From Bifidobacterium thermophilum (GTDB taxonomy: Bacteria > Actinomycetota > Actinomycetes > Actinomycetales > Bifidobacteriaceae), in the NCBI GenBank assembly GCA_000741495.1, contig JGZV01000002.1:186001-250000 (forward strand): a stretch of DNA of 64,000 bases, in the 5' to 3' direction. The notes beneath the pieces are model-generated. The model made no database searches, had not been told where the DNA came from, and saw nothing but the letters and a program-made list of their open reading frames with translations. The position numbers were made by a program, and so were the translations under genes. Of the stretch, positions 1 through 64,000 are shown one piece after another (within the stretch, counting starts at the first letter, position 1; every line of letters starts with the position of its first letter).

Positions 1-880
1 AGTCGCGAATCCACATGTCGATGGTTTCCGCGTAGCGTCGGTCCTGCCAGGCGTAGCTGTGGGCGATGCGGGCGAGTTGGCTCAAGCCTTGGTCGGCGTC
101 GGGTTCGATGCCGCAGATGATTTCGTAGGCGCGGACTTTGGAGAACGCCATGCACGTGTCGTACCAGTCGCGTTCGCGTGGCGTGGGGCCGGCGTCGCCG
201 TCGATTCTGGACCGGTCAGGGTGGTCTGCCTGGTCGGTGCGGTCAAGGAACCGGGTGCGCCAGGCGAAATATCCGCGCAGCTGGTGGTTGTCCATATCCC
301 GGTAAGTGGGGTGCTGCCAGCGGAAGATGCCGTGCCAGTCGTAGTCGTCGCGGTAGTCGGCCACGGATGCGCCTTGCAGGTAGAAGTCGAGGGCGCGGCC
401 GAGCGTCACGTCGCGGAAAGTGTAGTGGGCGCGGATGGCTCGCATGCGGCGCAGGCGGGCGGGCAGGATGCTTTGCCGGGAGTTGCTTTGCCGCGTGGTA
501 ATAGGACGGGCCGGGCGCAGAAGGCGCACTGGGCGAGACGGGCGCGCGGCGAGGTCTGATTCCTCGGGCATGATGATGGGCTGGTCGCGGTACGTCCGTG
601 GTATGGCTCGCCCCGCGGGCTGGTTCGGATGCGCGGGCTGGGTTGCTTCGGATGCGATGGAGTCGTTGCGCCCGTAGACCGTTCCGGTATCTGCGGAATC
701 GGGATACGGTTCGTAGCCGCCGGGCTGGATGCCCGGACGGCGATGAGTGTTGGCAGGCTGGCCGTCCGCATCCTCGACATGCCCGAAAACGCCGGATGCA
801 ACGATCCTGTCCGATGCGGGAGCGCCCGATGCGGCGGGTTTTATGGGGATGGGCGTGTCAGTGTATACCGTGTCATGCAT
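1..880 (-). CDS. TerB N-terminal-domain protein, 3' end outside window
   Basis: The reading frame is open from the window edge up to an in-frame stop at 1040-1042, and the first ATG is at 880, giving 293 visible residues. Residues 1 to about 150 are rich in Pro, Ala, Ser and acidic residues and look like a disordered leader. From about residue 158 the sequence becomes globular (FYLQGASVADYRDDYDWHG, then GYFAWRTRF, then SKVRAYEIICGIE and ARIAHSYAWQDRRY). This pattern of aromatic residues, a WRT motif and a YEII helix fits the TerB_N domain of tellurite-resistance/stress-associated proteins, usually followed by TerB-C domains. The ATG is 23 nt below the stop of the YjbR-like gene, which suggests an operon. 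A GTG near 993 could extend the protein into the upstream gene. Molecular function is unknown for the family. Confidence 0.72.
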   Translation of the reverse strand, partial: MHDTVYTDTPIPIKPAASGAPASDRIVASGVFGHVEDADGQPANTHRRPGIQPGGYEPYPDSADTGTVYGRNDSIASEATQPAHPNQPAGRAIPRTYRDQPIIMPEESDLAARPSRPVRLLRPARPITTRQSNSRQSILPARLRRMRAIRAHYTFRDVTLGRALDFYLQGASVADYRDDYDWHGIFRWQHPTYRDMDNHQLRGYFAWRTRFLDRTDQADHPDRSRIDGDAGPTPRERDWYDTCMAFSKVRAYEIICGIEPDADQGLSQLARIAHSYAWQDRRYAETIDMWIRD

Positions 881-902
881 TCGCACCCGCGTCGAGGCGG
901 CA

Positions 903-1349
903 TCATCCGTCGAGACGGATTGCTGCGATGGGTCTTCCAGCGTCGCTATAGGGTTCGTTTTCGTTTCGGGCGCAGAGAATCGCGTTGCTTGCACGTCGAC
1001 ATCTTCTGCGGGGCTGCGATGCCATCGCGTAGGATGACGTCAGATAGTCGGCCATGGTTGGCAGATCAACCGTCCCATCAAGTTTGATGAACATCCACGT
1101 GTCATGGTCGGCCTTGACGGTCGGCCCAAACCCCGGAAGGGTGAGCAACGACGCGATATGCGCAGGCTCGCAGCGCACGACGAGATCATGCCCGCCGATC
1201 AGCATGGCGTATCTCCTGCCGGTCGCCGGGTGGTCGAAAACGAGACTTCCCGGCACTCGCCCGCCCGGGCGGGGTTGGGTATGCAGCCGCTGTAGCGCAA
1301 ACCGCACAATCTCCTGCACGAAATCCCGTGTTCCGCCCGTTAATGCCAT
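903..1349 (-). CDS. MmcQ/YjbR-like protein
   Basis: A 148-aa frame starting at ATG 1349. Residues 40-110 (YAMLIGGHDLVVRCEP, GFGPTVKADHDTWMFI, IKLDGTVDLPTMADYLTSSY) match the MmcQ/YjbR fold, a small double-wing alpha/beta domain related to DNA-binding CyaY-like proteins. YjbR domains normally end just after the SY helix. The last 35-40 residues are Arg-rich and unlike the family, and the same DNA is open in the downstream TerB frame. The C-terminus may therefore be a natural extension or the product of a small indel. The gene appears co-transcribed with the TerB-N gene. Substrate and partner are unknown. Confidence 0.6.
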   Translation of the reverse strand: MALTGGTRDFVQEIVRFALQRLHTQPRPGGRVPGSLVFDHPATGRRYAMLIGGHDLVVRCEPAHIASLLTLPGFGPTVKADHDTWMFIKLDGTVDLPTMADYLTSSYAMASQPRRRCRRASNAILCARNENEPYSDAGRPIAAIRLDG

Positions 1350-1428
1350 ACCGCCGAGTCTAGTGTGGACGCCTCACCGTGTGAGACGGGTGTTGTCGCA
1401 GCCGCATCGCAGCCGATACGATACCGGT

Positions 1429-2238
1429 ATGAAAATCGCGCTGGCACAAATGGGCATGACCCGCAGCATCAAAGACAATCTCAAGACAAGCCTTGCGATG
1501 ATCGCCGATGCCGCCGACAACCATGCCGATATGGTCGTCTTCCCGGAAATCCAGTTCTCCCCGTTCTTCCCGCAATACCCGGCATCGTCTTCTCCCCTCG
1601 ACGCAGGCGGATACGCGATGCGGCTCGACAACCCTGCAATCGAAGCGATCCGCAAGGCATGCGCGGACAGGCGGATCATGGCATGCCCGAACGCGTATCT
1701 TATGGAGCCAGACGGCCGCCGGATTGACACCACACTCGTCATCGGCGCCGACGGCAGCCTGCTCGGCCGGCAAGGCATGGTGCATATCGCACAGGCGGAA
1801 TGCTTCTACGAGCAGGACTATTACGCGCCGGATGATGCGATCCGCATTATCGACACGCCGTTCGGCACGATTGGCGTCTGCGTATGCTTCGACCGCCACT
1901 ACCCCGAGACGATCCGCACGCTCGCCCTGCGCGGTGCCGACCTCGTGGTCATCCCCACGGCCAACACGAGCGCCGAACCCGAGGAGATGTTCCTTCAGGA
2001 GGTGCGCGTGCAGGCGTTCCAGAACAGTGTGAATATCGTGATGTGCAACCGTGTCGGCGTCGAGGATGCGATGCGTTTCGACGGGCGGAGCGTCATCGTC
2101 GGGCCGGACGGCAAGGTGTTGGCGCTCGCCGGCGAGAAGCCTTGCCTGCTGACCGCAGATATCGATCTTGACGCGGCCAAGGCGATGCGAAACGCCAAGC
2201 CGTACACGAGTCTGCGGCGGCCGGGATTGTACGCCTGA
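1429..2238 (+). CDS. Carbon-nitrogen hydrolase (nitrilase superfamily)
   Basis: A 269-aa protein beginning MKIALAQMG, the usual N-terminus of nitrilase-fold amidohydrolases. The catalytic Glu is in VVFPEIQF (about residue 41) and the nucleophilic Cys in CVCFDRHYPE (about residue 145). The tail VQAFQNSVNIVMCNRVG is also characteristic. The family hydrolyses C-N bonds of amides or N-carbamoyl amines such as carbamoylputrescine. The usual catalytic-Lys segment reads GRQGMVHIAQ here, so the Lys of the Glu-Lys-Cys triad is not where expected. The ATG at 1429 was chosen over an upstream in-frame Met because it begins the conserved beta strand. It stands alone between opposite-strand genes. Substrate unknown. 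Confidence 0.85.
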   Translation: MKIALAQMGMTRSIKDNLKTSLAMIADAADNHADMVVFPEIQFSPFFPQYPASSSPLDAGGYAMRLDNPAIEAIRKACADRRIMACPNAYLMEPDGRRIDTTLVIGADGSLLGRQGMVHIAQAECFYEQDYYAPDDAIRIIDTPFGTIGVCVCFDRHYPETIRTLALRGADLVVIPTANTSAEPEEMFLQEVRVQAFQNSVNIVMCNRVGVEDAMRFDGRSVIVGPDGKVLALAGEKPCLLTADIDLDAAKAMRNAKPYTSLRRPGLYA

Positions 2239-2283
2239 ACGCACTTTCATGCGCGAGGAAACGTCTGATCACGTGTACAAAGT

Positions 2284-2328
2284 TGAAAACGTTTGTGCAC
2301 GCTGAATCACGTTTGAAAACGTTTGCGA
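2284..2328. promoter_or_regulatory. Two LacI/CcpA-like operator sites
   Basis: Two copies of TTGAAAACGTTTG-type sequence lie exactly 30 bp apart, with the palindromic core AAACGTTT at 2287-2294 and 2317-2324. Each resembles a LacI-family or cre-type operator. They lie between two converging gene ends (the nitrilase gene and arsC), with no promoter-proximal gene in view. They may be relics of a lost sugar-regulated gene or serve an unseen transcript. The match is by eye only. Confidence 0.35.
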
Positions 2329-2420
2329 CCGTTCTATGAGGCACGAGGCTGGAGACTCGAGGCTCAAGGCTCAAGGCTGTATGCCGGCGGCTGAGGTTTG
2401 CGGTTCGGCGGATGCGGATG

Positions 2421-2831
2421 TCAGGCCTCGTGTTGCAGCAGCCGACTGCGCAGATTACGGATATCGCGTTCGATCTCGTGGATTGTGGCGATGAAAGTCG
2501 CGTCATCCTTGCCAGTCGGGTCCTCAAGCCCCCAGTCTTCACGCGAGGCGGCGGACAGCACCGGGCAGGCGACACCGCAACCCATGGTGACCACGACATC
2601 GATCGGCGGCAGCTGGTCGAGTGTCTTAGGATGCTGCCCGTTCGCCGGCATATCGATGCCGTACAGTCTGCGCATGAGCCGCACGGCGTCCGGGTTGATT
2701 TCGGATTTGATGGTGGTGCCGGCGGAATATGATTCAAACGCGTCTGCGGCGAGCGTCCTGCCCAACGCTTCGGCAATCTGGCTGCGGCAAGAGTTGTGGG
2801 TGCAGATGAATGCGACTTTGGGCAGTGTCAT
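2421..2831 (-). CDS. arsC: Arsenate reductase, thioredoxin-coupled (LMW-PTP fold)
   Basis: A 136-aa protein starting MTLPKVAFICTHNSCRSQ. The start at 2831 is preceded by AAGGA a few bases upstream, so a longer in-frame Met at 2882 was rejected. CTHNSCR near the N-terminus is the CX5R phosphatase/arsenate-binding loop. TMGCGVACP near residue 84 supplies the two further cysteines that relay the disulfide in thioredoxin-coupled ArsC. The size is typical. It would reduce arsenate to arsenite in the cytosol. No arsenite pump or ArsR is adjacent, so this copy is probably a stand-alone detoxification gene; a plain tyrosine phosphatase is less likely because of the extra cysteines. Confidence 0.87.
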   Translation of the reverse strand: MTLPKVAFICTHNSCRSQIAEALGRTLAADAFESYSAGTTIKSEINPDAVRLMRRLYGIDMPANGQHPKTLDQLPPIDVVVTMGCGVACPVLSAASREDWGLEDPTGKDDATFIATIHEIERDIRNLRSRLLQHEA

Positions 2832-2987
2832 CGGTTCCTTGGCTTTCTGGCTTCTTGACGGTTGATGATGAGTGATTAGCAATTAGTAATCGTGCGTGGT
2901 CTGTTGTGGTGGTGTCGGCGCTGTTTGATTGCGGTGCGCGGTGTTGCCGCCGGTTACCTGTCGGCCGGTCACGGGCAGGACCGCAGC

Positions 2988-3519
2988 TCAGAAGGTCAGG
3001 CGCATCTCATGCCAGGGCACTCCCCCCGTGTGTGGACGCGGACATGCCTTCGTCTTGGAAACCGAAGGTCGCGTAGAACTGCACGAGCCGGTCCTTGCAG
3101 GTGAGGACCACTCCGCGACGGCCTTGCTCGCGTGCGGTTTCAATCGCGTGGCGTAGTACGCGTCCTGCATAGCCGTGACGTCGGTAATCCGGGTGAGTGT
3201 CCACGCCGAAGATCATCTGCCAGGCGCCTTGCGGATTGTGCATGCCGGCATCGTCGTACATCTCGTCGAGCAGATGCGGCTGGTCAGTGACCATGCCGTT
3301 GACGAAGCTCACGAGCTGTGTGCCGCCGTCAGGGCCGTGTTGGGCTTCCAACAGCCAGAAATGGTCGGGGAATATCGCGAGCCGGCTGCCGATCGACGCG
3401 CGACTGGCCGCTTCCGCCGGCGGGAAGCATGCCTGTTCGAGCCGGTCGAGGGCGTCAAGATCCTGCACGGTTGCCGTGCGGATCGGCAGCAGAGTGAACG
3501 ATGGCGTCGGTGTACTCAT
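2988..3519 (-). CDS. GNAT N-acetyltransferase, frameshifted near the C-terminus
   Basis: Acetyl-CoA-dependent N-acetyltransferase fold: an N-terminal strand LLPIRTATVQDLDAL, the acetyl-CoA loop region FGVDTHPDYRRHGYAGRVL and the helix-strand RRGVVLTCKDRLVQFYATFGF. As read, the frame stops at 3007 after STHGGSALA. If the run of six G (minus strand; C run at 3022-3027) had five, the frame would end at 2988 as STHGGVPWHEMRLTF, and HGG-x-x-W-x-x-M is the normal GNAT ending. The gene is therefore either phase-variable at the homopolymer, recently broken in its last residues, or carries a base-call error. A start at 3519 (MSTPTPSF) is preferred; an in-frame ATG at 3549 exists. Substrate unknown. 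Confidence 0.75.
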
Positions 3520-3562
3520 GCGGCCAATGGTATCGCACCTTGGAGTCATGGCAGTCCCACTG

Positions 3563-4846
3563 TCATTTTCGTCTTGCGGCGAACCGCGAGACAGCCAAGC
3601 CCGCCACGATGAACGCGAGCGCGAACACTGCCATGAGACCGGTTGCGGCAGCCCACCTGCCGATGTCGGGCGTACCGGTCATCGCACTGCCTTGCCCGCC
3701 GAACGCGTCATACACGCCGTCCACGTACCACCAGCCGGGCAGTAGGCGTGCAAACGCTTGCAACGATGCGGGCATCAGCCATTGCGGCAGCCACGCGCCG
3801 GACAGGAACGCGGAGGCGAGCGTCACGGTGTTGACGATGCCGTTCATCGCGGCGGTGGAAACCCGGCATTGGCCGATGAGGAACCCCAGTGCGCTGACCG
3901 TCAAGGAGAATACGAACGTGCCGATAAGCGAGAACAACAATGGCCGCCACCCGATGCCGGCAAGGCCGCCCTGGCAGACTGCGGAGCAGGCGATGGCGAC
4001 ACCGATGCAACACAGCCATACCACGGCTGATGCGCCGCAACAGACGAGCAACACCTGTGCCCAGATGGCATGGCCGGATTCGGCTGACACGCCGACCCTG
4101 CGCATGGTGGTCGGCTTGTTGAACGCGGTGATGATGACAATCACGATGAACGCGATGTTAAGCATCAGCGGGTACAGCATGGTAGCGAGGGTCGCGGCGA
4201 AGACCCGGCCGCTCGGAGTGAGACTTCCTGCGGCTGACGAGCCATACGCGTGGCTTGGGGCAGCCGCAGCCACTTGGACGGACTGGCCGCTTTCCGCGCG
4301 CGCCTTGGCCACGGTGGCGGCTGCTTGGGCGAGCGATGCGTCTTGGTCGGCAAGCATGGCTGATTTCAGTGATCCGAGGAACCCGTTGATTTGGATGGTG
4401 AGCATCCGCGCCGCCGCAGAACCGGTGGAATCAGTGCCGTTTCCTGAGCCCGCCAGGCTCAGCGCGGGCAGAGTGCCCTGCGTTCGTGCCGCCTTGGTGA
4501 ACGATGCCGTATAGCCTTGCGGGACGATGATGATCACATCAACATAGTCGGTGGCGATGGCGTCTTGGATGGCCTGCGTAGTGTCCTCGATGTCAACGAT
4601 GTCCGCCGAGAACGACAGATACGAACGCAGTGCGGCGCCTGTAGCATGACCGCCGGCGCTGTCACGGTCGATGATCGCCAGGGATGCTGTAGGCGGCTCA
4701 TAGGCGCTGGTCTGGTCGTCGCCGTCGGAGGCGAGTCCGATGCCGATACCGAGCATGGCGGCCATGACCCCGGTCGCCAGCAAGTAGACCAGTAGTTGGA
4801 ACATGTTTGCGCGCAGAACCAGCCATGCTGCTTTACAGGTGGTCAT
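3563..4846 (-). CDS. ABC-2 type exporter permease, second subunit
   Basis: A 427-aa membrane protein with one N-terminal helix (LLVYLLATGVMAAMLGIGIG), an extracytoplasmic domain of about 200 residues, and a block of five or six C-terminal helices (for example LMLNIAFIVIVIITAF, LLFSLIGTFVFSLTVSALGF, GLMAVFALAFIVAGLAV). This is the layout of ABC-2 (YhgE/DrrB-like) permeases that export drugs, lipids or peptides. Its ATG at 4846 overlaps the end of the upstream permease gene, and with the ATPase at 6119-7069 the three form one operon. Two half-permeases plus one ATPase would make a heterodimeric exporter. The substrate cannot be read from the sequence. Confidence 0.82.
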   Translation of the reverse strand: MTTCKAAWLVLRANMFQLLVYLLATGVMAAMLGIGIGLASDGDDQTSAYEPPTASLAIIDRDSAGGHATGAALRSYLSFSADIVDIEDTTQAIQDAIATDYVDVIIIVPQGYTASFTKAARTQGTLPALSLAGSGNGTDSTGSAAARMLTIQINGFLGSLKSAMLADQDASLAQAAATVAKARAESGQSVQVAAAAPSHAYGSSAAGSLTPSGRVFAATLATMLYPLMLNIAFIVIVIITAFNKPTTMRRVGVSAESGHAIWAQVLLVCCGASAVVWLCCIGVAIACSAVCQGGLAGIGWRPLLFSLIGTFVFSLTVSALGFLIGQCRVSTAAMNGIVNTVTLASAFLSGAWLPQWLMPASLQAFARLLPGWWYVDGVYDAFGGQGSAMTGTPDIGRWAAATGLMAVFALAFIVAGLAVSRFAARRK

Positions 4847-6105
4847 AGCTCACCTTCCTCAGTTCGAATGCGGCCACCCCCCAGCGCGATCGCCGACATG
4901 GCGGCGAGCACTCTTACGGTACGGGCGAATGGGGCGAGACTGTCGTAATACAGCAGGTCGTAGAACAGGTTGGTCACCTGTTTGGCGGGATTGAGGTATT
5001 GCAAACCCGGCACGGCGCGTTGCACGCTGTCCGCGAAAGCCATGTTGCCGTACAGTCCGGTGAAAATCGACAGGACCAAAGAGAAGGCGACACTGATACC
5101 GCTTTTCGCACCGAGCGAGATGACCGGGATCGCGCCGAGCGCCAGACCAAGACAATTGGCCATGCCGGAGCCGAGCGCGATGGCGAGGATCGCGAGCCCT
5201 TCCCTGCCGGGGAAAGACACGCCCAAGACCACGCGCATATACGCGTAGACGATAAGCATGCACAGGAAGGTCGCCAGCCATGAGGACAGCATGACCGCGC
5301 CGATGCGCGCGAGACGCGACAACGGGGATACGCTGACCCTCGCCCCCAAAGGCGAGAGATTGGCTTGCAGGGCGCTGAGCACGTTGCAGGTCATGGTCAT
5401 GGCCATAAGGATGCTCATCGCGAGGATTGCGACATGGTAGCGCACCATGCCGTCGGCATGCCTGATGCCGGATGCCTGTCGGGTGATCTCTTCAAGGTTT
5501 GCTCCCGCCAGAGCGGCGATCCACGCGCTGTCCGTCAGTTTCGACGGGTCATTGGCGGCCGCCTGCTCGATTGCCTGTGTGACAATGCGCGAACGTTCGT
5601 TGTACTGTTCGACCAGCGTGCCGAGGGTGATCAGTGACCATGCCTGCCCGTCGGAGCCGCCGGACTTGGTCTGGGCGATATCCGTGGCGGCTCTCTGCGA
5701 GAGCGTGAGTCTCAAATCACCGGAATCCTGCATTGACAGGTAGGCGAGCGCCTTGCCTTGACGCAGGAGCGTTGTGGCTTCGGCCACGTTTGCGGCGTCG
5801 ATCCGCTTGAACAGTGCGATAGCGCTGTTCTTGCCGATGACGGTCGATGAGCCCGAAGATGTTGACGATTCACTTGCTGACGCCGAGAACGCGTTGACGA
5901 ACGTGTTCGCGCCACGGCTGGTGTTCCAAGCCGTATCTGAGACCACGGCCACGGGTGCCGGCTCGAGGGTGACGTTCCCGGACGCGATGGTGCCGAATAC
6001 GCCTTGGATGAGCGTGGCAAGGATGACAGGGAACGCAATCATCCAGAACAGGACGGCGGGTGTGCGCAGTGAGCTTTTCAGCTCCATGACGAAGGTATGC
6101 CACAT
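4843..6105 (-). CDS. ABC-2 type exporter permease, first subunit (C-terminal frameshift)
   Basis: A 420-aa permease with the same topology as its neighbour: N-terminal helix (LFWMIAFPVILATLIQGVF), a large external loop, then helices such as AILAMSILMAMTMTCNVL and LSSWLATFLCMLIVYAYM. As read it ends ALGGGRIRTEEGEL at 4843. With one G fewer in the six-G run (C run at 4877-4882) it would continue ALGVAAFELRKVSYDHL and stop at 4833-4835. A polar tail ending in SYDHL after the last helix is what ABC-2 permeases normally have, so a one-base indel is likely. It lies 13 nt downstream of the ATPase gene and overlaps the next permease start. Confidence 0.82.
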   Translation of the reverse strand: MWHTFVMELKSSLRTPAVLFWMIAFPVILATLIQGVFGTIASGNVTLEPAPVAVVSDTAWNTSRGANTFVNAFSASASESSTSSGSSTVIGKNSAIALFKRIDAANVAEATTLLRQGKALAYLSMQDSGDLRLTLSQRAATDIAQTKSGGSDGQAWSLITLGTLVEQYNERSRIVTQAIEQAAANDPSKLTDSAWIAALAGANLEEITRQASGIRHADGMVRYHVAILAMSILMAMTMTCNVLSALQANLSPLGARVSVSPLSRLARIGAVMLSSWLATFLCMLIVYAYMRVVLGVSFPGREGLAILAIALGSGMANCLGLALGAIPVISLGAKSGISVAFSLVLSIFTGLYGNMAFADSVQRAVPGLQYLNPAKQVTNLFYDLLYYDSLAPFARTVRVLAAMSAIALGGGRIRTEEGEL

Positions 6106-6118
6106 GACGATCCCCTCC

Positions 6119-7069
6119 CTAGTCGCGCAACGCTGTGCCAGTCAGCTCAAGGAACACATCGTTGAGCGTCGGCGGCTGTGAAGTGACGCGCCCGGGACGG
6201 ATGTTCCCACGCCGCAGCACGTCAAGCACGTCGACCAGATTGTGTTCGCCATGCTTGCAACGGATGTCCAGCGTATCGCCACTCGCTTTCACTTCGAGGA
6301 CGAACGGAAGGTTACGGATCCCTTCGGGCACGCTCCCGCCCAGGCCAGCGGCCTCGATGGTGATGCGCTCCCCGGTGGCGATCTGGGCTTTGAGCTCGTC
6401 CGCAGTACCGAGCGCCAAATGCCGGCCGTGGTCCATGATCAGGATACGGTCGCAGATCAGTTCGACCTCCTCCATGTAATGGCTCGTGTAAACGACGGTC
6501 GCGCCCTCGCGGTTGAGGCGTTTGATGCCTTCGAGAATCGCGTTGCGGCTTTGCGGGTCTACGGCCACGGTCGGCTCGTCGAAGAAGATGAGTTCCGGCC
6601 GGTGGGCAATCCCACAGGCGATGTTAAGCCGGCGAAGCAGACCTCCAGAGAGTTTCTTCGGCCGATAGCGCCTGAATTCCGTGAGCCCGACGAACCCTAT
6701 CGCCTCCTCAACCAGCTGCTTGCGACGCTTGCGGTCCTTGACATACAGGGAGCAGAAGTAATCGATGTTCTCCTCGACGCTCAGCTCATCGAATACGGCG
6801 ACCTCCTGAGGCACAATGCCAATCCGGCGGCGAAGCTCATAGGCGGACGGGGTCATCCGCTCGCCCAGCACACGGATGTCACCCGCCTCGAAATCCAGCA
6901 ATCCCAGAATGCAGCTGATCGCCGTGGTCTTGCCAGAGCCGTTCGGCCCGAGCAGACCGAAAATCTCGCCACGGCGCACCTGAAGGTCGAAACCGTCAAG
7001 CGCGAGCATGTCCCCGTAGCGTTTGACCAAGTGCCTGACGTTCAAGGCGGTGTCGTTCGTATCGTTCAT
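6119..7069 (-). CDS. ABC exporter ATP-binding subunit
   Basis: A 316-aa ATPase of the drug-exporter (DrrA/CcmA) type. Walker A GPNGSGKTT is near residue 41, the signature LSGGLLRRLNIA near 142, Walker B LIFFDEPTVAVDP near 162, and the switch His in VVYTSHYMEE near 195. A C-terminal domain of about 90 residues follows, as in ATPases partnered with ABC-2 permeases. It is the first gene of a three-gene operon with the permeases at 4843-6105 and 3563-4846 and would energise their export cycle at the inner face of the membrane. The start MNDTNDTALNVRHLVKRYG is the only sensible Met. Substrate unknown. Confidence 0.9.
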   Translation of the reverse strand: MNDTNDTALNVRHLVKRYGDMLALDGFDLQVRRGEIFGLLGPNGSGKTTAISCILGLLDFEAGDIRVLGERMTPSAYELRRRIGIVPQEVAVFDELSVEENIDYFCSLYVKDRKRRKQLVEEAIGFVGLTEFRRYRPKKLSGGLLRRLNIACGIAHRPELIFFDEPTVAVDPQSRNAILEGIKRLNREGATVVYTSHYMEEVELICDRILIMDHGRHLALGTADELKAQIATGERITIEAAGLGGSVPEGIRNLPFVLEVKASGDTLDIRCKHGEHNLVDVLDVLRRGNIRPGRVTSQPPTLNDVFLELTGTALRD

Positions 7070-7203
7070 GATTTCATTGTGTCATACCGACACACCGAAC
7101 ACGGGGAAATTAGGCGAGGGTTCGCGAGCCTGTCAGTTGCCGTCCATATCAAGGAAGACGATGGTGGCAGCCGACGCGTACGCGCCGGACGAAAGGAAGC
7201 AGC

Positions 7204-7827
7204 ATGGCACGGATCTGCGACGAAATCGACGACGAGAACGGCAACAGGAACGCATTCCCCATGGAATTGCTCACCCAAGGCGCCGACCATGCGGCCGCCG
7301 TACTGCTCGGCTGCCTGCTGGTACGCGACTGGCCCGACGGCACCCATAGCGCAGTCCGCATCGTGGAAACGGAGGCCTACGACCAGAACGACCCGGCAAG
7401 CCACACCTATCACGGGCGCAGCGAGCGCAATCGCGCGATGTTCGGCCCGGCCGGCCACGCCTACGTATATTTCACGTACGGCATGCACTACTGCGTCAAC
7501 GTGACCGCCGGCGCGGACGGCTTCGGATGCGGCGTGCTCATCCGCGCGGGCGAACCGATCGAAGGCGTCGAACATATGACGCAACTACGTGGCGGACGCA
7601 CGGGCGCCCAACTGACCAACGGGCCGGCAAAACTCTGTCAGGCGCTCGCCATTGACAAATCCTTGTACGGCCATGATTTGCGCATGCCGCCGCTGCGGCT
7701 GGTACGGGCGTCGCTCAGGGAAGACGAGCGGATCGGCCGCACGCCCCGCATCGGTATCAGCAAGGCGGCGGACCGGCCAAGACGCCTGATTATCATGGCA
7801 ATCCGTATGTGTCGAAAAGCCCGCTGA
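7204..7827 (+). CDS. Alkyladenine DNA glycosylase (AAG/MPG), C-terminus out of frame
   Basis: A base-excision-repair glycosylase that removes 3-methyladenine and related lesions. Family hallmarks are the strand VRIVETEAYDQNDPASHTYHG with the catalytic Glu (about residue 57), FGPAGHAYVYFTYGMHYCVNV, GVLIRAGEPIEG and LTNGPAKLCQAL. Up to PRIGISKAADRP the protein is orthodox, then it reads RRLIIMAIRMCRKAR and stops. The next frame supplies the expected ending GNPYVSKSPLNAK, so one base appears to be missing near 7785-7800. The corrected frame has no stop and runs on into the DUF488 domain that ends at 8339. The gene is thus either a frameshifted glycosylase or half of a broken glycosylase-DUF488 fusion. 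Confidence 0.85.
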   Translation: MARICDEIDDENGNRNAFPMELLTQGADHAAAVLLGCLLVRDWPDGTHSAVRIVETEAYDQNDPASHTYHGRSERNRAMFGPAGHAYVYFTYGMHYCVNVTAGADGFGCGVLIRAGEPIEGVEHMTQLRGGRTGAQLTNGPAKLCQALAIDKSLYGHDLRMPPLRLVRASLREDERIGRTPRIGISKAADRPRRLIIMAIRMCRKAR

Positions 7828-7895
7828 ACGCGAAAGCCGTGCCGCTGGACACTGCCGGGCCGATGCATGGGACACAAGCGAAAGGGACACAAGCG

Positions 7896-8339
7896 ATGCA
7901 GACAATGCAAACGGTTGCAGACGGCCACGGCGACAACGATGGCAACACCAGCTGCGATGTGAGAATTCGCCGTGTATACGAGGAACCGTCCGCGGACGAC
8001 GGGCTGCGCGTGCTGGTCGACCGGCTGTGGCCACGCGGCAGGTCCAAGCAAAGCGCGCACGTGGACGTGTGGATCAAGGATATCGCCCCATCCAAGGAGC
8101 TGCGCACATGGTTCGGGCATATCCCCGAACGGTTCGACGAGTTCGCCTCCCGCTACCGCGAAGAGTTGGACGCCAACCCAGAAGCGGTCTGCCGCCTGCG
8201 CGAACTCATCGCCGGTCATCCCCGCGTCACGCTCCTGTACGGGGCCAAAGACAACGAGCACAACAACGCGGTCGTCCTGCGCGATTACCTTCGCGATCAG
8301 CCGATATCACCGTCGCCGTTACCGAAGGACGGGGATTAG
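7896..8339 (+). CDS. DUF488 (YeaO-like) protein
   Basis: Residues from about 20 onward match DUF488: DVRIRRVYEEP, GLRVLVDRLWPRGRSK, WIKDIAPSKELRTWFGH, ERFDEFASRYREEL, VTLLYGAKDNEHNNAVVLRDYL. The family contains small uncharacterised proteins linked by context to heme, DNA repair and stress. ATG 7896 is chosen because AAAGGG stands about nine bases upstream. The same frame is open back through the last codons of the glycosylase (GNPYVSKSPLN at 7802 onward), so in an indel-free version it could be the C-terminal domain of that enzyme. The 3' end overlaps the convergent gene at 8336 by four bases. Confidence 0.75.
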   Translation: MQTMQTVADGHGDNDGNTSCDVRIRRVYEEPSADDGLRVLVDRLWPRGRSKQSAHVDVWIKDIAPSKELRTWFGHIPERFDEFASRYREELDANPEAVCRLRELIAGHPRVTLLYGAKDNEHNNAVVLRDYLRDQPISPSPLPKDGD

Positions 8340-9031
8340 CCCACCTGCATATTCGGGTATCGCGAGTGCATGAACGTATCGTTGAACACGCGGTCCACCC
8401 AATGGCAGTACGGGTTGTCGAAGTAGACACCGTGCGCGCGCTGCCCATAGCGGATAATCGCGGGCACCATGAGCGACAGGTCGACCAACATAATCACGGC
8501 GAGCGCCACCGCGATACTGCACCGTGCACGCCCGGGGATGCGGTGGACGAGCCTGAGGACCGGCGGGAACAGCCAGCACATGCAGGCCATGCACAGCAAT
8601 CCCCATACCAGCATGTAGGGGACGGTCGTACGGCCGCCGATGTTGAGGAATTTGCCGGAATAGTCCCATGAGCGCGTGCCCAGCAGATACTGCTGGATCA
8701 GGCTCAAGGTGAATTCCACGGCCCCGCCGAGCAGCGACCCGTAGACGATGTACTGCCAAGGCCGGTTCGCGCGTTGCAAGGCGAGGAACATTATGACCGC
8801 GCCTATGCCGTACACCCAGTTGACGGTTGTGATGATCGACCCGCTGCGGTTCTCGAACACGCCGTGGGTCAGGGCGATCAGCACTTCCTCATACACGGTG
8901 CCGACCGTACCGGCGATGGCGAACAGGTAGACCATGTCGTAGGCGTCCCAACGTGGCATGGCCCTCGGTTTGCTCAGCCAGTCGATGCAGGCATGGGTTC
9001 GTCGGCTTACCGTCTGGGCGATATCCTTCAT
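8336..9031 (-). CDS. Putative ABC-transporter type IV / DUF1113 membrane protein
   Basis: A 231-aa polytopic protein with about five transmembrane helices (MVYLFAIAGTVGTVYEEVLI, WVYGIGAVIMFLALQ, IVYGSLLGGAVEFTLSLIQ, LVWGLLCMACMCWLFPPVL, IAVALAVIMLVDLSLMVPAI). The GxxxEF helix followed by LGTRSWDYSGKFLNIGGR is typical of the putative ABC-transporter type IV family (YoaK/CmpB-like). The start MKDIAQTVSRR at 9031 has AAAGGAG six bases upstream, so the longer in-frame reading from 9283 is rejected. No ATPase is next to it. Function is not established for the family. Confidence 0.8.
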   Translation of the reverse strand: MKDIAQTVSRRTHACIDWLSKPRAMPRWDAYDMVYLFAIAGTVGTVYEEVLIALTHGVFENRSGSIITTVNWVYGIGAVIMFLALQRANRPWQYIVYGSLLGGAVEFTLSLIQQYLLGTRSWDYSGKFLNIGGRTTVPYMLVWGLLCMACMCWLFPPVLRLVHRIPGRARCSIAVALAVIMLVDLSLMVPAIIRYGQRAHGVYFDNPYCHWVDRVFNDTFMHSRYPNMQVG

Positions 9032-9111
9032 GGCCGCTCCTTTCGATCTCACCACTGTAGTCCGACATCGCATGGCGGTCGACGCAGGACACTCCGGCAG
9101 GGCGGAGACGT

Positions 9112-9486
9112 TCAGTCCCGGCGTATCGCCCGATGCCACAGCCCCGGACGCCGGGGAGGTTGCGCTTCTTGGGCAGGCGTGCGGCGACGCGGCTTGATTG
9201 GTTTGAGCGGACAACCTGCGCATAGCGGCGAATCCGGGTCCGGGTCGCAGCCGCCGGTGGCGCAGCCGTGCGAGCCGCGCCATGTGACCAAATCGATCGC
9301 ACCTTCAGCTTCCAGGCTTTCGGCGACCTGCCGCACGAAATCCACCGGCATAGCGAGCACGCGAGCGCATGCGGCGATATCTAGTCCCTGCCGAATCATC
9401 ACCGCAACCCTGCCGCGGACACCGGTAGGCATGCGGCGAACGGTGTGTTTGGCGGTTTCCGCGGCAGTATCCATACCAGCACTCAT
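9112..9486 (-). CDS. FeoC-like winged-helix protein with Cys cluster
   Basis: A 124-aa protein directly abutting feoB (ATG immediately after the feoB stop). Residues 15-75 form a winged-helix pattern (VRGRVAVMIRQGLDIAACA, DFVRQVAESLEAEGAIDLVTW). A cluster of cysteines follows (HGCATGGCDPD, LCAGCPL), consistent with an Fe-S or zinc site. This matches FeoC-type proteins, which modulate FeoB stability or expression, although this copy is longer than the enterobacterial form and has a basic, Pro-rich tail. Position as third gene of a feoA-feoB-feoC operon supports the call. Confidence 0.7.
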   Translation of the reverse strand: MSAGMDTAAETAKHTVRRMPTGVRGRVAVMIRQGLDIAACARVLAMPVDFVRQVAESLEAEGAIDLVTWRGSHGCATGGCDPDPDSPLCAGCPLKPIKPRRRTPAQEAQPPRRPGLWHRAIRRD

Positions 9487-11706
9487 TCACATCACCAGCC
9501 TGAGCAGTTGGAATGCGACCACCGCAAGCACGTACGCTACCGCCAGCCCCAGCGCGACGCTGCCGGCGGCGACCCGCCTGCCGAACTGGCGTTTGAGTTC
9601 GGCGACTGTCGCCAGGCACGGTGTGTAGGCGAGCACGAACAAGAGGAACGCGATCGCCGCGGCACGCCCATGCCCGCCGGAGGATTCATCAAAGGATTCG
9701 CGCAGCTTGTCTCCGAGCGCCCCCTGCCCCTGCTGCTGTTCGGTCTGGTCGCCCGTGCTGGAGATGTTGTAGGACTGGGACATCGAACCGACCACCACTT
9801 CTTTGGCGACGAACCCGGTGATCAAAGCCGCTGACGCATGCCAGTCGCCGAATCCGGCCGGGGCGAACACGGGGGCCACCGCGTCGGCGACCACGCCGTA
9901 CACCGAATCGTGCACATCCTCGACATGGCCGAAACCGCCGGCGGCCGCGGTCGCGGGAATGGAAGCGAGCAACCACAGTGCGATGATCACGCTGATGATG
10001 ATCGAGCTCGCCCCGCGCAGGAAGCCCCACAGCCGGATGAGCACGGACCGGACCAGCGCCACGGCTTTCGGCCACTGGTAGGGCGGCAACACCATGGCAA
10101 ACGGTTCAGGCTTCAAATCGCGGAATACAGTGTGCCGCAGCAGCACGCCAATCGCCAGAATCAGCACAATCGAGATGACATACATGAGGAAGACGACCAA
10201 GCCCGCCGTGGAACGGAAGAACGCGTACGCGAGCACGAGATACACGGACAGTCGCGCAGAACATGAGGCGAACGGTATCAGCATGCCGACCATAACGCGT
10301 TGCCGTGAATCAGTGAGCGTACGGGTGGCCGCAAGTCCCGGCAGATTGCAGCCGAAACCGACGACAATCGGCAGGAACGCACGCCCGTCAAGCCCCAGGG
10401 CACGCATCAGACGATCCATGACGAACGCGGCGCGCGCCAAATACCCGCAATCCTCCAGCAGAGACAGCATGATGAACATGATGCCCATCGGCGGGATGAA
10501 TGTAGCTACGGTGATGACGCCATCAAGCAGACCATCCACAATCAGCCCGTGCACCCAACCGCTCGTGGCGCCCGGACCGAATAGTGACATGACCGCGTCA
10601 ATCCCGTCGGTCAGCCACCCGCGCACAGTCACATCGAACCAGTCCTGCATCGGGCCGGCGAGCGTTGTGGTCGCCTGGAACACCAGATACATGACCGCAA
10701 GGAACACAGGCACACCCAGCCACGGGTTAAGCAATACGCGGTCGATACGGTCGGAGACGGTTTCCCGACCGGCATGGTCCAGGCCGAGCCGGTGGATGAT
10801 GCCGGCAGCCCAGTCGAAGCGACGATCGGCGCCCTCACGAACCATCGTTGCAAGTTCTTCGTCATTGCCGGCGTGCATCAGTCGCAAACCGTGCGGAAGC
10901 GGTGTGCCGTCGAAATTTCCGGCGACCGTGCGCATAAGCGAATCGGTTCCCTCGCCGGTGCGCGGATCGATCGCGATCACCGGCACACCGTCAAGCGCCT
11001 GTGACAACGTTTGCGGGTCGATGTCGTCGCCTTGGCGGCGGGCCAGATCGTTCATCGACAGCGCGACAACGACGGGCCGGCCCAGTTCAAGCACGCCAGC
11101 GAGAAAATACAGGGACCGGACAAGATTAGTGGCGTCCAGCACGGCCACCAGCGCATCGGGTGCCGGCATGCCGTCAATCCCGGCGGCGGCCTGCGCGGCA
11201 ACCCGCTCATCCGGCGACTGCGGGAGCAGCGAGTAGGTGCCGGGCGTGTCGATGATGTCCCAGATGCCCGCGGAAGATTCGGGAATGCCTGGTTTGCCGG
11301 TCATGTCAAGCCGTCCACGCTCAACAAGCACCGTGGTGCCCGGCGCGTTCATCACACGTGCGCCGGCGCCCAGCAGTGAGTTGAATAGTGTGGATTTGCC
11401 GACGTTGGGGTTGCCGACGAAAACCACGCGGCGGGCAGTTTCGCCAGTCAACGTATGCCCGCCGCCGGAACCGTGGTGGCAGTCCGCATCCGCGTCGGCA
11501 CTAGGCGCGCGGCCGAATCGAATGGCGTCGAACAGCCGTTCGAGCCGCCAACGGGTAGGCGCCGTCGGCATCGACACCATGTCGTCGTGTCCGTCGTGCC
11601 CGGTATCCCCGGTATGAGCAGGTTTGGGTCCACCGTCGCCATGCCCGCAACACGCGGCGCATCCGACGGTATTCATCGATTCTTCAGGCTTGATATCCGC
11701 GCTCAT
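9487..11706 (-). CDS. feoB: Ferrous iron transporter FeoB
   Basis: A 739-aa inner-membrane Fe2+ transporter with an N-terminal G domain. An extra leader of about 90 residues is Cys/His-rich (VGCAACCGHGDGG, DADCHHGSGGGH) and may bind metal. G1 is GNPNVGKST, G2 NAPGTTV, G3 DTPGTYSL and G4 SMND. The membrane part has two gate-like repeats (FGCNLPGLAATRT; VAKEVVVGSMSQS) and a C-terminal segment with YTPCLATVAELKRQFG. Length and motif order are normal for FeoB except for the long leader. Its start overlaps the feoA stop (ATGA), so translation is probably coupled; the FeoC-like gene follows without a gap. Confidence 0.95.
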   Translation of the reverse strand: MSADIKPEESMNTVGCAACCGHGDGGPKPAHTGDTGHDGHDDMVSMPTAPTRWRLERLFDAIRFGRAPSADADADCHHGSGGGHTLTGETARRVVFVGNPNVGKSTLFNSLLGAGARVMNAPGTTVLVERGRLDMTGKPGIPESSAGIWDIIDTPGTYSLLPQSPDERVAAQAAAGIDGMPAPDALVAVLDATNLVRSLYFLAGVLELGRPVVVALSMNDLARRQGDDIDPQTLSQALDGVPVIAIDPRTGEGTDSLMRTVAGNFDGTPLPHGLRLMHAGNDEELATMVREGADRRFDWAAGIIHRLGLDHAGRETVSDRIDRVLLNPWLGVPVFLAVMYLVFQATTTLAGPMQDWFDVTVRGWLTDGIDAVMSLFGPGATSGWVHGLIVDGLLDGVITVATFIPPMGIMFIMLSLLEDCGYLARAAFVMDRLMRALGLDGRAFLPIVVGFGCNLPGLAATRTLTDSRQRVMVGMLIPFASCSARLSVYLVLAYAFFRSTAGLVVFLMYVISIVLILAIGVLLRHTVFRDLKPEPFAMVLPPYQWPKAVALVRSVLIRLWGFLRGASSIIISVIIALWLLASIPATAAAGGFGHVEDVHDSVYGVVADAVAPVFAPAGFGDWHASAALITGFVAKEVVVGSMSQSYNISSTGDQTEQQQGQGALGDKLRESFDESSGGHGRAAAIAFLLFVLAYTPCLATVAELKRQFGRRVAAGSVALGLAVAYVLAVVAFQLLRLVM

Positions 11707-12128
11707 GATTGTTCTCCATGCGTGTTGGGTTCCGCTGCCCGGACGGTGATGGATTGGGCGGTGGCCGCATCAATGGCGATTCTGCCCGTGCCGATGGCGA
11801 TGACGCGTCCACCGAAATTCGACCGCTGGGTGACACGCACCAAGCCGCCCACCCTGATGCCGAGTTCCAGCATGCGCAGCACATGCCGTTCATCCATGCG
11901 CACGCCGGTGACCCGCATATCCTGCCCTACCGGGCAATCCTCCAACGTCCACTCGCGGGCGGCACCGAAGCCAGTGCCAGAGCCAGTGCCGTTACCAGGC
12001 TGGAAGCCGTTTCCGCCGCCGGGTTCACCATCGGAATCGAAACCGGTATCATGTGCCGGTTTCCCCGCATATGAAGCTGCTGCCGGGTCATGTGGGTGTG
12101 GGCTGTGTGCGCCTGGTTCTCGTTTCAT
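11703..12128 (-). CDS. feoA: FeoA-type iron transport accessory protein
   Basis: The C-terminal 75 residues form the FeoA SH3-like domain: DCPVGQDMRVTGV, MLELGIRVGGLVRVTQRS, GRVIAIGTGRIAIDAATAQSI. FeoA interacts with FeoB to support ferrous iron uptake. The first 60 residues (from MKREPGAHSPHPHD) are His-, Gly- and Pro-rich and look disordered, possibly metal-binding. ATG 12128 is preferred over a GTG at 12230 because the extra residues are unlike the family, but no strong ribosome binding site is seen at either. First gene of the feo operon. Confidence 0.85.
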   Translation of the reverse strand: MKREPGAHSPHPHDPAAASYAGKPAHDTGFDSDGEPGGGNGFQPGNGTGSGTGFGAAREWTLEDCPVGQDMRVTGVRMDERHVLRMLELGIRVGGLVRVTQRSNFGGRVIAIGTGRIAIDAATAQSITVRAAEPNTHGEQS

Positions 12129-12614
12129 CACGTACCGACAATAACCGGCATAACACCGATAGCACAAGACTTTTAGGAAAATAGCGTATTTTTCCGTTCG
12201 TCCCTTTTCTGCGAAAGCCGCCGATGCCACCTACTGCCGACGCTCATCCGACCCCGACGCCGTCCACCCCCCGATGCGTAGAGTATGACAGTCTTCCGCG
12301 CTGGATGAGGTGACGCACCACGCCCCATGGGATCGGCGACGAAAACATGCCCCACTCGCAGCGCCCAAAGCGTACGCAGCGCCCAAAGCGCCAGTGGCAC
12401 CGCCGACAACGTCTGCACCCGCGCAAACCGCGCCTTCTGCAAACCCGATACCAGCCGGCACGCGCGAGCAGGCACGCCGCCGCACAAAACAGACGACACA
12501 TGACAGCGCATAGCAACGTATCGGCCCGGACACGGCTCACGACCTGTGACGGCAACCGACGATGCACGATGGCAAACGACGGCAAATGACGACAACGCCA
12601 TGACAAGGAGCACG
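12129..12614. other. Intergenic region between feoA and MFS gene
   Basis: About 490 bp between divergent genes, so it should hold promoters for both. The only clear structure is a tandem direct repeat: CGCAGCGCCCAAAGCG at 12357-12372 and again at 12375-12390 (18-bp period). The feoA-proximal 100 bp is AT-richer and the likely feo promoter area; a confident DtxR/IdeR box was not found by eye. Several frames are open here but none has protein-like composition or a ribosome binding site. Confidence 0.5.
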
Positions 12615-14084
12615 ATGCCCGAAAGCACACAGCAACAACCGAAACCCGCAGGCAGCACGGAGCATAATCCCGACCTGCGCCCCGCAAACCGCGACACAGC
12701 CGACTCCCCCGTCCCTTGGCGCACGCGCGCGGCCATCGCGTCCATCGGCATGCTCTCCTTCGTCGGGATTCTCACCGAAACCTCGATGACCGTGGACTTC
12801 CCGGTGCTCATCCGCAGCATGCATGTACCACTGACCACGGTGCAATGGCTCACCACCGGGTATCTGCTGCTGGTGACTATCGTCATGGGCAGCACCGCAT
12901 ACTTGCTCAAACGGTTCAATCCCCGCGCACTGTTCTTCTTCGCGCTCGCCACGAGCATCATCGGCTCGCTCATCTGCCTGGTTGCCCCCGGATTCGCCCT
13001 GCTGCTGTTCGGGCGCATGCTCCAGGCAATCGCCACAGGCATCGCCACGCCCCTGATGTTCCAGACGATTTTCACTCAAGTACCCGTACGCAAGCTTGGC
13101 GTGTACACCGGGTTCGCCGCCGTGATCATCTCCTTGGCGCCGGCGCTCGGACCCTCGTATGGCGGCATTATGACCAGCGTATGGTCTTGGCGCGCGATTT
13201 TCGTAGGCGTCCTCCCCCTGCTCGTATGCATCGGCATCGCCGGCTCGTTCACCATCCACGGTACGGCGCCGGGTGTCGCCGGCCAACGCTTTGACATCAT
13301 TGGGCTCACGGTCTTGTCCTGCGTGTTCTTGGGGTTGCTCGTCGCATTCAACGAGACCGGACGGAGCGGCTGGCTGTCCCCGCGGTTCTGGATCGGTCTG
13401 CTCGTCGTCCTGGCGTTGATCGCCGTCATGGTGTGGCATGCCCGTCATGGCGCACGCAGGCTATTCGATTATTCGATTCTGGACAACCGGATGGTGAGGC
13501 TACGTCTGTTCTCATATTTCGGCATGCAGTTCATCAATATCGGCATTTCGATTGTGTTCCCACTTTACGTGCAGGATGTGCTCGGCGATTCCGCGATGAC
13601 AGCGGGTCTTATGCTGCTGCCAGGTTCACTGATCGGTTCGTTTGCCGCGCCCTTCGCCGGACAGGCCTACGACCGGTCCGGTTTGCGCCGGCCGATCACC
13701 GTCAGCATCACACTCATGGTACTGGCGTTGGGATTGCTCACGGGGTTCGCCGAATCGCTGACCGTTGTGCTGACCGGCATCTTCTATACGCTGCTCAGAA
13801 TCGGTTTCAATATCGGATTCGGCATCACGATGTCCGACGCAAGTAAATATGTCGCGCCTCGGCAAAAATCCGACCAGAACTCCTTGTTCTCGATGATGCA
13901 GCAGTTCGCCGGGTCGCTCGGCACCGCAGTCATGAGTGCGGTGATTGCCGCGCAGACCCTGCACATGCCCGTAAGTTCTGCGACCGTGAGTGGCAGCCGT
14001 ATCGATTTCATCATTCTGCTGGTGTTGGCGCTGGCTATTGGTGCTTGTGTCGCCATCTCCTTCCGCGTGCAGAGGGAAGCGTAA
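12615..14084 (+). CDS. MFS drug exporter, DHA2-like
   Basis: A 489-aa transporter starting MPESTQQQ at 12615, where AAGGAG lies five bases upstream (an earlier in-frame ATG lacks this). About fourteen hydrophobic helices are seen, from IASIGMLSFVGILTETSMTV to IDFIILLVLALAIGACVAI, as in the 14-TMS DHA2 family (EmrB/QacA/LmrB). Motif-like segments are LTTVQWLTTGYLLLVTIVMG (helix 2) and GFAAVIISLAPALGPSYGG (motif C type, helix 5). It probably exports a drug or metabolite using the proton gradient. No regulator is adjacent. Confidence 0.88.
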   Translation: MPESTQQQPKPAGSTEHNPDLRPANRDTADSPVPWRTRAAIASIGMLSFVGILTETSMTVDFPVLIRSMHVPLTTVQWLTTGYLLLVTIVMGSTAYLLKRFNPRALFFFALATSIIGSLICLVAPGFALLLFGRMLQAIATGIATPLMFQTIFTQVPVRKLGVYTGFAAVIISLAPALGPSYGGIMTSVWSWRAIFVGVLPLLVCIGIAGSFTIHGTAPGVAGQRFDIIGLTVLSCVFLGLLVAFNETGRSGWLSPRFWIGLLVVLALIAVMVWHARHGARRLFDYSILDNRMVRLRLFSYFGMQFINIGISIVFPLYVQDVLGDSAMTAGLMLLPGSLIGSFAAPFAGQAYDRSGLRRPITVSITLMVLALGLLTGFAESLTVVLTGIFYTLLRIGFNIGFGITMSDASKYVAPRQKSDQNSLFSMMQQFAGSLGTAVMSAVIAAQTLHMPVSSATVSGSRIDFIILLVLALAIGACVAISFRVQREA

Positions 14085-14101
14085 GCAAGCGGATACAACA
14101 G

Positions 14102-14129
14102 CGACGGGGAAAAACCGTCCTCCCCGTCG
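14102..14129 (+). terminator. Hairpin downstream of the MFS gene
   Basis: A perfect 9-bp inverted repeat, CGACGGGGA at 14102-14110 and TCCCCGTCG at 14121-14129, with a 10-nt loop, lies just after the MFS stop. There is no U tract, so it may be a weak or factor-assisted terminator. The rest of the 323-bp gap up to 14407, between converging genes, shows nothing else convincing. Confidence 0.5.
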
Positions 14130-14407
14130 GCTCCTGTCCGCATGCACCGGACTGATACAACGGAATACCGCACGCGCACACCGCCATCTGCGGTATCTGT
14201 ATACCTGCTCAGAACTATCTCATCCATTTGTGTGCGTCATCACCCGATACCACGAGTAGCATCGTTGATATTCCGCGGCCGATACTTGCGATATCGACTT
14301 TCATGAACACAGATAGAGCAGATGCGCTCCGGGAAGTACTACAGAAAGGCGAGATGCACACCGGAAGTACCCATCACCAACCAACCACCGCGGCCCCCGT
14401 CACTCAC

Positions 14408-16222
14408 CTACGCGTGCACTTGCCACAGCTGGGTGACCGCCTCACGCAGGAACGGCATGTCGTGACTGACGACGATGACCGCTCCACGATACGCGGCGAG
14501 TGCCCGGGCGAGTGCCTGCCTGGAGTGCAAATCGAGGTGGTTGGTCGGCTCGTCCATGATAATCAGGTGCGGGTGACGCGTGACGCCGAGGCACAGGAGC
14601 AGTTTTCGTAGTTCACCCGGTGAGGGTTCGCTGGATGCGGCGAGAATGCGGTCGGGGTCGGCGTTGAGCTGGGCCATGGCTGAGAGCACGTCGCCACGGT
14701 CGGTGGGAGTGAGTTGCGCAAGCTGGTCGAGCGCGGCGTGCGCGTCGTTGCTTGTGGTGTTCTGCGCGATGACGAGCCGCGGCACGTCGAATGGCTGCGC
14801 GTCGAGTCGTGCGAGCAACGCGTTGAGGATGGTTGTTTTGCCGGCGCCGTTCGGCCCGATGATGCCGATATGGTCATTCGGCCCGACGCTGAGCACCGGA
14901 ATGCGCACGCCGTCCGGGGTGTGCCAGGCGTGTGCGGTCACGGGGATATCCGATGCCGATCCTGTTATGTCCGCCGATTGCTTGATATCATTCGATTTGT
15001 TTGACCTTGCAGATTCCGCCGCATTGCTGCTCTTACCGCTTACACCAGTAACACGGTCGTTAGATTGCGCCGAAACCTGCACTGCCGCTTCCCCGAACGG
15101 AATAACACCCGCGTCTAGCCGGACGAGTTCCGTCGCATGGCTGGGTTCGATGCCGGCGAATGCGGTCAAGTCCCCGTCGTAGCGTTTCGCGGCGACCGTA
15201 ATGGAGTCCGCCGTCTGCCGTGCGGCCTCAACCCGGGCGTCGAGGCGCGCCTGCGCTGAACCGGCGGAGCCGTCGACACTGGTCATTTTGGCGAGTTTGG
15301 CGGCGTTGCGTGCATCATGGTCTTTGCGGTCGATGCTGCGGTTCGCCCGCCATGATGTCGCGGCGAGCGCCGCCTCATGCCTGCGGGATGCGCTTTCGCG
15401 TTGCAGTCGCGCGGCTTCCTTGCTCGCTTGGTCGAGCGCCCGCTGTTCGCCCGCCTGCTGGGTTTGCGCGTCGGCGAATGCGGCCGTGTAGTTGCCGGGA
15501 CGCACGATGACCTGAGTCACGTTGTTGTGTCCGATATGACGGCGTTCGAAACAGGCGCACCGCATGGCGACCTGGTCGATGAGTTCGATGTCGTGACTGA
15601 CGACGATACCGACGCGTCCCCGTCGTGGTGCTGGAAGCGCGGCAGGCACGGATGCAGACGAGTCGGCACCACCGGCCTGCCCGGTGAAATCAAGCATGGC
15701 CCGCGCGATGGTGTCGCGGGTCGGCGCGTCGACGTGGTTGGTGGGCTCGTCGAGGATCAGTATGTCAGGTTGCAGGGCGAGCGCGCACGCGATTTGCAAT
15801 CGTTTGCGCTCGCCGCCCGAGAGCGTGTCGTACCGGTATGGCCAGTCGTCTGCGATGCCGAGCGTGTCGCGGATCGCTATGGTTTCCGGACTCCAGTCGC
15901 CGGCAAAATCATCCAGATTGGCAGGTTCGACGGCGACATCCTGCGGGCAGAAGGCGATAACCGCGTCGGACGGGCTGACTTGCCCGCGTTCCGGTGTGAG
16001 CGCGCCTCGCGCGATGTGCATGAGCGTGGATTTGCCGATACCGTTGTCGCCGAGCACGACGGTCCAGCCGGGCGCGAACGTGACGGTGACGTCTTCGAAA
16101 ATCGGTTCCGGCGCCCCGGGGTACGTGTAGGTGATATGTGACAGATTCAATGCTGTGATAGACATTCCGTGGTCGATACTGACAGAGACGCTGGACGGGG
16201 CATCGGCGCTGGCGTGCGGCAT
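14408..16222 (-). CDS. ABC-F family ATPase
   Basis: Two ATP-binding domains in one soluble chain without membrane segments. Domain 1: Walker A LGDNGIGKST, signature LSGGERKRLQIACAL, Walker B ILILDEPTNHVDAPT. Domain 2: IGPNGAGKTT, PSPGELRKLLLCLG, LIIMDEPTNHLDLHS. Between them is a long linker rich in Arg, Ala and Gln (residues about 230-400), as in ribosome-acting ABC-F proteins. These bind the ribosomal E site and relieve stalling or confer antibiotic resistance. The start MPHASADAPSS at 16222 gives 604 aa; MSITALNLSHI at 16165 is the alternative and begins the first beta strand. The upstream extension to 16597 has no family similarity. Divergent to the NERD gene. Confidence 0.85.
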   Translation of the reverse strand: MPHASADAPSSVSVSIDHGMSITALNLSHITYTYPGAPEPIFEDVTVTFAPGWTVVLGDNGIGKSTLMHIARGALTPERGQVSPSDAVIAFCPQDVAVEPANLDDFAGDWSPETIAIRDTLGIADDWPYRYDTLSGGERKRLQIACALALQPDILILDEPTNHVDAPTRDTIARAMLDFTGQAGGADSSASVPAALPAPRRGRVGIVVSHDIELIDQVAMRCACFERRHIGHNNVTQVIVRPGNYTAAFADAQTQQAGEQRALDQASKEAARLQRESASRRHEAALAATSWRANRSIDRKDHDARNAAKLAKMTSVDGSAGSAQARLDARVEAARQTADSITVAAKRYDGDLTAFAGIEPSHATELVRLDAGVIPFGEAAVQVSAQSNDRVTGVSGKSSNAAESARSNKSNDIKQSADITGSASDIPVTAHAWHTPDGVRIPVLSVGPNDHIGIIGPNGAGKTTILNALLARLDAQPFDVPRLVIAQNTTSNDAHAALDQLAQLTPTDRGDVLSAMAQLNADPDRILAASSEPSPGELRKLLLCLGVTRHPHLIIMDEPTNHLDLHSRQALARALAAYRGAVIVVSHDMPFLREAVTQLWQVHA

Positions 16223-16415
16223 AATAGTCACGCCATAGAAAGATCGCTTCAGGAATACCTGCACAGCAGATGCTACCGAGCCACCGTGCGAGCAGACCAT
16301 CACACAGCAGCAAGGTAGAGTCATTGCGATAATCGTTACTCGCCGCCCCGAACAATAAGCCCGATCCGGAGTAAGATACTGCCGAAGGAGAGATTGCCGG
16401 GAGACGTATCGAGGG

Positions 16416-17699
16416 GTGAGGGATTTGCCGATTACCTGCATTCTGGTCATTGCCGTCTTGGCAATCATCGACGCAATCATCGGATACAAGTCGTCCAGCC
16501 GCCAATATTCAGAAACCCCCGTAACGCTCACTGCAAAGTTCCGAGTCACGAGTGTGTTGCTCGCCATCGCATTTGGCATCCCCTCATGGCTCGTCACATT
16601 CTTCGCGTGCCGCTATTTGGCTTCAATAACCACCGCGGCATTCGCTGGCAATGGTCCCGGCGGAGACGCACAAAATACGCCCGCTGTTGTCGCCATGGTC
16701 ATCACATATGCGCTGATTGTCACACTCCTGCTGCAACTTCTGCCTTGGCGCGCGACGAAGGCATACCGGCGAATCGCCGATTCTTCATGGCTGAACAAGC
16801 ATGATCCCGGTCCGCTGCATGACGCCGTCACCGAATATGGCATCGAACCGGCGCCGCCAGACGAAATGACGTATCAGGGGTATCACATGGTGACGCAAGA
16901 CGCGTCCAAGGAATTGTATGGAACCTCGCTAGGCGTTGCATACCATGCCGCGATGGGCATGAATCTAGGTGAGGCACACTACCGGGGGCAACTGTACGGA
17001 TTCCCGGGCAGCGGACTTGAACACAGTGGTTACGACCGGCGTGGCATCTCCTCAGGCATGATTGGCGAGAAGATTTTGGCTGGAATCATCGCTGCGTTCA
17101 ACAAGAACGGCAACCTCAATGTCATCGGGTTTTACAGCCTTTATGGTTTGGACCGCAACGGCCGTAGAACGAACGCCGACATTGACTGCGTGCTGCTCGG
17201 CATGGATTATGAAGGACGATTACATGCCTGGTTTGTTGACGCCAAGTATTACAAGGGCGGCAAGGACACCAAATACATTTGCATGGGCAACAGCACGATT
17301 GCGCGAATCAGCAAATCTCAGCATGCGTTCGTGACCGGTCCGGACGGGCGAGTCACACTTGCGACATCGTCGAATATGTTGCACCAGCAATCCATGTGGG
17401 AGCCACTGCTCAGAGAGCACAACATCGACGCACAATGGGTGATCTGCTTTGTCCCCGGTCCCGAAGGCACACCGGATGTCAGTAACCTGCAGTGGGCAGC
17501 CGACAGGCACGTGCGTTACAACCCTGATTCCCCATCCGGCACGTCCGCCGAATACCAAGGCATTCCAGTCGTGAGTGCCTCACGACTTGTCGGCATTATT
17601 CATGCCATGCACCTTGCCGACACCGCGTATATTCCCGATGATGCGATCAAGCTGTTCAAGCGGTATGTGAAGTGGCCGCATGGATCGAGGCGACACTGA
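16416..17699 (+). CDS. Membrane-anchored NERD-like nuclease-domain protein
   Basis: A 427-aa protein with three hydrophobic segments in the first 110 residues (ITCILVIAVLAIIDAIIGY, VTSVLLAIAFGIPSWLVTFF, VVAMVITYALIVTLLLQLL). A soluble domain from about residue 195 reads IGEKILAGIIAAFNK, GRRTNADIDCVLLG, LHAWFVDAKYYKGG. The Glu, the Asp in ADID and the DAK give a PD-(D/E)XK arrangement as in NERD (nuclease-related) domains. Start is a GTG at 16416 preceded by GAGGG; a TTG at 16425 is possible. It sits at the left edge of the defence island and is followed by a good terminator. A role in DNA degradation or phage sensing at the membrane is inference. Confidence 0.7.
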   Translation: MRDLPITCILVIAVLAIIDAIIGYKSSSRQYSETPVTLTAKFRVTSVLLAIAFGIPSWLVTFFACRYLASITTAAFAGNGPGGDAQNTPAVVAMVITYALIVTLLLQLLPWRATKAYRRIADSSWLNKHDPGPLHDAVTEYGIEPAPPDEMTYQGYHMVTQDASKELYGTSLGVAYHAAMGMNLGEAHYRGQLYGFPGSGLEHSGYDRRGISSGMIGEKILAGIIAAFNKNGNLNVIGFYSLYGLDRNGRRTNADIDCVLLGMDYEGRLHAWFVDAKYYKGGKDTKYICMGNSTIARISKSQHAFVTGPDGRVTLATSSNMLHQQSMWEPLLREHNIDAQWVICFVPGPEGTPDVSNLQWAADRHVRYNPDSPSGTSAEYQGIPVVSASRLVGIIHAMHLADTAYIPDDAIKLFKRYVKWPHGSRRH

Positions 17700-18464
17700 A
17701 ACAGAACACGCCGCTCAGTTGCGATACTGGGTTTCTATCGATAGCCTCGACATTACATGAACACGGGATGACTCGACCGGTCTTTGCGGATGTGAAGCGG
17801 TCTCCCAACAGCGGGAGCCATTCTAGATAGGCTCCCGTTTTCTTTTCTCATGACGATGACAATTTTGCAGTTGTGGGTCGCGTCGGCTGAGTGTTTCCTC
17901 AGCGTTGCAGCCTGCACCACATGGAACACGGCAATCCAGCAGAGACAGAGCCCATTACCACTCAAGCAACCACAGACAACCGGCACCTAAACCTTGCCCT
18001 GGGCATGAAGCCGATCATGTTCTTCACCAGCCTCGAACTGATTGAAATCAGTCCTATGCTCGAGCGCGTATTTGAATCTCGCGTTTACCCATGCCGTTTT
18101 TGCATCATCCCACGGGACAATACCGTCGCGTTTGTTTAGCGCAGCTTCCTTCTCGGCACTGACCCTGACGAGACTGTTGGCAGCGAAGCAGAACTTATCT
18201 GAATCCATGCGGATGGTTCTAGACAAGATATTAATGAGGAGGTTCTTATTTCAACTGAGTAAAACAAAATTTGCAATGTAATCCCATAATTGGTCGAGTA
18301 TATATCAATGATTTCTATCAACGCTCATCAATAACAGGCCTCATACAATCAAGCGCAGCCCGGCCTGTCTCTGGCGTATTACAATAACAAGGGGAAGACA
18401 ATAACAAGATTTCGATGTGACATAAACTTGTCTCCCTTAAGGTTGAAACTTAGAATGCATTGAT
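17700..18464. other. Intergenic region at left edge of AT-rich island
   Basis: About 765 bp. It contains the terminator at 17812-17846, then DNA that becomes steadily more AT-rich toward 18464. A minus-strand frame at 17987-18226 (79 aa with a TTG start, or 73 aa from ATG 18208) has a fairly protein-like composition (DKFCFAANSLVRVSAEKEAA) but no ribosome binding site, so it is a doubtful gene or a remnant. No tRNA or attachment repeat was recognised here. Confidence 0.4.
17812..17846 (+). terminator. Rho-independent terminator
   Basis: CGGGAGCC (17812-17819) pairs with GGCTCCCG (17830-17837) around a 10-nt loop and is followed by TTTTCTTTT. This is the only hairpin in the window with a clear U tract and would end the NERD-gene transcript. 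Confidence 0.85.
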
Positions 18465-19643
18465 ATGACGACTACAGTTACCGCAAGAGATTATAACATT
18501 TCATCAATTTCCGATTCAATACATATACCACAAACAGAAATAAATCAAATACAAAGAGACTTCAATGCGTTTATCAAACAATCACCAATTGTAAATCATA
18601 AAAATTGTATGATTTGTAATACTGCATTCGGTACAAAGGGCAGTTCCTCGTCAGTCTGTCTTTCACATTCAATACCGCAACACAGTTTAAAAACCATCTC
18701 TGCAAACGGGGAATTATATAACACCAATAAAATAGTTCATTTTAGCATTAGGAAAGAAGAGCAAGGAACAAAAATCTCAGGGACATTCCGGCTAATTTGC
18801 AGAGACTGCGATTCGCGAGTCTTTAGAGAATATGAACAGTTCGATAATTACACAAGTGATTTCACTGACAATTGCTATTCCACATGTGTTCAACAGATAC
18901 TTAATGAGATTACGCTGAAAAATTATCTCTCAGCCATCTATAACAATGAATCATCAAGCGCACCAATTAGATTTCTCTTACAAAATACCAACAGCTATAA
19001 TATTAATTATGATAGTGCCAGATATCTTAAATCATGGCTTTCCAGCAGCACCAATGATTTACATGACTTCAATAATCGCTTTCTGGAAGCAAAACGATCC
19101 TTAAACAAAATGATGATAGATAATTATAGCATAATATATTACAAATTGCTTGACAAGAAATTACCGATTGCAATGCAAGGCGTGTTTACACCAGAAAAAG
19201 CATTTGACGGTAAATATATCAACAATTACCATATCGAAAATGCATCAAAACAGGATGCCCATATTTGCATATTGCCCTCTAATGACTTTTCAATCGTACT
19301 ATTATTCACGAAGAAAAAGTACGGCAATGTCAAACATGCGTTTAAAACCATCCGCAATCTACCTGATGACGAAGCAATCAAGGCCATTATCGCACTCGGT
19401 CTGTTATATCTTGATAATGTATACTTATCGCCCGAGATACCGAAGAACATTACACAAGATTCGTATCTTCGTGAACTTACAGGGGAAACACTCACTACCT
19501 TATACTCGGTATCTTCCGACTCGCCAATCCCGGACAATATCAAAGATATTCCAGAAGCGAAAATCCTCAATTCGGCCAAAGCAAATCGCAATCTGATTTC
19601 TCGCTATACAGAAATTCCCGATCAGTTGATTGAATCAATATAG
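18465..19643 (+). CDS. AT-rich accessory protein with HNH/zinc-ribbon-like motif
   Basis: A 392-aa protein, not matched to a named family. Near residue 48 it has CMICNTAF, then CLSHSIPQHSLK (about 64-75), then LICRDCDSRVFREYEQ (about 107-122). Two CxxC pairs bracketing an SH-x-IP motif suggest a treble-clef/HNH-type zinc site. The remaining 270 residues are mostly polar helices without a known motif. Codon use is extremely AT-rich compared with the GC-rich neighbours, a sign of recent transfer. It sits between the NERD gene and the helicase/methylase operon, on the opposite strand to that operon. An anti-phage effector role is inference only. Confidence 0.6.
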   Translation: MTTTVTARDYNISSISDSIHIPQTEINQIQRDFNAFIKQSPIVNHKNCMICNTAFGTKGSSSSVCLSHSIPQHSLKTISANGELYNTNKIVHFSIRKEEQGTKISGTFRLICRDCDSRVFREYEQFDNYTSDFTDNCYSTCVQQILNEITLKNYLSAIYNNESSSAPIRFLLQNTNSYNINYDSARYLKSWLSSSTNDLHDFNNRFLEAKRSLNKMMIDNYSIIYYKLLDKKLPIAMQGVFTPEKAFDGKYINNYHIENASKQDAHICILPSNDFSIVLLFTKKKYGNVKHAFKTIRNLPDDEAIKAIIALGLLYLDNVYLSPEIPKNITQDSYLRELTGETLTTLYSVSSDSPIPDNIKDIPEAKILNSAKANRNLISRYTEIPDQLIESI

Positions 19644-19669
19644 CGAATTTAAGATGCCAATTCATTCGT

Positions 19670-19758
19670 CAATGATATTTACACCACCAATTTATCAAAT
19701 ATCATTGTACAGTTGCTGGATGTCATCAGACACGTTATTCCAAATGACATACAGCAAC
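19670..19758. repeat. Two adjacent inverted repeats downstream of the AT-rich gene
   Basis: The first is an 11-bp perfect inverted repeat (CAATGATATTT, 19670-19680, with 19697-19707). The second pairs 19712-19726 with 19744-19758 and matches at 14 of 15 positions (17-nt loop). They lie between the ends of two converging genes and could act as a two-way terminator or form a structured RNA. The remainder of the 315-bp gap (19644-19958) is AT-rich and shows nothing else. Confidence 0.45.
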
Positions 19759-19958
19759 TTCTTATATTCTGCCAACCGAATAATCTTATAACTGATCATG
19801 CGTTGATGAAACCGTAGATTTCATCTTCAACAAACAACATGACCCATTAACTCAATCAATCAGTGATAGAATATTCCACGCGACATCAACCGGCATCTAT
19901 AAACAATTAGCTCTTTATCATTGTCGCTTCTCTTCTCAATACCAGACACACAATACCC

Positions 19959-22439
19959 TCAATCCTGCTTCGGCTTACCCACCCCCACAATCAGCACTTC
20001 CTTCCTCGCACGTGTCATAGCAACATACAAGAGACTCCGCTCCTGCTTGTACAACTCTTGCAAAGCGACTTCGTCGTTACTGACCTCTGCGCGTAATGGG
20101 CTTGGGGGCAGCACATTGTCGTTTACGTCCACAATGACAACGCAATCGAATTCAAGACCCTTAACCCTATGCATAGTAGCGAGACGAATTCCCCGCATCT
20201 GACGATTATCTTCGTCAGGTCCTAGCTGGTATGCACCGTACGGCAATTGATTATCGATGATGTCACACCATTGTTTTACCAAGAAATGGTTCCTTGCTAC
20301 TACGCATACGTTTCTCGGATCAATGTGACGCATACCATCATTTAGGGCCGATTCCCAAGCATCGTCATCCGGATGGTCACTTTCCAAACCACATCGATCA
20401 ACAATCCATTTCCTGACCGCTTCAATTTCTTCAGCTTGGGAAGCGAAAAGACGCGCTTCCGGGACAGGCCCCATCATCAGGGACCTGCTATCCCCCACCG
20501 GTGCTTCCTCCCCATTCAAGTCATCAAACACGGTCACACGTGAATTCGGGGAGACAGTATCGTCCACAGCCTCGAACACAGAGTCGGCGACGTCCGGCCC
20601 TGACGTGAGGAAAATCCGATCCGCCGCTCCGCGTATCTGTTCTGTAGTTCGGTAATTCACCCGAAGTTTCCGTGCGCGTCCCTGGATTCTGATTCCGCAT
20701 TTGGACAGTACCGCCTTGCGACCGTAGATACGCTGCTGAGCATCTCCCACGATGAAGATGTCATTGTCGCCCTCATCAACCAAAGCACGAATCACTCTAT
20801 ACGCCGGGGTGGAAAAATCCTGCCCTTCGTCGACGATAACATGCGCGTATTTCTTTGGTCCATTCTGCTCGCGCAGCAATGTCTCCGCATAACTCATTGC
20901 CATATCCACGTCGTATGCTTGTTGCGACTGCATCACATGCTGATAAGCTTCTGCGACCCGCCATACTTCGAGCTTTTGCACACGGCTAAGTTTCATCCCC
21001 CGGCCTTTGCGCAACACACGCAAATATTCTGGCACGGATTGAACATGCGCGGGGACGATAACCTGACTCCACTCACTCTTCAGGAATGGAACAGTAAGTT
21101 TCGCATCATGAATTCCGCTTATGCTGATTGCTTTGCTCCACGCGTTGTTCAGGTCATCCCCGTGATCGGCGCTACCGTCAAACCAGATGTTGCCCGAATA
21201 CCCGTGTTCCTTAAGTTGTGTACTGACGAACCGATCGAGGTTGATGACATCAATCTTATTGAATTCTTCAACGCTGCATAGTTGCTTCAGGTTCGACGAA
21301 ATATCAGTGGCAAGATTTCGGGAATACGTGGTGAACAGCACCTTCTGCCTGCTACCTTGCTTAAGCAACGACGCTGCCAGACGACGCGCCCGGTGCATGG
21401 CGACAACGGTTTTTCCCGTACCGGCGCCGCCGAGTAGACGGAAAGGTCCATGATAATCGTGATCAACAAAGTATCGCTGATAGGGGTGCAAGAAAATGCG
21501 CCACTGTTCCAGCGGGGCATCAAGCACGCGCCTGAGGTCCTCCTGTCCTTTGATGACAACAAAGGACTGCTGGGTTGAATAGCTCGTCAATGCCTTGCGG
21601 AAATCGCCTTCCGCACCAGTATCTGGAACCGACACGGAGTGTGATGCTGCTGTCATACTTGACGATGCTTCATTGGCTGTACGAGCCATAGCTAGTACGT
21701 CCGTTTTCGAGCATCCTTCAGCGACAAGTTCAAGATACGTTCTCGCGTCATCCGGTAGACGTCTGCCCCATTCTTTGAATTGTTCCCAACTCGTTCTTGA
21801 CGACATGATATTCACGTATGGATCAGGGACACCTAACTCACGCATCTCCTGAATGGTGAGTTGACGGTACGAATCCGGCAATGGACCAACATGCATCTGC
21901 GCAGGCACGGAAGTGCGTGCTGTATTAGACGGAGTCTTCGAGAACGCACCAGGGCTTCCGCTATTTTCACCTGCACCAGTGGCTCCGCCAACGCTATCCG
22001 CTGGTGAAGGTACCTTGGGTACAGGAGGAATCAAAGTATTCTCTGTCACACCATTATGTTGCTGGTTGAGTGCGGCATCCTGCTCTTCAGCGGTGACCAC
22101 GTCATAAAGCTGAATGGTATTTGTCAGCGTATTGACTTCCAGCCGTTTCTTAGCCGCCCATGCATAGGCGTCATCGTGGTTCCCGATGTAGAGCACGGTA
22201 TAAACGCCGCTTTCTTTCTGATACCCAATAACGCCACGGTATTTCTGGTCGATACGAACCGAATAGAGTTTGTCGTCGACCGTGTTGTTAATCTTTTCCA
22301 GATGGATTCCAGGCGCTTTCGGATTTTCCTGGAATTTCTCTAGAAAATTCTCGAACTGCTTACGTACATTCTTCGGTAATGCCGCATAAGCTCTGAGCAC
22401 TGAATTGTGCATTACGATGATTGGCTGCTGTTGTACCAT
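19959..22439 (-). CDS. RelE/ParE-fold domain fused to UvrD-family helicase
   Basis: An 826-aa protein. Residues 1-105 resemble a RelE/ParE toxin-fold domain (AALPKNVRKQFENFLEKF, YSVRIDQKYRGVIGY, VLYIGNHDDAYAWA). A low-complexity linker of about 60 residues follows. The C-terminal superfamily 1 helicase has Walker A GGAGTGKT (337-344), Walker B VIVDEGQDFS (535-544), motif IV-like VNYRTTEQIR (594-603), motif V MHRVKGLEFDCVVIVDV and motif VI YVAMTRARKE. It starts five bases after the stop of the large helicase gene with AAGGAG upstream, so it is the last gene of the defence operon. Some stand-alone UvrD-like proteins carry this N-terminal fold; whether the RelE part cuts RNA is unknown. Confidence 0.82.
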   Translation of the reverse strand: MVQQQPIIVMHNSVLRAYAALPKNVRKQFENFLEKFQENPKAPGIHLEKINNTVDDKLYSVRIDQKYRGVIGYQKESGVYTVLYIGNHDDAYAWAAKKRLEVNTLTNTIQLYDVVTAEEQDAALNQQHNGVTENTLIPPVPKVPSPADSVGGATGAGENSGSPGAFSKTPSNTARTSVPAQMHVGPLPDSYRQLTIQEMRELGVPDPYVNIMSSRTSWEQFKEWGRRLPDDARTYLELVAEGCSKTDVLAMARTANEASSSMTAASHSVSVPDTGAEGDFRKALTSYSTQQSFVVIKGQEDLRRVLDAPLEQWRIFLHPYQRYFVDHDYHGPFRLLGGAGTGKTVVAMHRARRLAASLLKQGSRQKVLFTTYSRNLATDISSNLKQLCSVEEFNKIDVINLDRFVSTQLKEHGYSGNIWFDGSADHGDDLNNAWSKAISISGIHDAKLTVPFLKSEWSQVIVPAHVQSVPEYLRVLRKGRGMKLSRVQKLEVWRVAEAYQHVMQSQQAYDVDMAMSYAETLLREQNGPKKYAHVIVDEGQDFSTPAYRVIRALVDEGDNDIFIVGDAQQRIYGRKAVLSKCGIRIQGRARKLRVNYRTTEQIRGAADRIFLTSGPDVADSVFEAVDDTVSPNSRVTVFDDLNGEEAPVGDSRSLMMGPVPEARLFASQAEEIEAVRKWIVDRCGLESDHPDDDAWESALNDGMRHIDPRNVCVVARNHFLVKQWCDIIDNQLPYGAYQLGPDEDNRQMRGIRLATMHRVKGLEFDCVVIVDVNDNVLPPSPLRAEVSNDEVALQELYKQERSLLYVAMTRARKEVLIVGVGKPKQD

Positions 22440-22444
22440 TGAAA

Positions 22445-25400
22445 TCAGGACTCCTTCCCATCAGCTCCATCATTGAAGCACTCGGTAATATCATTATCTG
22501 CAGTAGCGTCGGTGATGACGGTCCACCCGCGATTGGTGAATGCCTGAGCGTTCGCATCATCCGCAGCAATATCAATGATGGGGAAGAACACAACTTTAAT
22601 ATCAACCCATGCAAGATCCGCCTGCCCAATGACTTTCCCGTGTTCATCCTGGAGCTCGTACCCCAGCTCTTTCGGTGCGGGTATGGACAGCTTCTCCGCC
22701 TTTTTGATGAACCGCTTGGTTTCATCCGACAGGTACAGGTATGTGGGGTCTGCCATGATGGCGGACCATCCAGTCCCATCCGAATCTTCCTGTACGGCTT
22801 CCGACTGATGGGACATCGCGTTCAAAGGAACGTAGGGATTCTCCCCCTCCATCGCGGTTTCAGCCATGAAGTGGAAATCCGGTGAGAACTGCAGAAGGTT
22901 TACGATGTGCCAATAACCGGACCATTGGGTTTTGTAATCGATTCGATCGTCATCGTCCAACGTATTCAAGGGGTTATACCCCGGTTGGTCGTTGGTTTCG
23001 TCCCTCTGCACGTCATTGAAAAGCAGGCCCACGTGCGCAGTAACGGGTGGTGTATTGCCACCCATCTCCAATCCGACGTATGCATTCAAGCGTTTTCCAT
23101 GCGGATATTGATGCAGAGAGTTCGCCGTAAACTCAGCACGGGGCTCTCCTTGGATTGACTCGATACTATTCAATCTCTCGGCAGTCTCAGGATTATTCCG
23201 ATTGCCGTCTCGGGCATTTAACGCAAAGCTAATCGAGTTGGCTTGATCGGTGAATATTTTCTCGGCATCTTGTCGTGCCAGATAGCATCCGAGCATACCC
23301 ACAGTTCCAACGATACTTGGGTCGAAAACGTCAGAGTGCTTCTGCACTATTGACTTCCGATATGCTTGCGTGGATGGCATCTTGTTCATGTCGAGAAGTG
23401 GGTCAGCCAATTCTTTTTCGGTTTTCCCCTGGACGAAACCAATGACATCATCGTAAGTGAGCGACCATACACGGTACCCCGCACGTCGCAGCGCTTCCCG
23501 TTTGAGGGAATCCTCTTTTACTATCCCCGCGTGGTATTGGATTCCATCGACGAAAATAGCCACTGATTTTCTGTCATCGCTTTCATCTGTGTCAACAGTG
23601 CTGAGACTCAGCACAAAATCCGGCTTGCAAGGCTGCGCCACTCCGGATTGCGGGCCTAAGGTGACCTGTGGCTCAACATCCCATTGATACCCGTTCACAG
23701 TGAGCTTGTATCCCTGCTTTCCATGAACAAATGCCTGGATAAGATCGGCACGGTGTCCTTTCGCTGTGGCGTTTTCCCCAAACGGATGAGCATACAAGCC
23801 ACGCAGTGCTTCAATGAAATGCTGTTCAAGAGTACTATCAAAGAGCGGATTTTCATCGATTTTCGAAATCGTGTCTATCCTACGGCACTTATTGTGAGGA
23901 TCAAGTATCTTGTCGATCATGCCGAGCGCCTTATGGCGTGATATCATTTCCAGAGCACGGCTCTGGCGATAAGCGTACAAACACCGGTAGCAGCCATCAG
24001 CATCAGTATCGGCGCAATCACATGTTAGCATGGCTTCTCTCGCGGCAGCGAGTACGTTCTGCAGCAGGTCGGGATCAGCCATTTGCTTGAGGTATCCGGT
24101 TCCTCCGGGTACGGTGTCATAGAATGCAAGATATGTCTTGCGTAGACCTGATCCGTCTGAGGTTGGTTCATTGCTCAACGTCACGGCGATATGATCGATG
24201 TTGCCGAACACCCGACGCATACCGAGCATTACCGCAGCGGTCAATGATTCCGCTGCACCACTCGAACCGGTACCGCCATCAATCTCAGGAACAAGCATAC
24301 GCAGGATTTCCGATTTGACCTCTCTATACAGGAACAAGCAGGTGTCTTTCTGCTCCGGATTCACCAGCGTCTCTGCATTCCGCTTGCGTTCCGGACAAGA
24401 ATATGCATGTCTGACATGGTTGCCTTCTATCACAGCGCCGCATCTTGCACACACAGTGAATCCCTTGCCATTTGCCGTGGTTCCAGCGATTTCCAACTGC
24501 GACCCATCTCCGGCAGCCTCTCCAAGGTTGATTTCCCGGATTGTTTCCTTTGAGGTGTAATCGAATCCGAAACTGGTCGCTCCAGTAATCTCCCAAGCAC
24601 TGTCAATGTGTTCGCGTGCGATATCGACCAAAGTGTTCTTCACAAAGTGGGCCTTGGGACGGTTATCAGATGTGTCATCCACCTGGCTCTCACTCTCTGT
24701 TTCCTCGGAGATCACTGTGTTGATGCGTACCATCGGCCGTTTTTGTCCGCTATCCGCCCATTGCATTGATCCGCAGGAAGGACAGCTGGCGAGATGCTCC
24801 GAGCTGGACACCGGTTCGGCATGTGAACAGTTCGGGCACAGACGCCACATGACGATGTCGCCACCAGTTCCGCCTTGTGTGCATAGAATCCGGCTAATCT
24901 TGTATTTTCTTCCAGCAGCAAAGAATGTGCTGCCCGGGGCAAGTTCGGTTATCGCGCTGGCTGCGGGACGCACGAAATCCTGTGTGACGGTCTTGCTGCG
25001 GCGTCGCTGGTTCTCGAGTAAGGTTTCTACGCCATTCTTCCCGTTGGTTTGTTCTTTGTCAGGTTTGAGAATCGTGTGGAGCGTTACCCCCGTTTCAGGG
25101 AAGGCATAGTTCGGCAACACACCTTGATCTGACAGATAATTGAAAGTACTGGTACTGCGAATACCGTTGATGATTTGTTGGAGATTGCGTATTTCTTCTT
25201 CGCATTCCAGCTGTTGCTGTGTGAACGAAGAATCCTGCGGCTTGTCTTTCAGCTCTTCAAGCAGACGGTCGGCTTCTCTTCGCTGCTGGGATAAGGCCGT
25301 AAGCGTGTCGTTTGTTCTTCCAAACACGTCAAAGATGCGCCGGCTCATGGTGCTGTCCTCTGAGGTTCCACGAGCAAAAGCTTCGAGCTGATTCCTCGTC

Positions 25401-28400
25401 TCACTGCTAAATCCGAATAACTCTTCGAAACCTGTCACCAACTCGCCAGTGTGCTTGCTGGTCCATTCGAGGAAATTCAACGGGAAATCGTTAGTCTGCT
25501 GTTCAGCAATATTGTTAAGGCACTGCTTCAATTTCAACGGCACGATATCTTGAGGTACCTTACCCGTCGCGAGCATCTCGTGCACCCACTTGCCTAACGC
25601 ATAGGCGATGAGCTGACGTTCCAGCACCGCTGTCGCCTTGAGGAAGATATGCGGTGGGTCGATGGAACCATCCAGCATGTCTTCTGGCCGCTGATAGAAA
25701 TAAACATCATGTTCCTTGGAGTTGGCGACCGCAAGAATGAGCGAATTGCCATCTCGTCGTCCGGCGCGTCCAGCTCTCTGAACATACTGAGCTTGCGAGG
25801 GCGGTATCGAAGAAAGAATGACTGTTGAAAGGTCCCCGATATCAATACCCATCTCGAGGGTAGGGGTGCATGCGAGCACGTTGACTGCCCCCGGCTGGGG
25901 ATGCTCCAGTTTGAACTGTTCTTCGAGCCGGTTCCTGGTGTCTCCGCTCAACAGTCCTGTATGTTCTGCGGCATGGATTCTTTCTGCAGGCTCGTTACGG
26001 TAGAGCTTGCCATAATAACCGAGCTCCAGTGCCGCAGCTTCATCGGTCCCTGCAGTCAAGATTCCCGAACAGGAGCGAGTTCTGCATCGCGCGCCACGCC
26101 ATGCAGGCAGGTTGCGTGTAGCGCACGAATAGCTTCTTCCACATGTATTGCATACCAGCTGGGTGACATTATCATCGACCATGCACCCTGTTTCGAGTAG
26201 CCCGTATACAGTCCGAGGAATCGGACCAGAGGACACTTGTATCGTGCCGACAATACCAGCGCGCACGCATTCTTCAAGCAAAATCCCGAGTAGTTCGCAG
26301 TGAATATCAGCGCTTTCGAAAGACTTCTCGCTCAGATATCTGTGGACAAGTTGACGATAAGGTCCGGAATCGAGGGTGTCGAATGCTTTCTTACGGACCG
26401 ACGGTTTGTCTGACAGGAAGTGCGGTACCTCATCCACATACACACCGGGCATCCACTTTTCATTCTTATTGGACAGGAAATATGTGTTTCCATCTTGTTG
26501 GAGGAACCGGTCGTATGTTACATCAAGGAACGCGCCTCTAGTACGCAGCAAGTTTAGAAATGCAGCAGTCAGGTGAAGCCAATCGTCATGGTCAATCGCC
26601 TCGCGCCTTAGACCGATTTCGTTGTGGCAGCGTTCCATCGTTACCACAGAAACTCGTTCCATCAACGGCTGATCAAACGCTAACGCTGCGCAACCTGATT
26701 TTTCCAGAGTTCGCCCGATGCGGCAGCGCATACCAAGCTCCAGCAAAGATTCCAACCGAATCCTACGCCCAATCCAGTCCAGCAGCAGTTTACGTTCTGG
26801 GCCAGCCGGGTTGTTCCGCAACACAGCATCATACTCGCGCATCCATGTCATATTTGGGGCGATGAATCGCACGATATATTCGGCTTCATTATCATACCGA
26901 CGGTGATAGTAATCGTTTTGATGGTTAAGAAAGTCAGCAAGACTTGACCCAGCCATACTGTTCTTTTCCAGATAGTCAACCGCAGAATTACGCAATGCGA
27001 AGCGCCAAGTCCGTGAGTTGAACACACTTGCGCGGTACGAGGCGTCCTGTACACTGTCGGAGAATACGATTGCCTTGTCGTCATCATTGAATGTATCTCC
27101 AGACAGCTCAGTGAGCATGACGCTGATCTGTGTGGTAGCCCGCACACCGACCATGGCGATGTCCTGTTCGCTGCCGCAGAACGGGCAACGATAATGTTTT
27201 CTTCCCTCAACAAGGCTCATTGTGCGCGCGATCATGGTGATACGCGGGGTACCACACGCCGAGCACTCACATTCTGACGGTTCGAATGACGCCACGGTTT
27301 CGGCTTTCATGCAGGAGTTGCAGAACCATACCGCCGCACAGCCATCGTTTTCCGGCGTAAATCCCATTTCGCACGGCTGCAACGTAATCAAGTCGTTCTT
27401 GGCCTTGTAGTCGAAAAACGTACTGTAAAAGGACTCCATATCACGAATGCCAATCCAGCCGTCTTTCCCGAGGAGACCAATCCAGGCAGTGCCGCCGCAA
27501 TCGCGGCAGTTGATGACCGGCATTCGGGTTCGAAGATCTTCCTTCGTCAGTTCGATAGCCGGGCGGTAATCGACTTCGCCATCCAGACCGGTGACGTTGG
27601 CCACTACCCTGCCTAATTCCTTGACCCATAGCTGGACTTGTACGTTGAGGAATGGACGTGGATTCTGCGCGTTTCCTGCCCGCACATAGGAAACCAACGC
27701 GACGAGTGCATCTACGCAGGCTTTTTGTTGTTCACGGTTCAGGCTATTGAAGCGAAGATGTCGAATGGCAAGCTCGTCGAGTAATGACCCATCGACTCGA
27801 CGTGGATGTTGTGATATCAGGTCGGTCAATGTGCACAGGAACCGGGAACGCTTGAGTTGACGCCCAAGTTCAATCCGTACAGCAGAATCTTCAATCGACT
27901 GTTGCTGCCGCCATTCTTCCAGCCAAGCTTGGGCTGCGCATGAAAGATATGCCTCGGGATCCGTATCGTGCTCAAGATTGATCAACTTTTCTGCCTCGAT
28001 GGCTGACGGAATGGTGTTGTCAGCATCTTCGTTATCGAAGAACTCGCTGGCGTGAAGTCGATCCTCGGTGATCACCGATTCAGGCGTGAATGTGGTATTG
28101 AAGATATCCTGTGCATATTTGCAGACTGATTCCACGGTTTCGTCTGTGCCCATGGTGGCGGACGTACCGATGCAGCATATTTCGTCGCTGCTGGTATGGA
28201 GCCTGTCTGTCAGCCTTCGCAACAGACATGCAAGATCAGTACCTTGTGCGCCATCGAAGGTGTGGAATTCGTCGACGACGAAATACTTGAGGGTTGTCTC
28301 GTCGTTATCGTCCCAGATTCGCGTGTCTTTTGGCCGTACCAGCAGATAGTCGAGCATCTTGTAATTGGTCAGCAGGATGTCTGGCGGGGTTTTCAGCAGC

Positions 28401-28969
28401 TCGTCATGGTCCGTGACGATATTGGTGGCGGTCATCACGTGGTTGCCTTTGTTTGCGCCGCCGAGGCTCTGTTCGCCGACGTACATGCCAGCGGTCACAT
28501 TGTTATTGAGTTCTGGACTGTCATGGATGAGCGCTGCGATACGTTTCGCCTGATCTATTGCCAAGGCGTTCATCGGGTAGACGAGAATCGCTTTGATGCC
28601 TTTTCTGCCGAGCCTGCGCTGCTGATAGCAGTAGTCGAGGATCGGATACAGGAAGCATTCGGTCTTGCCTGATCCGGTGCCGGTTGCCACGAGTGTGGAC
28701 TCTCCGGAAGTAATCCGTTGGAACGCCCGCATCTGGTGGGCGTACGGCGGGAACCCCGGATGCAAGCTTGTAAAGGGGAATTTCGCGTGTCTGCCCGCAG
28801 TGCGGAACGGCAGTTTAATCGACACAAATGGATTCTGGACGAGTGCGCCTGTCTGTTGGGCGAGCCGCTTGATTGAACCACGGAACGGCCTGTTCGTCAT
28901 GGGGAACGTGGTTTCCACATAATCCGCCAGACCAGAGGCGATATGCTGTGCGAGTACCACTGGAATCAT
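22445..28969 (-). CDS. Giant DEAD/DEAH helicase with DUF1998 and nuclease-like domain (DrmA/B- or DruE-like)
   Basis: 2174 aa from ATG 28969, which overlaps the methyltransferase stop (ATGA) and has GGAGG eight bases upstream; the longer reading from 29005 is rejected. Helicase motifs: ATGTGSGKTE (95-104), VVDEFHTFDGAQG (231-243), IGTSATMG, then TPTLEMGIDIGDLS and YVQRAGRAGRRDGN. Several Cys pairs (INCRDCGG, WFCNSCMK, YRCPFCGS) interrupt the helicase. A DUF1998 module follows near 1500-1690 with YDTVPGGTGYL and DGCYRCLYAYR. Near 1786-1830 KPDFVL, VAIFVDGIQYHA and LRRAGYRVWSLTYDD resemble a Vsr/DUF559-type PD-(D/E)XK fold. The last 320 residues are unassigned. Helicase plus DUF1998 is what DrmA and DrmB provide separately, and is also the build of Druantia DruE. 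Confidence 0.82.
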   Translation of the reverse strand: MIPVVLAQHIASGLADYVETTFPMTNRPFRGSIKRLAQQTGALVQNPFVSIKLPFRTAGRHAKFPFTSLHPGFPPYAHQMRAFQRITSGESTLVATGTGSGKTECFLYPILDYCYQQRRLGRKGIKAILVYPMNALAIDQAKRIAALIHDSPELNNNVTAGMYVGEQSLGGANKGNHVMTATNIVTDHDELLKTPPDILLTNYKMLDYLLVRPKDTRIWDDNDETTLKYFVVDEFHTFDGAQGTDLACLLRRLTDRLHTSSDEICCIGTSATMGTDETVESVCKYAQDIFNTTFTPESVITEDRLHASEFFDNEDADNTIPSAIEAEKLINLEHDTDPEAYLSCAAQAWLEEWRQQQSIEDSAVRIELGRQLKRSRFLCTLTDLISQHPRRVDGSLLDELAIRHLRFNSLNREQQKACVDALVALVSYVRAGNAQNPRPFLNVQVQLWVKELGRVVANVTGLDGEVDYRPAIELTKEDLRTRMPVINCRDCGGTAWIGLLGKDGWIGIRDMESFYSTFFDYKAKNDLITLQPCEMGFTPENDGCAAVWFCNSCMKAETVASFEPSECECSACGTPRITMIARTMSLVEGRKHYRCPFCGSEQDIAMVGVRATTQISVMLTELSGDTFNDDDKAIVFSDSVQDASYRASVFNSRTWRFALRNSAVDYLEKNSMAGSSLADFLNHQNDYYHRRYDNEAEYIVRFIAPNMTWMREYDAVLRNNPAGPERKLLLDWIGRRIRLESLLELGMRCRIGRTLEKSGCAALAFDQPLMERVSVVTMERCHNEIGLRREAIDHDDWLHLTAAFLNLLRTRGAFLDVTYDRFLQQDGNTYFLSNKNEKWMPGVYVDEVPHFLSDKPSVRKKAFDTLDSGPYRQLVHRYLSEKSFESADIHCELLGILLEECVRAGIVGTIQVSSGPIPRTVYGLLETGCMVDDNVTQLVCNTCGRSYSCATRNLPAWRGARCRTRSCSGILTAGTDEAAALELGYYGKLYRNEPAERIHAAEHTGLLSGDTRNRLEEQFKLEHPQPGAVNVLACTPTLEMGIDIGDLSTVILSSIPPSQAQYVQRAGRAGRRDGNSLILAVANSKEHDVYFYQRPEDMLDGSIDPPHIFLKATAVLERQLIAYALGKWVHEMLATGKVPQDIVPLKLKQCLNNIAEQQTNDFPLNFLEWTSKHTGELVTGFEELFGFSSETRNQLEAFARGTSEDSTMSRRIFDVFGRTNDTLTALSQQRREADRLLEELKDKPQDSSFTQQQLECEEEIRNLQQIINGIRSTSTFNYLSDQGVLPNYAFPETGVTLHTILKPDKEQTNGKNGVETLLENQRRRSKTVTQDFVRPAASAITELAPGSTFFAAGRKYKISRILCTQGGTGGDIVMWRLCPNCSHAEPVSSSEHLASCPSCGSMQWADSGQKRPMVRINTVISEETESESQVDDTSDNRPKAHFVKNTLVDIAREHIDSAWEITGATSFGFDYTSKETIREINLGEAAGDGSQLEIAGTTANGKGFTVCARCGAVIEGNHVRHAYSCPERKRNAETLVNPEQKDTCLFLYREVKSEILRMLVPEIDGGTGSSGAAESLTAAVMLGMRRVFGNIDHIAVTLSNEPTSDGSGLRKTYLAFYDTVPGGTGYLKQMADPDLLQNVLAAAREAMLTCDCADTDADGCYRCLYAYRQSRALEMISRHKALGMIDKILDPHNKCRRIDTISKIDENPLFDSTLEQHFIEALRGLYAHPFGENATAKGHRADLIQAFVHGKQGYKLTVNGYQWDVEPQVTLGPQSGVAQPCKPDFVLSLSTVDTDESDDRKSVAIFVDGIQYHAGIVKEDSLKREALRRAGYRVWSLTYDDVIGFVQGKTEKELADPLLDMNKMPSTQAYRKSIVQKHSDVFDPSIVGTVGMLGCYLARQDAEKIFTDQANSISFALNARDGNRNNPETAERLNSIESIQGEPRAEFTANSLHQYPHGKRLNAYVGLEMGGNTPPVTAHVGLLFNDVQRDETNDQPGYNPLNTLDDDDRIDYKTQWSGYWHIVNLLQFSPDFHFMAETAMEGENPYVPLNAMSHQSEAVQEDSDGTGWSAIMADPTYLYLSDETKRFIKKAEKLSIPAPKELGYELQDEHGKVIGQADLAWVDIKVVFFPIIDIAADDANAQAFTNRGWTVITDATADNDITECFNDGADGKES

Positions 28970-31900
28970 CGATTGCCTCCATATTTGTGTTCGAAAAACG
29001 CCCATGCTGTTTTGTAGTCTTCGATTCGATCACAGACGTCGAACGGTGCGACATAGTCGATAGAACGGTCACGTGGGCCGCCAGGCTGGGTATCGTCGCT
29101 GATTATGCGGGTGAACACCGTTCCCGCAGGAGCATTGCGCCAACCATTGAATTCAGCACGGCCGGCAGTCAGTCTGCCATAGCTCTTCTTCACTGAAAAG
29201 GCGATACGGCCGTTGGCGTCGTACCACGTATCTGCTTCATACTGGTTGAGCACCATAAAGGTAAGCTTGTAAATGCTGATGAGCTCGTCCAGCGAGATGC
29301 CAAGAGCCATTGAAGCCAGAACATCGAGTTCCACCAGGGCCTGCCGGCGTGCATAATCCGACCGCAATGGCGTATGCCAGTCCCAATCCTCTGCCAATGA
29401 AGTAAAGGCGTTCGCCGGCAAGCGGGAATCCTGCTTGGACCATTCCATGGCTCGGTAGGAGTCTTCCCAGCAGCTCTTCCACAGTTCTGCATATGGTCTG
29501 GTCAGACAGTTCAGCAACAAACCACGAAGCCGGATCTCAGTATTCAAACTGCTGTCCGGAACCGGCAACGTAGACAAGACAGAACGGTTGACATGAGATT
29601 TCCCTGCCGCTCTGACGAAAAAGTCATATGGTAACGATGCTTCGAGTCCACTCATCAGTGCAAGCAACGCGTAACGCTCTGGGTGCACACCATAACCTGT
29701 TATGGTGTTCACCCAGGCTGCGCCTGGGTGAACACAGGACGCTTGCAGCGTCCTTTCGCTTGTCACCCCAACATACTCGCGGTTGCATAGTCTGTAGACA
29801 GCATCGAATCGTGTGCCGTCATTCATTTTTTGGATACGTTTACTGTATTCGGCGTCGCTGCAAGCTTGTGAATATTTGGCCCGGGGAAGGTAGTTCTCTG
29901 GAATCTCGGTGAGATCAATCGCATCATAGTCGCTATTGCTCTTATACGTTCTTCGCGTGGTCTGCAATAGCGGGTTGCCAACACCGATGAACGGGCTGGA
30001 ATAAATCAATGTCTTTGTGGTATCCGGGAAATGGATGTCATCATCGATGGTCCCATCCTTACGGGAGTTGGTCTCATTCCACATGCTGGAGTACGTGATT
30101 TCATCATCATAATCGCGTAGCGTGTGCGGCGCTTCCGCCATTTTTTCCAAGGTGGAAAGCAACTCTGTGGCATGGATACCAATCATCGGCGTCTGTTCCC
30201 AGTCTTCGGCCTTACCCGAACCGACGAGTCTGGAGAACAGCTCAAGTTCCCGTTTGGTGATATGGATAATCCTGTCCTTATGACCTCTCGTGTCCCATTC
30301 CTTGCCGTTCTTGACTCCAGGGACTTCTCCGGAACCGTCCGACTTATAGCATGCGTCGACGGTTTTGGGGTCATACAACCCCCAGATGGAATCGAAACAC
30401 ACTTCCGACGCATCTCTCTTCGCCGATGGATTCCTGTAGACATTCAAACCGAAACTCGTCTCATGATGGACACCGGCAAACAGCTTCTTTTCATTGCTGA
30501 ATTGGAAATGATATCGCAGACGCCGATACATCTGTTCACGTAAAACACCCGCACGGGTGTCACCATAGATCTCATCAGGATGAACGAATGCGCTTACCCC
30601 GGTGTCCATACGCGTATAGTCCCATGCATTGGGTAAGAAGCAGCGGAACAAATTAGTGCGTCCTTTAAGCAGTTGGTAATTGCAAATGGCTCCAAAATAA
30701 GACAGTGAGCCTGCGATATTTGCATATTCGCCGATATACACAGCTCTTGTACGCTCATCCTGTAAAATTTCAAGTATCCGTTTGCTCAGTGAGGACGCAC
30801 TCAGCTTGTGTATTGCAAGATATGGATTTACATCCGAGACGACGTCGGCTTCTTTCCATTGAACGTTCACCCACGGTGGATTCCCAATCATCAAATCGAA
30901 CCCACCTTCGTTGAATACATCAGCGAATTCCAGCTCCCAGTGGAAGAAGTGCTGCTCTTCGGCAATCTGTTTGACCAAACGCAGACGTTTAGCAGTGTCG
31001 TTGTCACCGCTACACAGCTCCTGAAGATCCACCTCATGCTCAAACATGTAGTCACGCTCATCTTCGCTGTTCAAGCTGTCTTCAAACGTAGGCTGATTAT
31101 CTTCGCGAACCAGTTCGAATCCTTCCGGTATCTTTCCCGTCAGAATCAGCGCCATGTCAAGTAAATAATCACGCCTCGAGGGCAGAAGCTGAGCTGCATC
31201 AATCGGCCAAAACCACAGGGAACACCAATAATCCATCGCGAGTTTGAGCCGTGCATATTCGCTGGCATTCTTCGCATGGTCGGAGAAGTACTCCAAGCGA
31301 AGCATCTCGTCCTTTTCACGAATTGAAAGATGATTACGGCGATCGATGTCCTCGGTCATTCCCTCGAAGTCGCTCTGCCCGCGCTCCTGTTGCTCTATGA
31401 GTGTATCGGTATGCTTGCTGTCATGGAGGAACTGATCATATCCGTAGATGCTCAACCTGTCCTCATCACGTGTTTCATACTCGAGCTGTCTGCGGGCCTT
31501 GACTTGTCCTTTCCACAGTGCATCGATGCTCTCGGAGAGCTGCTTCATGGCACCGATCTCTGTCTTGGAATACGGCCGATCAGTGAAGTCTTTCTTCCAG
31601 TCAGCGATGACGCTGAGGTTCGTTGACTCGATTGTCTCGATGGTTTTGTCATTGTAAGCGCACATGCCCGGATCGCCGGTAAGAAAGTGGTATATTCTGC
31701 GGGTGGATAACGCCGACTTCTTGAAACCAATCCGCTTGGGACTGGTGGTATTCCATCTGAGATTCTTGGCCGTGCTCGCAAGCTCGGACTCAAGATATCC
31801 AGCACGCCGTGCTCCAACCAGCGAGTTTCCGCATACCAATTGAGTTCCGAACCATGGCACGAACGAACCTTCGCAGATGGTGTTGAGCCACAGCGATACC

Positions 31901-33837
31901 TCGCCAAGTTCCACTGCCACCGGGTTCAAGTCGATGCCATAAATGCAGCGGTCGGCGATGAACATCTTGACCTTTTGCAATTCAGCTTGTCGTCGCTCGG
32001 CTGGAATCGCCGCCTGTGTGCCTTTCTGTGCAACCAACTCATGTTCCCTACGCGACAGATACATACTCGCCAGTTGGTTGATTACCTCATTGAGGAATGT
32101 GGCGGAGCCCATCGCCGGTTCGCAGATTTTCAACGTAAGAATATCCGTTGCCTGACGGATGCGCGGTTCGAGCTCCTTGATCGCATATTTGACCAGGCAC
32201 TGCGCAAGACTATCAGGCGTGTAGTACGACGCAGAGGTCTCCCGCTCGCGTCCGGCAAGACGATAGATGAAGGTGCCCGGCTCATAGCTACGTAACTCGC
32301 CTTCATGAGGATCACCGGCCGGATAGCGTACGCGCTCATTCTCCGCATAGTCGGAAAGCTGCTGCTCGGTGACGAAATAACCGACGTTGAGAGGATCATA
32401 GTGGTCCTTTTCACGCTTCACCTCGTAGAGTTTCTCTTTGGCGATGAACCCACGGTACGACAGCAGCGCCTCGTAGACCGCGCCCATCTGGCTGATGCCG
32501 AGTGCAGCATATGAGATGCGTTGCCTTCTGCGCGCCCCCTTGGTGGCTCCGCTCACGCTCATCAAATCGATGACCTTGAGCATTTGGCTGTCACGCAACT
32601 TCGCGTTTTCAAGAAGTCCTGTACGTTCCGGGTCGAAGATATGGGCTTTCAATGGTGGAATCAGGAAGAGCGCATCACTGATTTCCTCGCTGTTGACCCT
32701 CTTGTAATCATTCTCCGTTGTCGGGTAGCCATTGAATACCAGACGGTCGAGTTGTCGCAAGGTATCCGCCAGATATGTGGTGTCACCTGCCTCATCCATA
32801 CGACCACGCATCTGTTCTGCGATATCCCGCAGGCTATCCAACGAATAACCTGTACGGTAAATCTCCGATCTCATAGGTGCATAGCCTAAAGAGGGCTTGG
32901 CTTCAATGAACAACAGGAACAACAGGCGATACATGTAACGCAACGCTTGCAGTGTGAGTTCGCCAGCATCGATCTCCTCGATGGATCTTTGCTTATTATG
33001 TACCCAGTCATTAATGACTTCGTTGCCGAGGATCTCCACGCATTCACGCAAAGCAGAACGTAAGCCATCCGATACTTCGACAGCATTTTTCGCAGATTGT
33101 TCATCGAACGCATCGAGCACGCTATCGCCATTGTCCGGACAAAGGCTGTCATGGTCAAGAAGCACAGCCATCGCGGAGTAGACATGATCTTGATGTCGGC
33201 TGAAAATCGTGTCAAGATCGAATATCACGCATCTTTTGTCGCTCCACTTGCGACGGTCGATCAGCACAATCTGGTGCAGCCCCATGACCAGCACCCAACG
33301 GGTAGGCTGATCAAAATCCGACAACAGCATACGAACGTATTCTTCACAGGAAGGTCCGTTACCGGTATCTTCCTCAGCAGGACTCTCCAGCACTCCTGTT
33401 GAGGTATCACGCGTATAGCTCGCAATGACTTGTACAATAGGCACACCCAATGTGTCATTGACTTGGTAGTGTACAGGGATATTCGTTCCTGCCGACGCAT
33501 CTACAAGGCCGGTTACCGGCGCTACGTTTGCCTTGGCAGCATACCCGAGTGAGTCCAGCATGCCGTCAATGAATTCCCGCACACTCTCCGTCCCAAACAG
33601 GTCAGTGTCATTGTTGTTGATAATCTGCACATACGATTGCCGCATCGCCTTCAATTTGAAAACAGGACGATCCTGCGCAGCAAGTTCACGCCATGCCTTC
33701 GACGTCTCAGCAACACCCTGTGGGAAATACTCCTTCATGTAGTAGGGCGTGTAGAAATCGTTTACGGATTCAATGCCCGGAAATGTCTCGTTCAGTTCCT
33801 TCACCATTGCTATTCCCAGTTCTCTCCGACGCCTCAT
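28966..33837 (-). CDS. N6-adenine DNA methyltransferase, DrmMI/Eco57I-like
   Basis: 1623 aa. SAM-binding motif I is EPAMGSATFLNEVINQLA (near residue 576), followed by YGIDLNPVAVELGEVSLWLN, and the catalytic motif IV is IGNPPWVN (near 985), the NPPW/Y form of gamma-class N6-adenine methyltransferases. Long N-terminal and C-terminal regions probably serve target recognition. No separate restriction domain is obvious. ATG 33837 overlaps the SNF2 gene stop (ATGA); a second Met at 33807 (MVKELNETF) is possible and no strong ribosome binding site decides. Sitting between a SNF2 helicase and a DUF1998 helicase, it occupies the position of DISARM DrmMI. It should methylate host DNA to mark self. Confidence 0.85.
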   Translation of the reverse strand: MRRRRELGIAMVKELNETFPGIESVNDFYTPYYMKEYFPQGVAETSKAWRELAAQDRPVFKLKAMRQSYVQIINNNDTDLFGTESVREFIDGMLDSLGYAAKANVAPVTGLVDASAGTNIPVHYQVNDTLGVPIVQVIASYTRDTSTGVLESPAEEDTGNGPSCEEYVRMLLSDFDQPTRWVLVMGLHQIVLIDRRKWSDKRCVIFDLDTIFSRHQDHVYSAMAVLLDHDSLCPDNGDSVLDAFDEQSAKNAVEVSDGLRSALRECVEILGNEVINDWVHNKQRSIEEIDAGELTLQALRYMYRLLFLLFIEAKPSLGYAPMRSEIYRTGYSLDSLRDIAEQMRGRMDEAGDTTYLADTLRQLDRLVFNGYPTTENDYKRVNSEEISDALFLIPPLKAHIFDPERTGLLENAKLRDSQMLKVIDLMSVSGATKGARRRQRISYAALGISQMGAVYEALLSYRGFIAKEKLYEVKREKDHYDPLNVGYFVTEQQLSDYAENERVRYPAGDPHEGELRSYEPGTFIYRLAGRERETSASYYTPDSLAQCLVKYAIKELEPRIRQATDILTLKICEPAMGSATFLNEVINQLASMYLSRREHELVAQKGTQAAIPAERRQAELQKVKMFIADRCIYGIDLNPVAVELGEVSLWLNTICEGSFVPWFGTQLVCGNSLVGARRAGYLESELASTAKNLRWNTTSPKRIGFKKSALSTRRIYHFLTGDPGMCAYNDKTIETIESTNLSVIADWKKDFTDRPYSKTEIGAMKQLSESIDALWKGQVKARRQLEYETRDEDRLSIYGYDQFLHDSKHTDTLIEQQERGQSDFEGMTEDIDRRNHLSIREKDEMLRLEYFSDHAKNASEYARLKLAMDYWCSLWFWPIDAAQLLPSRRDYLLDMALILTGKIPEGFELVREDNQPTFEDSLNSEDERDYMFEHEVDLQELCSGDNDTAKRLRLVKQIAEEQHFFHWELEFADVFNEGGFDLMIGNPPWVNVQWKEADVVSDVNPYLAIHKLSASSLSKRILEILQDERTRAVYIGEYANIAGSLSYFGAICNYQLLKGRTNLFRCFLPNAWDYTRMDTGVSAFVHPDEIYGDTRAGVLREQMYRRLRYHFQFSNEKKLFAGVHHETSFGLNVYRNPSAKRDASEVCFDSIWGLYDPKTVDACYKSDGSGEVPGVKNGKEWDTRGHKDRIIHITKRELELFSRLVGSGKAEDWEQTPMIGIHATELLSTLEKMAEAPHTLRDYDDEITYSSMWNETNSRKDGTIDDDIHFPDTTKTLIYSSPFIGVGNPLLQTTRRTYKSNSDYDAIDLTEIPENYLPRAKYSQACSDAEYSKRIQKMNDGTRFDAVYRLCNREYVGVTSERTLQASCVHPGAAWVNTITGYGVHPERYALLALMSGLEASLPYDFFVRAAGKSHVNRSVLSTLPVPDSSLNTEIRLRGLLLNCLTRPYAELWKSCWEDSYRAMEWSKQDSRLPANAFTSLAEDWDWHTPLRSDYARRQALVELDVLASMALGISLDELISIYKLTFMVLNQYEADTWYDANGRIAFSVKKSYGRLTAGRAEFNGWRNAPAGTVFTRIISDDTQPGGPRDRSIDYVAPFDVCDRIEDYKTAWAFFEHKYGGNR

Positions 33838-36800
33838 TCACTTGCGACAAACGCCGCAGCGACACGAATGATAGGCTGTTGTTCAGATGCGTCAAGCGAC
33901 ATCTCGACCCAGTTAGCGTACTCATTGCAGATACGCATGGTATCCGCTTCTGCTGCAGAAGTATCGCTACGATTCCTTGATGCAACGACACGGTTGCGTT
34001 CTACAGACCACTGCTGTATTCGAACGAGTTGAGATTCTATGTTGCGATCTGCCCGCTCCTGATACTTATTTTGGTACTGTTCGAGTATTTTTCTACCCTG
34101 ATGGACCGCGCCGGCAAGTAATTCCTCAGCCAATTCTGTCTGGCTTTTGCTCGGCGAGTTCTCTTCGCGGTTGATGTAACGCCGTTCGATGGTCCCTGGG
34201 ATCACGCTGCCGCGATAACCGGTGATACGCCAGACCTCATCGAGGGAAAGACTCTCCTGATATTCGGTACCGAGATATCGCAGTCCAAACCACTGATCGA
34301 TGACAGGTGACGCATGCTTGTTAGCAAGCATGCCGTTCATCAATATGATGGTTTCACCATCTTGCATCTTCCCATTACCGACACCGATGATCGGGGCCTC
34401 ATCGCGCTTGTACAGCAAGGATGTAGACTTCAAACCCACCCATTCAGTGATGGGGTTCAGAGCCCACAGGTATTGCGTTGTGCTCCATTGCTCGTCATTC
34501 AATGTTGCAACCAAGCTATTCGCGCGATTTTCACAGTATTCACGGTCAGCGCTCCACTCGGCGGTATCATGACTGAGAATGCGGGCATCCGGGACGCGTC
34601 TGCGCAGCCATGCACGCAACGGGCTGTCTTTCTTGAATTTCACAGTTAGGCGTTGTTCGGAAGCGCTTTCATTCATGCGCTCTATTCCTGCTGACTGCTT
34701 GAATTCAGGGCACTGTAACCCTTGTTCGACAAAGGAATAGTCGGACATCAACGTTTTGGATTCGCTTATTCCGTCACCGGTAGCCATCTTTCGGAATATG
34801 CTATCCGGATCCGAATTGTCTTCACTATCAGCGCTGTTGCTATTGGATTCTTGCGAGTTCCCCGATTGTTCGAGGTTGAAGAATTTCATCGGATCGAACG
34901 CGTCTACATCTTCTTCCACTGTCTTCCGGGAGTCATCACTTGCAGGCTGCTCAGTCGAATCGATATCTGTCGGTCGAATGCTCAGTCGTTGTGAGAAGTG
35001 TTCCGCTGATTCGCCCGACTCGATGGCTTCGCGAGTGACCGCTTCCTCTGCCTCGATGTCAAACTTGCCCATCAGCAGTGCCGGGTCTCCGATATCTTTT
35101 CGGGCCTGATCCTCTTTCTCTTGAAGAATCTCAAGAATCCTGGCGTCGCCTTTTATCTTCTCATTGCGTGAATCGATGGTCATGAATCTGATGTCCGGCT
35201 GCTTACGCTGACCATAGCGGTCAATGCGCCCATTGCGCTGCTGGAACACCATCAGGGACCACGGCGTATCGAAATGAATCAGACGATGGCTCAAATAATG
35301 CAGGTTCAAACCTTCAGAAGCGACATCTGAAGCGACAAGAATTCTGATTGGAGATGTCCGAGTGCCAAATTGCTCAACGACTTGCTGCTGTTCCAAATCG
35401 GACATGCTACCATCCATCGATGCGATAGCGTCGGTGGAGAGACCCAGATCCTTGCGCAAGTGCTGTACCAGATAATGTTCGGTCTCGATTCTCTCCGTGA
35501 AAATCACAACACGGTCATCCGGCGCATCGCAATCCCAAGCGTAAGAATCGCTACGCAACAATTGCAGCAACCTCTGGTATCTGGAAAAATCAGTTGGGCT
35601 TATCTTCTCGAGCGCCGTTTTGAGCCCTTCCAACGCTCCGGTGTCTGCTTGACGAACGTTTTCATCACCTTTCGAGAGTTTCACAAGCCGCTCGTCAATC
35701 GTTTTGATGCATGCCACAGGCGATGAGAAAAGACTCTTCTCAAGCAGAGTCTTGAACAACCCAGCATTCGTTCCGCGACGGTGAACATCCATCACCAAAT
35801 GCATGCTCGTCAGACAGTCAAATGCGACCTCCTCGGCAGCGGTAGCGATGCATTTCTCCTGAGTAACCTTACGATCGGGGAAATTTCCCGACACGTCCGA
35901 AAAAACATCCTGTTTGAAACGTCTCACATACAGATGCTCGATATCCGCTTTACTGTAGTTTTCCGGATCCGGCAGCGTAGTCGGGTCAAGCATATTCATC
36001 AACGAAGCGAAACTTTTCGCGCGACCATCGTGTGGGGTTGCCGATAGCATTATCAAGGTATCGGATCGCGTGGCTAGACGTTTGGCGAGTTTCGCCCGCT
36101 GTGCACGACGCCCATCAATCGCACGGTCAGCGACATTCTGTGCTTCATCAATCACGATGATATCCCAATAGGAGGCATCCAACGCAGCACCATACTGGAT
36201 GTCCCGTTTCAGAGTATCAATCGACACAATCACCTTGTCGTAATACGAGAACGGATTAGCGTTTGCCGGAATCTCCGAACGAATCTGCTGGATACGTGAT
36301 GAATCCAGACTGACAAGAGGGATGGTAAATCTGTTCCACATCTCCTTTTGGAATTGTGCCATCATGCTCTTTGCGGTAACGACCAGAATCCGTCGTCCCT
36401 TACGCCGCGCAATGAGCTCTGACATCAAAATACCTGCTTCGAGCGTCTTGCCCAGGCCGACTGCATCGGCTATCAGAATACGTTGACGGGGCTGGGCAAG
36501 TGCTTTCAAAGCAGGAACCAACTGATAAGGCAACGAGTCCATGGCGGCCTTGTCTCCTACATGAATCTTGTCATCTGTGGGCGCGCTCGAACGTAACAGG
36601 CTCTCAATGAATAAATGGGAACGTGAAGCATTCGGCGATGTATCCGGCACGAACATTGTGTTGACCGGATCAACAGGTGTTATGGTATCCAAATCATCCA
36701 GAAACACCGCCGGCATATCACGTACCAGCGGTGAGATGCCCGTGCACGACACAGCTTGGTGACCAAGCATGTTTCTAACAACTTTGGTGACAATCCATTC

Positions 36801-36869
36801 TTGGTCACGGATCAGTACCCTCATGCCGGGAGAAAGCGCATTCCGTTGTTCCTGCACATCGTCTCTCAT
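33834..36869 (-). CDS. SNF2-family helicase, DrmD-like
   Basis: A 1011-aa superfamily 2 protein. Motif I is ADAVGLGKTLEAGILMSEL (near 140), motif II IIVIDEAQN (near 241), motif III MLSATPHDGR, then the C-terminal helicase half with VVIFTERIETEHYLVQHL, ASDVASEGLNLHYLSHRL and QQRNGRIDRYGQRKQ (near 548). An acidic Ser/Asp-rich linker and a C-terminal region of about 280 residues follow. This is the layout of DISARM DrmD. ATG 36869 (MRDDVQEQRNALSPG) is chosen because upstream codons overlap the preceding gene and look non-native; ATG 36893 is an alternative. First gene of a four-gene cluster with ATGA overlaps. It would translocate on DNA to couple recognition with exclusion of phage DNA. Confidence 0.83.
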   Translation of the reverse strand: MRDDVQEQRNALSPGMRVLIRDQEWIVTKVVRNMLGHQAVSCTGISPLVRDMPAVFLDDLDTITPVDPVNTMFVPDTSPNASRSHLFIESLLRSSAPTDDKIHVGDKAAMDSLPYQLVPALKALAQPRQRILIADAVGLGKTLEAGILMSELIARRKGRRILVVTAKSMMAQFQKEMWNRFTIPLVSLDSSRIQQIRSEIPANANPFSYYDKVIVSIDTLKRDIQYGAALDASYWDIIVIDEAQNVADRAIDGRRAQRAKLAKRLATRSDTLIMLSATPHDGRAKSFASLMNMLDPTTLPDPENYSKADIEHLYVRRFKQDVFSDVSGNFPDRKVTQEKCIATAAEEVAFDCLTSMHLVMDVHRRGTNAGLFKTLLEKSLFSSPVACIKTIDERLVKLSKGDENVRQADTGALEGLKTALEKISPTDFSRYQRLLQLLRSDSYAWDCDAPDDRVVIFTERIETEHYLVQHLRKDLGLSTDAIASMDGSMSDLEQQQVVEQFGTRTSPIRILVASDVASEGLNLHYLSHRLIHFDTPWSLMVFQQRNGRIDRYGQRKQPDIRFMTIDSRNEKIKGDARILEILQEKEDQARKDIGDPALLMGKFDIEAEEAVTREAIESGESAEHFSQRLSIRPTDIDSTEQPASDDSRKTVEEDVDAFDPMKFFNLEQSGNSQESNSNSADSEDNSDPDSIFRKMATGDGISESKTLMSDYSFVEQGLQCPEFKQSAGIERMNESASEQRLTVKFKKDSPLRAWLRRRVPDARILSHDTAEWSADREYCENRANSLVATLNDEQWSTTQYLWALNPITEWVGLKSTSLLYKRDEAPIIGVGNGKMQDGETIILMNGMLANKHASPVIDQWFGLRYLGTEYQESLSLDEVWRITGYRGSVIPGTIERRYINREENSPSKSQTELAEELLAGAVHQGRKILEQYQNKYQERADRNIESQLVRIQQWSVERNRVVASRNRSDTSAAEADTMRICNEYANWVEMSLDASEQQPIIRVAAAFVASE

Positions 36870-37018
36870 AGCCTTGCAGCCCCTCGTCACCATCGTTGCA
36901 ATGTTATTGCATACTTTATTGCGGCGGCATGACCACGTATCATCGTCATCTCCATGCTGAAATCCCGATAAACAGTAGCCGCCCCCGCCTTCCGCCGCGA
37001 CAATACAACTCAACCCCC

Positions 37019-39592
37019 TCACCGCACCGACGAACGCTCCTTCAAAATCGGCACAAACACATCCAAGAATTTCCGACTCCATGTCGCCATGAACTCGGCC
37101 ATGCGAGGCCAATCCGCCTCGTTCGCGAGCGCAACACCTTCCAGCGAAGTGGAAATCAGGGATGCTTTGGAGGTCTTGCTGCCGCCGAGTCTGTTCCATG
37201 TGAGTTGAGTTCTTTCCAGCGCATCCTCTATTTCCTTGCTGCGTGATTGCAGGAAGTCAAACATCCGGCGGTTTGCTTCTGCATCTTGCTTTCCGAGGTA
37301 AAGTTCAACCCGCGCCTCATCTTGATTGGCAACGCAGTTCACGGCGAATCCGCTGATGCCGAATGTGCCAGCGATCGATCTCCAATCGCTTGGTTTGCGG
37401 TTGTCGAAGCAACCGTTCTCGCGATTCGCTTCTTGAACCACGGGAAGCGCATACTCCCAGTACGCTCTGTTCAATTCACGTCTGGTGCAATCGGTAAGCG
37501 TGTCATCATCCTGGTCATGAAGGTAGAACACGAGGTCTGTCGGGTCTTCGTGGAACAGCGAGAACAGCTTGCGCAGAATCGAGATCTTGGCCGCCGTGTT
37601 ATTGTGCTTTTCCACGTAGATGCCGTCATCAACCTTCAGCGGGGTACGGAATCCGCTTGGATTACCGCTGAAATACCCGCTGATATCGGTTTCTCCGTTC
37701 TGATGGTATACAAGGCCCAACAGCACAGAATTGTCTTTGTCATGCAGGTATTTCACCACATGCTCGAACATGTCCGCCCAGCTCGAGACCGGTGTTTCCT
37801 TGCCTTGGTAGGCGTACTTGACGATGTCCCGGCCGGTCAGATCGAAATCCTCATCGTCCAGCGTGCAGGAGTCATACTCTTTCTCAACCGGTTTGAACGC
37901 TGTAAACGGCATGGGCCAGATTCCACTTACTGCACGGGAAACCAGCTCATCGTTGCGCTCCTGCATATCCTCGGCACCCCACCGGTCCTTCGTCGCAATC
38001 CGCTGGTTCATCCGCAAACCGCTGTACTTGTAGCCTCTCTCGGCGTCCCTCTTCTCACGGAAGGTGGCGTTGCTCATGTTGGAATTGTAGGCGGTCAACG
38101 TCAGGTTGCCGAGCCTGTGCAACCACACGTCATGGATCTCCTCCGCGTCCGCCCCAAGCTCTTCAACCCATGCAGGAGTCAGATGCTGCGGCATGATGTG
38201 CTCAATGGAATACGTGCCGTTGTCCAACAACGTGTACACGTCCTTGGTCTCCAGCGTGCCATAGTTCTCAAAACGCTCGAACAAGTATGATCTGTACTTC
38301 CCGCGCATCTGATACACGGCCTTGTTTGCAAGCGCCCGTTCGAACTCTTCATCGTCCGGGAAGCGGCTACTTTCCTTCTTCGAAAGCAGCACATACTTGA
38401 ACTTGTCCAGATAGTTGTCAGCTGTGCCGTCGAAGCGCAGCACCTCGCGGTTGAGCGTGAGGAACACCTTGTTCAACGAGTTTGTCGGCACGTCACAGAT
38501 ATTGCGGCGAAACAGGTAGTTCTCGACAATCAGCACAACCTGTGCAAGATCATCACTGGATATCTTACCGTCCTGGTTGAGCCGGAAGACCTCCATGAGG
38601 AACGGTTCCGCCACAGTAACGTCGAGCCGACGCAACCGGTACAAGGAATCATCGAGTACCCGGTTGTCCAGACCGCTCTTGCCGTCGTACAACTTGCGGT
38701 AGATACGCGCATATCCGAGCATATCCTCCAACACATTGATCAAAGGCGCATTGCGGGACGCGACGAATTCCTTGAAGGCACGGTACACATTCTTGAGGGT
38801 TGGCGTCACCTGCTGCTTGATGCTCAGATAATCGCGGACGAAAGCGCTGACATCCCCGCCTGTACACTCTTCGATTTTCGTCCAGTATTTCGCATAGACA
38901 TCATCTTGCTGTTTCGGATCGAGACCCATGAGAACGTAGTTGCGGATCTTATCGCCCTCGGTCAAGGCGAGACCCGTGGAATTCAGGCTTTCAAAAATCA
39001 GTTGCGCATTGTCATCCCCATCAAGAGTGATGCTGATGACTTGTAGCTTTTTCACAGCGTCGAACAGCTGGTCTGCGGTTATTGTCCCTTGAGCGATGCG
39101 ATCGCAGAAGTACTGGTAGTTGATGGTCAGATTGGAAGCGAGATCAAACTCCTCCCGATCGCCTGCCACGAGCCTGTGCAAAGTATCACGGTCAGCCTTG
39201 ACAGGACGAAGCTTAATCTTGTCATCTCCGCTGCTCCACTCGTCCACGATGTACCGCTTCATAATCTGATCTGCAACGGTTCCATCAGCCGACTTCGCTT
39301 GTCCCGACCGAACCATGTTGGAAATCGCAAGCAGCAACAACGTAACCGTAGTCAAACGCTGTTGCCCATCAATGATGTGATATTCAATCTTACTGCCGTC
39401 CGGCACAATCTGGGAAACGATGCTGCCGAAGAAATGATGGCTTCTTCCGTCGCGAATGACTTTCTCGAGATCCGCATACAGCTGACGGCAATTGTCAACC
39501 TTCCAGTCGTACTTCCTCTGGTACACCGGAATGACATACCGCTTGTCAGCGCCCTCCATCAGCCCAAGCAGCTGAGTCTCAGAACCCTTCAT
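37019..39592 (-). CDS. GmrSD-type DUF262/DUF1524/DUF4268 protein
   Basis: 857 aa from ATG 39592, with GGAGG five bases upstream; the in-frame extension to 39658 runs through a palindrome and is rejected. Domain order: DUF262 with IPVYQRKYDW (about 20-29) and IIDGQQRLTTVTL (about 74-86), the ParB-like DGQQR nucleotide-binding motif; DUF1524 with SIEHIMPQHL near 463 and HRLGNLTLTAYNSNMSN, the HNH-type nuclease motif; and a C-terminal DUF4268-like region (ARVELYLGKQDAEANRRMF, TQLTWNRLGGSKTSKASL). Such proteins are type IV restriction enzymes that cut modified phage DNA. It lies 150 bp upstream of the DrmD-like gene on the same strand and may belong to the same system or be an independent layer against modified phages. 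Confidence 0.85.
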   Translation of the reverse strand: MKGSETQLLGLMEGADKRYVIPVYQRKYDWKVDNCRQLYADLEKVIRDGRSHHFFGSIVSQIVPDGSKIEYHIIDGQQRLTTVTLLLLAISNMVRSGQAKSADGTVADQIMKRYIVDEWSSGDDKIKLRPVKADRDTLHRLVAGDREEFDLASNLTINYQYFCDRIAQGTITADQLFDAVKKLQVISITLDGDDNAQLIFESLNSTGLALTEGDKIRNYVLMGLDPKQQDDVYAKYWTKIEECTGGDVSAFVRDYLSIKQQVTPTLKNVYRAFKEFVASRNAPLINVLEDMLGYARIYRKLYDGKSGLDNRVLDDSLYRLRRLDVTVAEPFLMEVFRLNQDGKISSDDLAQVVLIVENYLFRRNICDVPTNSLNKVFLTLNREVLRFDGTADNYLDKFKYVLLSKKESSRFPDDEEFERALANKAVYQMRGKYRSYLFERFENYGTLETKDVYTLLDNGTYSIEHIMPQHLTPAWVEELGADAEEIHDVWLHRLGNLTLTAYNSNMSNATFREKRDAERGYKYSGLRMNQRIATKDRWGAEDMQERNDELVSRAVSGIWPMPFTAFKPVEKEYDSCTLDDEDFDLTGRDIVKYAYQGKETPVSSWADMFEHVVKYLHDKDNSVLLGLVYHQNGETDISGYFSGNPSGFRTPLKVDDGIYVEKHNNTAAKISILRKLFSLFHEDPTDLVFYLHDQDDDTLTDCTRRELNRAYWEYALPVVQEANRENGCFDNRKPSDWRSIAGTFGISGFAVNCVANQDEARVELYLGKQDAEANRRMFDFLQSRSKEIEDALERTQLTWNRLGGSKTSKASLISTSLEGVALANEADWPRMAEFMATWSRKFLDVFVPILKERSSVR

Positions 39593-39619
39593 ATGGCCTC
39601 CACTCCAATGCCCCGGGTA

Positions 39620-39653
39620 CCGTGCGCCACACAGCGAGGTGGGTGGCGCACGG
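39620..39653. repeat. Perfect 11-bp inverted repeat
   Basis: CCGTGCGCCAC (39620-39630) and GTGGCGCACGG (39643-39653) with a 12-nt loop, 28 bp upstream of the DUF262 start. No U tract follows on either strand. It could be an operator controlling the DUF262/helicase genes or the end of the AlbA_2 transcript. Confidence 0.55.
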
Positions 39654-39764
39654 GACAATACCGATAGTGGTTAGTGTATTCGTGGTGGTGAACGTTAGAT
39701 ATTAACAATATGCCCCACGCCGACAAAAGAAGACATCCGATTCATCTATTACCGCGATAACACG

Positions 39765-40937
39765 TTACGAAGCTTTTGTCGTGAAAGAGGTAGATTGCCG
39801 GAAATCGTCTAACATCCGAATGAGTATTTGTACATTAATGTATTGATCTTTCAAAATACTCATATCATTCCCAGGGTACTCCTTTGGAATGCCAGGGATA
39901 TAAATATTCTGCTCATATTTTCGTCTATCCCCCCAGTGTTTAAGTGCATAACAATCAAATTCTTCTCGTTCATCTTCGCTATTAAACATTAAAATACAGC
40001 TTTCATACTTCTTCTTCGCAAAGGAAATATCATAAATATTATCTCTCTTGTAGAATTGATGAACGAGATAAGGAATATCATCCTTAACAAAATAATTGTA
40101 TGTGATATCACAAACCGGATTATTTAGGAAAGAAAATCCGCCGGAACTAGGGGTTGCGGTGTAACACTTGCCATTATCCAGCCCCACCGCTTGAATCTTG
40201 TCAAGTATTTCTTGATTATATCGAATCGTTATTTCACCCCAATGTGGACTGATTACAGGATTAAGCTGATTCAACAGATAATATGCGAGGCTGGTATTTC
40301 CGGCCAACTCGCGAGTCAACTCTATCGTAAATTCAGGAAAGTAATTATAATACCACCTGCTTCCAACCGAAGACAAACTGCAGCTCCAATCCTCGGGGCA
40401 CTGAAGATACTTTTTCACTTTCTCCTCAGGGCTTAGGAACATTCCAAAATGCTTTCTCCACAGATATTCGACATCACTGAAGTCAGCCGATCTATCCCGC
40501 GGCGAATTAGCATCCGCAAGTCGAACGTAGATGTTACCTGATGCAACTTGTTTGAATCGCTTTTGCAAATAATAAGGTGCGTTTAAGCTGTTTTTCACAA
40601 CTATCACATCAATTGAAGCATCTTGAATGCGAATGGTTTCAACGGTTACATTAGGTGTGGAATCACCGGCAAACTCTTTACTAGAGAGGAAATCTGTCAG
40701 CTGTTGAGTGTTTCTGCGATTCTCATCATCCACCACATCACATATTCGATAATTATCACTCTCATCAACGCCAATAATAATATATGCGTCTCTGTCAACC
40801 TTGTTGTTTGCCATACAAATAATATCGATAAGCATATCGCTATCTTTTTCTTTATGATACCATTCCTTCTTGAAATCCCAATATGGTCCTTCTTTGCGCA
40901 TTTTTATCAATTCATTTATTTCTTTATCCAATTCCAT
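39765..40937 (-). CDS. AlbA_2 (Schlafen-like) domain protein, AT-rich
   Basis: 390 aa. Residues 1-150 match the AlbA_2 / divergent AAA-4 putative DNA-binding domain found in Schlafen-like bacterial proteins: EGPYWDFKKEWYHKE, LIDIICMANNKVDRDAYIIIGVDE, VDVIVVKNS-type strand and PYYLQ with NIYVRLADANSPRD. The remaining 240 residues are unassigned and Tyr/Asp-rich. ATG 40937 has AAGGAG eight or nine bases upstream. Base composition is very AT-rich, unlike the GC-rich chromosome and unlike the operon next to it, suggesting separate transfer. Bacterial AlbA_2 proteins often sit in defence islands as regulators or nucleases; its job here is unknown. Confidence 0.75.
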   Translation of the reverse strand: MELDKEINELIKMRKEGPYWDFKKEWYHKEKDSDMLIDIICMANNKVDRDAYIIIGVDESDNYRICDVVDDENRRNTQQLTDFLSSKEFAGDSTPNVTVETIRIQDASIDVIVVKNSLNAPYYLQKRFKQVASGNIYVRLADANSPRDRSADFSDVEYLWRKHFGMFLSPEEKVKKYLQCPEDWSCSLSSVGSRWYYNYFPEFTIELTRELAGNTSLAYYLLNQLNPVISPHWGEITIRYNQEILDKIQAVGLDNGKCYTATPSSGGFSFLNNPVCDITYNYFVKDDIPYLVHQFYKRDNIYDISFAKKKYESCILMFNSEDEREEFDCYALKHWGDRRKYEQNIYIPGIPKEYPGNDMSILKDQYINVQILIRMLDDFRQSTSFTTKAS

Positions 40938-40957
40938 ATTTTAGTCTCCTTACTAAT

Positions 40958-40987
40958 ATATTATGATATTTCATATCCGAGTCATAA
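40958..40987 (-). promoter_or_regulatory. Candidate promoter for the AlbA_2 gene
   Basis: On the minus strand TTATGA (40982-40987) and TAATAT (40958-40963) are separated by 18 bp and end about 20 bp before the start codon. They resemble -35 and -10 boxes in an AT-rich stretch. Found by eye only. Confidence 0.35.
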
Positions 40988-41163
40988 GCCCTAGAGATCG
41001 GTGGTAACCAGTCAAGAGCATCCAAGAATACACTGTCAAGGGCAGTTTTCAAGCACATATTTGGAGACTGACAGCAGTTTCCAACAGTTGCCGCAAAATC
41101 CTCTTGATGAATTTGGCGGTGGAATCGGTTCTACTCGCATGACCACCGGGCACGTTTGCGCGG

Positions 41164-41444
41164 CGGGAGTTTAGCCCGATTCCGTCCATCGGCCAAAATG
41201 CTCCCGGGAGAACTCGCGGATTTTGGGATTTGGTGATTATCTCCCTAATGAGAATGTCGGAATTCCGCGGTTTTTGCACATGGGCAGGAATCCGTGGTTG
41301 GGAGATTATGCGTCGAATGGCCCATCTGCGATAAACTCCCGGGAAAACACGGGACTTTACCCGCGAAGTGACCGATTCGCACTCATCTCCCACAACAGCG
41401 CGGGACTTTACCCCCCCAAACGGCAAGTTTGCTGTAATCTCCCA
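41164..41444. repeat. Array of five degenerate 43-nt palindromic repeats
   Basis: Five units of almost constant length start with (C/T)GGGA and end with TCCC plus one base: 41164-41206 (43 nt), 41205-41246 (42), 41299-41341 (43), 41350-41392 (43), 41401-41444 (44). The ends pair with each other (GGGAG/CTCCC type), and several have an inner stem such as CCGAT/ATCGG in the first unit. The centre differs between units while the ends are kept, as expected for RNA or DNA hairpins rather than coding sequence. The last unit contains a seven-C run that may account for its extra base. The array fills most of the 726-bp gap between the AlbA_2 gene and the Sel1 gene; the rest of the gap shows no gene. 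Confidence 0.6.
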
Positions 41445-41663
41445 CAATCTCCCAAGATTTCCGGCGAACTCCAACGCCCGCATGGGGAATCATCACAAAC
41501 AGACCCGTCAACGGATAAAGTCCCACACACCAGCCCGGATACCAGCACTCGTATCAGCAAACGCCAGCACTCGCCAACCGGCACCATACCGCGCATCAGC
41601 CCACGCACGCCGAGCAAGCACTAGAACCTACCTGCCCGTGCCAGCCAACCCCCACCCCCGAGC

Positions 41664-42566
41664 CTACATCGACGCCGCCGTCGGATCAGAATCCAACTCC
41701 GCCCGCAGCGCGGCGATCTCCCGCTGCACACCGTCCAGGTGTTGTGCAGTACTGTAATACGGTGTGTCGCGCCGCCCGTGTGCCAGATCGCGGTAGTGGA
41801 TAATCTCCAGCTTCTCGTAATACTCAAGCGCTTTGAGCGGACTGCGCTTGACTCCCCTGCCATCGCGGTACGCGAGCGCCAGCCGGCGGTACAGGGATTC
41901 CTCGTTCTCGGCGAACCAATCCTGCATATCATCGTCGGTAACCACGTCGAGGATGTCGAGATACGCCTGCACGGCTACCTTCTCGTTGCGCGGCACGCCG
42001 TAGCCGTTGAAGAACATGTCGGCCATCTTGTAGCGCGCCTCGGGATTCGTCGGATCGGCGAGATACGCCACATTGTAGCAGTTGCAGGCTTTGACATCAT
42101 CGCGTTCGGTCCCGTGAGCGTACTGGTAGCAGTAGCCCAGATTCAGCGTCGCCCGGATGCCGCCACGCTCGGCCGCAGACTGATAGTATTCGAAAGCCTT
42201 GGTGTAATCCTGCTCGCCGAGCACGCCATCGTAATAGTACGAGCCAAGCAGGGTCATGGCTCCGGTGACGCTCAGCGCCAAATCAGGCAGGTCGTCGCCG
42301 GAATCCGGCGTAGTGCGAATCACCTCTTCCAAGGTGGAACGCACGAAACTCGCCGCACGCCCGCCGACTACGCTTCCGGCGTCCTGCATGATGCGATGCG
42401 CGGTGGGCACGAACAGGTTCTGCACGACCGCCCACACGGGCACCCCACCCTGCTCGTTGATCTGCCGTTCGATGTTCTGCAGCGTTTCAACGGTCACCGG
42501 CCCCATATCGTCATGGCTCAGCGACTCTTCGAAGGACATGTCCTCATCATCGTCGAAATCGTCCAT
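41664..42566 (-). CDS. Sel1-repeat (TPR-like) protein
   Basis: 300 aa starting MDDFDDDEDMSFEESL at 42566, with GGGA a few bases upstream; an in-frame Met at 42641 is rejected for lack of a ribosome site. The acidic N-terminus is followed by helical repeats of Sel1 type: LLGSYYYDGVLGEQDYTKAFEYYQ, LGYCYQYAHGTERDDVKAC, MADMFFNGYGVPRNEKVAVQ and LALAYRDGRGVKRSPLKALE (each split here only for description). Sel1 repeats act as protein-interaction scaffolds. The protein has no signal peptide and appears cytosolic. It lies between the 43-nt repeat array and the ureide cluster, and is not obviously linked to either. Confidence 0.8.
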   Translation of the reverse strand: MDDFDDDEDMSFEESLSHDDMGPVTVETLQNIERQINEQGGVPVWAVVQNLFVPTAHRIMQDAGSVVGGRAASFVRSTLEEVIRTTPDSGDDLPDLALSVTGAMTLLGSYYYDGVLGEQDYTKAFEYYQSAAERGGIRATLNLGYCYQYAHGTERDDVKACNCYNVAYLADPTNPEARYKMADMFFNGYGVPRNEKVAVQAYLDILDVVTDDDMQDWFAENEESLYRRLALAYRDGRGVKRSPLKALEYYEKLEIIHYRDLAHGRRDTPYYSTAQHLDGVQREIAALRAELDSDPTAASM

Positions 42567-42738
42567 GGTGTTCCCTTTCCCAATTATGCGGTTCCTCGCT
42601 CCGTCTGGGTGCCGCGCCTGTTGCGGCATCCCGGTATCCACTCACTCTACGCGATGCGTGGCAAGGATTCCAAAACACTGGATGTATTGTGCATACTGCA
42701 AAGGGGCGCCGGATCATCACTTACCGTGCAACAGTAAA

Positions 42739-42779
42739 CCGCTGTTCACTCACCTGTCATCCAGACGAGTGAACAGCGG
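42739..42779 (-). terminator. Hairpin ending the permease-racemase transcript
   Basis: A perfect 13-bp inverted repeat (CCGCTGTTCACTC with its complement at 42767-42779) and a 15-nt loop, 32 bp beyond the racemase stop. On the minus strand it is followed by only three T, so termination may be weak or Rho-assisted. The gap 42567-42810 holds nothing else recognisable. Confidence 0.6.
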
Positions 42780-42810
42780 TCATCATGCTTCAGACCTGCA
42801 AGAGTGCCGG

Positions 42811-43548
42811 TTATTCTCGGGCGAACGGCGCAAGCAATCCGGTTATCGTTTTTGCCGGAGGCTTGGCGAATTCCCCGCATTTTGCGGTGCCTGCACCCAT
42901 GCGTACCAGTCCTTCGACCAAGGTCACCCCTGCCGCCACCCCATCGATGACTGGCCGATGCAAGGTGTTGCATAGCCGCTTGCACATGCCTGCCATGCCG
43001 GCGCATCCCAAGACAATAACATCAGGATCGCAATCCTTGATGGTTGACTCGCATTCGGCAAGCAACGCACGGTATGCGCCGTCCGGATCCGAATCCAGAC
43101 CGAGGACCGGCACCTCGCAGGCGCGGTACGCTACGCATTGGCGTTCGAACCCGTATTCGAGCACCAGGTCTCGTGCACGCCCCAGCGTACGCGACAACGT
43201 GGTGACGATGGCGAAGGACCGCCCCAGCAGGCTCGCCGCGTGGAATGCCGCCTGCGCGATGCCGACAACCGGTCCCGAGACGAGTTCCTGTGCGGCGTGA
43301 AGTCCGGGATCGCCGAAACACGCGAGCACATACCCGTCAGTTCCTTCTTGCTCGCCTTGCCTGACTTCGTCGAGCACACCCACCGAAGCGAGGGCTTCAT
43401 CGTAATGGGATTCGATGGAGACCGGTCCCATACTGGGGTTGGTGGCCACGATGCGGGTGTCGGAGCCGGCGACCGCCTGTGCGGCTTCACGAATGGTTTC
43501 GGTCATGCTGGCGGTCGTATTCGGATTGATGACTCGGATGGTGATCAT
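42811..43548 (-). CDS. hpxA: Allantoin/hydantoin racemase (Asp/Glu racemase superfamily)
   Basis: 245 aa. Starts MITIRVINPNTTASMTETI, the typical N-terminus of hydantoin racemases. The two catalytic cysteines are in LACFGDPGLHA (about 76) and IVLGCAGMAG (about 180). The family interconverts R and S forms of hydantoins, including allantoin. The neighbouring allantoinase, allantoate amidohydrolase and NCS1 permease make allantoin the likely substrate, so that both enantiomers can be used. The start codon overlaps the permease stop (TGATG), indicating coupled translation. The symbol is assigned by context; a broader hydantoin racemase is possible. Confidence 0.85.
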   Translation of the reverse strand: MITIRVINPNTTASMTETIREAAQAVAGSDTRIVATNPSMGPVSIESHYDEALASVGVLDEVRQGEQEGTDGYVLACFGDPGLHAAQELVSGPVVGIAQAAFHAASLLGRSFAIVTTLSRTLGRARDLVLEYGFERQCVAYRACEVPVLGLDSDPDGAYRALLAECESTIKDCDPDVIVLGCAGMAGMCKRLCNTLHRPVIDGVAAGVTLVEGLVRMGAGTAKCGEFAKPPAKTITGLLAPFARE

Positions 43549-45140
43549 CAGCGCGCCGCCTCACGGTCGCAGGAATTGCCGTCATTGACGTCCGGATCGT
43601 TGGCGTCGAGCTGGACGATGTACGGGTGACGACGTTCCAGAAGCGTGAAGACCGCAAAACCGAGCCCTGCGCCAATGAACCAGCTGAAGTTGGACAACGC
43701 GGTGAGATTCACGATGCCGGCCTGGGCGAGCGGGCTGGGCAGAATCGCGCACGCGATGGCCGGGATGCCTGCGAGAATGATCGCTTTGACGGCGTTGGGA
43801 TTGAACCCGTTACGATACCAATACCGGCCGGACGGGTCCATGGTGAACAGGTCATCGACGGCGATACGTTGGTGGGCGACCACGAAGTATCCGGCGATGA
43901 GGATGCCGAACAGCGGGCCGATCAGCGAACCGAGCAGATCAAGCGTGTAATGGATGGCCTGGTCGTTGGAATACCAGTTCCACGGAGTGATAAGCACGGA
44001 ACCGACCGCAGCGATCATACCGCCGGTCCTCCAACTGATCTTGCGCGGGTTGACATGCGAGAAATCGAAGGCCGGGGAGACGAAGTTCGCAACGATGTTG
44101 ATGCCGACGGTCGCTGTGACGAACGTCAGGCCACCGAGCAGGATGGCGAACGGCGTATCGATATGCTCCACGGTCTCGATCGGGTCGGTGATCAGTTCGC
44201 CGAAAACAGGCACGGTGGCGGACGCGCAAACGACAGTCAACAACGAGAACACCAAGAAGTTGACCGGCAGACCCCAGAAATTGCCGGTTTTCACGCTCCG
44301 ATAGGTGCCGCAGTATCGGGAGAAATCCCCGAAGTTCAGCATCGGACCGGAGAAGTAGGAGACGATAAGCGCGACCGCGGTGATCATCACGGGAATGGAT
44401 TGTGCGAGCCCCATCGGCTTGCCGGATGACAGGTTGAGATCAAGCGCGCCGAGGCCGCCGGCACGAACAACCAGATAGATGGCGAGCGCAAGCATGACCG
44501 CGTAGACCATGGGTCCGGCGAAGTCGGTGAATTTGCGGATGGTGTCCATGCCTTTCCAGAACACGCAGGCTTGGGCGACCCACAGGATCCCGTAGGACAG
44601 CCAACCCAGGGCGGACAGGCCCAGGAATGAGGTCTCGGCCAGGGCGTGGGTTGCGGGGATGAATTTGAGGAAGATGATGTTGAGGGATTCCGAAGCGAGG
44701 AAGGTCTGCACACCGTACCATGCGACGGCGATGATGCCGCGGATGACGGCGGGGATGTTGGCGCCTTTGACGCCGAAGACGAAGCGCATGGTGACGGGGA
44801 ACGGCACGCCGGTACGCTGGCTTGGCTTGGCAACCAGGTTGACGAGCGCCTGGACGATGATGATGCCGACGATCAGGCAGATGAACACCTGCCAGCTGGC
44901 GATGCCGAGCGCGAACAGGCTGCCTGCGGTGACATACCCGCCGACGGAGTGGACATCAGACATCCAGAACGCGAAGATGTTGTACCAGCTCCAGCTTTGT
45001 TTGCGCAGCGGCGCGAGGTCCTTGTTGGCGAGTCGTGGATCGTACCCCGGTTTGATCAGGGTGTCGTCGTCGTTGGCGCGAGTGGTCGATCGACTGCTTG
45101 AGGGGATCATGGTCTCCTGCCCTATAGTTGCGGTGCTCAT
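43548..45140 (-). CDS. NCS1-family nucleobase/allantoin permease
   Basis: 530 aa with about twelve helices. After a polar N-terminus it reads SWSWYNIFAFWMSDVHSVGG, the NCS1 helix-1 motif, then GVPFPVTMRFVFGVKGANIP and IAVAWYGVQTFLASESL, characteristic of NCS1 symporters (allantoin, uracil, hydantoin, cytosine carriers). ATG 45140 has AAGGAG six bases upstream. It overlaps the racemase gene. Given the enzymes downstream on the same strand, uptake of allantoin with H+ or Na+ is the best guess; the substrate cannot be told from the sequence alone. Confidence 0.88.
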   Translation of the reverse strand: MSTATIGQETMIPSSSRSTTRANDDDTLIKPGYDPRLANKDLAPLRKQSWSWYNIFAFWMSDVHSVGGYVTAGSLFALGIASWQVFICLIVGIIIVQALVNLVAKPSQRTGVPFPVTMRFVFGVKGANIPAVIRGIIAVAWYGVQTFLASESLNIIFLKFIPATHALAETSFLGLSALGWLSYGILWVAQACVFWKGMDTIRKFTDFAGPMVYAVMLALAIYLVVRAGGLGALDLNLSSGKPMGLAQSIPVMITAVALIVSYFSGPMLNFGDFSRYCGTYRSVKTGNFWGLPVNFLVFSLLTVVCASATVPVFGELITDPIETVEHIDTPFAILLGGLTFVTATVGINIVANFVSPAFDFSHVNPRKISWRTGGMIAAVGSVLITPWNWYSNDQAIHYTLDLLGSLIGPLFGILIAGYFVVAHQRIAVDDLFTMDPSGRYWYRNGFNPNAVKAIILAGIPAIACAILPSPLAQAGIVNLTALSNFSWFIGAGLGFAVFTLLERRHPYIVQLDANDPDVNDGNSCDREAAR

Positions 45141-45198
45141 CGTTGCTCCTTACCGTGGTGTTGGGTTGCCCGTCTGGCTGATGACACCATTAACCGAA

Positions 45199-45373
45199 AT
45201 TTTTATTTCCGTAACCAAGATCGAGAGTTTTCCGGTTTGTTGCACGATTCAGTGATTCGTAACATTGAGGACATATTGCGTGATTCGGCGAGGGGTATCA
45301 GGGGGTATTGCCGTGTTGCGCGTAACATTGAGGCAACATTGCCATCAATTGGGAGGAATATTTATTTTCATTC
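45199..45373. promoter_or_regulatory. Regulatory region upstream of the permease gene
   Basis: The 415-bp gap 45141-45555 holds the permease promoter. Two exact copies of CGTAACATTGAGG lie at 45258-45270 and 45321-45333 (63 bp apart). AATATTTATTTTCATTC at 45357-45373 resembles GTATTTATTTTTCATAC at 51232-51248 in front of the aminotransferase and RpiR genes. GAAATTTTTATTTC near 45196-45209 is a short palindrome of similar flavour. These are candidate operators for the local RpiR regulator, found by eye. Confidence 0.4.
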
Positions 45374-45472
45374 ATGCGCGGGAATCGCACGCTTCCACGG
45401 GGTTCCCCTCCCCCGCCTCACGCCCGAATCGCACATGGGTCGCATTCGACGTTCCCCGATCCCGACAATGCC

Positions 45473-45514
45473 GGATGGGCCGTCGGATCGCGGCAACGAT
45501 CCGACGGCCCATCC
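45473..45514 (-). terminator. 18-bp perfect hairpin after the amidase gene
   Basis: 45473-45490 pairs perfectly with 45497-45514 around a 6-nt loop, 42 bp beyond the amidase stop. It has no U tract but is very stable. It separates the aminotransferase-to-amidase transcript from the permease-racemase transcript. Confidence 0.7.
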
Positions 45515-45555
45515 TTGTAGGGAAAACAGTAGGGAAAACAGCTACGGAATACCGG

Positions 45556-47181
45556 TCACAGTCTCCGGCACAGCTCCTTGGCGAACGCTACGAGCGCCTT
45601 GTCGCTGCCGGCAGGGCCGATTAGGCACACACCGCACGGCAAACCCTGCTCGGTGGCAATCGGCATGGTCAGGGCAGGCAATCCGCCGACACCCGCCAGC
45701 GAAGTCAACCGCATCGTACGCATACGGGTACGCGTCGCGGTTTCAGCATCATCCTGCTCCCCCAAGGTCGGAGCCACCGTGGCGGCAGTAGGCATGAGCA
45801 GCACCTTGCCGCCGACCAGCGAGCGGATCATCGCGCGGGAACGCTCCAACCGTTCCAATCCACAGCGGTACGCCGCCTCGCCGATGAGCGCATCCCGGCG
45901 GAACCGCTCGGCGATATCCGGGGCGATCGCCTCCATATGCTTGGCGGCCCAACCGCCGTTCGCCCGCCACGCCTCATAGCCACGGACCGTGGAGAACACG
46001 TCGAGGAACCCGTCGAACATACCGGCATCCAGCGTGATCTCGCCCCACGGGTCCGCTTGCCCGTGCACACCCGCCAAGGCGGCGTCGTGCATCGCGTCGC
46101 AGCTGCGGGAGAATGCTTGCGCGACATCCGCGTCAACCATCTGCCCCGGCAACGCACATACCGCCACTTCACCCGACAGCCTCGCCGTATCCCGGTCAGG
46201 AAGCATGGCTTGTGTCACAAAATCCATAGTCTGCGCGTCGCGCGTCATCCAGCCGACCGTGTCAAAGGATTCAGACAACGGATGTACGCCTTCACGACTG
46301 ACCCGATCGTGTGTGGTACGCAACCCCCACAATCCCTGATATGCGGAAGGAATACGAATCGAACCCGCCGTATCCGTGCCCAAGCCGATCACCGCCTGCC
46401 CGGAAGCGACCGCGCTCGCCGGACCCGATGACGATCCGCCCGGTACGCGCCCCACGGCTTTGGGATTCGGCGGCGTACCGTAATGCGCGTTGGCACCGGC
46501 CAACGAATACGCGAACTCGTCGGTTCGGGCGATGCCGACAATATCCGCCCCGGCGTCAAGCAGCCGCTGAACTGCAGGAGCCGAATGCTCTTGCACCGGC
46601 GCTTCGGCCAGGTAGGCGGGATTGCCGGCGCCTACACGCTGCCCGGCGACCGCATACAAGTCCTTGACCGCCACCCCCATACCTGACAACGGGCCGGGAT
46701 GAGCGGCCGCCACAAGCGGCGAGCCGGCTACACGCCAGATCGTCGAATCGATCGCGGGCGCCGGATAGGTCAGGTGCGCGGCGACAATCTTCCACACGTC
46801 ATCGCAGCGTTGCCATACCTGGGTTTGGATGACGATGCCGCCGCTCGCTTTTTCGAATCGCGACACCACGCATGCCGCGGTATCGCCGAGCCGGCGGGCA
46901 ACACGGGAAATCAAACGTCTGGTCGGGGCGTTCCTACGCGCTTTGCGGAACGCCCCGATGGCGGTGTGCCCGACAATCATGCCTTTGGCGTCCGACCGGA
47001 CAACAGGGATACCATCCGGATCGTCGGCGAACATCGCGGACAGCCGTTTGGCGTCGTTGGCCATCAACGCCGCCTCATACCGGCCGATTGCCGCTACCAG
47101 GTCGGGGTCCAGCACCTCGATGTTGTCGTGCACGGCCTGTCCATCTCGGCGGTGCGGCTCATTTTCGGATGGTTGTGTCAT
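45556..47181 (-). CDS. AtzH/HpxZ-like domain fused to amidase-signature hydrolase
   Basis: 541 aa. Residues 20-140 form an AtzH/DUF3225 (SnoaL-like) domain: DPDLVAAIGRYEAALMAND, GIPVVRSDAKGMIVGHTAI, IVIQTQVWQRCDDVWKIVAAH. Residues 150-541 are an amidase-signature enzyme with the Lys-cisSer-Ser triad in GVAVKDLYAV, PGGSSSGPASAVASG and GTDTAGSIRIPSAYQG. In Klebsiella the separate genes hpxZ (DUF3225) and hpxY (amidase) lie in the hpxWXYZ oxalurate locus, so this looks like an HpxZ-HpxY fusion. With an oxalurate-forming aminotransferase in the same operon, oxalurate hydrolysis is the best inference; 1-carboxybiuret-type substrates are the alternative. Ribosome site AAGGA precedes ATG 47181, 14 nt after the allantoinase stop. 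Confidence 0.82.
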   Translation of the reverse strand: MTQPSENEPHRRDGQAVHDNIEVLDPDLVAAIGRYEAALMANDAKRLSAMFADDPDGIPVVRSDAKGMIVGHTAIGAFRKARRNAPTRRLISRVARRLGDTAACVVSRFEKASGGIVIQTQVWQRCDDVWKIVAAHLTYPAPAIDSTIWRVAGSPLVAAAHPGPLSGMGVAVKDLYAVAGQRVGAGNPAYLAEAPVQEHSAPAVQRLLDAGADIVGIARTDEFAYSLAGANAHYGTPPNPKAVGRVPGGSSSGPASAVASGQAVIGLGTDTAGSIRIPSAYQGLWGLRTTHDRVSREGVHPLSESFDTVGWMTRDAQTMDFVTQAMLPDRDTARLSGEVAVCALPGQMVDADVAQAFSRSCDAMHDAALAGVHGQADPWGEITLDAGMFDGFLDVFSTVRGYEAWRANGGWAAKHMEAIAPDIAERFRRDALIGEAAYRCGLERLERSRAMIRSLVGGKVLLMPTAATVAPTLGEQDDAETATRTRMRTMRLTSLAGVGGLPALTMPIATEQGLPCGVCLIGPAGSDKALVAFAKELCRRL

Positions 47182-47195
47182 TTCATTCCTTCCAT

Positions 47196-48575
47196 TCAGC
47201 GCTGCAAGTTATCGTATGCCTGTCCCGTCAAGCGCGTGACGAGGTTGTCCGCACATATTTGAGGAGCATGCCCGGCGATGAACGTGCGTGTGACCACCCC
47301 ATTGAGTGTCATGCCATCGAACGCGCTGATGGGATTGCGGCTCAGCAGTTGTCTGGCGTCGACAGTGAACTGCGCATCCGGGCGGAGAACAGCCAGGTCG
47401 GCGCGTTTGCCTTCGGCGATTGCACCGCGGTCGGCCAATCCGGCGAAGCGGGCGGTATTGCCTGACATCCAGCGCACGGCGTCGGCCAGGCCCAATCCGC
47501 GGCGGCGTGCACCGGTCAGTACCGCGCGGAATCCGACTTGCAAGCTTGACACGCCGCCCCAGGCGGTGGCGAGGTTTCCGGATTTCATCGCCGCATCCGC
47601 CGGCGAATGGTCGGTGGCAATGAAATCAAGCGTTCCATCCACCAGCCCCTGCCATAGCGCATCCTGCTCGTCAAGGTCGCGGATCGGCGGGCAGCATTTG
47701 AATGCGGTCGCGTTATCGGGGATATGATCGCAATCCAAGGTGAGGTAATGCGGGCAGGTTTCAGCGGTGACCGGCAGGCCCTCGGCTTTGGCCCGTCGGA
47801 TGACGTCAACCGTCATGCCGCTGGAAACGTGGAGAATATGGGTGCGGCACCCGGTCTCGCGCACCGCTTCGATGACCTTCGTCACCGCTCGCGCCTCGCA
47901 GGAGGCCGGCCGTGAATCCGCGAAACTCCGGTATGACGAGCCGACTGACCCGGCACCATGGGAAAGTTCCTCCGGATCCTCGGCATGGCAGATGAGCCTG
48001 CCGCCGAAACCGGCGATTTCGCGCATCGCATCACGCAACTGCGTGTAAGTGAGCGAACCGTATTCGTCAACACCGCTAGGCGACAGGAAGCATTTGAATC
48101 CGAACACGCCAGCCTCCCACAACTCGTGCAGATGGCCCAGATTGCTGGCATCCACGCCGCCCCAGAACCCGACCTGGACGCGCGCCTTGTTGCGGGCGCA
48201 CGAACGTTTGAGCTCCAATGCCCGGACGGACAGTGTCGGCGGGTTCGAATTAAGCGGCATATCCAGCACCGTGGTCACCCCTCCGGCGGCTGCCGCAGCC
48301 GTGGCGCAGTCGAAGCCCTCCCAGTGGGTGCGTCCTGGTTCGTTGATGTGGACATGCGTGTCGACGATGCCGGGAATGAGTACTTCGTCCGGGGCAAGAC
48401 GCACGTACTCGCGTGCCGCAACGGGGTATGTGTCCGGATGCGACACCCCGGTGATGATCCCGTTGTCCACGCTGATCCGGCTGCGCACCTCCACGCCTGC
48501 GACCAAGGCGGTGCCGTCGATGACCAGATCATGCATGGCGGTAGCGCCCTTAGCCTGTGTCGTGTCCCCGCTCAT
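47196..48575 (-). CDS. allB: Allantoinase
   Basis: 459 aa, amidohydrolase (cyclic amidase) superfamily. Metal ligands are visible in PGIVDTHVHINEPGRTHWEGF (the HxH pair; quoted only to show the H-V-H and the E-P-G-R loop), the Lys in FGFKCFLSPSGVDEYG (carboxylated Lys), LICHAEDPEEL, THILHVSSG and FIATDHSPA. The H-V-H-I-N-E-P-G-R loop and FKCFLSPSGV favour allantoinase over dihydroorotase. It hydrolyses allantoin to allantoate in the cytosol. Its start overlaps the allantoate amidohydrolase stop (ATGA), so the two are translationally coupled and act on successive steps. Confidence 0.92.
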   Translation of the reverse strand: MSGDTTQAKGATAMHDLVIDGTALVAGVEVRSRISVDNGIITGVSHPDTYPVAAREYVRLAPDEVLIPGIVDTHVHINEPGRTHWEGFDCATAAAAAGGVTTVLDMPLNSNPPTLSVRALELKRSCARNKARVQVGFWGGVDASNLGHLHELWEAGVFGFKCFLSPSGVDEYGSLTYTQLRDAMREIAGFGGRLICHAEDPEELSHGAGSVGSSYRSFADSRPASCEARAVTKVIEAVRETGCRTHILHVSSGMTVDVIRRAKAEGLPVTAETCPHYLTLDCDHIPDNATAFKCCPPIRDLDEQDALWQGLVDGTLDFIATDHSPADAAMKSGNLATAWGGVSSLQVGFRAVLTGARRRGLGLADAVRWMSGNTARFAGLADRGAIAEGKRADLAVLRPDAQFTVDARQLLSRNPISAFDGMTLNGVVTRTFIAGHAPQICADNLVTRLTGQAYDNLQR

Positions 48576-49873
48576 GCCAGCACCTCCTCACGCTCATGTG
48601 TCGGCATGACGATGCTGCCGTCCTGTATTGCCTGTGCCACATTGAGTACCGCGTGTTCGAACGCGTCAGCGCCGTAGGCGACATCGTCGGCCCGCACGGA
48701 CTCCAACGGGCTGTGGCTGATACCGCCCTTGCATCGCACATACAGCATGGCGATGGGCAGCAGATTGGCTACGGCCATGCCATCATGGCCCGGATAGCTC
48801 ACCAATCCGAACGCCTCCTTGCCTTCCGCTTGTTCTATACCCTGCTCGATGCACCCGCGCAGGGTCGGGTCGCAGCGCACGGCGTCCGCGGTGTGGATGC
48901 GCGTATGCGTCACACTGACATGCCTGTCCGCCGCGATGGTATCCGCAGCCTGCCAGATGCGTTCGAACACCTTGTCACGCAAGGCGTTGTCCGCGGCACG
49001 CACGTCGAGGCTGAACGTGGCCTCGCCTGCGATGACGTTGACCCCACCCGGCAGCGCGCTGATCTCACCCACGTTGGCACGGGTGCCTTCCTCCTGGCTG
49101 ATGGCGTCGACGGCCTCGATGATCTGCGCGGCGGCCGTCAACGCGTCATGCCGCAGGTCATAGGGTGTTGCGATATGGCAGGATCGCCCCCTGACCGTCA
49201 CCATGTACCGGCTTGCCGCCGCGATCGAGGTGACCGAGGACAAGGCACGGTCACGCTGCTCAAGGATCGGCCCCTGCTCGATGTGGAATTCCAAGTAGCC
49301 GATGTAGTCTTCACGTTCGCGCGCCGCCTCATGGACATCATCCGGGTCGAGACCGAAATCGCGGAAGGCCTGCCGCATGGTGACCCCATGCGCGTCTCGG
49401 CGGTCGAGCCATTCATCACGCCATCCGCCGCCGAACGCGTATGAACCGAGAAGAGTAGCGCCGAAACGGGCGCCTTCCTCGTCGCCAAAGCCGAGTACTT
49501 CGATGGCGAACGGGAGGGTGTCGCTGATACCGGTGTCATGCAGGTGCGTCGCGACCGATACGGCGGTGATCACGCCAAGAATGCCGTCATATTTGCCGGC
49601 ATCGGGCACGGAATCGAGATGCGAGCCGAGTACCAGCGCCGGCAAACCCGGTTCACGACCTTCAAGCCTGCCGACCAGGTTGCCTGCCTGATCGATATGC
49701 GTGCTCATGCCGCCTTGCTGCATCCAGCCGGCGACAAGCCGGTATGCCTGCGCCATCTGCGGCGACAGGTAGTCCCGTTCGATGCCGTGCTCCATGCTGG
49801 TGAGCCCGGCAAGCTCGTCGCATCGGGCGAGGATCGTCTCCGACGCTTTCACGGCCCATTGTTGTGCACTCAT
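48572..49873 (-). CDS. allC: Allantoate amidohydrolase (M20 family)
   Basis: 433 aa, zinc-dependent M20/AllC-HyuC family. Metal motifs: LVLGSHLDSVPDAGKYDG (His and Asp), FGDEEGARFG (Glu-Glu), LEFHIEQGPILEQ and YPGHDGMAVANLLP near the C-terminus. VRGRSCHIATPYDLRHDA is the dimerisation-domain histidine segment, in the place of the usual GxxxHAGTTPM. The enzyme removes ammonia and CO2 from allantoate to give S-ureidoglycine. AAGGGA precedes ATG 49873. Its order next to allB and the aminotransferase supports allantoate over N-carbamoyl amino acids as substrate. Confidence 0.88.
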   Translation of the reverse strand: MSAQQWAVKASETILARCDELAGLTSMEHGIERDYLSPQMAQAYRLVAGWMQQGGMSTHIDQAGNLVGRLEGREPGLPALVLGSHLDSVPDAGKYDGILGVITAVSVATHLHDTGISDTLPFAIEVLGFGDEEGARFGATLLGSYAFGGGWRDEWLDRRDAHGVTMRQAFRDFGLDPDDVHEAAREREDYIGYLEFHIEQGPILEQRDRALSSVTSIAAASRYMVTVRGRSCHIATPYDLRHDALTAAAQIIEAVDAISQEEGTRANVGEISALPGGVNVIAGEATFSLDVRAADNALRDKVFERIWQAADTIAADRHVSVTHTRIHTADAVRCDPTLRGCIEQGIEQAEGKEAFGLVSYPGHDGMAVANLLPIAMLYVRCKGGISHSPLESVRADDVAYGADAFEHAVLNVAQAIQDGSIVMPTHEREEVLA

Positions 49874-49940
49874 TGAAATTTTCCCTTCATACTTGTCTTG
49901 TTCGTGTGACGCCGGACATCAGCCGGCATTGGGAAGACGG

Positions 49941-51185
49941 TCAGTCCTGGCCCGCTTGCGCGTATACGTCGAGCGCAGCCTGAATGCCGCGGGATGTGTC
50001 CACGGTCACACCGTTGCGTTCGAGTACGCTGCCGAGCGCCGCGACGCATGTGAGGACAGCATCCTTGCGGGCGTTGCATCCCATGACACCGATGCGCCAG
50101 ATCCTGCCTTGCAGCGGGCCGAAGGAGGATGCGATCTCAACGGAGAAATCAGCGAGTAGCTGAGAGCGCACGGCGGAGTCATCGACACCGTCGGGGATGA
50201 CCACGCCGATTACGTCGTTCATGCGGTATCGCTGGTCACCGAACAGGCTCAGTCCCATCCCTTCGATGGCGGCCGCCATGGCAGCGCCGTTGAGCCGGTG
50301 ACGTTCGATAACCTGGTCGATGCCCTCCTCGACGATGATGCGCGCCGCTTCGTGCGCAGCGTAGAGCATGTGCGTGGCCTCGGTGTGATGGTTGAGATGG
50401 CGCGGGCCCCAGTAGTCGAAGATCTGCGGCAGGTCAAAATAGTTGCTGCGGATGCGCTTGGCGGCGATCTCACCAGGGGCGGCGACGCCGGCCTCGATGC
50501 TCTTGCGACGTTCCATCACCGCGACCGCACGGTCGGACACCGTAATCGGGGCCATGCCGGACGGGCCGCCGAAGCATTTCTGCAGACCGGTGGTGGCGAT
50601 GTCGATACCCCACTCGTCGACGCGCAGGTCGTTGCCCACCATCGAGGCGGTCGCATCGGTATAGAGCAGAGCACCGTGGCGGTGGCAGATCTCGCCGAGC
50701 CCCTCGAGCGGCTGGCACATGGTGGTCGACGTGTCGCCCTGCACGGTGGCGACCAGAACAGGCTTGGTTTCAACAATCGCCTGCTCGATTTCCTTGAGGT
50801 CAAAGACCTCGCCCCACGGTCGTTCGATGACATGGACGTCGGCGTCGCAACGTTCGGCAATTTCCTTGAGCAGCATGCCGAAACGGCCCGCACAGCAGAC
50901 CAGCACGGGGTCGCCCGGGCTGATCACCGAAACGAACGCCGCTTCGATGGCCGAACGCGACGTGCCATCAACAACCATGGTCCGTTCGTTGCCGGTCTTG
51001 AAGATTGTGCGCAGCATGGCCTGGACCTCGCCCATAACACGGAACATGTAGGGGTCGAACTGGCCGACCGTCGGCTTGGACATCGCGGCGAGGACACGCG
51101 GATCGACATTGGTCGGCCCCGGGGCCATCAGCAGACGGTGTGGTGGATCCAACGGCTGGATGGTCTTGATTTCTTCTTGCGCCAT
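49941..51185 (-). CDS. pucG: (S)-ureidoglycine-glyoxylate aminotransferase
   Basis: 414 aa, class V PLP aminotransferase. N-terminus reads RLLMAPGPTNVDPRVLAAMS, as in alanine/serine/ureidoglycine-glyoxylate transaminases. The PLP Lys is in TGLQKCFGGPSGMAPI, and LYTDATASMVGNDLRVDEWG precedes it with the cofactor Asp. The NH-containing QYGF-like segment RHLNHHTEATHM is typical of PucG/UGXT. PucG converts ureidoglycine plus glyoxylate to oxalurate plus glycine. ATG 51185 is chosen over 51194 because GGAG then lies nine bases upstream instead of touching the start. First gene of the allC-allB-amidase unit and divergent from the RpiR regulator. Confidence 0.87.
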   Translation of the reverse strand: MAQEEIKTIQPLDPPHRLLMAPGPTNVDPRVLAAMSKPTVGQFDPYMFRVMGEVQAMLRTIFKTGNERTMVVDGTSRSAIEAAFVSVISPGDPVLVCCAGRFGMLLKEIAERCDADVHVIERPWGEVFDLKEIEQAIVETKPVLVATVQGDTSTTMCQPLEGLGEICHRHGALLYTDATASMVGNDLRVDEWGIDIATTGLQKCFGGPSGMAPITVSDRAVAVMERRKSIEAGVAAPGEIAAKRIRSNYFDLPQIFDYWGPRHLNHHTEATHMLYAAHEAARIIVEEGIDQVIERHRLNGAAMAAAIEGMGLSLFGDQRYRMNDVIGVVIPDGVDDSAVRSQLLADFSVEIASSFGPLQGRIWRIGVMGCNARKDAVLTCVAALGSVLERNGVTVDTSRGIQAALDVYAQAGQD

Positions 51186-51231
51186 GACAATCATCTCCAG
51201 TGTCGCGGACGGCGTGCTGCCACCCGACGTG

Positions 51232-51275
51232 GTATTTATTTTTCATACATAGTGAATCGCTGAAAGTTTTCATTC
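51232..51275. promoter_or_regulatory. Candidate operator between pucG and the RpiR gene
   Basis: GTATTTATTTTTCATAC (51232-51248) and GAAAGTTTTCATTC (51262-51275, containing the palindrome TGAAAGTTTTCA) lie in the short divergent region. RpiR-type operators are usually AT-rich palindromes of this kind. A related sequence precedes the permease gene at 45357-45373, linking the two transcription units. By eye only. Confidence 0.42.
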
Positions 51276-51371
51276 TTGTTAACGCAGGCGGAGCTCCGAC
51301 ACGTGCGCGAAACAATCGATATCCCGGGGAAACACCGGCGACATTGCCATGGAATGCATTCAAGGGCGACA

Positions 51372-52262
51372 ATGGCAGACATGAATAAAGAAAAGAATCT
51401 TTCACCGAACGTCCCTGACGAGGACCCGGCCGCACGTATCGAGCGCTGCTACCCATCGCTGACGGCGACCGAACAGGAAGCCGCACGGTACATCCTGGGA
51501 CACCTCACCGATGTATTGCTATCGAATTCCACCGAACTCTCCCAGCTCAGCGGCGTATCGCAGCCTACGCTGAGCCGGTTGTACCGCAAGCTCGGCTATG
51601 CGAACGCCGGCGAGTTCCGACGCAGCGTGCGCGCCATCCACCGGCCCGGCGCCCCCGAGACCGAGACGAAACAGGATCTGCCGGACAACCCGGTCATCGA
51701 GCATATGCGTCGCGACGAGGCGAGCCTCGAACGCACCATCGGCAATCTCGATCCCGCGACACTCGCCTCGCTGTGCTCCGCCATGGCCGACGCCCGGCGC
51801 ATCTGTATCTTCGGCGCGAGGAACAGCTACCCCATCGCCCTGCACTTGCGCGAACAGCTGCTCCAGTTGCGTGACGGCATCGAGCTGCTCCCCCAGCCCG
51901 GGCAGAGCATCGCCGAGGAGATCGTCGGCCTCGACGGGCGTGACGTCGCCATCATCGTGGCGGTACGCCGCAGAACCGCTCTGTTTCTTCCCCTAGTCGA
52001 CGCGCTTGATGCAAGGGGCGTCCGGATCGCCGTCATCGGTGATTCCTCGGCACGTACTAGGCTTCTCGGCCGCAACGTGGACATCCTCGAGGCGGACCTC
52101 AGCTCACGCATGCTGACCAGCTACACTTCCGCCTTTGCTATCGCCGCCCTCATCACCGATATGCTTTCCGACACCCTCAGCCATATGCAAGGGCACGACC
52201 CGGCAGGCAGGATCAAGGCGATCAACACCGCATTCGACCAACTCGGCGAGCTTGAGGAGTGA
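51372..52262 (+). CDS. RpiR-family transcriptional regulator (HTH + SIS)
   Basis: 296 aa starting MADMNKEKN with AAGGG five bases upstream. Residues 20-95 form the RpiR helix-turn-helix (YPSLTATEQEAARYILGHL, STELSQLSGVSQPTLSRLYRK), and residues 120-280 the SIS sugar/phosphate-binding fold (RRICIFGARNSYPIALHLREQL, GLDGRDVAIIVAVRRRTALF, RGVRIAVIGDSSARTRLLG). Regulators of this type in ureide loci (AllS/HpxU analogues in other bacteria) respond to pathway intermediates. Divergent from the pucG operon, it is the likely local regulator; whether it activates or represses is not shown by sequence. Confidence 0.88.
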   Translation: MADMNKEKNLSPNVPDEDPAARIERCYPSLTATEQEAARYILGHLTDVLLSNSTELSQLSGVSQPTLSRLYRKLGYANAGEFRRSVRAIHRPGAPETETKQDLPDNPVIEHMRRDEASLERTIGNLDPATLASLCSAMADARRICIFGARNSYPIALHLREQLLQLRDGIELLPQPGQSIAEEIVGLDGRDVAIIVAVRRRTALFLPLVDALDARGVRIAVIGDSSARTRLLGRNVDILEADLSSRMLTSYTSAFAIAALITDMLSDTLSHMQGHDPAGRIKAINTAFDQLGELEE

Positions 52263-52373
52263 CATCATATATGCTGGCGAGCCGGTTTCATGATTGCCGG
52301 CAATCCATTGCCGGCTCCCGCAGTCGCCGCCCGGCCGTCTAATACCCCGCACACAACACCAGCGCCATCAAGT

Positions 52374-52421
52374 ATGGGTAGGCCCGGAAACCGCTTCGCT
52401 GACGGTTTCGGCCCTACCCAT
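52374..52421. terminator. Long bidirectional hairpin between rpiR-type gene and guaA
   Basis: 52374-52393 pairs with 52403-52421 with one bulge or mismatch (arms begin ATGGGTAGG and end CCTACCCAT). It sits between two converging genes and can serve both strands. No U tract. Confidence 0.65.
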
Positions 52422-52469
52422 TGTCGGCGATTGCAAGCGACTCGCTTCGCCATCACCACGACGCCGGTA

Positions 52470-54032
52470 TCACTCCCATTCGATGGTTGCCGGCGGCTTG
52501 CTGGTCACGTCAAGCACCACGCGGTTGATGCCACGGCATTCGTTGGTGATGCGCGTGGAGATGGTCGCGAGCACGTCATACGGGACACGAGACCAGTCGG
52601 CGGTCATAGCATCCTCGGAGCTGACCGGACGCAGCACAATCGGCGAGCCGTACGTGCGTTCGTCACCCTGCACGCCCACGGAATGCACGTCGGCGAGCAA
52701 CACGACCGGGCACTGCCAGATATCGCGGTCAAGACCAGCCTTCGACAGCTCCTCGCGCGCGATCGCATCGGCCTCGCGCAGCAAATCAAGCCGCTCGCGG
52801 GTGATTTCACCGATAATGCGGATGCCCAGGCCCGGGCCGGGGAACGGCTGACGCCATACGATCTCGTCCGGCAGGCCGAGCTTGGTGCCGATGGCACGCA
52901 CCTCGTCCTTGAACAGCGTACGCAGAGGTTCAATGAGCTTGAACTTGATGTCCTTCGGCAGGCCACCGACATTGTGATGGCTCTTGATATTGGCCGCGCC
53001 GTCACCGCCGCCGGACTCGACGACATCCGGGTACAGGGTGCCCTGCACAAGGAACTTCACCTCGGCGCCGTTCTTGCCAGCTTCTTCAATGACCTGACGC
53101 TGGGCCTTCTCGAAGGTACGAATGAACTTCTCGCCGATGATCTTGCGCTTGCGTTCCGGCTCCGACACGCCCTTCAGCGCGGTGAGGAAGTCCTCGGAAG
53201 CGTCGACGGCGATGAGCTTGATGCCGGTCGCCTTGACGAAATCATGTTTGACCTGTTCGGCCTCGCCTTTGCGCAACAGGCCATGGTCCACGAACACGCA
53301 GGTCAGCTGGTCGCCGATCGCCTTGTGCACGAGAGCCGCAGCAACAGCGGAATCCACGCCGCCGGACAGGCCGCAGATCACCTGGGCGTCCCCGACTTCC
53401 TCGCGGATCTTCTTGACTTGGTCCTCGATGATGTTCGACGCGTCCCAATCGCGGTCGAGACCTGCGCACTTGTGCAGGAAGGTCTCGATAAGCTCCTGGC
53501 CACGCGGGGTGTGCTTGACTTCCGGGTGCCACTGCACGCCGTACAGTTTGTGGGATTCGTCCTCCATGGCGGCGACTGGCGCGCCCTCCGTGTGGGCAAG
53601 CACCTTGAAGCCCTCAGGAGCCTTCTCCACGGCCACGCCATGGCTCATCCACGTGGTCTGCTCGGCAGGGGAACCGGCGAGAATGCCTTCGGCATCGTCA
53701 ATGCTGGTCTCGGTCTTGCCATACTCGCCGAGCGCCGCCTTGTCGACAGTGCCGCCAAGCTCATACGCCATAACCTGGAAGCCGTAGCAGATGCCGAGCA
53801 CCGGGACGCCGGCCTCGAAGATCTTCTTGTCGATGCCAGGGGCGCCGGGCTCGAACACGGAGGCCGGGCCGCCGGACAGGATGATGGCCTTCGGATCCTT
53901 GGCAAGCATCTCGTCGGCGGACATGGAATGGGGCACAAGCTCGGAATACACGTTGGCTTCGCGCACGCGACGCGCGATAAGCTGGGCGTACTGCGCGCCG
54001 AAATCGACGACGAGCACTGGACCTTTCGCCAT
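52470..54032 (-). CDS. guaA: GMP synthase (glutamine-hydrolysing)
   Basis: 520 aa, full length. Class I amidotransferase domain: [36 protein letters not shown] with the nucleophilic Cys (about 84) and [13 protein letters not shown] with the His. ATP pyrophosphatase domain: [20 protein letters not shown] (P-loop SGGVDS). C-terminal dimerisation domain ends [10 protein letters not shown], the invariant GuaA terminus. It converts XMP, glutamine and ATP to GMP in purine biosynthesis. It stands alone on the minus strand; the 1026-bp gap upstream holds the 72-bp repeat array. Confidence 0.97.
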
Positions 54033-54172
54033 AGGTGATTCTCCCTATCTATAACAATCGACTCACAACAACATACCTATTGTTACGTGGCAAGCCGACA
54101 ACGCCGCGATGGTCGGCGCGGCTGTACGACCGGCCGACCGCGCGCCTGGCCGTCGTCTTGCCGACGATACTT

Positions 54173-54690
54173 GGCCGCCGTGAGACAATCCGCTCGCACG
54201 GCAGCTTGATACCGGCCGGAATCAGCGCCCCAGGTGCCATACCCGCCCGCCGCGCGACACCGCAGTCACACAACTGCCGGATACCGACCGGAATCAAGCT
54301 GCGGCCGGGATAACACGGCCGCCGTGCGACATCCTGGTCACACTGCACATGGATATCAGCCCTCAGCTGCCCACCGGATGACAAACCTGGCCGCAGGTGC
54401 AACACCCCGGTCGCACATCAACAGGATACAGACAGGAATCAGCCTGTGACCCAGTCAACATGGCAACCGTGCGACAACACAGTCACACCGCGACTCAGTA
54501 CTGATTGATACCGGCCCATCAACCACGTAACCAGCCCACCATGCGACAACCCAATCGCACAGCGCGCGGATACCAGCCATCACCAGCCAGTTGAATGCCA
54601 TACTCGTCAACAGCGCGACACCGCAGTCACACAGCAACCGGATACCGGCCGGAATCAGACTGCGACCCAGTGGCACAACACGCCGATATC
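54173..54690. repeat. Seven degenerate tandem repeats of 72 bp
   Basis: A motif like TGCGACA recurs at 54181, 54253, 54325, 54398, 54470, 54542 and 54614, that is every 72 bp with a single 73. Each unit then has a (C/G)TCACAC or TCGCAC element about ten bases later and, in the better copies, GATACCGGCCGGAATCA, which contains the palindrome CCGGCCGG. Units 2 and 7 are the most alike. The period is a multiple of three and frames stay open for some length on both strands, but there is no ribosome site, so it is taken as non-coding. It fills most of the guaA-xfp gap (54033-55058); the remaining part before xfp is AT-richer leader DNA. Confidence 0.75.
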
Positions 54691-55040
54691 ATCCGGAACC
54701 CACCATCGCCGCAAGCGAACACAAACAGAACACACCCCACGTCAACACGCCGCCATGTTTTCTGCCGAAATGAACGTACAGAATGTTCAGCAACCCTGAC
54801 TTTCCTTGATATTCCGCGGTTTTCGACGGGATTTCATCCAGCATTCACCTTCACATCCCCACTATCCCAATCTCACAATACATAAAAATATGGCAACAGT
54901 TCCGAACACACACGCAAAAAAAACGTGCAAAAAGTCGTGTGCTCCACATACGATTGGTCGCGACAGGGAGAGAAGTCCACAGACCGCAAGGCCTGGGGAG
55001 TTCTTGCCCGAACGTAAACAACCAATCGCACGAACAGTGC

Positions 55041-55056
55041 AGGAGTACAGGAGTAC
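55041..55056 (+). promoter_or_regulatory. Duplicated Shine-Dalgarno before xfp
   Basis: AGGAGTAC occurs twice in tandem (55041-55048, 55049-55056). The second copy is five bases from the ATG at 55059 and fixes that start over an in-frame ATG at 54939. Two adjoining ribosome sites fit a very highly expressed gene. The AT-rich stretch 54700-55040 must hold the promoter; no confident -35/-10 pair was picked. Confidence 0.7.
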
Positions 55057-55058
55057 AC

Positions 55059-57536
55059 ATGACGAATCCTGTTATTGGCACCCCTTGGAAGAAGCTCGAC
55101 GCTCCGGTTTCCGAGGAAGCCCTCGAAGGTGTTGACAAGTACTGGCGCACCGCCAACTACCTGTCCATCGGCCAGATTTATCTTCGCAGCAACCCTCTGA
55201 TGAAGGAGCCGTTCACCCGCGAAGACGTGAAGCATCGTCTCGTCGGTCACTGGGGCACCACCCCGGGCCTGAACTTCCTCATCGGCCACATCAACCGTCT
55301 CATCGCCGATCACCAGCAGAACACCGTGATCATCATGGGCCCGGGCCACGGCGGCCCGGCCGGCACCGCTCAGTCCTACCTGGACGGCACCTACACCGAG
55401 TATTTCCCGAACATCACCAAGGATGAGGCTGGCCTGCAGAAGTTCTTCCGCCAGTTCTCCTACCCGGGCGGCATCCCGTCCCACTACGCTCCGGAGACGC
55501 CGGGCTCCATCCACGAGGGTGGCGAGCTTGGTTACGCTCTGTCCCACGCTTACGGCGCTGTGATGAACAACCCGAGCCTGTTCGTGCCGGCCATCGTCGG
55601 CGACGGCGAAGCCGAGACCGGCCCGCTGGCCACCGGCTGGCAGTCCAACAAGCTCATCAACCCGCGCACCGATGGTATCGTGCTGCCGATCCTGCACCTC
55701 AACGGCTACAAGATCGCCAACCCGACCATCCTCTCCCGCATCTCCGACGAAGAGCTGCACGAGTTCTTCCACGGCATGGGCTATGAGCCGTACGAGTTCG
55801 TCGCCGGCTTCGACGATGAGGACCACATGTCCATCCACCGTCGCTTCGCCGACCTGTTCGAGTCCGTCTTCGACGAGATCTGCGACATCAAGGCCGCGGC
55901 TCAGACCGACGACATGACCCGTCCGTTCTACCCGATGATCATCTTCCGCACCCCGAAGGGCTGGACCTGCCCGAAGTTCATCGACGGCAAGAAGACCGAG
56001 GGCTCTTGGCGCGCTCACCAGGTGCCGCTGGCTTCCGCTCGCGATACCGAAGAGCACTTCCAGGTGCTCAAGAACTGGCTCGAGTCCTACAAGCCGGAAG
56101 AGCTGTTCGACGACAAGGGCGCTGTGCGTCCGGAAGTCACCGCCTTCATGCCGAAGGGCGAGCTGCGCATCGGCCAGAACCCGAACGCCAACGGCGGCCG
56201 CATCCGCGAGGAGCTCAACCTGCCGAAGCTCGAGGACTACGAGGTCAAGGAAGTCTCCGAGTACGGCCACGGCTGGGGCCAGCTCGAGGCCACCCGTCGT
56301 CTCGGTGTCTACTGCCGCGACATCATCAAGAACAACCCGGATTCGTTCCGCATCTTCGGACCGGACGAGACCGCTTCCAACCGTCTTGCTGCCGCTTACG
56401 AAGTGACCAACAAGCAGTGGGATGCCGGCTACCTGTCCGCTCAGGTTGATGAGCACATGGCCGTCACCGGCCAGGTCACCGAGCAGCTTTCCGAGCACCA
56501 GATGGAAGGCTTCCTCGAGGGCTACCTGCTCACCGGCCGTCACGGCATCTGGAGCTCCTACGAGTCCTTCGTGCACGTGATCGACTCCATGCTGAACCAG
56601 CACGCCAAGTGGCTCGAGGCAACGGTTCGTGAGATTCCGTGGCGCAAGCCGATCTCCTCCATGAACCTGCTGGTCTCCTCCCACGTGTGGCGTCAGGATC
56701 ACAACGGCTTCTCCCATCAGGATCCGGGTGTGACCTCCGTGCTGCTGAACAAGTGCTTCAACAACGACCACGTGATCGGCATCTACTTCCCGGTTGATTC
56801 CAACATGCTGCTGGCCGTCGCTGAGAAGTGCTTCAAGTCCACCAACATGATCAACGCGATCATCGCCGGCAAGCAGCCGGCCGCCACCTGGCTGTCCCTC
56901 GACGAGGCTCGTGCCGAGCTCGAGAAGGGTGCTGCCGAGTGGAAGTGGGCTTCCAACGTCAAGTCCAACGACGAGGCCGACATCGTCCTCGCTTCCGTCG
57001 GCGACGTTCCGACCCAGGAGATCATGGCTGCTGCCGACAAGCTCAACAAGCTCGGCATCAAGTTCAAGGTCGTCAACGTGGTGGATCTGATCAAGCTCCA
57101 GTCCGCCAAGGAGAACAACGAAGCGCTCACCGATGAGGAGTTCGCTGACCTGTTCACCACCGACAAGCCGGTCCTGTTCGCTTACCACTCCTATGCCCGC
57201 GACGTGCGCGGCCTGATCTACGATCGCCCGAACCACGACAACTTCAACGTTCACGGCTACGAAGAGCAGGGCTCCACCACCACGCCGTACGACATGGTGC
57301 GCGTCAACAACATCGACCGCTACGAGCTGACCGCTGAGGCTCTGCGCATGGTTGATGCCGACAAGTACGCTGCTGAGATCGACAAGCTGGAGGCATTCCG
57401 CGACGAAGCCTTCCAGTTCGCGGTCGACAAGGGCTACGATCATCCGGATTACACCGACTGGGTGTGGCCGGGCGTGAACACCGCCAAGCAGGGCGCCGTC
57501 ACCGCCACCGCCGCAACCGCTGGCGACAACGAGTGA
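55059..57536 (+). CDS. xfp: Xylulose-5-phosphate/fructose-6-phosphate phosphoketolase
   Basis: 825 aa, the key enzyme of the bifid shunt. It cleaves fructose-6-P or xylulose-5-P with phosphate to acetyl phosphate plus erythrose-4-P or glyceraldehyde-3-P, using thiamine diphosphate. N-terminus [23 protein letters not shown]-domain segments [37 protein letters not shown] and [20 protein letters not shown]-terminal domain with [20 protein letters not shown]. The tail ends [11 protein letters not shown]. Codon use is strongly biased, as expected of an abundant protein. It is followed by a strong terminator. Acetyl phosphate made here is the substrate of AckA (and of Pta) encoded 4.5-8 kb downstream. 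Confidence 0.98.
57499..57531 (+). repeat. Direct repeat, left copy (xfp 3' end)
   Basis: The last 33 bp of the xfp coding region recur at 58865-58897 with three mismatches, two of them synonymous in the xfp frame, and a perfect 19-bp core GCAACCGCTGGCGACAACG. The two copies bracket the Abi gene, in the manner of attachment-site or target duplications. Confidence 0.65.
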
Positions 57537-57577
57537 TTGACGCGTCGCAAGACGCATAAGGCATAAGCCTTAAGCTC

Positions 57578-57613
57578 AGGAGGGGCATCGGGAGCAATCC
57601 CGGTGCCCCTCCT
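57578..57613 (+). terminator. xfp terminator hairpin
   Basis: 57578-57593 pairs with 57598-57613 (16 bp with one G-T wobble) around a GCAA tetraloop. It lies 42 bp past the xfp stop and is GC-rich. A smaller hairpin (AAGGC/GCCTT) precedes it. Confidence 0.75.
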
Positions 57614-57695
57614 GCCGTATTCGCTTCACCGCAGATACCGTCCATTGTCAATGCAGTGATATACAACCGTGGATTACTAAGCCATGTTCGCCGAA

Positions 57696-58619
57696 TCACA
57701 AACTTCCCGTACCATACCCCACTTGACGGAGCGCCTCTTGTGCGTGCAACGGCAAATCGCGATGCAACCCAGAGACCAGATCATCAAGACGTTTGCGAAT
57801 TAGCCAATAGTCATCAGGGTCAAGAAGATAAACGAGATCCTGGAAAGCATGTGCGACGGATTCATTCATTCTGTTATCGAAGTGTGCATTGTAACAACGC
57901 TCGTCATGCGCACACAGGTTGCGAAAGAACACCAGACGGTTGAACATGCTGTCAAGCGTACGGGCTGTCAGCCTTCGGCTTCTCCGGGCACCACCCATTC
58001 CCGTGAACGCGGTGGCAACAGCAAGCCGTACAGCCGCCGTCTGCGTCTGGTAGAACCACACAATCTGTCCGAAAGATAAATCGTTTGCGAGCACCCACAA
58101 CGGGACTTGTCCGTCCAAGTCATTCATATAGTGCCGGATGTATGCCTTCCCGCCGTACTCGCCATAATTGCGCGGGTTATCGTCAAGTTCAAGGATACGT
58201 TTGAATACTTTGTTAATTAATATCCCTGCTGATTTACGATGAGCAGAATCATAATGACCGGTATTCAGATATGGATTCACTTCGTTTGGATATGCTCGAG
58301 TAAACTCGTGAGCACACAAGCTCTTCAAAGCTGCCTCAGCGCGGATAATCCCGTCCATAAGCGTAGATCGCAGTCCACGGTCAAACCGGAACAACGCGTA
58401 CACATCCTCAAACGAAGTACCGGGCAAAAACCTATCCCCACCGGACTGTTGAGTGGCGGCAGAGTCTAGGAACAGGTCCTTGTAACCATTGATGATCATG
58501 TAATAGCCTTCCCGTCGGAGTACGGGAATGGCACGAGCATCATCCACGATCATGCCGCGCGACCGCAGCAACGCGGTGAGATCCGAATAATCCTTGAAGC
58601 GCTTGTGTAAACCGGTCAT
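57696..58619 (-). CDS. Abi_2 family abortive-infection protein (AbiD/AbiF-like, HEPN)
   Basis: 307 aa. Begins HKRFKDYSDLTALLRSRG and LRREGYYMIINGYKDLFL, the Abi_2 N-terminus, continues FEDVYALFRFDRGLRSTLMD, and has FFRNLCAHDERCYN near residue 238, where R-N-x-x-x-H is the HEPN ribonuclease motif. Proteins of this family abort phage infection, probably by RNA cleavage. AAGGAGGGG lies about five bases before ATG 58619. It is convergent with xfp, is less GC-biased than xfp, and is flanked by copies of the xfp 3' end, which suggests insertion. No partner antitoxin is seen. Confidence 0.85.
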   Translation of the reverse strand: MTGLHKRFKDYSDLTALLRSRGMIVDDARAIPVLRREGYYMIINGYKDLFLDSAATQQSGGDRFLPGTSFEDVYALFRFDRGLRSTLMDGIIRAEAALKSLCAHEFTRAYPNEVNPYLNTGHYDSAHRKSAGILINKVFKRILELDDNPRNYGEYGGKAYIRHYMNDLDGQVPLWVLANDLSFGQIVWFYQTQTAAVRLAVATAFTGMGGARRSRRLTARTLDSMFNRLVFFRNLCAHDERCYNAHFDNRMNESVAHAFQDLVYLLDPDDYWLIRKRLDDLVSGLHRDLPLHAQEALRQVGYGTGSL

Positions 58620-58864
58620 GCCGCCCCTCCTTGCGGTGATCTCCAGTTCTCATAGAAGCACCAAGGCCGCCCCGGTCTCCCGAAGCGGCCTCAGCGAGTC
58701 GAACTTAGTTCGCCTTATTTCGCAAATTCAGCTTGCCATATCAGTCAGGCAGCTGTCAACCAAAGACACGCCGACCTCTTGAATTCACGCAAAAGGAACG
58801 CTTCGTACTGATGTCTCGTTTAGCTACTATATCGCGTAACGACATCACGTATCAGCTACACTTT

Positions 58865-58897
58865 CCACCGCTACCGCTGCAACCGCTGGCGACAACG
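58865..58897 (+). repeat. Direct repeat, right copy of the xfp 3' end
   Basis: Second copy of the 33-bp xfp terminus, still translatable as [10 protein letters not shown], here followed by non-coding DNA. It marks the far side of a 1.33-kb segment containing only the xfp terminator and the Abi gene. Confidence 0.65.
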
Positions 58898-58920
58898 TCA
58901 CTCGGCGTCTGCCGTACCGA

Positions 58921-59229
58921 GCATGCCCGGACATACGTCAGCCGACAATGGCATGACAGATGACAGCTTCTCCCCCGACATCTGCCGAGTTACGTATGTC
59001 TCAACATGCGCCGCACGAGAAAACATCGTCATGAATACCAGAACCTGTTGCCATCATACGAATTGCGTATGTCAAGACATACGCAAGATGACAAGATGCC
59101 CGAAACCAAGACCAGGTCCCGCCGTATCCGCCGATCCCCGTATGTCAGGACATACATAACTTGACAGATGCCACCGGACACCATCGTCATCCAGAATGTT
59201 TCGTCGGTTGACGCATGCCTTGATATACG
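58921..59229. repeat. Five palindromic repeats with 73-bp period
   Basis: A palindrome related to GTATGTC-NN-GACATAC recurs with centres near 58928, 59001, 59075, 59147 and 59220 (steps 73, 74, 72, 73). The third copy is the best, with 11-bp perfect arms around AA; the outer copies are decayed. DNA between palindromes is less conserved. The array fills most of the 743-bp gap 58620-59362 between the Abi gene and the next gene. Roughly one palindrome per seven helical turns could suit a phased protein-binding array. Confidence 0.7.
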
Positions 59230-59362
59230 CAAACCGACGCATATTCACGTTGCTCGCCGGGGCAAAGCTCCGCGAGTCCATCACAGGCATATCGAGTGGC
59301 CAAACAGGGAAGTCTGGAGCACCGCGTTTTCCATGCATACTGAGAGGAAAGTTTTTCCAAGT

Positions 59363-59983
59363 TCAGTCGTTCTCTACAACCACTTGGCGAAATGCGCGCA
59401 ACATCGACAATGGGTGTTGCGGAAACATGCTGTCGAATCGCTGGTCTTCAGAAAGGTTCGGCAGATTCCCACGCACGTACGTCGGATCATAGCAGTCCTC
59501 GGCCCAGCCATGTACGTCCTGATCATCAACCGTAATCCAATCATGACGGCGGGCAAGTTCGAATATCGTCGCATCCCGCACTCCAGTCATACCGTCTTCG
59601 CAGAAGAACCCTTGGAACATGAGTACCGCGTTCCGTATCTCAATATCGCATGTCCAGGTGTATTGAACGCCGCCTATTTCCGCATCCGAGGATTTCACGA
59701 CACTATCAATCAGTCTCCCACCTGAACGAATCGATTGCGCACATACTTCCACAAGTCCCTGATCGTCTTCCATATTATGGTGAATTGCGTCCACTACAGC
59801 TTGTGGATCATCGAACGGCATGGCGCGCGAGCGTGAAATGGGAACAATGTGTACGATGCACATCGCCTCGGGCGTTCGCAACCCTACTACAACCATGTCT
59901 TTCGGATCTTCAGGCATGGAATCGAGTATCTGATACTGGTCTGGGATGATAATTGCATCTCCTGCAACAGTGATTGTCTGCAT
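59363..59983 (-). CDS. Conserved-looking hypothetical protein
   Basis: 206 aa from ATG 59983, where AAGGGA stands seven bases upstream; longer in-frame starts to 60142 would overlap the pta leader and are rejected. The N-terminal half has strand-rich text (ITVAGDAIIIPDQYQIL, MVVVGLRTPEAMCIVHIVPI), the middle VQYTWTCDIEIRNAVLMFQG, and the C-terminus LPNLSEDQRFDSMFPQHPLS. No signal peptide, membrane helix or catalytic motif was recognised. Composition is that of a genuine soluble protein. It is divergent from pta with a gap of about 170 bp. Function unknown. Confidence 0.65.
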   Translation of the reverse strand: MQTITVAGDAIIIPDQYQILDSMPEDPKDMVVVGLRTPEAMCIVHIVPISRSRAMPFDDPQAVVDAIHHNMEDDQGLVEVCAQSIRSGGRLIDSVVKSSDAEIGGVQYTWTCDIEIRNAVLMFQGFFCEDGMTGVRDATIFELARRHDWITVDDQDVHGWAEDCYDPTYVRGNLPNLSEDQRFDSMFPQHPLSMLRAFRQVVVEND

Positions 59984-60150
59984 GTGAAGTCCCTTCATTG
60001 CGATTTCTTGCATCCCATAGTAGCGCGAATCGTTCTTCGCAACAGCGACACAGTGATATACCGCGAAACGCAACAACCGTACAATAGAACGGAACAGTTC
60101 ACGTCCAAGCCGCGTGCATAGACGCGCGACGGCCTGAATCAAGGAGCAGT

Positions 60151-61836
60151 ATGTCGGAACGAGTGATCTATATCGCCAGTCCAGAAGGCGGCAATGGCCG
60201 CAACGTCGTGGCGTACGGGGTGCTTGACGCCCTCACCGCCGTCGCACGCACCGGGGTGTTCCGCCCGATCGCATGTCGAAAAAGCCCCATCACGCAGTCC
60301 CTTGTCGAAGCGTCGAATGCGGGTCAGGGTCTTGACGATGTGCGCGGAGTATGCCCCAAGTATGCACGCGAGCACCCGCAGTGCGTCCGCCCCGACATCG
60401 TCTCCGCATACTACGACACCGTGAAGGCCAGTGGCGCTGAGGCCATGGTCATCGTCGGCACTGACGCCTCCCACGTGTTCAACCCGCACAGCTTCGAACT
60501 TGACGTCGATATCGCCGCCGACCTCAAATCCCCGGTGTTTCTGGCCGTGTGCACCATGCGTCGCAATGGCGAGGAAGTGCTCGCGACAGTCGAATCCTGC
60601 CGTCAGGCGATCGAACACGGCGGCTCGGCTGTCGTCGGCGTTTTCGTGACCGGGTGCACGCCCGAGAAAGCGGCGGATGCGCGTCAGGCCTTGTCCGAGC
60701 TCGATATTCCGGTGTGGACGATTCCCGCGGTCGATTTCCCCGATCCCGAGCATGACGATGCCGCAGAGCGCGCGCTCAAAGCATTCCGCGATAACGCTCC
60801 CGCCGACGAGGTCCGTGCGGCAATCGACACGCCCTTCTCCCCTGCCACCACGCCATACGCGTTCCAGAACAAACTGCTGCATGGCGCCAAGGAGTCCGGC
60901 GCGACCATCGTACTGCCGGAAGGCGAAGAAGGCCGTATTCTCGAGGCCGCGGATTATCTGCTCGAACGCGAGGTCGTCGATCTGCTGATTCTTGGCGAAC
61001 GCGACGATATCCTCAAGCATGGCGACGAACTCGGACTCAAACACCTGTCCAAGGCACGCTTCCAGAGCATGAACGATGAAACCGTTCTTGCGCCGATGAT
61101 TGACAAGCTGTGCGAGCTGCGGGCCAAGAAAGGCATGACGCCTGACAAGGCGCGCGAGCAGCTCAAGGATCCGAGCTATTTCGGCACGATGCTCGTCGTG
61201 CTTGGCAAGGCGGACGGGCTGGTGTCCGGCTCGGTCAACTCCACGGCGAACACCGTGCGGCCAGCCTTGCAGGTCATCAAGACCAAGCCGGGCAATTCGC
61301 TGGTGTCCGGCGCGTTCCTCATGTGCTTCAAGACGCATGTCGCAGTCTTCGCGGACGTGGCGATCACACCGAATCCGGATGCCCGTCAACTCGCCGAAAT
61401 CGCCATCGAATCGGCACGCACGGCCAAAAGTCTCGGCATCGCGCCGCGGGTGGGCATGCTGTCGTATTCAACGCTCGGCTCGGGCAAGGGGCCGGACGTC
61501 GACCTGGTCGAGGAGGCAACCGCGTTGGTGCGCGAACAGCGGCCTGACCTTCCCCTAGTAGGGCCGATCCAGTTCGATGCCGCATGGGAGCCCGAAGTCG
61601 CCGCGACCAAGGCACCGGGCAACCCGGTGGCCGGGCATGTCAACGTGTTCGTCTTCCCGGACCTGAGCGCCGGCAATATCGGGTACAAGGCAGTCCAGCG
61701 TGCGTCGGGAGCCCGCGCAATCGGGCCGGTGCTGCAAGGCCTCAACCGACCGGTCAACGACCTGTCTCGCGGCGCGACCGTCCAGGATATCATCAACACC
61801 ATCGCATTGACGGCGTTGCAGACGAAAGAAGACTGA
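60151..61836 (+). CDS. pta: Phosphate acetyltransferase
   Basis: 561 aa. An N-terminal P-loop-like/DRTGG-type region (VIYIASPEGGNGRNVVAYGV onward) precedes the catalytic C-terminal domain of about 320 residues: SGATIVLPEGEEGRILEAAD, DGLVSGSVNSTANTVRPAL, AITPNPDARQLAEIAIESA, MLSYSTLGSGKGPDVDLVEE, NVFVFPDLSAGNIGYKAVQR. It interconverts acetyl-CoA and acetyl phosphate. AAGGAG is five bases before the ATG. With AckA downstream it links acetyl phosphate from the phosphoketolase to acetyl-CoA or acetate. Confidence 0.96.
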   Translation: MSERVIYIASPEGGNGRNVVAYGVLDALTAVARTGVFRPIACRKSPITQSLVEASNAGQGLDDVRGVCPKYAREHPQCVRPDIVSAYYDTVKASGAEAMVIVGTDASHVFNPHSFELDVDIAADLKSPVFLAVCTMRRNGEEVLATVESCRQAIEHGGSAVVGVFVTGCTPEKAADARQALSELDIPVWTIPAVDFPDPEHDDAAERALKAFRDNAPADEVRAAIDTPFSPATTPYAFQNKLLHGAKESGATIVLPEGEEGRILEAADYLLEREVVDLLILGERDDILKHGDELGLKHLSKARFQSMNDETVLAPMIDKLCELRAKKGMTPDKAREQLKDPSYFGTMLVVLGKADGLVSGSVNSTANTVRPALQVIKTKPGNSLVSGAFLMCFKTHVAVFADVAITPNPDARQLAEIAIESARTAKSLGIAPRVGMLSYSTLGSGKGPDVDLVEEATALVREQRPDLPLVGPIQFDAAWEPEVAATKAPGNPVAGHVNVFVFPDLSAGNIGYKAVQRASGARAIGPVLQGLNRPVNDLSRGATVQDIINTIALTALQTKED

Positions 61837-61887
61837 CCGCGGGCGGGCTGGCCCGGAGCCGGAGCTGCCGGGCAAGCCCTGTGACGA

Positions 61888-61925
61888 GGGGCGTACGCTC
61901 ATGGATTCGCCATGATGTACGCCCC
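61888..61925 (+). terminator. Hairpin between pta and ackA
   Basis: GGGGCGTAC... (61888-61904) pairs with ...GTACGCCCC (61910-61925) with one bulge; GATTTGT follows. It implies that ackA is at least partly transcribed from its own promoter in the 174-bp gap. Confidence 0.6.
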
Positions 61926-62010
61926 GATTTGTAGCCGCTCACGAGTAAAGTCAGCAATGGTAGCCGTGCAAAACCGCACGGATCGTACACAACAATGGAG
62001 GATGCCCACT

Positions 62011-63240
62011 ATGGCGAAAACCGTCCTTGTCATCAATTCGGGTTCCAGCTCGATCAAGTACCAGCTGGTCGACCTCGAGACCGGTGAAGGTCTCGCTTCC
62101 GGCCTTGTCGAGAAGATCGGCGAGCCGACCGACGGCCATTACAAGCACGAGTACAACGGTGAGAAGCATGAGCTCGAGGAGCCCATCCACGATCATGAGC
62201 AGGGCCTGAAGCGCGTGCTTGGCTTCTTCGAGCAGTACGGCCCGAAGCTGTCCGAGGCTGGCATTGTGGCTGTCGGTCACCGCGTAGTCCAGGGCGGCTA
62301 CATCTTCCCGAAGCCGGCGCTCGTCACCGACAAGACCATCAACCAGGTCAAGGATCTCGCCGTGCTCGCCCCGCTGCACAACGGTCCGGAGGCCAAGGGC
62401 GCTGAAGTCATGCGTCAGCTGCTGCCCGACGTGCCGCAGGTCTTCGTGTTCGATTCCTCCTTCTTCTTCCAGCTGCCGGCCGAGGCCAGCACCTACGCGC
62501 TGAACAAGGACATCGCCGAGCAGTACCACATCCGCCGCTACGGCGCTCACGGTACCTCCCACGAGTATGTCGGCTCCGTCGTCCCGGATATCATCGGCAA
62601 GCCCGCCGAAGGCCTCAAGCAGATCGTCCTGCACATCGGCAACGGTGCTTCCGCCTCCGCCCAGATTTCCGGCAAGCCGATCGACACCTCCATGGGTCTG
62701 ACCCCGCTCGAGGGCCTCATGATGGGCGGCCGTACCGGCGATATCGACCCGGCTGCCGTCTTCCACCTGATTCGCAACGCCCACATGAGCGTGGATGAGC
62801 TGGACACGCTGTTCAACAAGCGTTCCGGCCTGACCGGCATGTGCGGCCACGCCGATATGCGTGAGGTCCACAAGCTCGTCGCCGCCGGCGACAAGGATGC
62901 CAAGCTCGCGCTCGACGTGTACGTGCACCGCATCATCAAGTACGTGGGCGACTTCACCGCTCAGATGGGTGGCGTCGACGTGATCACCTTCACCGCCGGT
63001 GTCGGCGAGAACGACGAGATTGTGCGCAAGATGGTGTGCGATCGTCTCGCCCCGTTCGGTGTCAAGCTCGACGAGGAGAAGAACAATACGCGTTCCAAGC
63101 AGCCGCGCGTCATCTCCACGCCGGACAGCTCCGTGGTCATCGCCGTTGTGCCGACCAACGAGGAGCTCGCCATCGCCCGCAAGTCCGCGACCATCGCCGC
63201 GGAGGGCAAGGACTCCTACGGCAACGAGTTCACCCGCTGA
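62011..63240 (+). CDS. ackA: Acetate kinase
   Basis: 409 aa, full length. Starts AKTVLVINSGSSSIKYQLVD, the acetokinase signature N-S-G-S-S-S-x-K; further on FDSSFFFQLPAEASTYALN, YGAHGTSHEYVG, VLHIGNGASASAQISGKPID, MGLTPLEGLMMGGRTGDIDP and FTAGVGENDEIVRK. It makes acetate and ATP from acetyl phosphate, the main ATP-yielding step of the bifid shunt. GGAGG is about ten bases upstream of ATG 62011; an in-frame ATG at 61912 lies inside the hairpin and is rejected. Confidence 0.98.
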   Translation: MAKTVLVINSGSSSIKYQLVDLETGEGLASGLVEKIGEPTDGHYKHEYNGEKHELEEPIHDHEQGLKRVLGFFEQYGPKLSEAGIVAVGHRVVQGGYIFPKPALVTDKTINQVKDLAVLAPLHNGPEAKGAEVMRQLLPDVPQVFVFDSSFFFQLPAEASTYALNKDIAEQYHIRRYGAHGTSHEYVGSVVPDIIGKPAEGLKQIVLHIGNGASASAQISGKPIDTSMGLTPLEGLMMGGRTGDIDPAAVFHLIRNAHMSVDELDTLFNKRSGLTGMCGHADMREVHKLVAAGDKDAKLALDVYVHRIIKYVGDFTAQMGGVDVITFTAGVGENDEIVRKMVCDRLAPFGVKLDEEKNNTRSKQPRVISTPDSSVVIAVVPTNEELAIARKSATIAAEGKDSYGNEFTR

Positions 63241-63288
63241 ATTCGACAGTCACACTGATCAGCCGGTCGCCGGCAAGTGACGGCTGAC

Positions 63289-63340
63289 ACGAGTGAGGGG
63301 CTGTGAGCATGCTTGAACATGCTCACAGCCCCTCACTCGT
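63289..63340. terminator. 23-bp perfect hairpin between ackA and aroA
   Basis: 63289-63311 pairs perfectly with 63318-63340 around the loop CTTGAA. It is the longest perfect stem in the window, lies between converging genes and has no U tract; it probably ends transcripts from both sides. Confidence 0.8.
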
Positions 63341-63465
63341 ATACAACGCAAACATGCGCCCAGTTACCGTTTTTCTGCTCTGCCGACGCTGACCGCCTGT
63401 TCAGCGTTGGCAGAGCAGCAATGGGAACAATCACCAGCGATGCAGCATGACCGTAATGATGCGAA

Positions 63466-64000
63466 TCAGCGTTGTGCGAGCATATCCGACCACATGACGG
63501 GGAAATCGGGAATCGTCTTACGGGTGGTCGCGATGTTGCGAATTTCGATGCCTGGCACGGCGAGCCCGATCATGGCGGCGAACGTCGCCATACGGTGGTC
63601 GGCGTAGCTTTCCATGACCACAGCATGCAGTAGGGCGCGCGGGACGGGCTCGATTGCAAGCCCGTCAGACAGCTCCTCGGCTTTCCCGCCGATCCGCTTG
63701 ATTTCAGTGACCAGCGCGGCCAGACGATTGGTCTCGTGACCGCGCAAATGCCCGATGCCATGCAAGGCGGACGGCGAGTCGGCAAGCGCGGCCGCCGCGG
63801 CGATACTCGGTGCGATCTCCCCCGCGGCGGACATGTCGTAATCTCCAAGCCCGTGGATGGTGCCGTTGCCGGTCAAAGTCAGCGTTCCCGACCGGTGGGT
63901 GTACGCATGTGGTTGGGTTTGGGCTTGACGCATGGCTTCGTCGAATGGCGTGCCGTCGAGGGTGATGCTCGCGCCCATATGTTGCAGGATTCCGGGCAGC
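63466..64000 (-). CDS. aroA: 3-phosphoshikimate 1-carboxyvinyltransferase, C-terminal part
   Basis: The frame is open to the window edge (upstream codons read LPGILQHMGAS before the first internal Met). EPSP synthase hallmarks: GHLRGHETNRLAALVTEIKRIGG, VMESYADHRMATFAAMIGL, IRNIATTRKTIPDFPVMW. It joins PEP to shikimate-3-phosphate in aromatic amino acid synthesis. Only about the last 178 residues are present. Confidence 0.93.
   Translation of the reverse strand, partial: LPGILQHMGASITLDGTPFDEAMRQAQTQPHAYTHRSGTLTLTGNGTIHGLGDYDMSAAGEIAPSIAAAAALADSPSALHGIGHLRGHETNRLAALVTEIKRIGGKAEELSDGLAIEPVPRALLHAVVMESYADHRMATFAAMIGLAVPGIEIRNIATTRKTIPDFPVMWSDMLAQR

Follow-up and report, generated by a model that had tools for sequence, protein, structure and literature searches.

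ARMADA type II was defined by Bell et al. (2025 preprint; PMC12458937) as a set of four genes in a strict order. ArmA is a BrxHII/RapA helicase, ArmB a PglX-like methyltransferase, ArmC a YprA helicase with a C-terminal Vsr nuclease, and ArmD a RelE domain fused to a GajB-like helicase (PMC12458937). The system was studied in E. coli NCTC 12900 and ATCC 8739 (PMC12458937). In E. coli it provides non-abortive antiphage protection for which all four genes are required, and defence was abolished or lowered by mutations of ArmA K136 and D236, ArmB N971 and G605, ArmC K110 and D234, and ArmD K266 and D454 (PMC12458937). Its authors dubbed ARMADA a 'missing link' between DISARM and Druantia (PMC12458937).

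Gene content and identity of the operon

The locus lies in a 64-kb stretch of Bifidobacterium thermophilum DNA (hereafter the window), where four co-directional genes on the minus strand, running from 36869 to 19959, form an ARMADA-type operon with junctions of ATGA, ATGA and 5 bp:

armA, 33834..36869, minus strand: 1011 aa; BrxHII/RapA (SNF2-type) helicase, DrmD-like
armB, 28966..33837, minus strand: 1623 aa; PglX/YeeA-like adenine DNA methyltransferase; ATGA overlap with armA
armC, 22445..28969, minus strand: 2174 aa; YprA-family helicase with DUF1998/MZB; ATGA overlap with armB
armD, 19959..22439, minus strand: 826 aa; RelE-like domain fused to a GajB/UvrD helicase; 5 bp after armC

None of the four genes contains an internal stop. 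The longest ORF of armA extends to 37199, and homology begins near 36869; the mechanical ORF of armC has 2186 aa, compared to the 2174 aa adopted here.

By gene order, homology, catalytic residues and clade, these genes very probably make up a complete ARMADA type II antiphage operon. The order of BrxHII/RapA helicase, PglX-like methyltransferase, YprA helicase and GajB-like helicase matches the definition of the system. It is identical to that in E. coli ATCC 8739 (locus L011), to which ArmA, ArmB, ArmC and ArmD show global identities of 43, 41, 36 and 38%, respectively. In pairwise alignments with this strain, 8/8 of the residues mutated in PMC12458937 are conserved in the window proteins. 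Furthermore, in a tree of 21 sequences, built without DrmA and Druantia I/II sequences, the window's ArmC groups with E. coli ArmC in the type II clade (support 100/100), separately from ARMADA I and Druantia III. Pseudanabaena, Tsukamurella and an E. coli plasmid have the same gene order, as do most of the 80 best-match loci with sufficient flanks. Since it recurs across many phyla, it is not a matter of chance.

The best PADLOC profiles were DrmD for ArmA (328 bits), a type IIG methyltransferase for ArmB (734 bits; DrmMI 207 bits), DruE for ArmC (372 bits) and GajB for ArmD (123 bits). Pfam recognised SNF2 and Helicase_C in ArmA, an Eco57I methylase in ArmB, DEAD, Helicase_C and MZB (DUF1998) in ArmC, and UvrD in ArmD. 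The parts resemble pieces of several systems because the matches listed from the 2023 PADLOC library include no ARMADA model. What this library splits into DISARM, Druantia, IIG and Gabija pieces would thus be one named system, ARMADA II.

An earlier note on this DNA gave the same coordinates, lengths and junctions, and its gene identities (a DrmD-like SNF2 helicase, a DrmMI-like methyltransferase, a helicase-DUF1998 protein and a RelE-UvrD protein) are borne out by PADLOC, Pfam and the RelE fold. It had also seen correctly that the DrmA and DrmB functions are fused in one chain, since PADLOC and Pfam find a single helicase-DUF1998 gene, and that drmC is absent: scans of neighbouring genes with Pfam and PADLOC revealed neither a separate DrmB nor a DrmC homologue. 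A RelE-UvrD gene indeed closes the operon (ArmD; Pfam, Foldseek), and the DrmD, DrmMI and DruE profile matches agree with the proposed kinship to both DISARM and Druantia. The note's main proposal, a new DISARM-Druantia hybrid, was right in kind as a link between the two systems, but this link had already been described as ARMADA II (PMC12458937). We rejected the reading as a new hybrid, since the published definition of ARMADA II comprises these four genes, and because of the residue match and the tree. Homology, gene order, catalytic residues and the tree place the set inside this named subtype, an outcome that the note itself had set against its proposal.

Conserved residues, predicted domains and a possible mechanism

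ArmA is 52% identical to E. coli ArmA over 623 aa, with Walker A at K141 and Walker B at D241. ArmB is 36% identical to its E. coli counterpart over 1720 columns, and has the SAM motif at G577 and NPPW at N986. Across 40 sequences, the N-terminal 300 aa of ArmB contain no conserved (D/E)xK. We therefore did not read ArmB as a type IIG enzyme with restriction activity, even though this result does not prove inactivity.

Two further domains were located in the large helicase and the closing gene:

ArmC C-terminal Vsr-like EDxHD nuclease (predicted), aa 1690-1905, 23255..23902, minus strand: AF2 model, VIA, residue conservation
ArmD N-terminal RelE/YoeB-fold domain, aa 1-115, 22095..22439, minus strand: AF2 model, Foldseek, residue conservation

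In ArmC, Walker A is at K102 and Walker B at D233. The C-terminal segment (216 residues) was modelled by AF2 with a pLDDT of 84.6. Foldseek gave no nuclease match to it at E<=0.001. The best structural neighbours of the model in VIA were the catalytic domain of I-Bth0305I (Z 8.6), which we take to be a member of the EDxHD/Vsr-like group, and the putative endonuclease 3hrl (Z 8.4). Residues E1715, D1784, D1808, H1813 and D1820 are invariant in 45 sequences. On the basis of the top VIA match, these invariant EDxHD residues and the published prediction, ArmC carries a fused, predicted Vsr-like EDxHD nuclease.

ArmD shares 35% identity with E. coli ArmD over 647 aa and has Walker A at K343 and Walker B at D537. 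Its first 115 residues adopt a RelE/YoeB fold in the AF2 model (pLDDT 91.6; Foldseek E 5e-6 to RelE, TM(target) about 0.7). E48, R68 and H88 are invariant in 35 sequences and, judged by their spacing, presumably resemble the YoeB triad. The models and invariant residues of ArmC and ArmD lend support to the suggestion of the earlier note that this gene set uses 'a different effector', namely a Vsr-like nuclease on ArmC plus the RelE-UvrD protein ArmD.

For ARMADA II we propose the following mechanism, and we consider the chances about even that it is correct. Defence would be direct rather than via cell suicide. ArmB may methylate adenines in host DNA, which would mark it as self or serve as a gate, while ArmA could act as a dsDNA translocase that surveys DNA together with ArmB. 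ArmC would load onto unprotected, ssDNA-containing phage intermediates and then translocate, after which its C-terminal Vsr-like nuclease would cut the loaded phage DNA. This loading and cutting step is drawn by analogy with DruE, a relative of ArmC that cleaves long DNA and prefers ssDNA-containing substrates (PMC13192584). Possibly, ArmD unwinds or processes the cleavage product, and its RelE-fold domain may contribute an RNase-like activity. The ATPase of DrmAB is lower on methylated DNA (PMC9142583). A role of methylation in ARMADA is as yet a proposal, and it counts against this role that the E. coli ArmB SAM-motif mutant G605A retained partial activity (PMC12458937).

Genomic setting and the armB-armC junction

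The operon sits in an island of low GC content whose chromosomal site is variable. GC content is about 50% over roughly 17.8-41.6 kb (38% near the left edge), compared to about 62% in the flanks. These flanks align to the close relatives G021, G027 and G114 (loci L115, which is G021:C42, L117, L119 and L120). Between them, G021 has other cargo, namely a GmrSD gene and an RM-like set made up of a helicase, an Eco57I methylase and UvrD. A GmrSD gene also adjoins the left flank in G027, and a decayed fragment of GmrSD adjoins the right flank in G114; in these two relatives, the contigs break inside the region. The site is a variable island because relatives hold other cargo between the same flanks. 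The 64-kb window contains no tRNA, and no integrase was recognised among the island genes scanned.

The island also holds two genes upstream of armA:

GmrSD (DUF262) and DUF4268 protein, 37019..39595 (or to 39658), minus strand: Pfam GmrSD_N/GmrSD_C/DUF4268; PADLOC Orf5, 543 bits
Schlafen/AlbA_2 protein, upstream of GmrSD, 39765..40937, minus strand: Pfam SLFN_AlbA_2; PADLOC PDC-S50, 373 bits

The GmrSD-DUF4268 gene is separated from armA by a 149-bp gap, and is a neighbour rather than a core ARMADA gene. Three other genes of the window have features of their own. A 427-aa protein at the left island edge (16416-17699) has a possible restriction-nuclease-like DAKYYKGG motif, and a 392-aa AT-rich gene (18465-19643) has CxxC-type motifs; neither has a Pfam or PADLOC match. 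An Abi_2 (abortive infection) gene lies at 57699-58619, within a second GC dip.

ArmB was found in only 3 other genomes of the 101 sampled from the genus, and an ArmC search of 189 family genomes returned the same three carriers. In G059, frameshifts disrupt both ArmB and ArmC. We considered whether its split ArmC might be a DrmA/DrmB-like gene pair, but rejected this, since the overlap looks like a frameshift and the ArmB of that locus is interrupted as well. G059 also has a divergent set opposite ARMADA II (L012:1780-11678, L013; G059:C11), with a second YprA-type helicase (1745 aa, MZB). On the Tsukamurella plasmid NZ_LR134452.1 (L010:1-20383), ARMADA II is immediately preceded, in the same direction, by genes for a DrmB-profile protein (222 bits) and a helicase, and a second UvrD helicase follows it; this arrangement reads as a DISARM-like core joined to ARMADA.

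The junctions of the operon were surveyed in the best 80 matches (L021-L100), with counts taken from loci with measurable gaps. Gaps of >300 bp occurred at armB-armC in 20/41 loci, compared to 0/30 at armA-armB and 3/57 at armC-armD, two of the latter barely exceeding this length. The excess at armB-armC has Fisher p values of 1.5e-6 and 9e-7, without correction for common descent of the loci or for the restriction to the 80 best matches. The guests at this junction include GmrSD, AlbA_2, OLD-like plus UvrD, SIR2, AbiEii, a SMODS-patatin pair, a dynamin-like pair and a kinase (examples with insertions are L022, L066, L087, L090 and L097). The genus relative G081 likewise has an Abi_2 gene between armB and armC, on the opposite strand (L019:9827-10573; G081:C2:45826-46575). 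In the window, armB and armC overlap by ATGA, without a guest.

A tentative explanation, to which we give rather less than an even chance, is that guest defence genes (CBASS-like, Gabija-like, AbiE, SIR2, GmrSD, Schlafen/AlbA_2, dynamin-like and others) dock specifically at armB-armC. ARMADA II might then be a modular chassis that expresses or cooperates with exchangeable systems. The main text of PMC12458937 makes no mention of hotspots, nesting, GmrSD or DUF262, and a literature search on nested defence genes gave nothing directly relevant. If upheld, the junction hotspot would offer a direct genomic handle on nesting and cooperation of defence systems; it is the one lead worth following from a locus that otherwise belongs to a known system.

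Alternatively, the upstream AlbA_2 and GmrSD genes might form, together with ARMADA II, an extended functional unit of six genes. Both are on the operon strand, GmrSD is only the 149-bp gap away from armA, and in other phyla GmrSD (L085, L095) and AlbA_2 (L022, L090) occur as armB-armC guests. However, their adjacency to ARMADA is not conserved within the genus, and neither gene was found upstream of armA in G059, G076 and G081. Moreover, relatives of GmrSD occur in 15/101 genus genomes, among which, besides that of the window, only G059 also has ARMADA, on a separate contig, and clustering of defence genes is common anyway. A six-gene unit is therefore improbable, and we retain the four-gene ARMADA II operon.

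Comparison with known defence systems

The operon shares a DrmD-like helicase and a DrmMI-like methyltransferase with class 1 DISARM, and one could regard it as a variant of that system in which drmA and drmB were fused and drmC was lost. The DrmD and DrmMI profile matches speak for this, as does the separate DrmB that adjoins ARMADA II in Tsukamurella. Yet, class 1 DISARM has DrmA and DrmB as separate genes and a PLD nuclease, DrmC, whereas the window has one fused helicase-DUF1998 gene. No PLD gene was present among the operon and neighbouring genes scanned, drmC was not found, and a RelE-UvrD gene ends the operon. The large helicase matches DruE far better than DrmA (53 bits), and all four genes match ARMADA II. 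In addition, the DISARM helicase is in a different clade from that of ARMADA in the published tree (PMC12458937). We consider this alternative extremely unlikely.

A Druantia variant with extra genes has equally little to commend it: DruE is the top PADLOC profile for the large helicase, but ArmC groups with ARMADA II at 100/100, apart from Druantia III, the type that represents Druantia in the tree, and the remaining three genes are homologues of ArmA, ArmB and ArmD. Druantia III has in common with the operon a large YprA helicase-nuclease (DruE) with DUF1998. It differs in its nuclease, which is PLD rather than Vsr-like, in its DruH partner and in its separate clade; no Druantia partner genes (e.g., type III druH) were found in the window operon by PADLOC, Pfam or alignment. 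Similarly, the UvrD helicase of ArmD resembles GajB of Gabija, but the operon lacks a GajA partner and ArmD has an N-terminal RelE fusion.

ARMADA type II is therefore our preferred assignment. ARMADA I has ArmA-like, ArmB-like and YprA helicase genes as well. In contrast to the window operon, however, it is defined without a RelE-UvrD gene, its YprA gene is usually first, and it forms a separate clade. ARMADA II of E. coli agrees with the window in its four genes and their order, the RelE domain on ArmD, the predicted Vsr-like nuclease on ArmC, the eight residues and the ArmC clade. It differs in host and in sequence (about 36-43% global identity), and its neighbours are Druantia III and Zorya II, whereas those in the window are GmrSD and AlbA_2. 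The window thus adds a copy of ARMADA II with close relatives for comparison.

Follow-up and report, generated by a model that had tools for sequence, protein, structure and literature searches.

ARMADA type II is a four-gene defence system that was described and tested against phages in a 2025 preprint (PMC12458937). According to the part of that source considered here, defence by E. coli ARMADA II requires all four genes, ArmC Walker mutants are dead, and phage protection has been demonstrated for E. coli systems only. ArmC of type II is described there as ending in a Vsr domain predicted to be active, behind which lie an EEP and a Vsr domain that are both inactivated, and predicted inactivated Vsr domains are also named in Druantia I/II relatives. 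Type II also counts among its traits, in the helicase part, a BrxA-like insertion after RecA1 together with beta-barrel and MarR-like insertions. Another close system is Druantia III, in which DruE, from the portion of PMC13192584 considered, is a YprA-family helicase that has active and dead C-terminal nuclease domains and cleaves long DNA.

We show here that a 64,000-nucleotide stretch of Bifidobacterium thermophilum DNA (the window) carries, on its minus strand from 36869 to 19959, an ARMADA type II operon of four genes in the order armA-armB-armC-armD. The first gene, armA (33834..36869, minus), encodes a SNF2/RapA-like (BrxHII/DrmD-like) helicase that aligns with E. coli ArmA across 623 columns at 52% identity; its open reading frame reaches 37199, and because homology to E. 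coli ArmA starts only at about residue 123 of that frame, translation probably begins at the ATG at 36869. It is followed by armB (28966..33837, minus), encoding a PglX/type IIG-like N6-adenine methyltransferase of 1623 aa, whose alignment with E. coli ArmB covers 1719 columns at 36% identity. The last gene, armD (19959..22439, minus), gives 35% identity to E. coli ArmD over 647 columns and 32% over the N-terminal 114 aa, which are homologous to E. coli ArmD with E=9e-22. ArmD matches GajB profiles, and its N-terminus has in Pfam a weak match to Gp49 alone (E=0.029), a RelE-like family. The window thus has the fusion of a GajB-like helicase to an N-terminal RelE-like domain that is typical of type II, as well as the type II gene order, which is found in 47 of 48 four-gene loci (loci from L010 on).

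The junction between armB and armC is a place of variable defence cargo, which may be new. Upstream genes for GmrSD and AlbA_2 were considered as parts of the operon and rejected, being absent around armA in two operons of the same genus within the stretch fetched. Rfam gave no match between positions 15000 and 45000, and a tRNA scan of the window found none.

The gene armC (22445..28969, minus) encodes a YprA/DruE-like SF2 helicase with DUF1998 (MZB) and a C-terminal nuclease region; its residues 13-1854 align with E. coli ArmC in 1919 columns at 33% identity. The longer frame, 22445-29005, translates into 2186 aa, from which all residue numbers below are counted; 12 has to be subtracted for a start at 28969. 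The latter coordinate, the end given in a preliminary description of this DNA, is an in-frame ATG at residue 13 of the longer frame and the likelier start, since the alignment with E. coli ArmC begins there. All motifs quoted in that description occur in the translation, namely KPDFVL at residue 1794, VAIFVDGIQYHA at 1815, LRRAGYRVWSLTYDD at 1839 and GYELQDEHGKVIGQADLAW at 2115. PF00270, PF00271 and PF09369 lie in one polypeptide, the last as the MZB/DUF1998 zinc-binding domain at 23978..24196 (minus; residues 1604-1676; E=2.2e-9, above cut-off), so that the type II trait of a YprA/DruE-like helicase and DUF1998 in a single protein is present. The likeness to E. coli ArmC (PMC12458937, as far as considered) covers the four-gene order and the collinear helicase with DUF1998, and extends to all seven invariant nuclease positions described below and to the same tail length class, whereas the host is another one and identity is low. 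Window ArmC scores 999 bits against E. coli ArmC and 120 bits against part of the sequence of a YprA-like protein encoded upstream of E. coli armA, to which it is 22-33% identical over partial stretches only.

The preliminary description had placed this protein in a DISARM setting, with an in-built nuclease replacing the missing DrmC. The operon does resemble DISARM in having a YprA-family helicase with a DUF1998 module beside DrmD-like and DrmMI-like proteins: ArmA and ArmB match the DrmD and DrmMI profiles, and PMC12458937, in the part considered, names two further proteins common to DISARM. However, helicase and DUF1998 are split between two DISARM genes that are accompanied by a separate PLD nuclease (same part of PMC12458937), whereas ArmC is one polypeptide from one gene instead of the pair drmA and drmB, and the gene after it encodes ArmD, the partner that defines ARMADA II. 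The best PADLOC matches of the ArmC helicase are DruE profiles, at 372 bits against 53 for DrmA, and no PLD or DrmC family is among the matches listed for the seven island proteins (the best 25 of longer lists), save for PLD_Helicase at the helicase region of ArmA. A DISARM-like system with a nuclease domain in place of DrmC is therefore extremely unlikely, and the protein is ArmC of ARMADA type II rather than a DISARM helicase, although the proposed in-built nuclease fares better, as the predicted domain does stand where DISARM has DrmC. As for Druantia, in which DruE goes together with DruH or DruABCD, no Dru family other than DruE is among the matches listed (again the best 25 of longer lists). 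ArmC shares with Druantia III DruE the YprA-family helicase and the pairing of an active (in ArmC, predicted active) with a dead C-terminal nuclease domain, but the DruE nucleases are of the PLD type (PMC13192584, in the part considered) and the predicted ArmC nuclease is of the Vsr type.

After DUF1998, residues about 1723-1860 (23426..23839, minus) are predicted to form a PD-(D/E)XK/Vsr-like domain, as the preliminary description had supposed and as structure prediction, the check that it proposed, now indicates. The AlphaFold2 model of this domain has a pLDDT of 84 and contains the beta-sheet core; its structure matches are I-Bth0305I (Z 6.6), NGO0050 and TnsA, with Z scores of 6.4-6.6; values under 8 such as these could in principle stem from a frequently occurring arrangement. 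Vsr itself (1cw0/1vsr) is absent from the structure matches of the Vsr-like domains, an absence that does not exclude Vsr. A Foldseek search with the whole 497-residue model gave nothing with E<0.001 and no match of use, and hmmsearch of solved structures with tail and domain profiles returned only designed proteins, helical-repeat proteins and a radial spike protein, none of them relatives. In Pfam, Vsr (PF03852) does not match ArmC, and PF18741 is the sole match to the domain, a weak one. The profile alignment to Vsr, in contrast, reaches a probability of 94% (single-pair E=1.2e-7), using a Vsr alignment built from E. coli Vsr and 15 of 25 loci, which were chosen by a pattern limiting the residue discussed below.

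This alignment brings Vsr D51, G65, H69 and D97 into register with ArmC, while the equivalent of E25, outside the aligned span, was set by its position in the preceding helix. Candidate active-site residues are E1727, D1796, D1820, H1825 and D1832; in Vsr, E25, D51, H69 and D97 serve as the active-site residues. Within the 155-residue domain, an alignment of 81 sequences has seven invariant columns, a pattern that goes beyond chance. At the corresponding positions, E1727, D1796, D1820, G1821, H1825, D1832 and D1853, all of the 100 ArmC sequences compared, that of the window among them, carry the same residue, so that the Glu, Asp, His and Asp equivalent to the Vsr/EDxHD active site are retained throughout. 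The domain is like E. coli Vsr and I-Bth0305I in these equivalents and in a VFVDG-like strand; it is unlike Vsr in its extra strands before the KPDF strand, in having no Cys of the GCFWH string and in showing no sign of T:G mismatch recognition. Window ArmC thus carries the C-terminal, predicted active Vsr-type nuclease of type II, a suggestion that is not new, because the part of PMC12458937 considered already states a predicted active Vsr domain.

These counts come from two collections. The 100-sequence set comprises the window and 99 loci, leaving out L001, which is the gene of the window itself, L009, which is another part of the gene in L008, and the short or weak L060, L066, L105 and L106. 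L002 had no ArmC match; near copies such as L017/L018 were kept, so the counts are not independent. The 81-sequence alignments (A2 and A3) hold the window and 80 of 84 usable loci, without four contig-cut loci and without loci from earlier homologue searches. One search took the best 80 of 586 homologues, picked by helicase rather than nuclease motifs.

The preliminary description had doubted activity since one acidic core position is Val rather than Glu. This concern is not sustained. Val1819 corresponds to Thr63 of Vsr, and when the residue tally was redone without limiting this position (one pattern found 12 of 25 loci, another 24 of 25), genuine Vsr proteins had Val in 20 of 24 cases and Ile in 4. 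Among the 100 ArmC sequences the column holds Thr, Leu, Cys, Met, Ala or Val and never Glu. Judged by these alignments, Glu is not to be expected here, Vsr having Thr, Val or Ile. In DUF559, in contrast, the strand residue just ahead of DG is expected to be Glu. As a best family, DUF559 (PF04480) was rejected, with a weak match in 1 of 81 members (E=0.075) and no Glu in any of the 100 sequences.

In theory, the first domain could keep fold and residues and yet only bind DNA or recognise its structure, with helicases and methyltransferase protecting and host nucleases cutting. We found no cleavage assays of any ArmC in the literature, and the part of PMC12458937 considered stresses helicase motifs and a methyltransferase motif and reports Walker mutants but no mutants of ArmC nuclease residues; the inactivated Vsr domains of Druantia I/II relatives are in keeping with such a role as well. 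However, the seven E/D/G/H positions that never vary across the 100 diverse sequences, five of which coincide with active-site positions or adjoin them, argue for catalysis over binding only, and a dead second domain displays what loss of function looks like within the same proteins. We consider a binding-only role improbable.

The tail that had been left unassigned is real: of 99 homologues, 95 have 434-552 aa beyond residue 1690, and in the other four (L029, L052, L094 and L098) the frame runs out at a contig end or no more than about 60 bases from it. Its middle region (22766..23410, minus; residues 1866-2080, about 215 residues) is modelled as helices followed by three strands and a helix, partly at low confidence (pLDDT 40-95). 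Compared by profile with Vsr and with the domains on either side, this region had no match, and no family match was obtained here for window ArmC, whereas PMC12458937, in the part considered, names an inactivated EEP domain. The further strand-rich segment noticed earlier, GYELQDEHGKVIGQADLAW, belongs to a second, degenerate Vsr-like domain (22448..22753, minus; residues 2085-2186), which matches I-Bth0305I (Z 7.0, rmsd 3.0, 82 residues) and the Vsr profile (single-pair E=2.4e-6) and, in the 100-sequence alignment, has lost the catalytic residues. Direct profile comparison gives a hint that it duplicates the first domain (single-pair E=0.003, probability 10.5%).

Taken together, we propose with a probability of roughly 0.85 that ArmC is a helicase with a fused Vsr-type nuclease that acts on phage DNA and a dead Vsr copy. 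The YprA/DruE-type engine, with its DUF1998 canopy, would load on and move along phage DNA, which the fused domain, through E1727, D1796, H1825, D1832 and a bound metal, would then cut or nick, a task that in DISARM is ascribed to DrmC, a separate PLD nuclease, and that would here be carried out in cis. The dead copy is probably kept for DNA binding, packing against the active domain, or assembly. The operon, its homology, the fold and the sameness of the catalytic residues across the family are established by the data above; that cleavage depends on metal, what is cut and what the tail does are predictions.

A possible refinement, though a doubtful one, is that the two Vsr-like domains form an intramolecular pseudo-dimer, with one strand cut by the active domain while the dead domain acts as a clamp that positions DNA leaving the helicase. 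The retention of the full-length tail in all homologues not truncated by contig ends is consistent with this, as is the similar pairing of dead and active nuclease in Druantia III DruE (PMC13192584, in the part considered), but the residues conserved in the last domain, G2115, E2117, E/D2130, W2133, G2160 and W2161, can equally be structural. It is an unlikely further extension that ArmC is a helicase with a pseudo-dimeric nicking head, composed of the intact Vsr/EDxHD domain, a lineage-specific spacer and the dead Vsr domain, which would grip DNA on its way out of the helicase and cut one strand only, and that the armB-armC junction would be a docking slot exchanging defence genes to tune or back up the machine.

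The arrangement of a predicted active and an inactivated Vsr domain in ArmC has already been described for ARMADA type II (PMC12458937, in the part considered). For the window, the label is corrected from DISARM to ARMADA, and its ArmC provides a divergent homologue for structural work. Given that Val is the normal residue of the Vsr type at its position, mutagenesis of ARMADA II should target D1796 and H1825 (numbered as in the window protein).

The lower-GC island of the window (GC about 0.50-0.53 versus about 0.62 in the flanks) carries five large genes in series, all on the minus strand. The first encodes a GmrSD-type protein with GmrSD_N and GmrSD_C fused to DUF4268 (37019-39658, directly upstream of armA), while the other four best match, in order, a DrmD/BrxH-like helicase, a type IIG/DrmMI-like methyltransferase, a DruE-like helicase with DUF1998 and a GajB-like UvrD helicase. 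All motifs quoted in the preliminary description were found in the DruE-like protein (22445-28969). Matches to the E. coli counterparts give the gene order armA, armB, armC, armD, with identities of 52% over 623 columns (ArmA), 36% over 1719 (ArmB), 33% over 1919 (ArmC) and 35% over 647 (ArmD, plus an N-terminal match). What defines ARMADA type II is this order together with the RelE-like N-terminus of its ArmD, and phage protection by ARMADA has been demonstrated in E. coli (Bell et al. 2025, bioRxiv, PMC12458937, cited throughout from part of its text). Given the order, the homology and this description, the operon is one more member of the already described ARMADA type II. The same four genes occur in two same-genus genomes, with ArmC about 53% and about 47% identical to that of the window, and a survey of 5426 complete E. 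coli genomes found ArmC DNA resembling that of the E. coli plasmid locus in 518. In the open-licence literature, searches for ARMADA with Vsr, phage and helicase, and for YprA with ArmC and phage, returned nothing beyond PMC12458937, and no paper was found on ARMADA and antiphage activity in Bifidobacterium.

Thirty plasmid records matched at least 80% of ArmC, and scanning genome and viral contigs for helicase motifs added 88 loci (one scan being limited to the best 80 of 586). From the fetched plasmid loci, scan loci and same-genus genomes, 99 reading frames within length and score limits were aligned with that of the window. In the first Vsr-like domain (residues ~1723-1860), E1727, D1796, D1820, G1821, H1825, D1832 and D1853 are identical in all 100 sequences, and R1836 in 99. 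Profile comparison with 16 Vsr sequences (Prob 94%, single-pair E=1.2e-7) aligns D1796, G1821, H1825 and D1832 with Vsr D51, G65, H69 and D97; E1727, in the preceding helix, is equivalent to Vsr E25 by position only. The predicted model of this domain alone (mean pLDDT 84) had a TnsA nuclease as top Foldseek match (E=0.004, prob 0.99), and VIA-align placed I-Bth0305I first (Z 6.6, rmsd 2.7, 82 residues), with NGO0050 (Z 6.4, rmsd 2.3, 80 residues) and TnsA (Z 6.4, rmsd 5.3-5.7, 109 residues) also matched. These Z values are moderate, but nucleases of the PD-(D/E)XK superfamily make up a large share of the highest-ranking matches. EDxHD homing endonucleases are named after an E, D, x, H, D signature, and the same set is present in the first domain of ArmC. 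I-Bth0305I is counted among the EDxHD enzymes, with a metal mechanism of the restriction-enzyme-like kind (review, PMC3943268, in part). In ARMADA types I and II, the ArmC C-terminus is described as a predicted active Vsr-type nuclease (PMC12458937).

Activity had been doubted in the preliminary description because one core position holds Val rather than Glu. Profile comparison places this residue, Val1819, at Thr63 of E. coli Vsr. Glu there is a feature of DUF559-like enzymes rather than of the Vsr type. Among Vsr proteins of the same phylum (25 loci examined, 24 sites located), Val occupies the equivalent position in 20 and Ile in the other 4, commonly within VAVFVDGCFWH, to which VAIFVDGIQYHA of the window ArmC is similar. 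Val1819 is thus no defect. Across the 100 ArmC sequences the column reads T41, L32, C11, M9, A5 and V2.

In the predicted model of the 497-residue C-terminal part (mean pLDDT 81), residues 1866-2080 form helices followed by three strands and one helix, at partly low confidence, and residues 2085-2186 form a separate domain. The latter matches I-Bth0305I (Z 7.0, rmsd 3.0, 82 residues), NGO0050 (Z 6.7, rmsd 3.4, 85 residues) and the Vsr profile (Prob 89%, single-pair E=2.4e-6). It has lost the DG, the His and the second Asp, and its sole remaining active-site-type residue is the acid at the D51 place, kept in most ArmC (E69, D18 of 100). These losses agree with the inactivated Vsr domain that, with an inactivated EEP domain, is often present as an extra in type II ArmC (PMC12458937).

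The armB-armC junction is a slot for variable cargo. Among loci from L010 on in our numbering, armB and armC lie more than 600 bases apart at 32 of 66 (e.g. L019 6557-9976, L020, L037, L049, L070-L077 and L099-L101), versus 3 of 51 for armA-armB and 3 of 86 for armC-armD; the slot is empty in the window. Several of 14 slot proteins, examined as sets of 9 and 10 with 5 in common, match either other defence families (MkoA, TmtA, LeoB, GmrSD-like) or proteins of Schlafen/AlbA_2 type, AlbA_2/HATPase proteins also being among the slot contents, and others had no clear match. The main text of PMC12458937 terms the type II gene order strict, and a word search of it gave no mention of accessory genes, of GmrSD or of anything inserted between ArmB and a neighbour.

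Elsewhere, the order armC-armD-armA-armB on a cyanobacterial plasmid (L016, 10013-25660) is the sole exception among 48 four-gene loci from L010 on, and on a Tsukamurella plasmid (L012, 11854-18236) the armC annotation consists of two genes, each in its own frame. The GmrSD/DUF4268 gene was not in the stretch fetched around armA of the two same-genus operons. An SLFN AlbA_2 protein (39765-40937, minus strand) matches the PDC-S50 candidate defence family over nearly its full length (E=6.4e-112). Where GC is lowest (0.38), a 392-aa protein (18465-19643, plus strand) had no Pfam, PADLOC or NCBIfam match; by eye, its CxxC and CxSHSIPxHxL patterns resemble an HNH-like zinc motif.

The fold, residues and operon of ArmC are established here. 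Long DNA is cleaved by DruE of Druantia III, a helicase whose C-terminus carries nuclease domains, active as well as dead (PMC13192584, in part). By analogy with DruE, we infer both DNA cleavage by ArmC and its substrate: the helicase would most likely load onto phage DNA, which the Vsr-type domain would then most likely cut.

Follow-up and report, generated by a model that had tools for sequence, protein, structure and literature searches.

Does a compact gene cluster of Bifidobacterium thermophilum encode a route for the use of allantoin, a purine waste product, as a nitrogen source and, if so, how would that route end beyond oxalurate? The cluster lies within a 64,000-nucleotide stretch of contig JGZV01000002.1 (positions 186,001 to 250,000; hereafter the window), where full-length open reading frames on the minus strand encode a racemase, an NCS1 permease, a fused AtzH-amidase protein (hereafter ZY), AllB, an AllC-like hydrolase, and a ureidoglycine aminotransferase. 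An earlier note on this DNA had claimed that the permease, racemase, AllB, AllC, and a PucG-type aminotransferase would convert allantoin to oxalurate, which the fused amidase could then hydrolyse.

The first part of this route is well supported by the families of the encoded proteins and by conservation, as 10 of 112 Bifidobacterium genomes carry the whole set. The racemase (42811..43548, minus strand), a probable allantoin racemase, belongs to the Asp/Glu/hydantoin family (PF01177, 204 bits), and the NCS1-family permease (43548..45140, minus strand; PF02133, 296 bits) is a probable allantoin importer, scoring below the cut-off of its nearest NCBIfam equivalog, the allantoin permease NF008476 (282 bits, cut-off 620). 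AllB (47196..48575, minus strand) exceeds the allantoinase model TIGR03178 (486.5 bits, cut-off 357.85). The M20 hydrolase (48572..49873, minus strand), a probable allantoate amidohydrolase, scores 478.7 bits against NF006775 (cut-off 479), 194 bits against the AllC model TIGR03176 (cut-off 597.75), and 316 bits against the subfamily model TIGR01879 (cut-off 204). The class V aminotransferase of PucG/HpxJ type (49941..51194, minus strand) has its highest score, 477 bits, against 3nnk, a ureidoglycine-glyoxylate aminotransferase of solved structure, with PucG 3isl at 426 bits and alanine-glyoxylate aminotransferases at 299 bits or less; judged by these scores, it is of the ureidoglycine rather than the alanine-glyoxylate type. 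The racemase, permease, and M20 families serve hydantoin utilisation too, and the locus could be read as an operon for hydantoin or another cyclic ureide, made up of racemase, hydantoinase, carbamoylase, and NCS1 permease, with its other genes acting on another compound, as would suit a racemase without a match among NCBIfam models and an AllC equivalog cut-off that is not reached. We rank this reading low, as very improbable, because of the allantoinase and aminotransferase scores: AllB lies far below the cut-off of the dihydropyrimidinase/D-hydantoinase model (182.6 bits, cut-off 393.25), the aminotransferase is of the ureidoglycine type, and the whole gene set travels as a unit.

That the set travels together emerged from a search for the cluster across bifidobacteria, which the earlier note had proposed as a check; the operon is a conserved accessory trait of the genus. 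In all nine other genus clusters, the racemase gene lies beside the remaining operon genes, and the permease is 76-85% identical to its counterparts there. A contig search with ZY as a single-protein query returned matches from B. boum only, because such a query reaches close relatives alone. As a separate observation on that species, the guaA product of the window is 98.8% identical to the guaA product of B. boum LMG 10736. Divergent from the operon is a gene, not named in the earlier note, for an RpiR/MurR-family regulator (51276..52262, plus strand; PF01418 and PF01380), with a putative HpxU-like role, and a candidate operator, TGAAAGTTTTCA (51261..51272), lies between pucG and rpiR. Its motif, TGAAA-N2-6-TTTCA, has this single match within the window and is present beside pucG or in the permease/regulator gap in the nine other genus clusters. 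Promoter-like and terminator-like scans gave matches at chance level only.

What would follow oxalurate is narrowed by the genes that the genome lacks. The earlier note had found no ureidoglycine aminohydrolase, ureidoglycolate lyase, hpxW, or urease in the window, and this absence holds genome-wide: searches of the window's genome gave no match to AllE or ureidoglycolate lyase, no PF01019 match for the GGT/HpxW family, and no urease alpha subunit, while AllG was found in none of the 112 genus genomes, the window's genome included. A urea-based end of the pathway is ruled out by the lack of urease, an oxamic transcarbamylase route by the lack of AllG, and a GGT-type HpxW for the last step by its absence from the window's genome. 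Among the 10 operon-bearing genomes, GGT-type HpxW occurs in two (G005 and G099), and in G099 it is split into two pieces.

The operon gene proposed to act on oxalurate is ZY, a 541-aa ORF (45556..47181, minus strand) joining an AtzH-like domain (residues ~27-138; PF11533, 61.9 bits, cut-off 27) to an amidase (residues ~158-539; PF01425, 201 bits). The N-terminal domain reaches this wider family but not the HpxZ equivalog NF033625 (62 bits, cut-off 135). When the AtzH pocket set was compared (Tyr22, Arg46, Arg63, Arg66, Arg73, Phe94, Arg96, Gln106, and Gln108), 8 of 9 residues were identical in ZY, with Arg96 replaced by Lys, and the Tyr22 equivalent, Tyr35 in ZY, was invariant in the 10 aligned genus proteins. 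The amidase domain falls short of the AtzE/HpxY-family models TIGR02715 (176 bits, cut-off 425.75) and NF006631 (180.5 bits, cut-off 461) and is 30% identical to Klebsiella HpxY, and no HpxX/AtzG small-subunit gene was found in the spaces between operon genes. On these scores, the amidase is of a different subfamily from Klebsiella HpxY, and the label "HpxY-like" needs correcting. The suggestion that the fusion, described in the earlier note as HpxZ-HpxY-like, handles oxalurate is plausible given the conserved pocket, but its amidase half is no HpxY orthologue and stands without AtzH in three sister species. These species (G008, G014, and G101) have lost AtzH, the rest of the operon, and the FmdA gene discussed below but keep the amidase as an open frame under purifying selection (dN/dS 0.08-0.17); therefore, it has a use outside the allantoin pathway. 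B. boum has this AtzH-less form of the amidase. A decayed remnant is ruled out there, the domain being open and conserved.

A candidate for the step after ZY is offered by the association of ZY with FmdA, a protein of the acetamidase/formamidase family, which is a new finding here. Counted by Pfam family (PF03069), FmdA is present in 11 of the 12 genus genomes with an intact ZY, while one of the remaining 100 has an FmdA of the ZY-linked clade (Fisher, 2.7e-13). The FmdA gene is located between AllB and ZY in four cases and fused to ZY in three (G081, G099, and G102, the last two nearly identical), where FmdA-AtzH-amidase forms one ORF, of 886 aa in G099 and G102. Exceptions are G052, with the operon and no FmdA, and G051, with a clade FmdA and no ZY; in two further genomes (G028 and G042), ZY and FmdA are accompanied by an NMT1-type ABC transporter, with no adjoining allantoin genes and no PucG in the genome. 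Outside the genus, four actinobacterial genomes (G325, G454, G427, and G173) have FmdA next to ZY in the company of AllB, AllC, and PucG, and FmdA also adjoins ZY on a Rhodococcus plasmid. In a 396-genome phylum sample, FmdA was present in all seven genomes with a ZY-type match above 400 bits, a count that is partly circular because the profile used for the FmdA search includes rows from four of the matched genomes and from the window's genome; among the ZY-type matches, AtzH is not recognisable in that of G161 and partly missing in that of G173. The FmdA of the window's genome is encoded on a contig other than the operon's (C5:34113-35216), groups with the ZY-linked proteins in a single clade (21 rows, 100/99), and has GntR and CLC neighbours with counterparts around the FmdA-ABC-ZY operon of G028. 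It likely supplies the missing oxamate step, as a probable formamidase-like partner that replaces the Klebsiella enzymes alongside the two-domain ZY.

From the genes, their families, conservation, and linkage, and the pocket residues, we infer what each enzyme acts on and produces, how the last steps are ordered, and how the genes are regulated in an allantoin-utilisation operon for nitrogen, a proposal to which we give an even chance of being correct. Allantoin would be taken up by the permease, its enantiomers interconverted by the racemase, its ring opened by AllB to allantoate, and allantoate converted by the AllC-like hydrolase to ureidoglycine, NH3, and CO2, after which the PucG-type transaminase would transfer the amino group of ureidoglycine onto a keto acid, yielding oxalurate. 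ZY would then act in two steps: (i) the amidase domain strips the terminal ureido NH3 from oxalurate, giving N-carboxyoxamate, presumably an unstable dianion like 1,3-dicarboxyurea, and (ii) the AtzH domain decarboxylates this compound to oxamate. FmdA, in place of HpxW, is proposed from linkage, fusion, and co-occurrence to hydrolyse oxamate to oxalate and ammonia, and the RpiR-family regulator may control the operon via the TGAAA...TTTCA site.

The association of FmdA with ZY leaves the order of these steps unfixed, and the two hydrolases may be swapped, with FmdA deaminating oxalurate, AtzH decarboxylating the product, and the amidase domain converting oxamate to oxalate. Retention of the amidase alone in the sister species would be expected for an enzyme of a small stand-alone amide, and Foldseek ranks malonamidase E2 first for the AlphaFold2 model of ZY. 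As malonamate, the substrate of that enzyme, is similar to oxamate, this match would equally fit an amidase domain performing the oxamate step; because the model is weak (mean pLDDT 67), no specificity is read from it. We nevertheless consider the swapped order unlikely, since AtzE, which produces the substrate of AtzH, is itself an amidase-signature enzyme (PMC6219798), the Klebsiella amidase-signature protein lies between hpxZ and hpxX, both annotated for oxalurate catabolism, and FmdA occurs without ZY in G051 and ZY without FmdA in G052.

It is also conceivable, though we think it distinctly unlikely, that oxamate is the excreted end product and that the unlinked FmdA serves another amide. 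This would suit its location on a separate contig with its own GntR gene, in a 17.5-kb stretch with no copy of the candidate operator motif, as well as the operon of G052, a genome with no FmdA; oxamate is likewise terminal in the E. coli branch (PMC11326118). Against it, FmdA co-occurs with ZY in relatives, in some as a fusion, and the window genome's protein is placed within the ZY-linked clade.

If the preferred order with FmdA as the last enzyme is correct, allantoin would be a nitrogen source for some bifidobacteria, the fused AtzH-amidase and a clade labelled acetamidase/formamidase would each gain a function, and the oxalurate branch would have an enzyme for its final step where HpxW is missing. 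That oxalate is the predicted end product is of note, since the window's genome lacks a Frc-type CoA-transferase to remove it. Extended to the Actinobacteria, the proposal is more tentative, at somewhat below an even chance: FmdA-family proteins would be oxamate amidohydrolases, some bifidobacterial three-domain fusions would take oxalurate to oxalate, and all four allantoin nitrogens would be regained without urease, HpxW, or transcarbamylase. The three-domain fusion makes this prediction testable on one protein.

Among known systems, the acetamidase/formamidase family includes the ZY-linked FmdA proteins as a separate clade, far below the formamidase equivalog NF045496 (cut-off 500), at 70-85 bits for four of them; the window genome's protein scores 85 bits. 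As in the E. coli oxamate branch, oxalurate would be an intermediate of anaerobic allantoin use; there, AllFGH and AllK act and a transcarbamylase forms oxamate and carbamoyl phosphate (PMC11326118), unlike in the 112 AllG-free genus genomes. Closer is the Klebsiella pneumoniae hpx oxalurate cluster, to which the aminotransferase (55%), M20 hydrolase (42%), and RpiR-family regulator (37%, to the protein annotated HpxU there) are identical in part, and which likewise pairs an AtzH-like protein (HpxZ) with an amidase. In contrast to that cluster, here one protein holds both, the amidase belongs to a different subfamily, no HpxX-like gene accompanies them, an FmdA-family protein is associated in a genome without GGT-type HpxW, and an NCS1 permease stands where Klebsiella has an amino-acid-type ABC transporter. 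In the AtzE-AtzG-AtzH system of cyanuric acid catabolism, an amidase deaminates a ureido compound and AtzH decarboxylates the dicarboxylate product (PMC6219798). ZY differs in being a single fused protein, in an operon without an AtzG-like gene, with an amidase far from AtzE and oxalurate as its proposed substrate, yet the same amidase-then-decarboxylation scheme is proposed for it, and the AtzH pocket residues are conserved.

The six genes that the earlier note had joined into an allantoin operon all proved full-length, as did the adjacent regulator. On the reverse strand lie a racemase (42811-43548), an NCS1 permease (43548-45140), ZY (45556-47181), a 541-aa protein fusing an AtzH-like and an amidase domain, AllB (47196-48575), an AllC-like hydrolase (48572-49873) and a PucG-type aminotransferase (49941-51194); an RpiR-family regulator (51276-52262) is divergent from them, and guaA is the next gene beyond it. 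AllB passes the NCBIfam allantoinase equivalog, and the other assignments come from Pfam and NCBIfam together. The proposed PucG type also held, as the aminotransferase scores 477 bits against 3nnk and 426 against PucG, whereas alanine-glyoxylate aminotransferases reach at most 299; these scores indicate an enzyme of the ureidoglycine type. The Klebsiella ureidoglycine aminotransferase reportedly accepts further keto acids besides glyoxylate. Near the operon, genes for a GmrSD-type restriction endonuclease (37019-39658; GmrSD_N, GmrSD_C and DUF4268 in Pfam) and a Schlafen AlbA_2 protein (39765-40937; Pfam) are possibly defence genes.

The genome carrying the window is 2.1 Mb, with B. boum as a near relative. 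When the cluster was sought across bifidobacteria, as had been suggested, the aminotransferase was found in 10 of 112 genomes of the genus, and permease, racemase, AllC, AllB and ZY accompany it in all nine other clusters, the G073 racemase and G017 permease being cut at the edge of the compared stretch. G017 gave no RpiR match within its stretch, whose end falls inside the permease. One internal stop lies within the aminotransferase match in G017 and in G073 (2 of 10 genes). A DctA-type dicarboxylate transporter gene also sits between pucG and racemase in the G017 operon (L047:16528-17961). Of the 112 genomes, 12 encode an intact ZY-type protein, namely the ten with the aminotransferase plus G028 and G042, where the allantoin genes are absent.

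A candidate operator, TGAAA-N2-6-TTTCA, has its single match in the window at 51261, within the 81-base pucG-rpiR gap. Because 16 of 100 shuffled 64-kb sequences also contained the motif, the evidence lies in its location and recurrence rather than its number. It recurs near pucG or in the permease/regulator gap in all nine other genus clusters, some of which carry additional copies elsewhere. Neither the FmdA stretches (see below) of G070 and the window's genome nor the ZY stretches of G028, G042 and four actinobacterial clusters contain it.

The Klebsiella route ends with HpxW, an oxamate amidohydrolase, according to PMC5270733, and membership of HpxW in the GGT family is consistent with the ggt gene described in PMC6219798. 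The absence of hpxW, urease, ureidoglycine aminohydrolase (AllE) and ureidoglycolate lyase, noted earlier for the window, extends to the whole genome, in which GGT, urease alpha, CoA-transferase III, AllG, AllE and ureidoglycolate lyase gave zero matches. FmdA, an acetamidase/formamidase-family protein (PF03069), is instead linked to ZY: its gene lies between AllB and ZY in G005, G017, G041 and G073, and the two form a single reading frame in G081, G099 and G102. PF03069 occurs in 14 of 112 genus genomes, 12 of them with the ZY-linked clade; the G035 and G074 proteins are distant in the tree. This clade is present in 11 of 12 ZY genomes versus 1 of 100 others (G051; Fisher 2.7e-13, relatedness ignored), or 11 of 12 versus 3 of 100 when all 14 are counted (8.1e-12, relatedness ignored), the exception being G052, which carries the operon without FmdA. 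In a 30-row tree, the proteins of the window's genome, G070 and G051 fall within a 19-row actinobacterial clade (95/90) that takes in every ZY-linked FmdA and is nested in a 21-row clade (100/99).

The window genome's FmdA lies on another contig (C5:34113-35216), preceded by a GntR gene and followed by a CLC-type channel gene, a trio also found in G070. This recurring trio is seen in stretches L075 (7314-10704) and L076, and in L048 CLC adjoins ZY; as a guess, the channel might export oxalate. In G028 a divergent GntR gene comes first, then FmdA, then the genes for an NMT1-type binding protein, a permease and an ATPase, with ZY and CLC last. In L046 and L048, an NMT1-type ABC transporter and GntR accompany ZY and FmdA without allantoin genes, a set that could perhaps import oxalurate or oxamate directly.

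Beyond the genus, ZY-type matches above 400 bits were found in 7 of 396 actinobacterial genomes, including the window's, and FmdA matches at 1e-40 in 46, covering all seven. With the window's genome left out, FmdA is present in 6 of 6 ZY-type genomes versus 39 of 389 others (Fisher 1.6e-6), with a profile that includes rows from four of those six. FmdA, ZY, AllB, AllC and PucG genes cluster in G325, G454, G427 and G173. FmdA adjoins ZY in G161 and is separated from it by ~7 kb in G399, other allantoin genes not being found within either compared stretch. ZY also adjoins FmdA on a Rhodococcus plasmid, where the annotated neighbours include no allantoin gene.

In the earlier description of ZY as an HpxZ-HpxY-like fusion, the HpxY part calls for correction. 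The AtzH domain is alignable with AtzH (6bjt), and 8 of the 9 pocket residues named in PMC6219798 are identical, Arg96 becoming Lys111; the numbering offset of 22 was deduced from the alignment, with the Arg73Lys entry as a check. All nine are conserved in Klebsiella HpxZ. Outside the genus pocket conservation is weaker, with Phe94 and Arg96 variable, the Arg46 region missing in G173 and no AtzH domain seen in the G161 alignment. The amidase contains the Lys-Ser-Ser residues of the amidase motif, yet it scores only 176-181 bits against AtzE/HpxY models and shares 30% identity with HpxY of Klebsiella; at 366 bits, below the cut-off of 391, it is by score nearer NF006169. A separate amidase of this subfamily adjoins hpxZ in Azospirillum, where xanthine-dehydrogenase-family genes, amidase, hpxZ and a DUF1116 (AllG-type) gene are consecutive (L102:2585-10296). 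By analogy with AtzE-AtzH, the amidase domain would deaminate oxalurate to N-carboxyoxamate, which the AtzH domain would decarboxylate to oxamate, and FmdA would convert oxamate to oxalate.

Three sister species bear on whether the amidase is a dedicated oxalurate enzyme. In G008, G014 and G101 the guaA-Sel1 interval is 1.9-2.2 kb versus 9.8 kb, and the sole operon remnant is the amidase domain, still an open frame without the AtzH domain (stretches L036, L037 and L049); PucG and FmdA are absent from these genomes. Compared with the window, this frame has a dN/dS of 0.09-0.10, and comparisons between the three species give 0.08-0.17, which indicates purifying selection after operon loss, while dS against the window is ~1.2, with guaA and Sel1 lower (0.27-0.62). 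The G101 copy carries an alanine/threonine-rich insertion. With a constrained frame retained after the pathway was lost, the amidase has a function independent of it, which counts against a dedicated role in oxalurate hydrolysis.

Our literature search, with most subscription papers outside it, returned no title or abstract covering allantoin use in Bifidobacterium or an FmdA-type oxamate step. In a plasmid collection, the amidase or FmdA had matches at <60% identity in ~750 Klebsiella records. Overall, the pathway is known in outline and the fusion is unusual, with FmdA a well-linked candidate for the last step.
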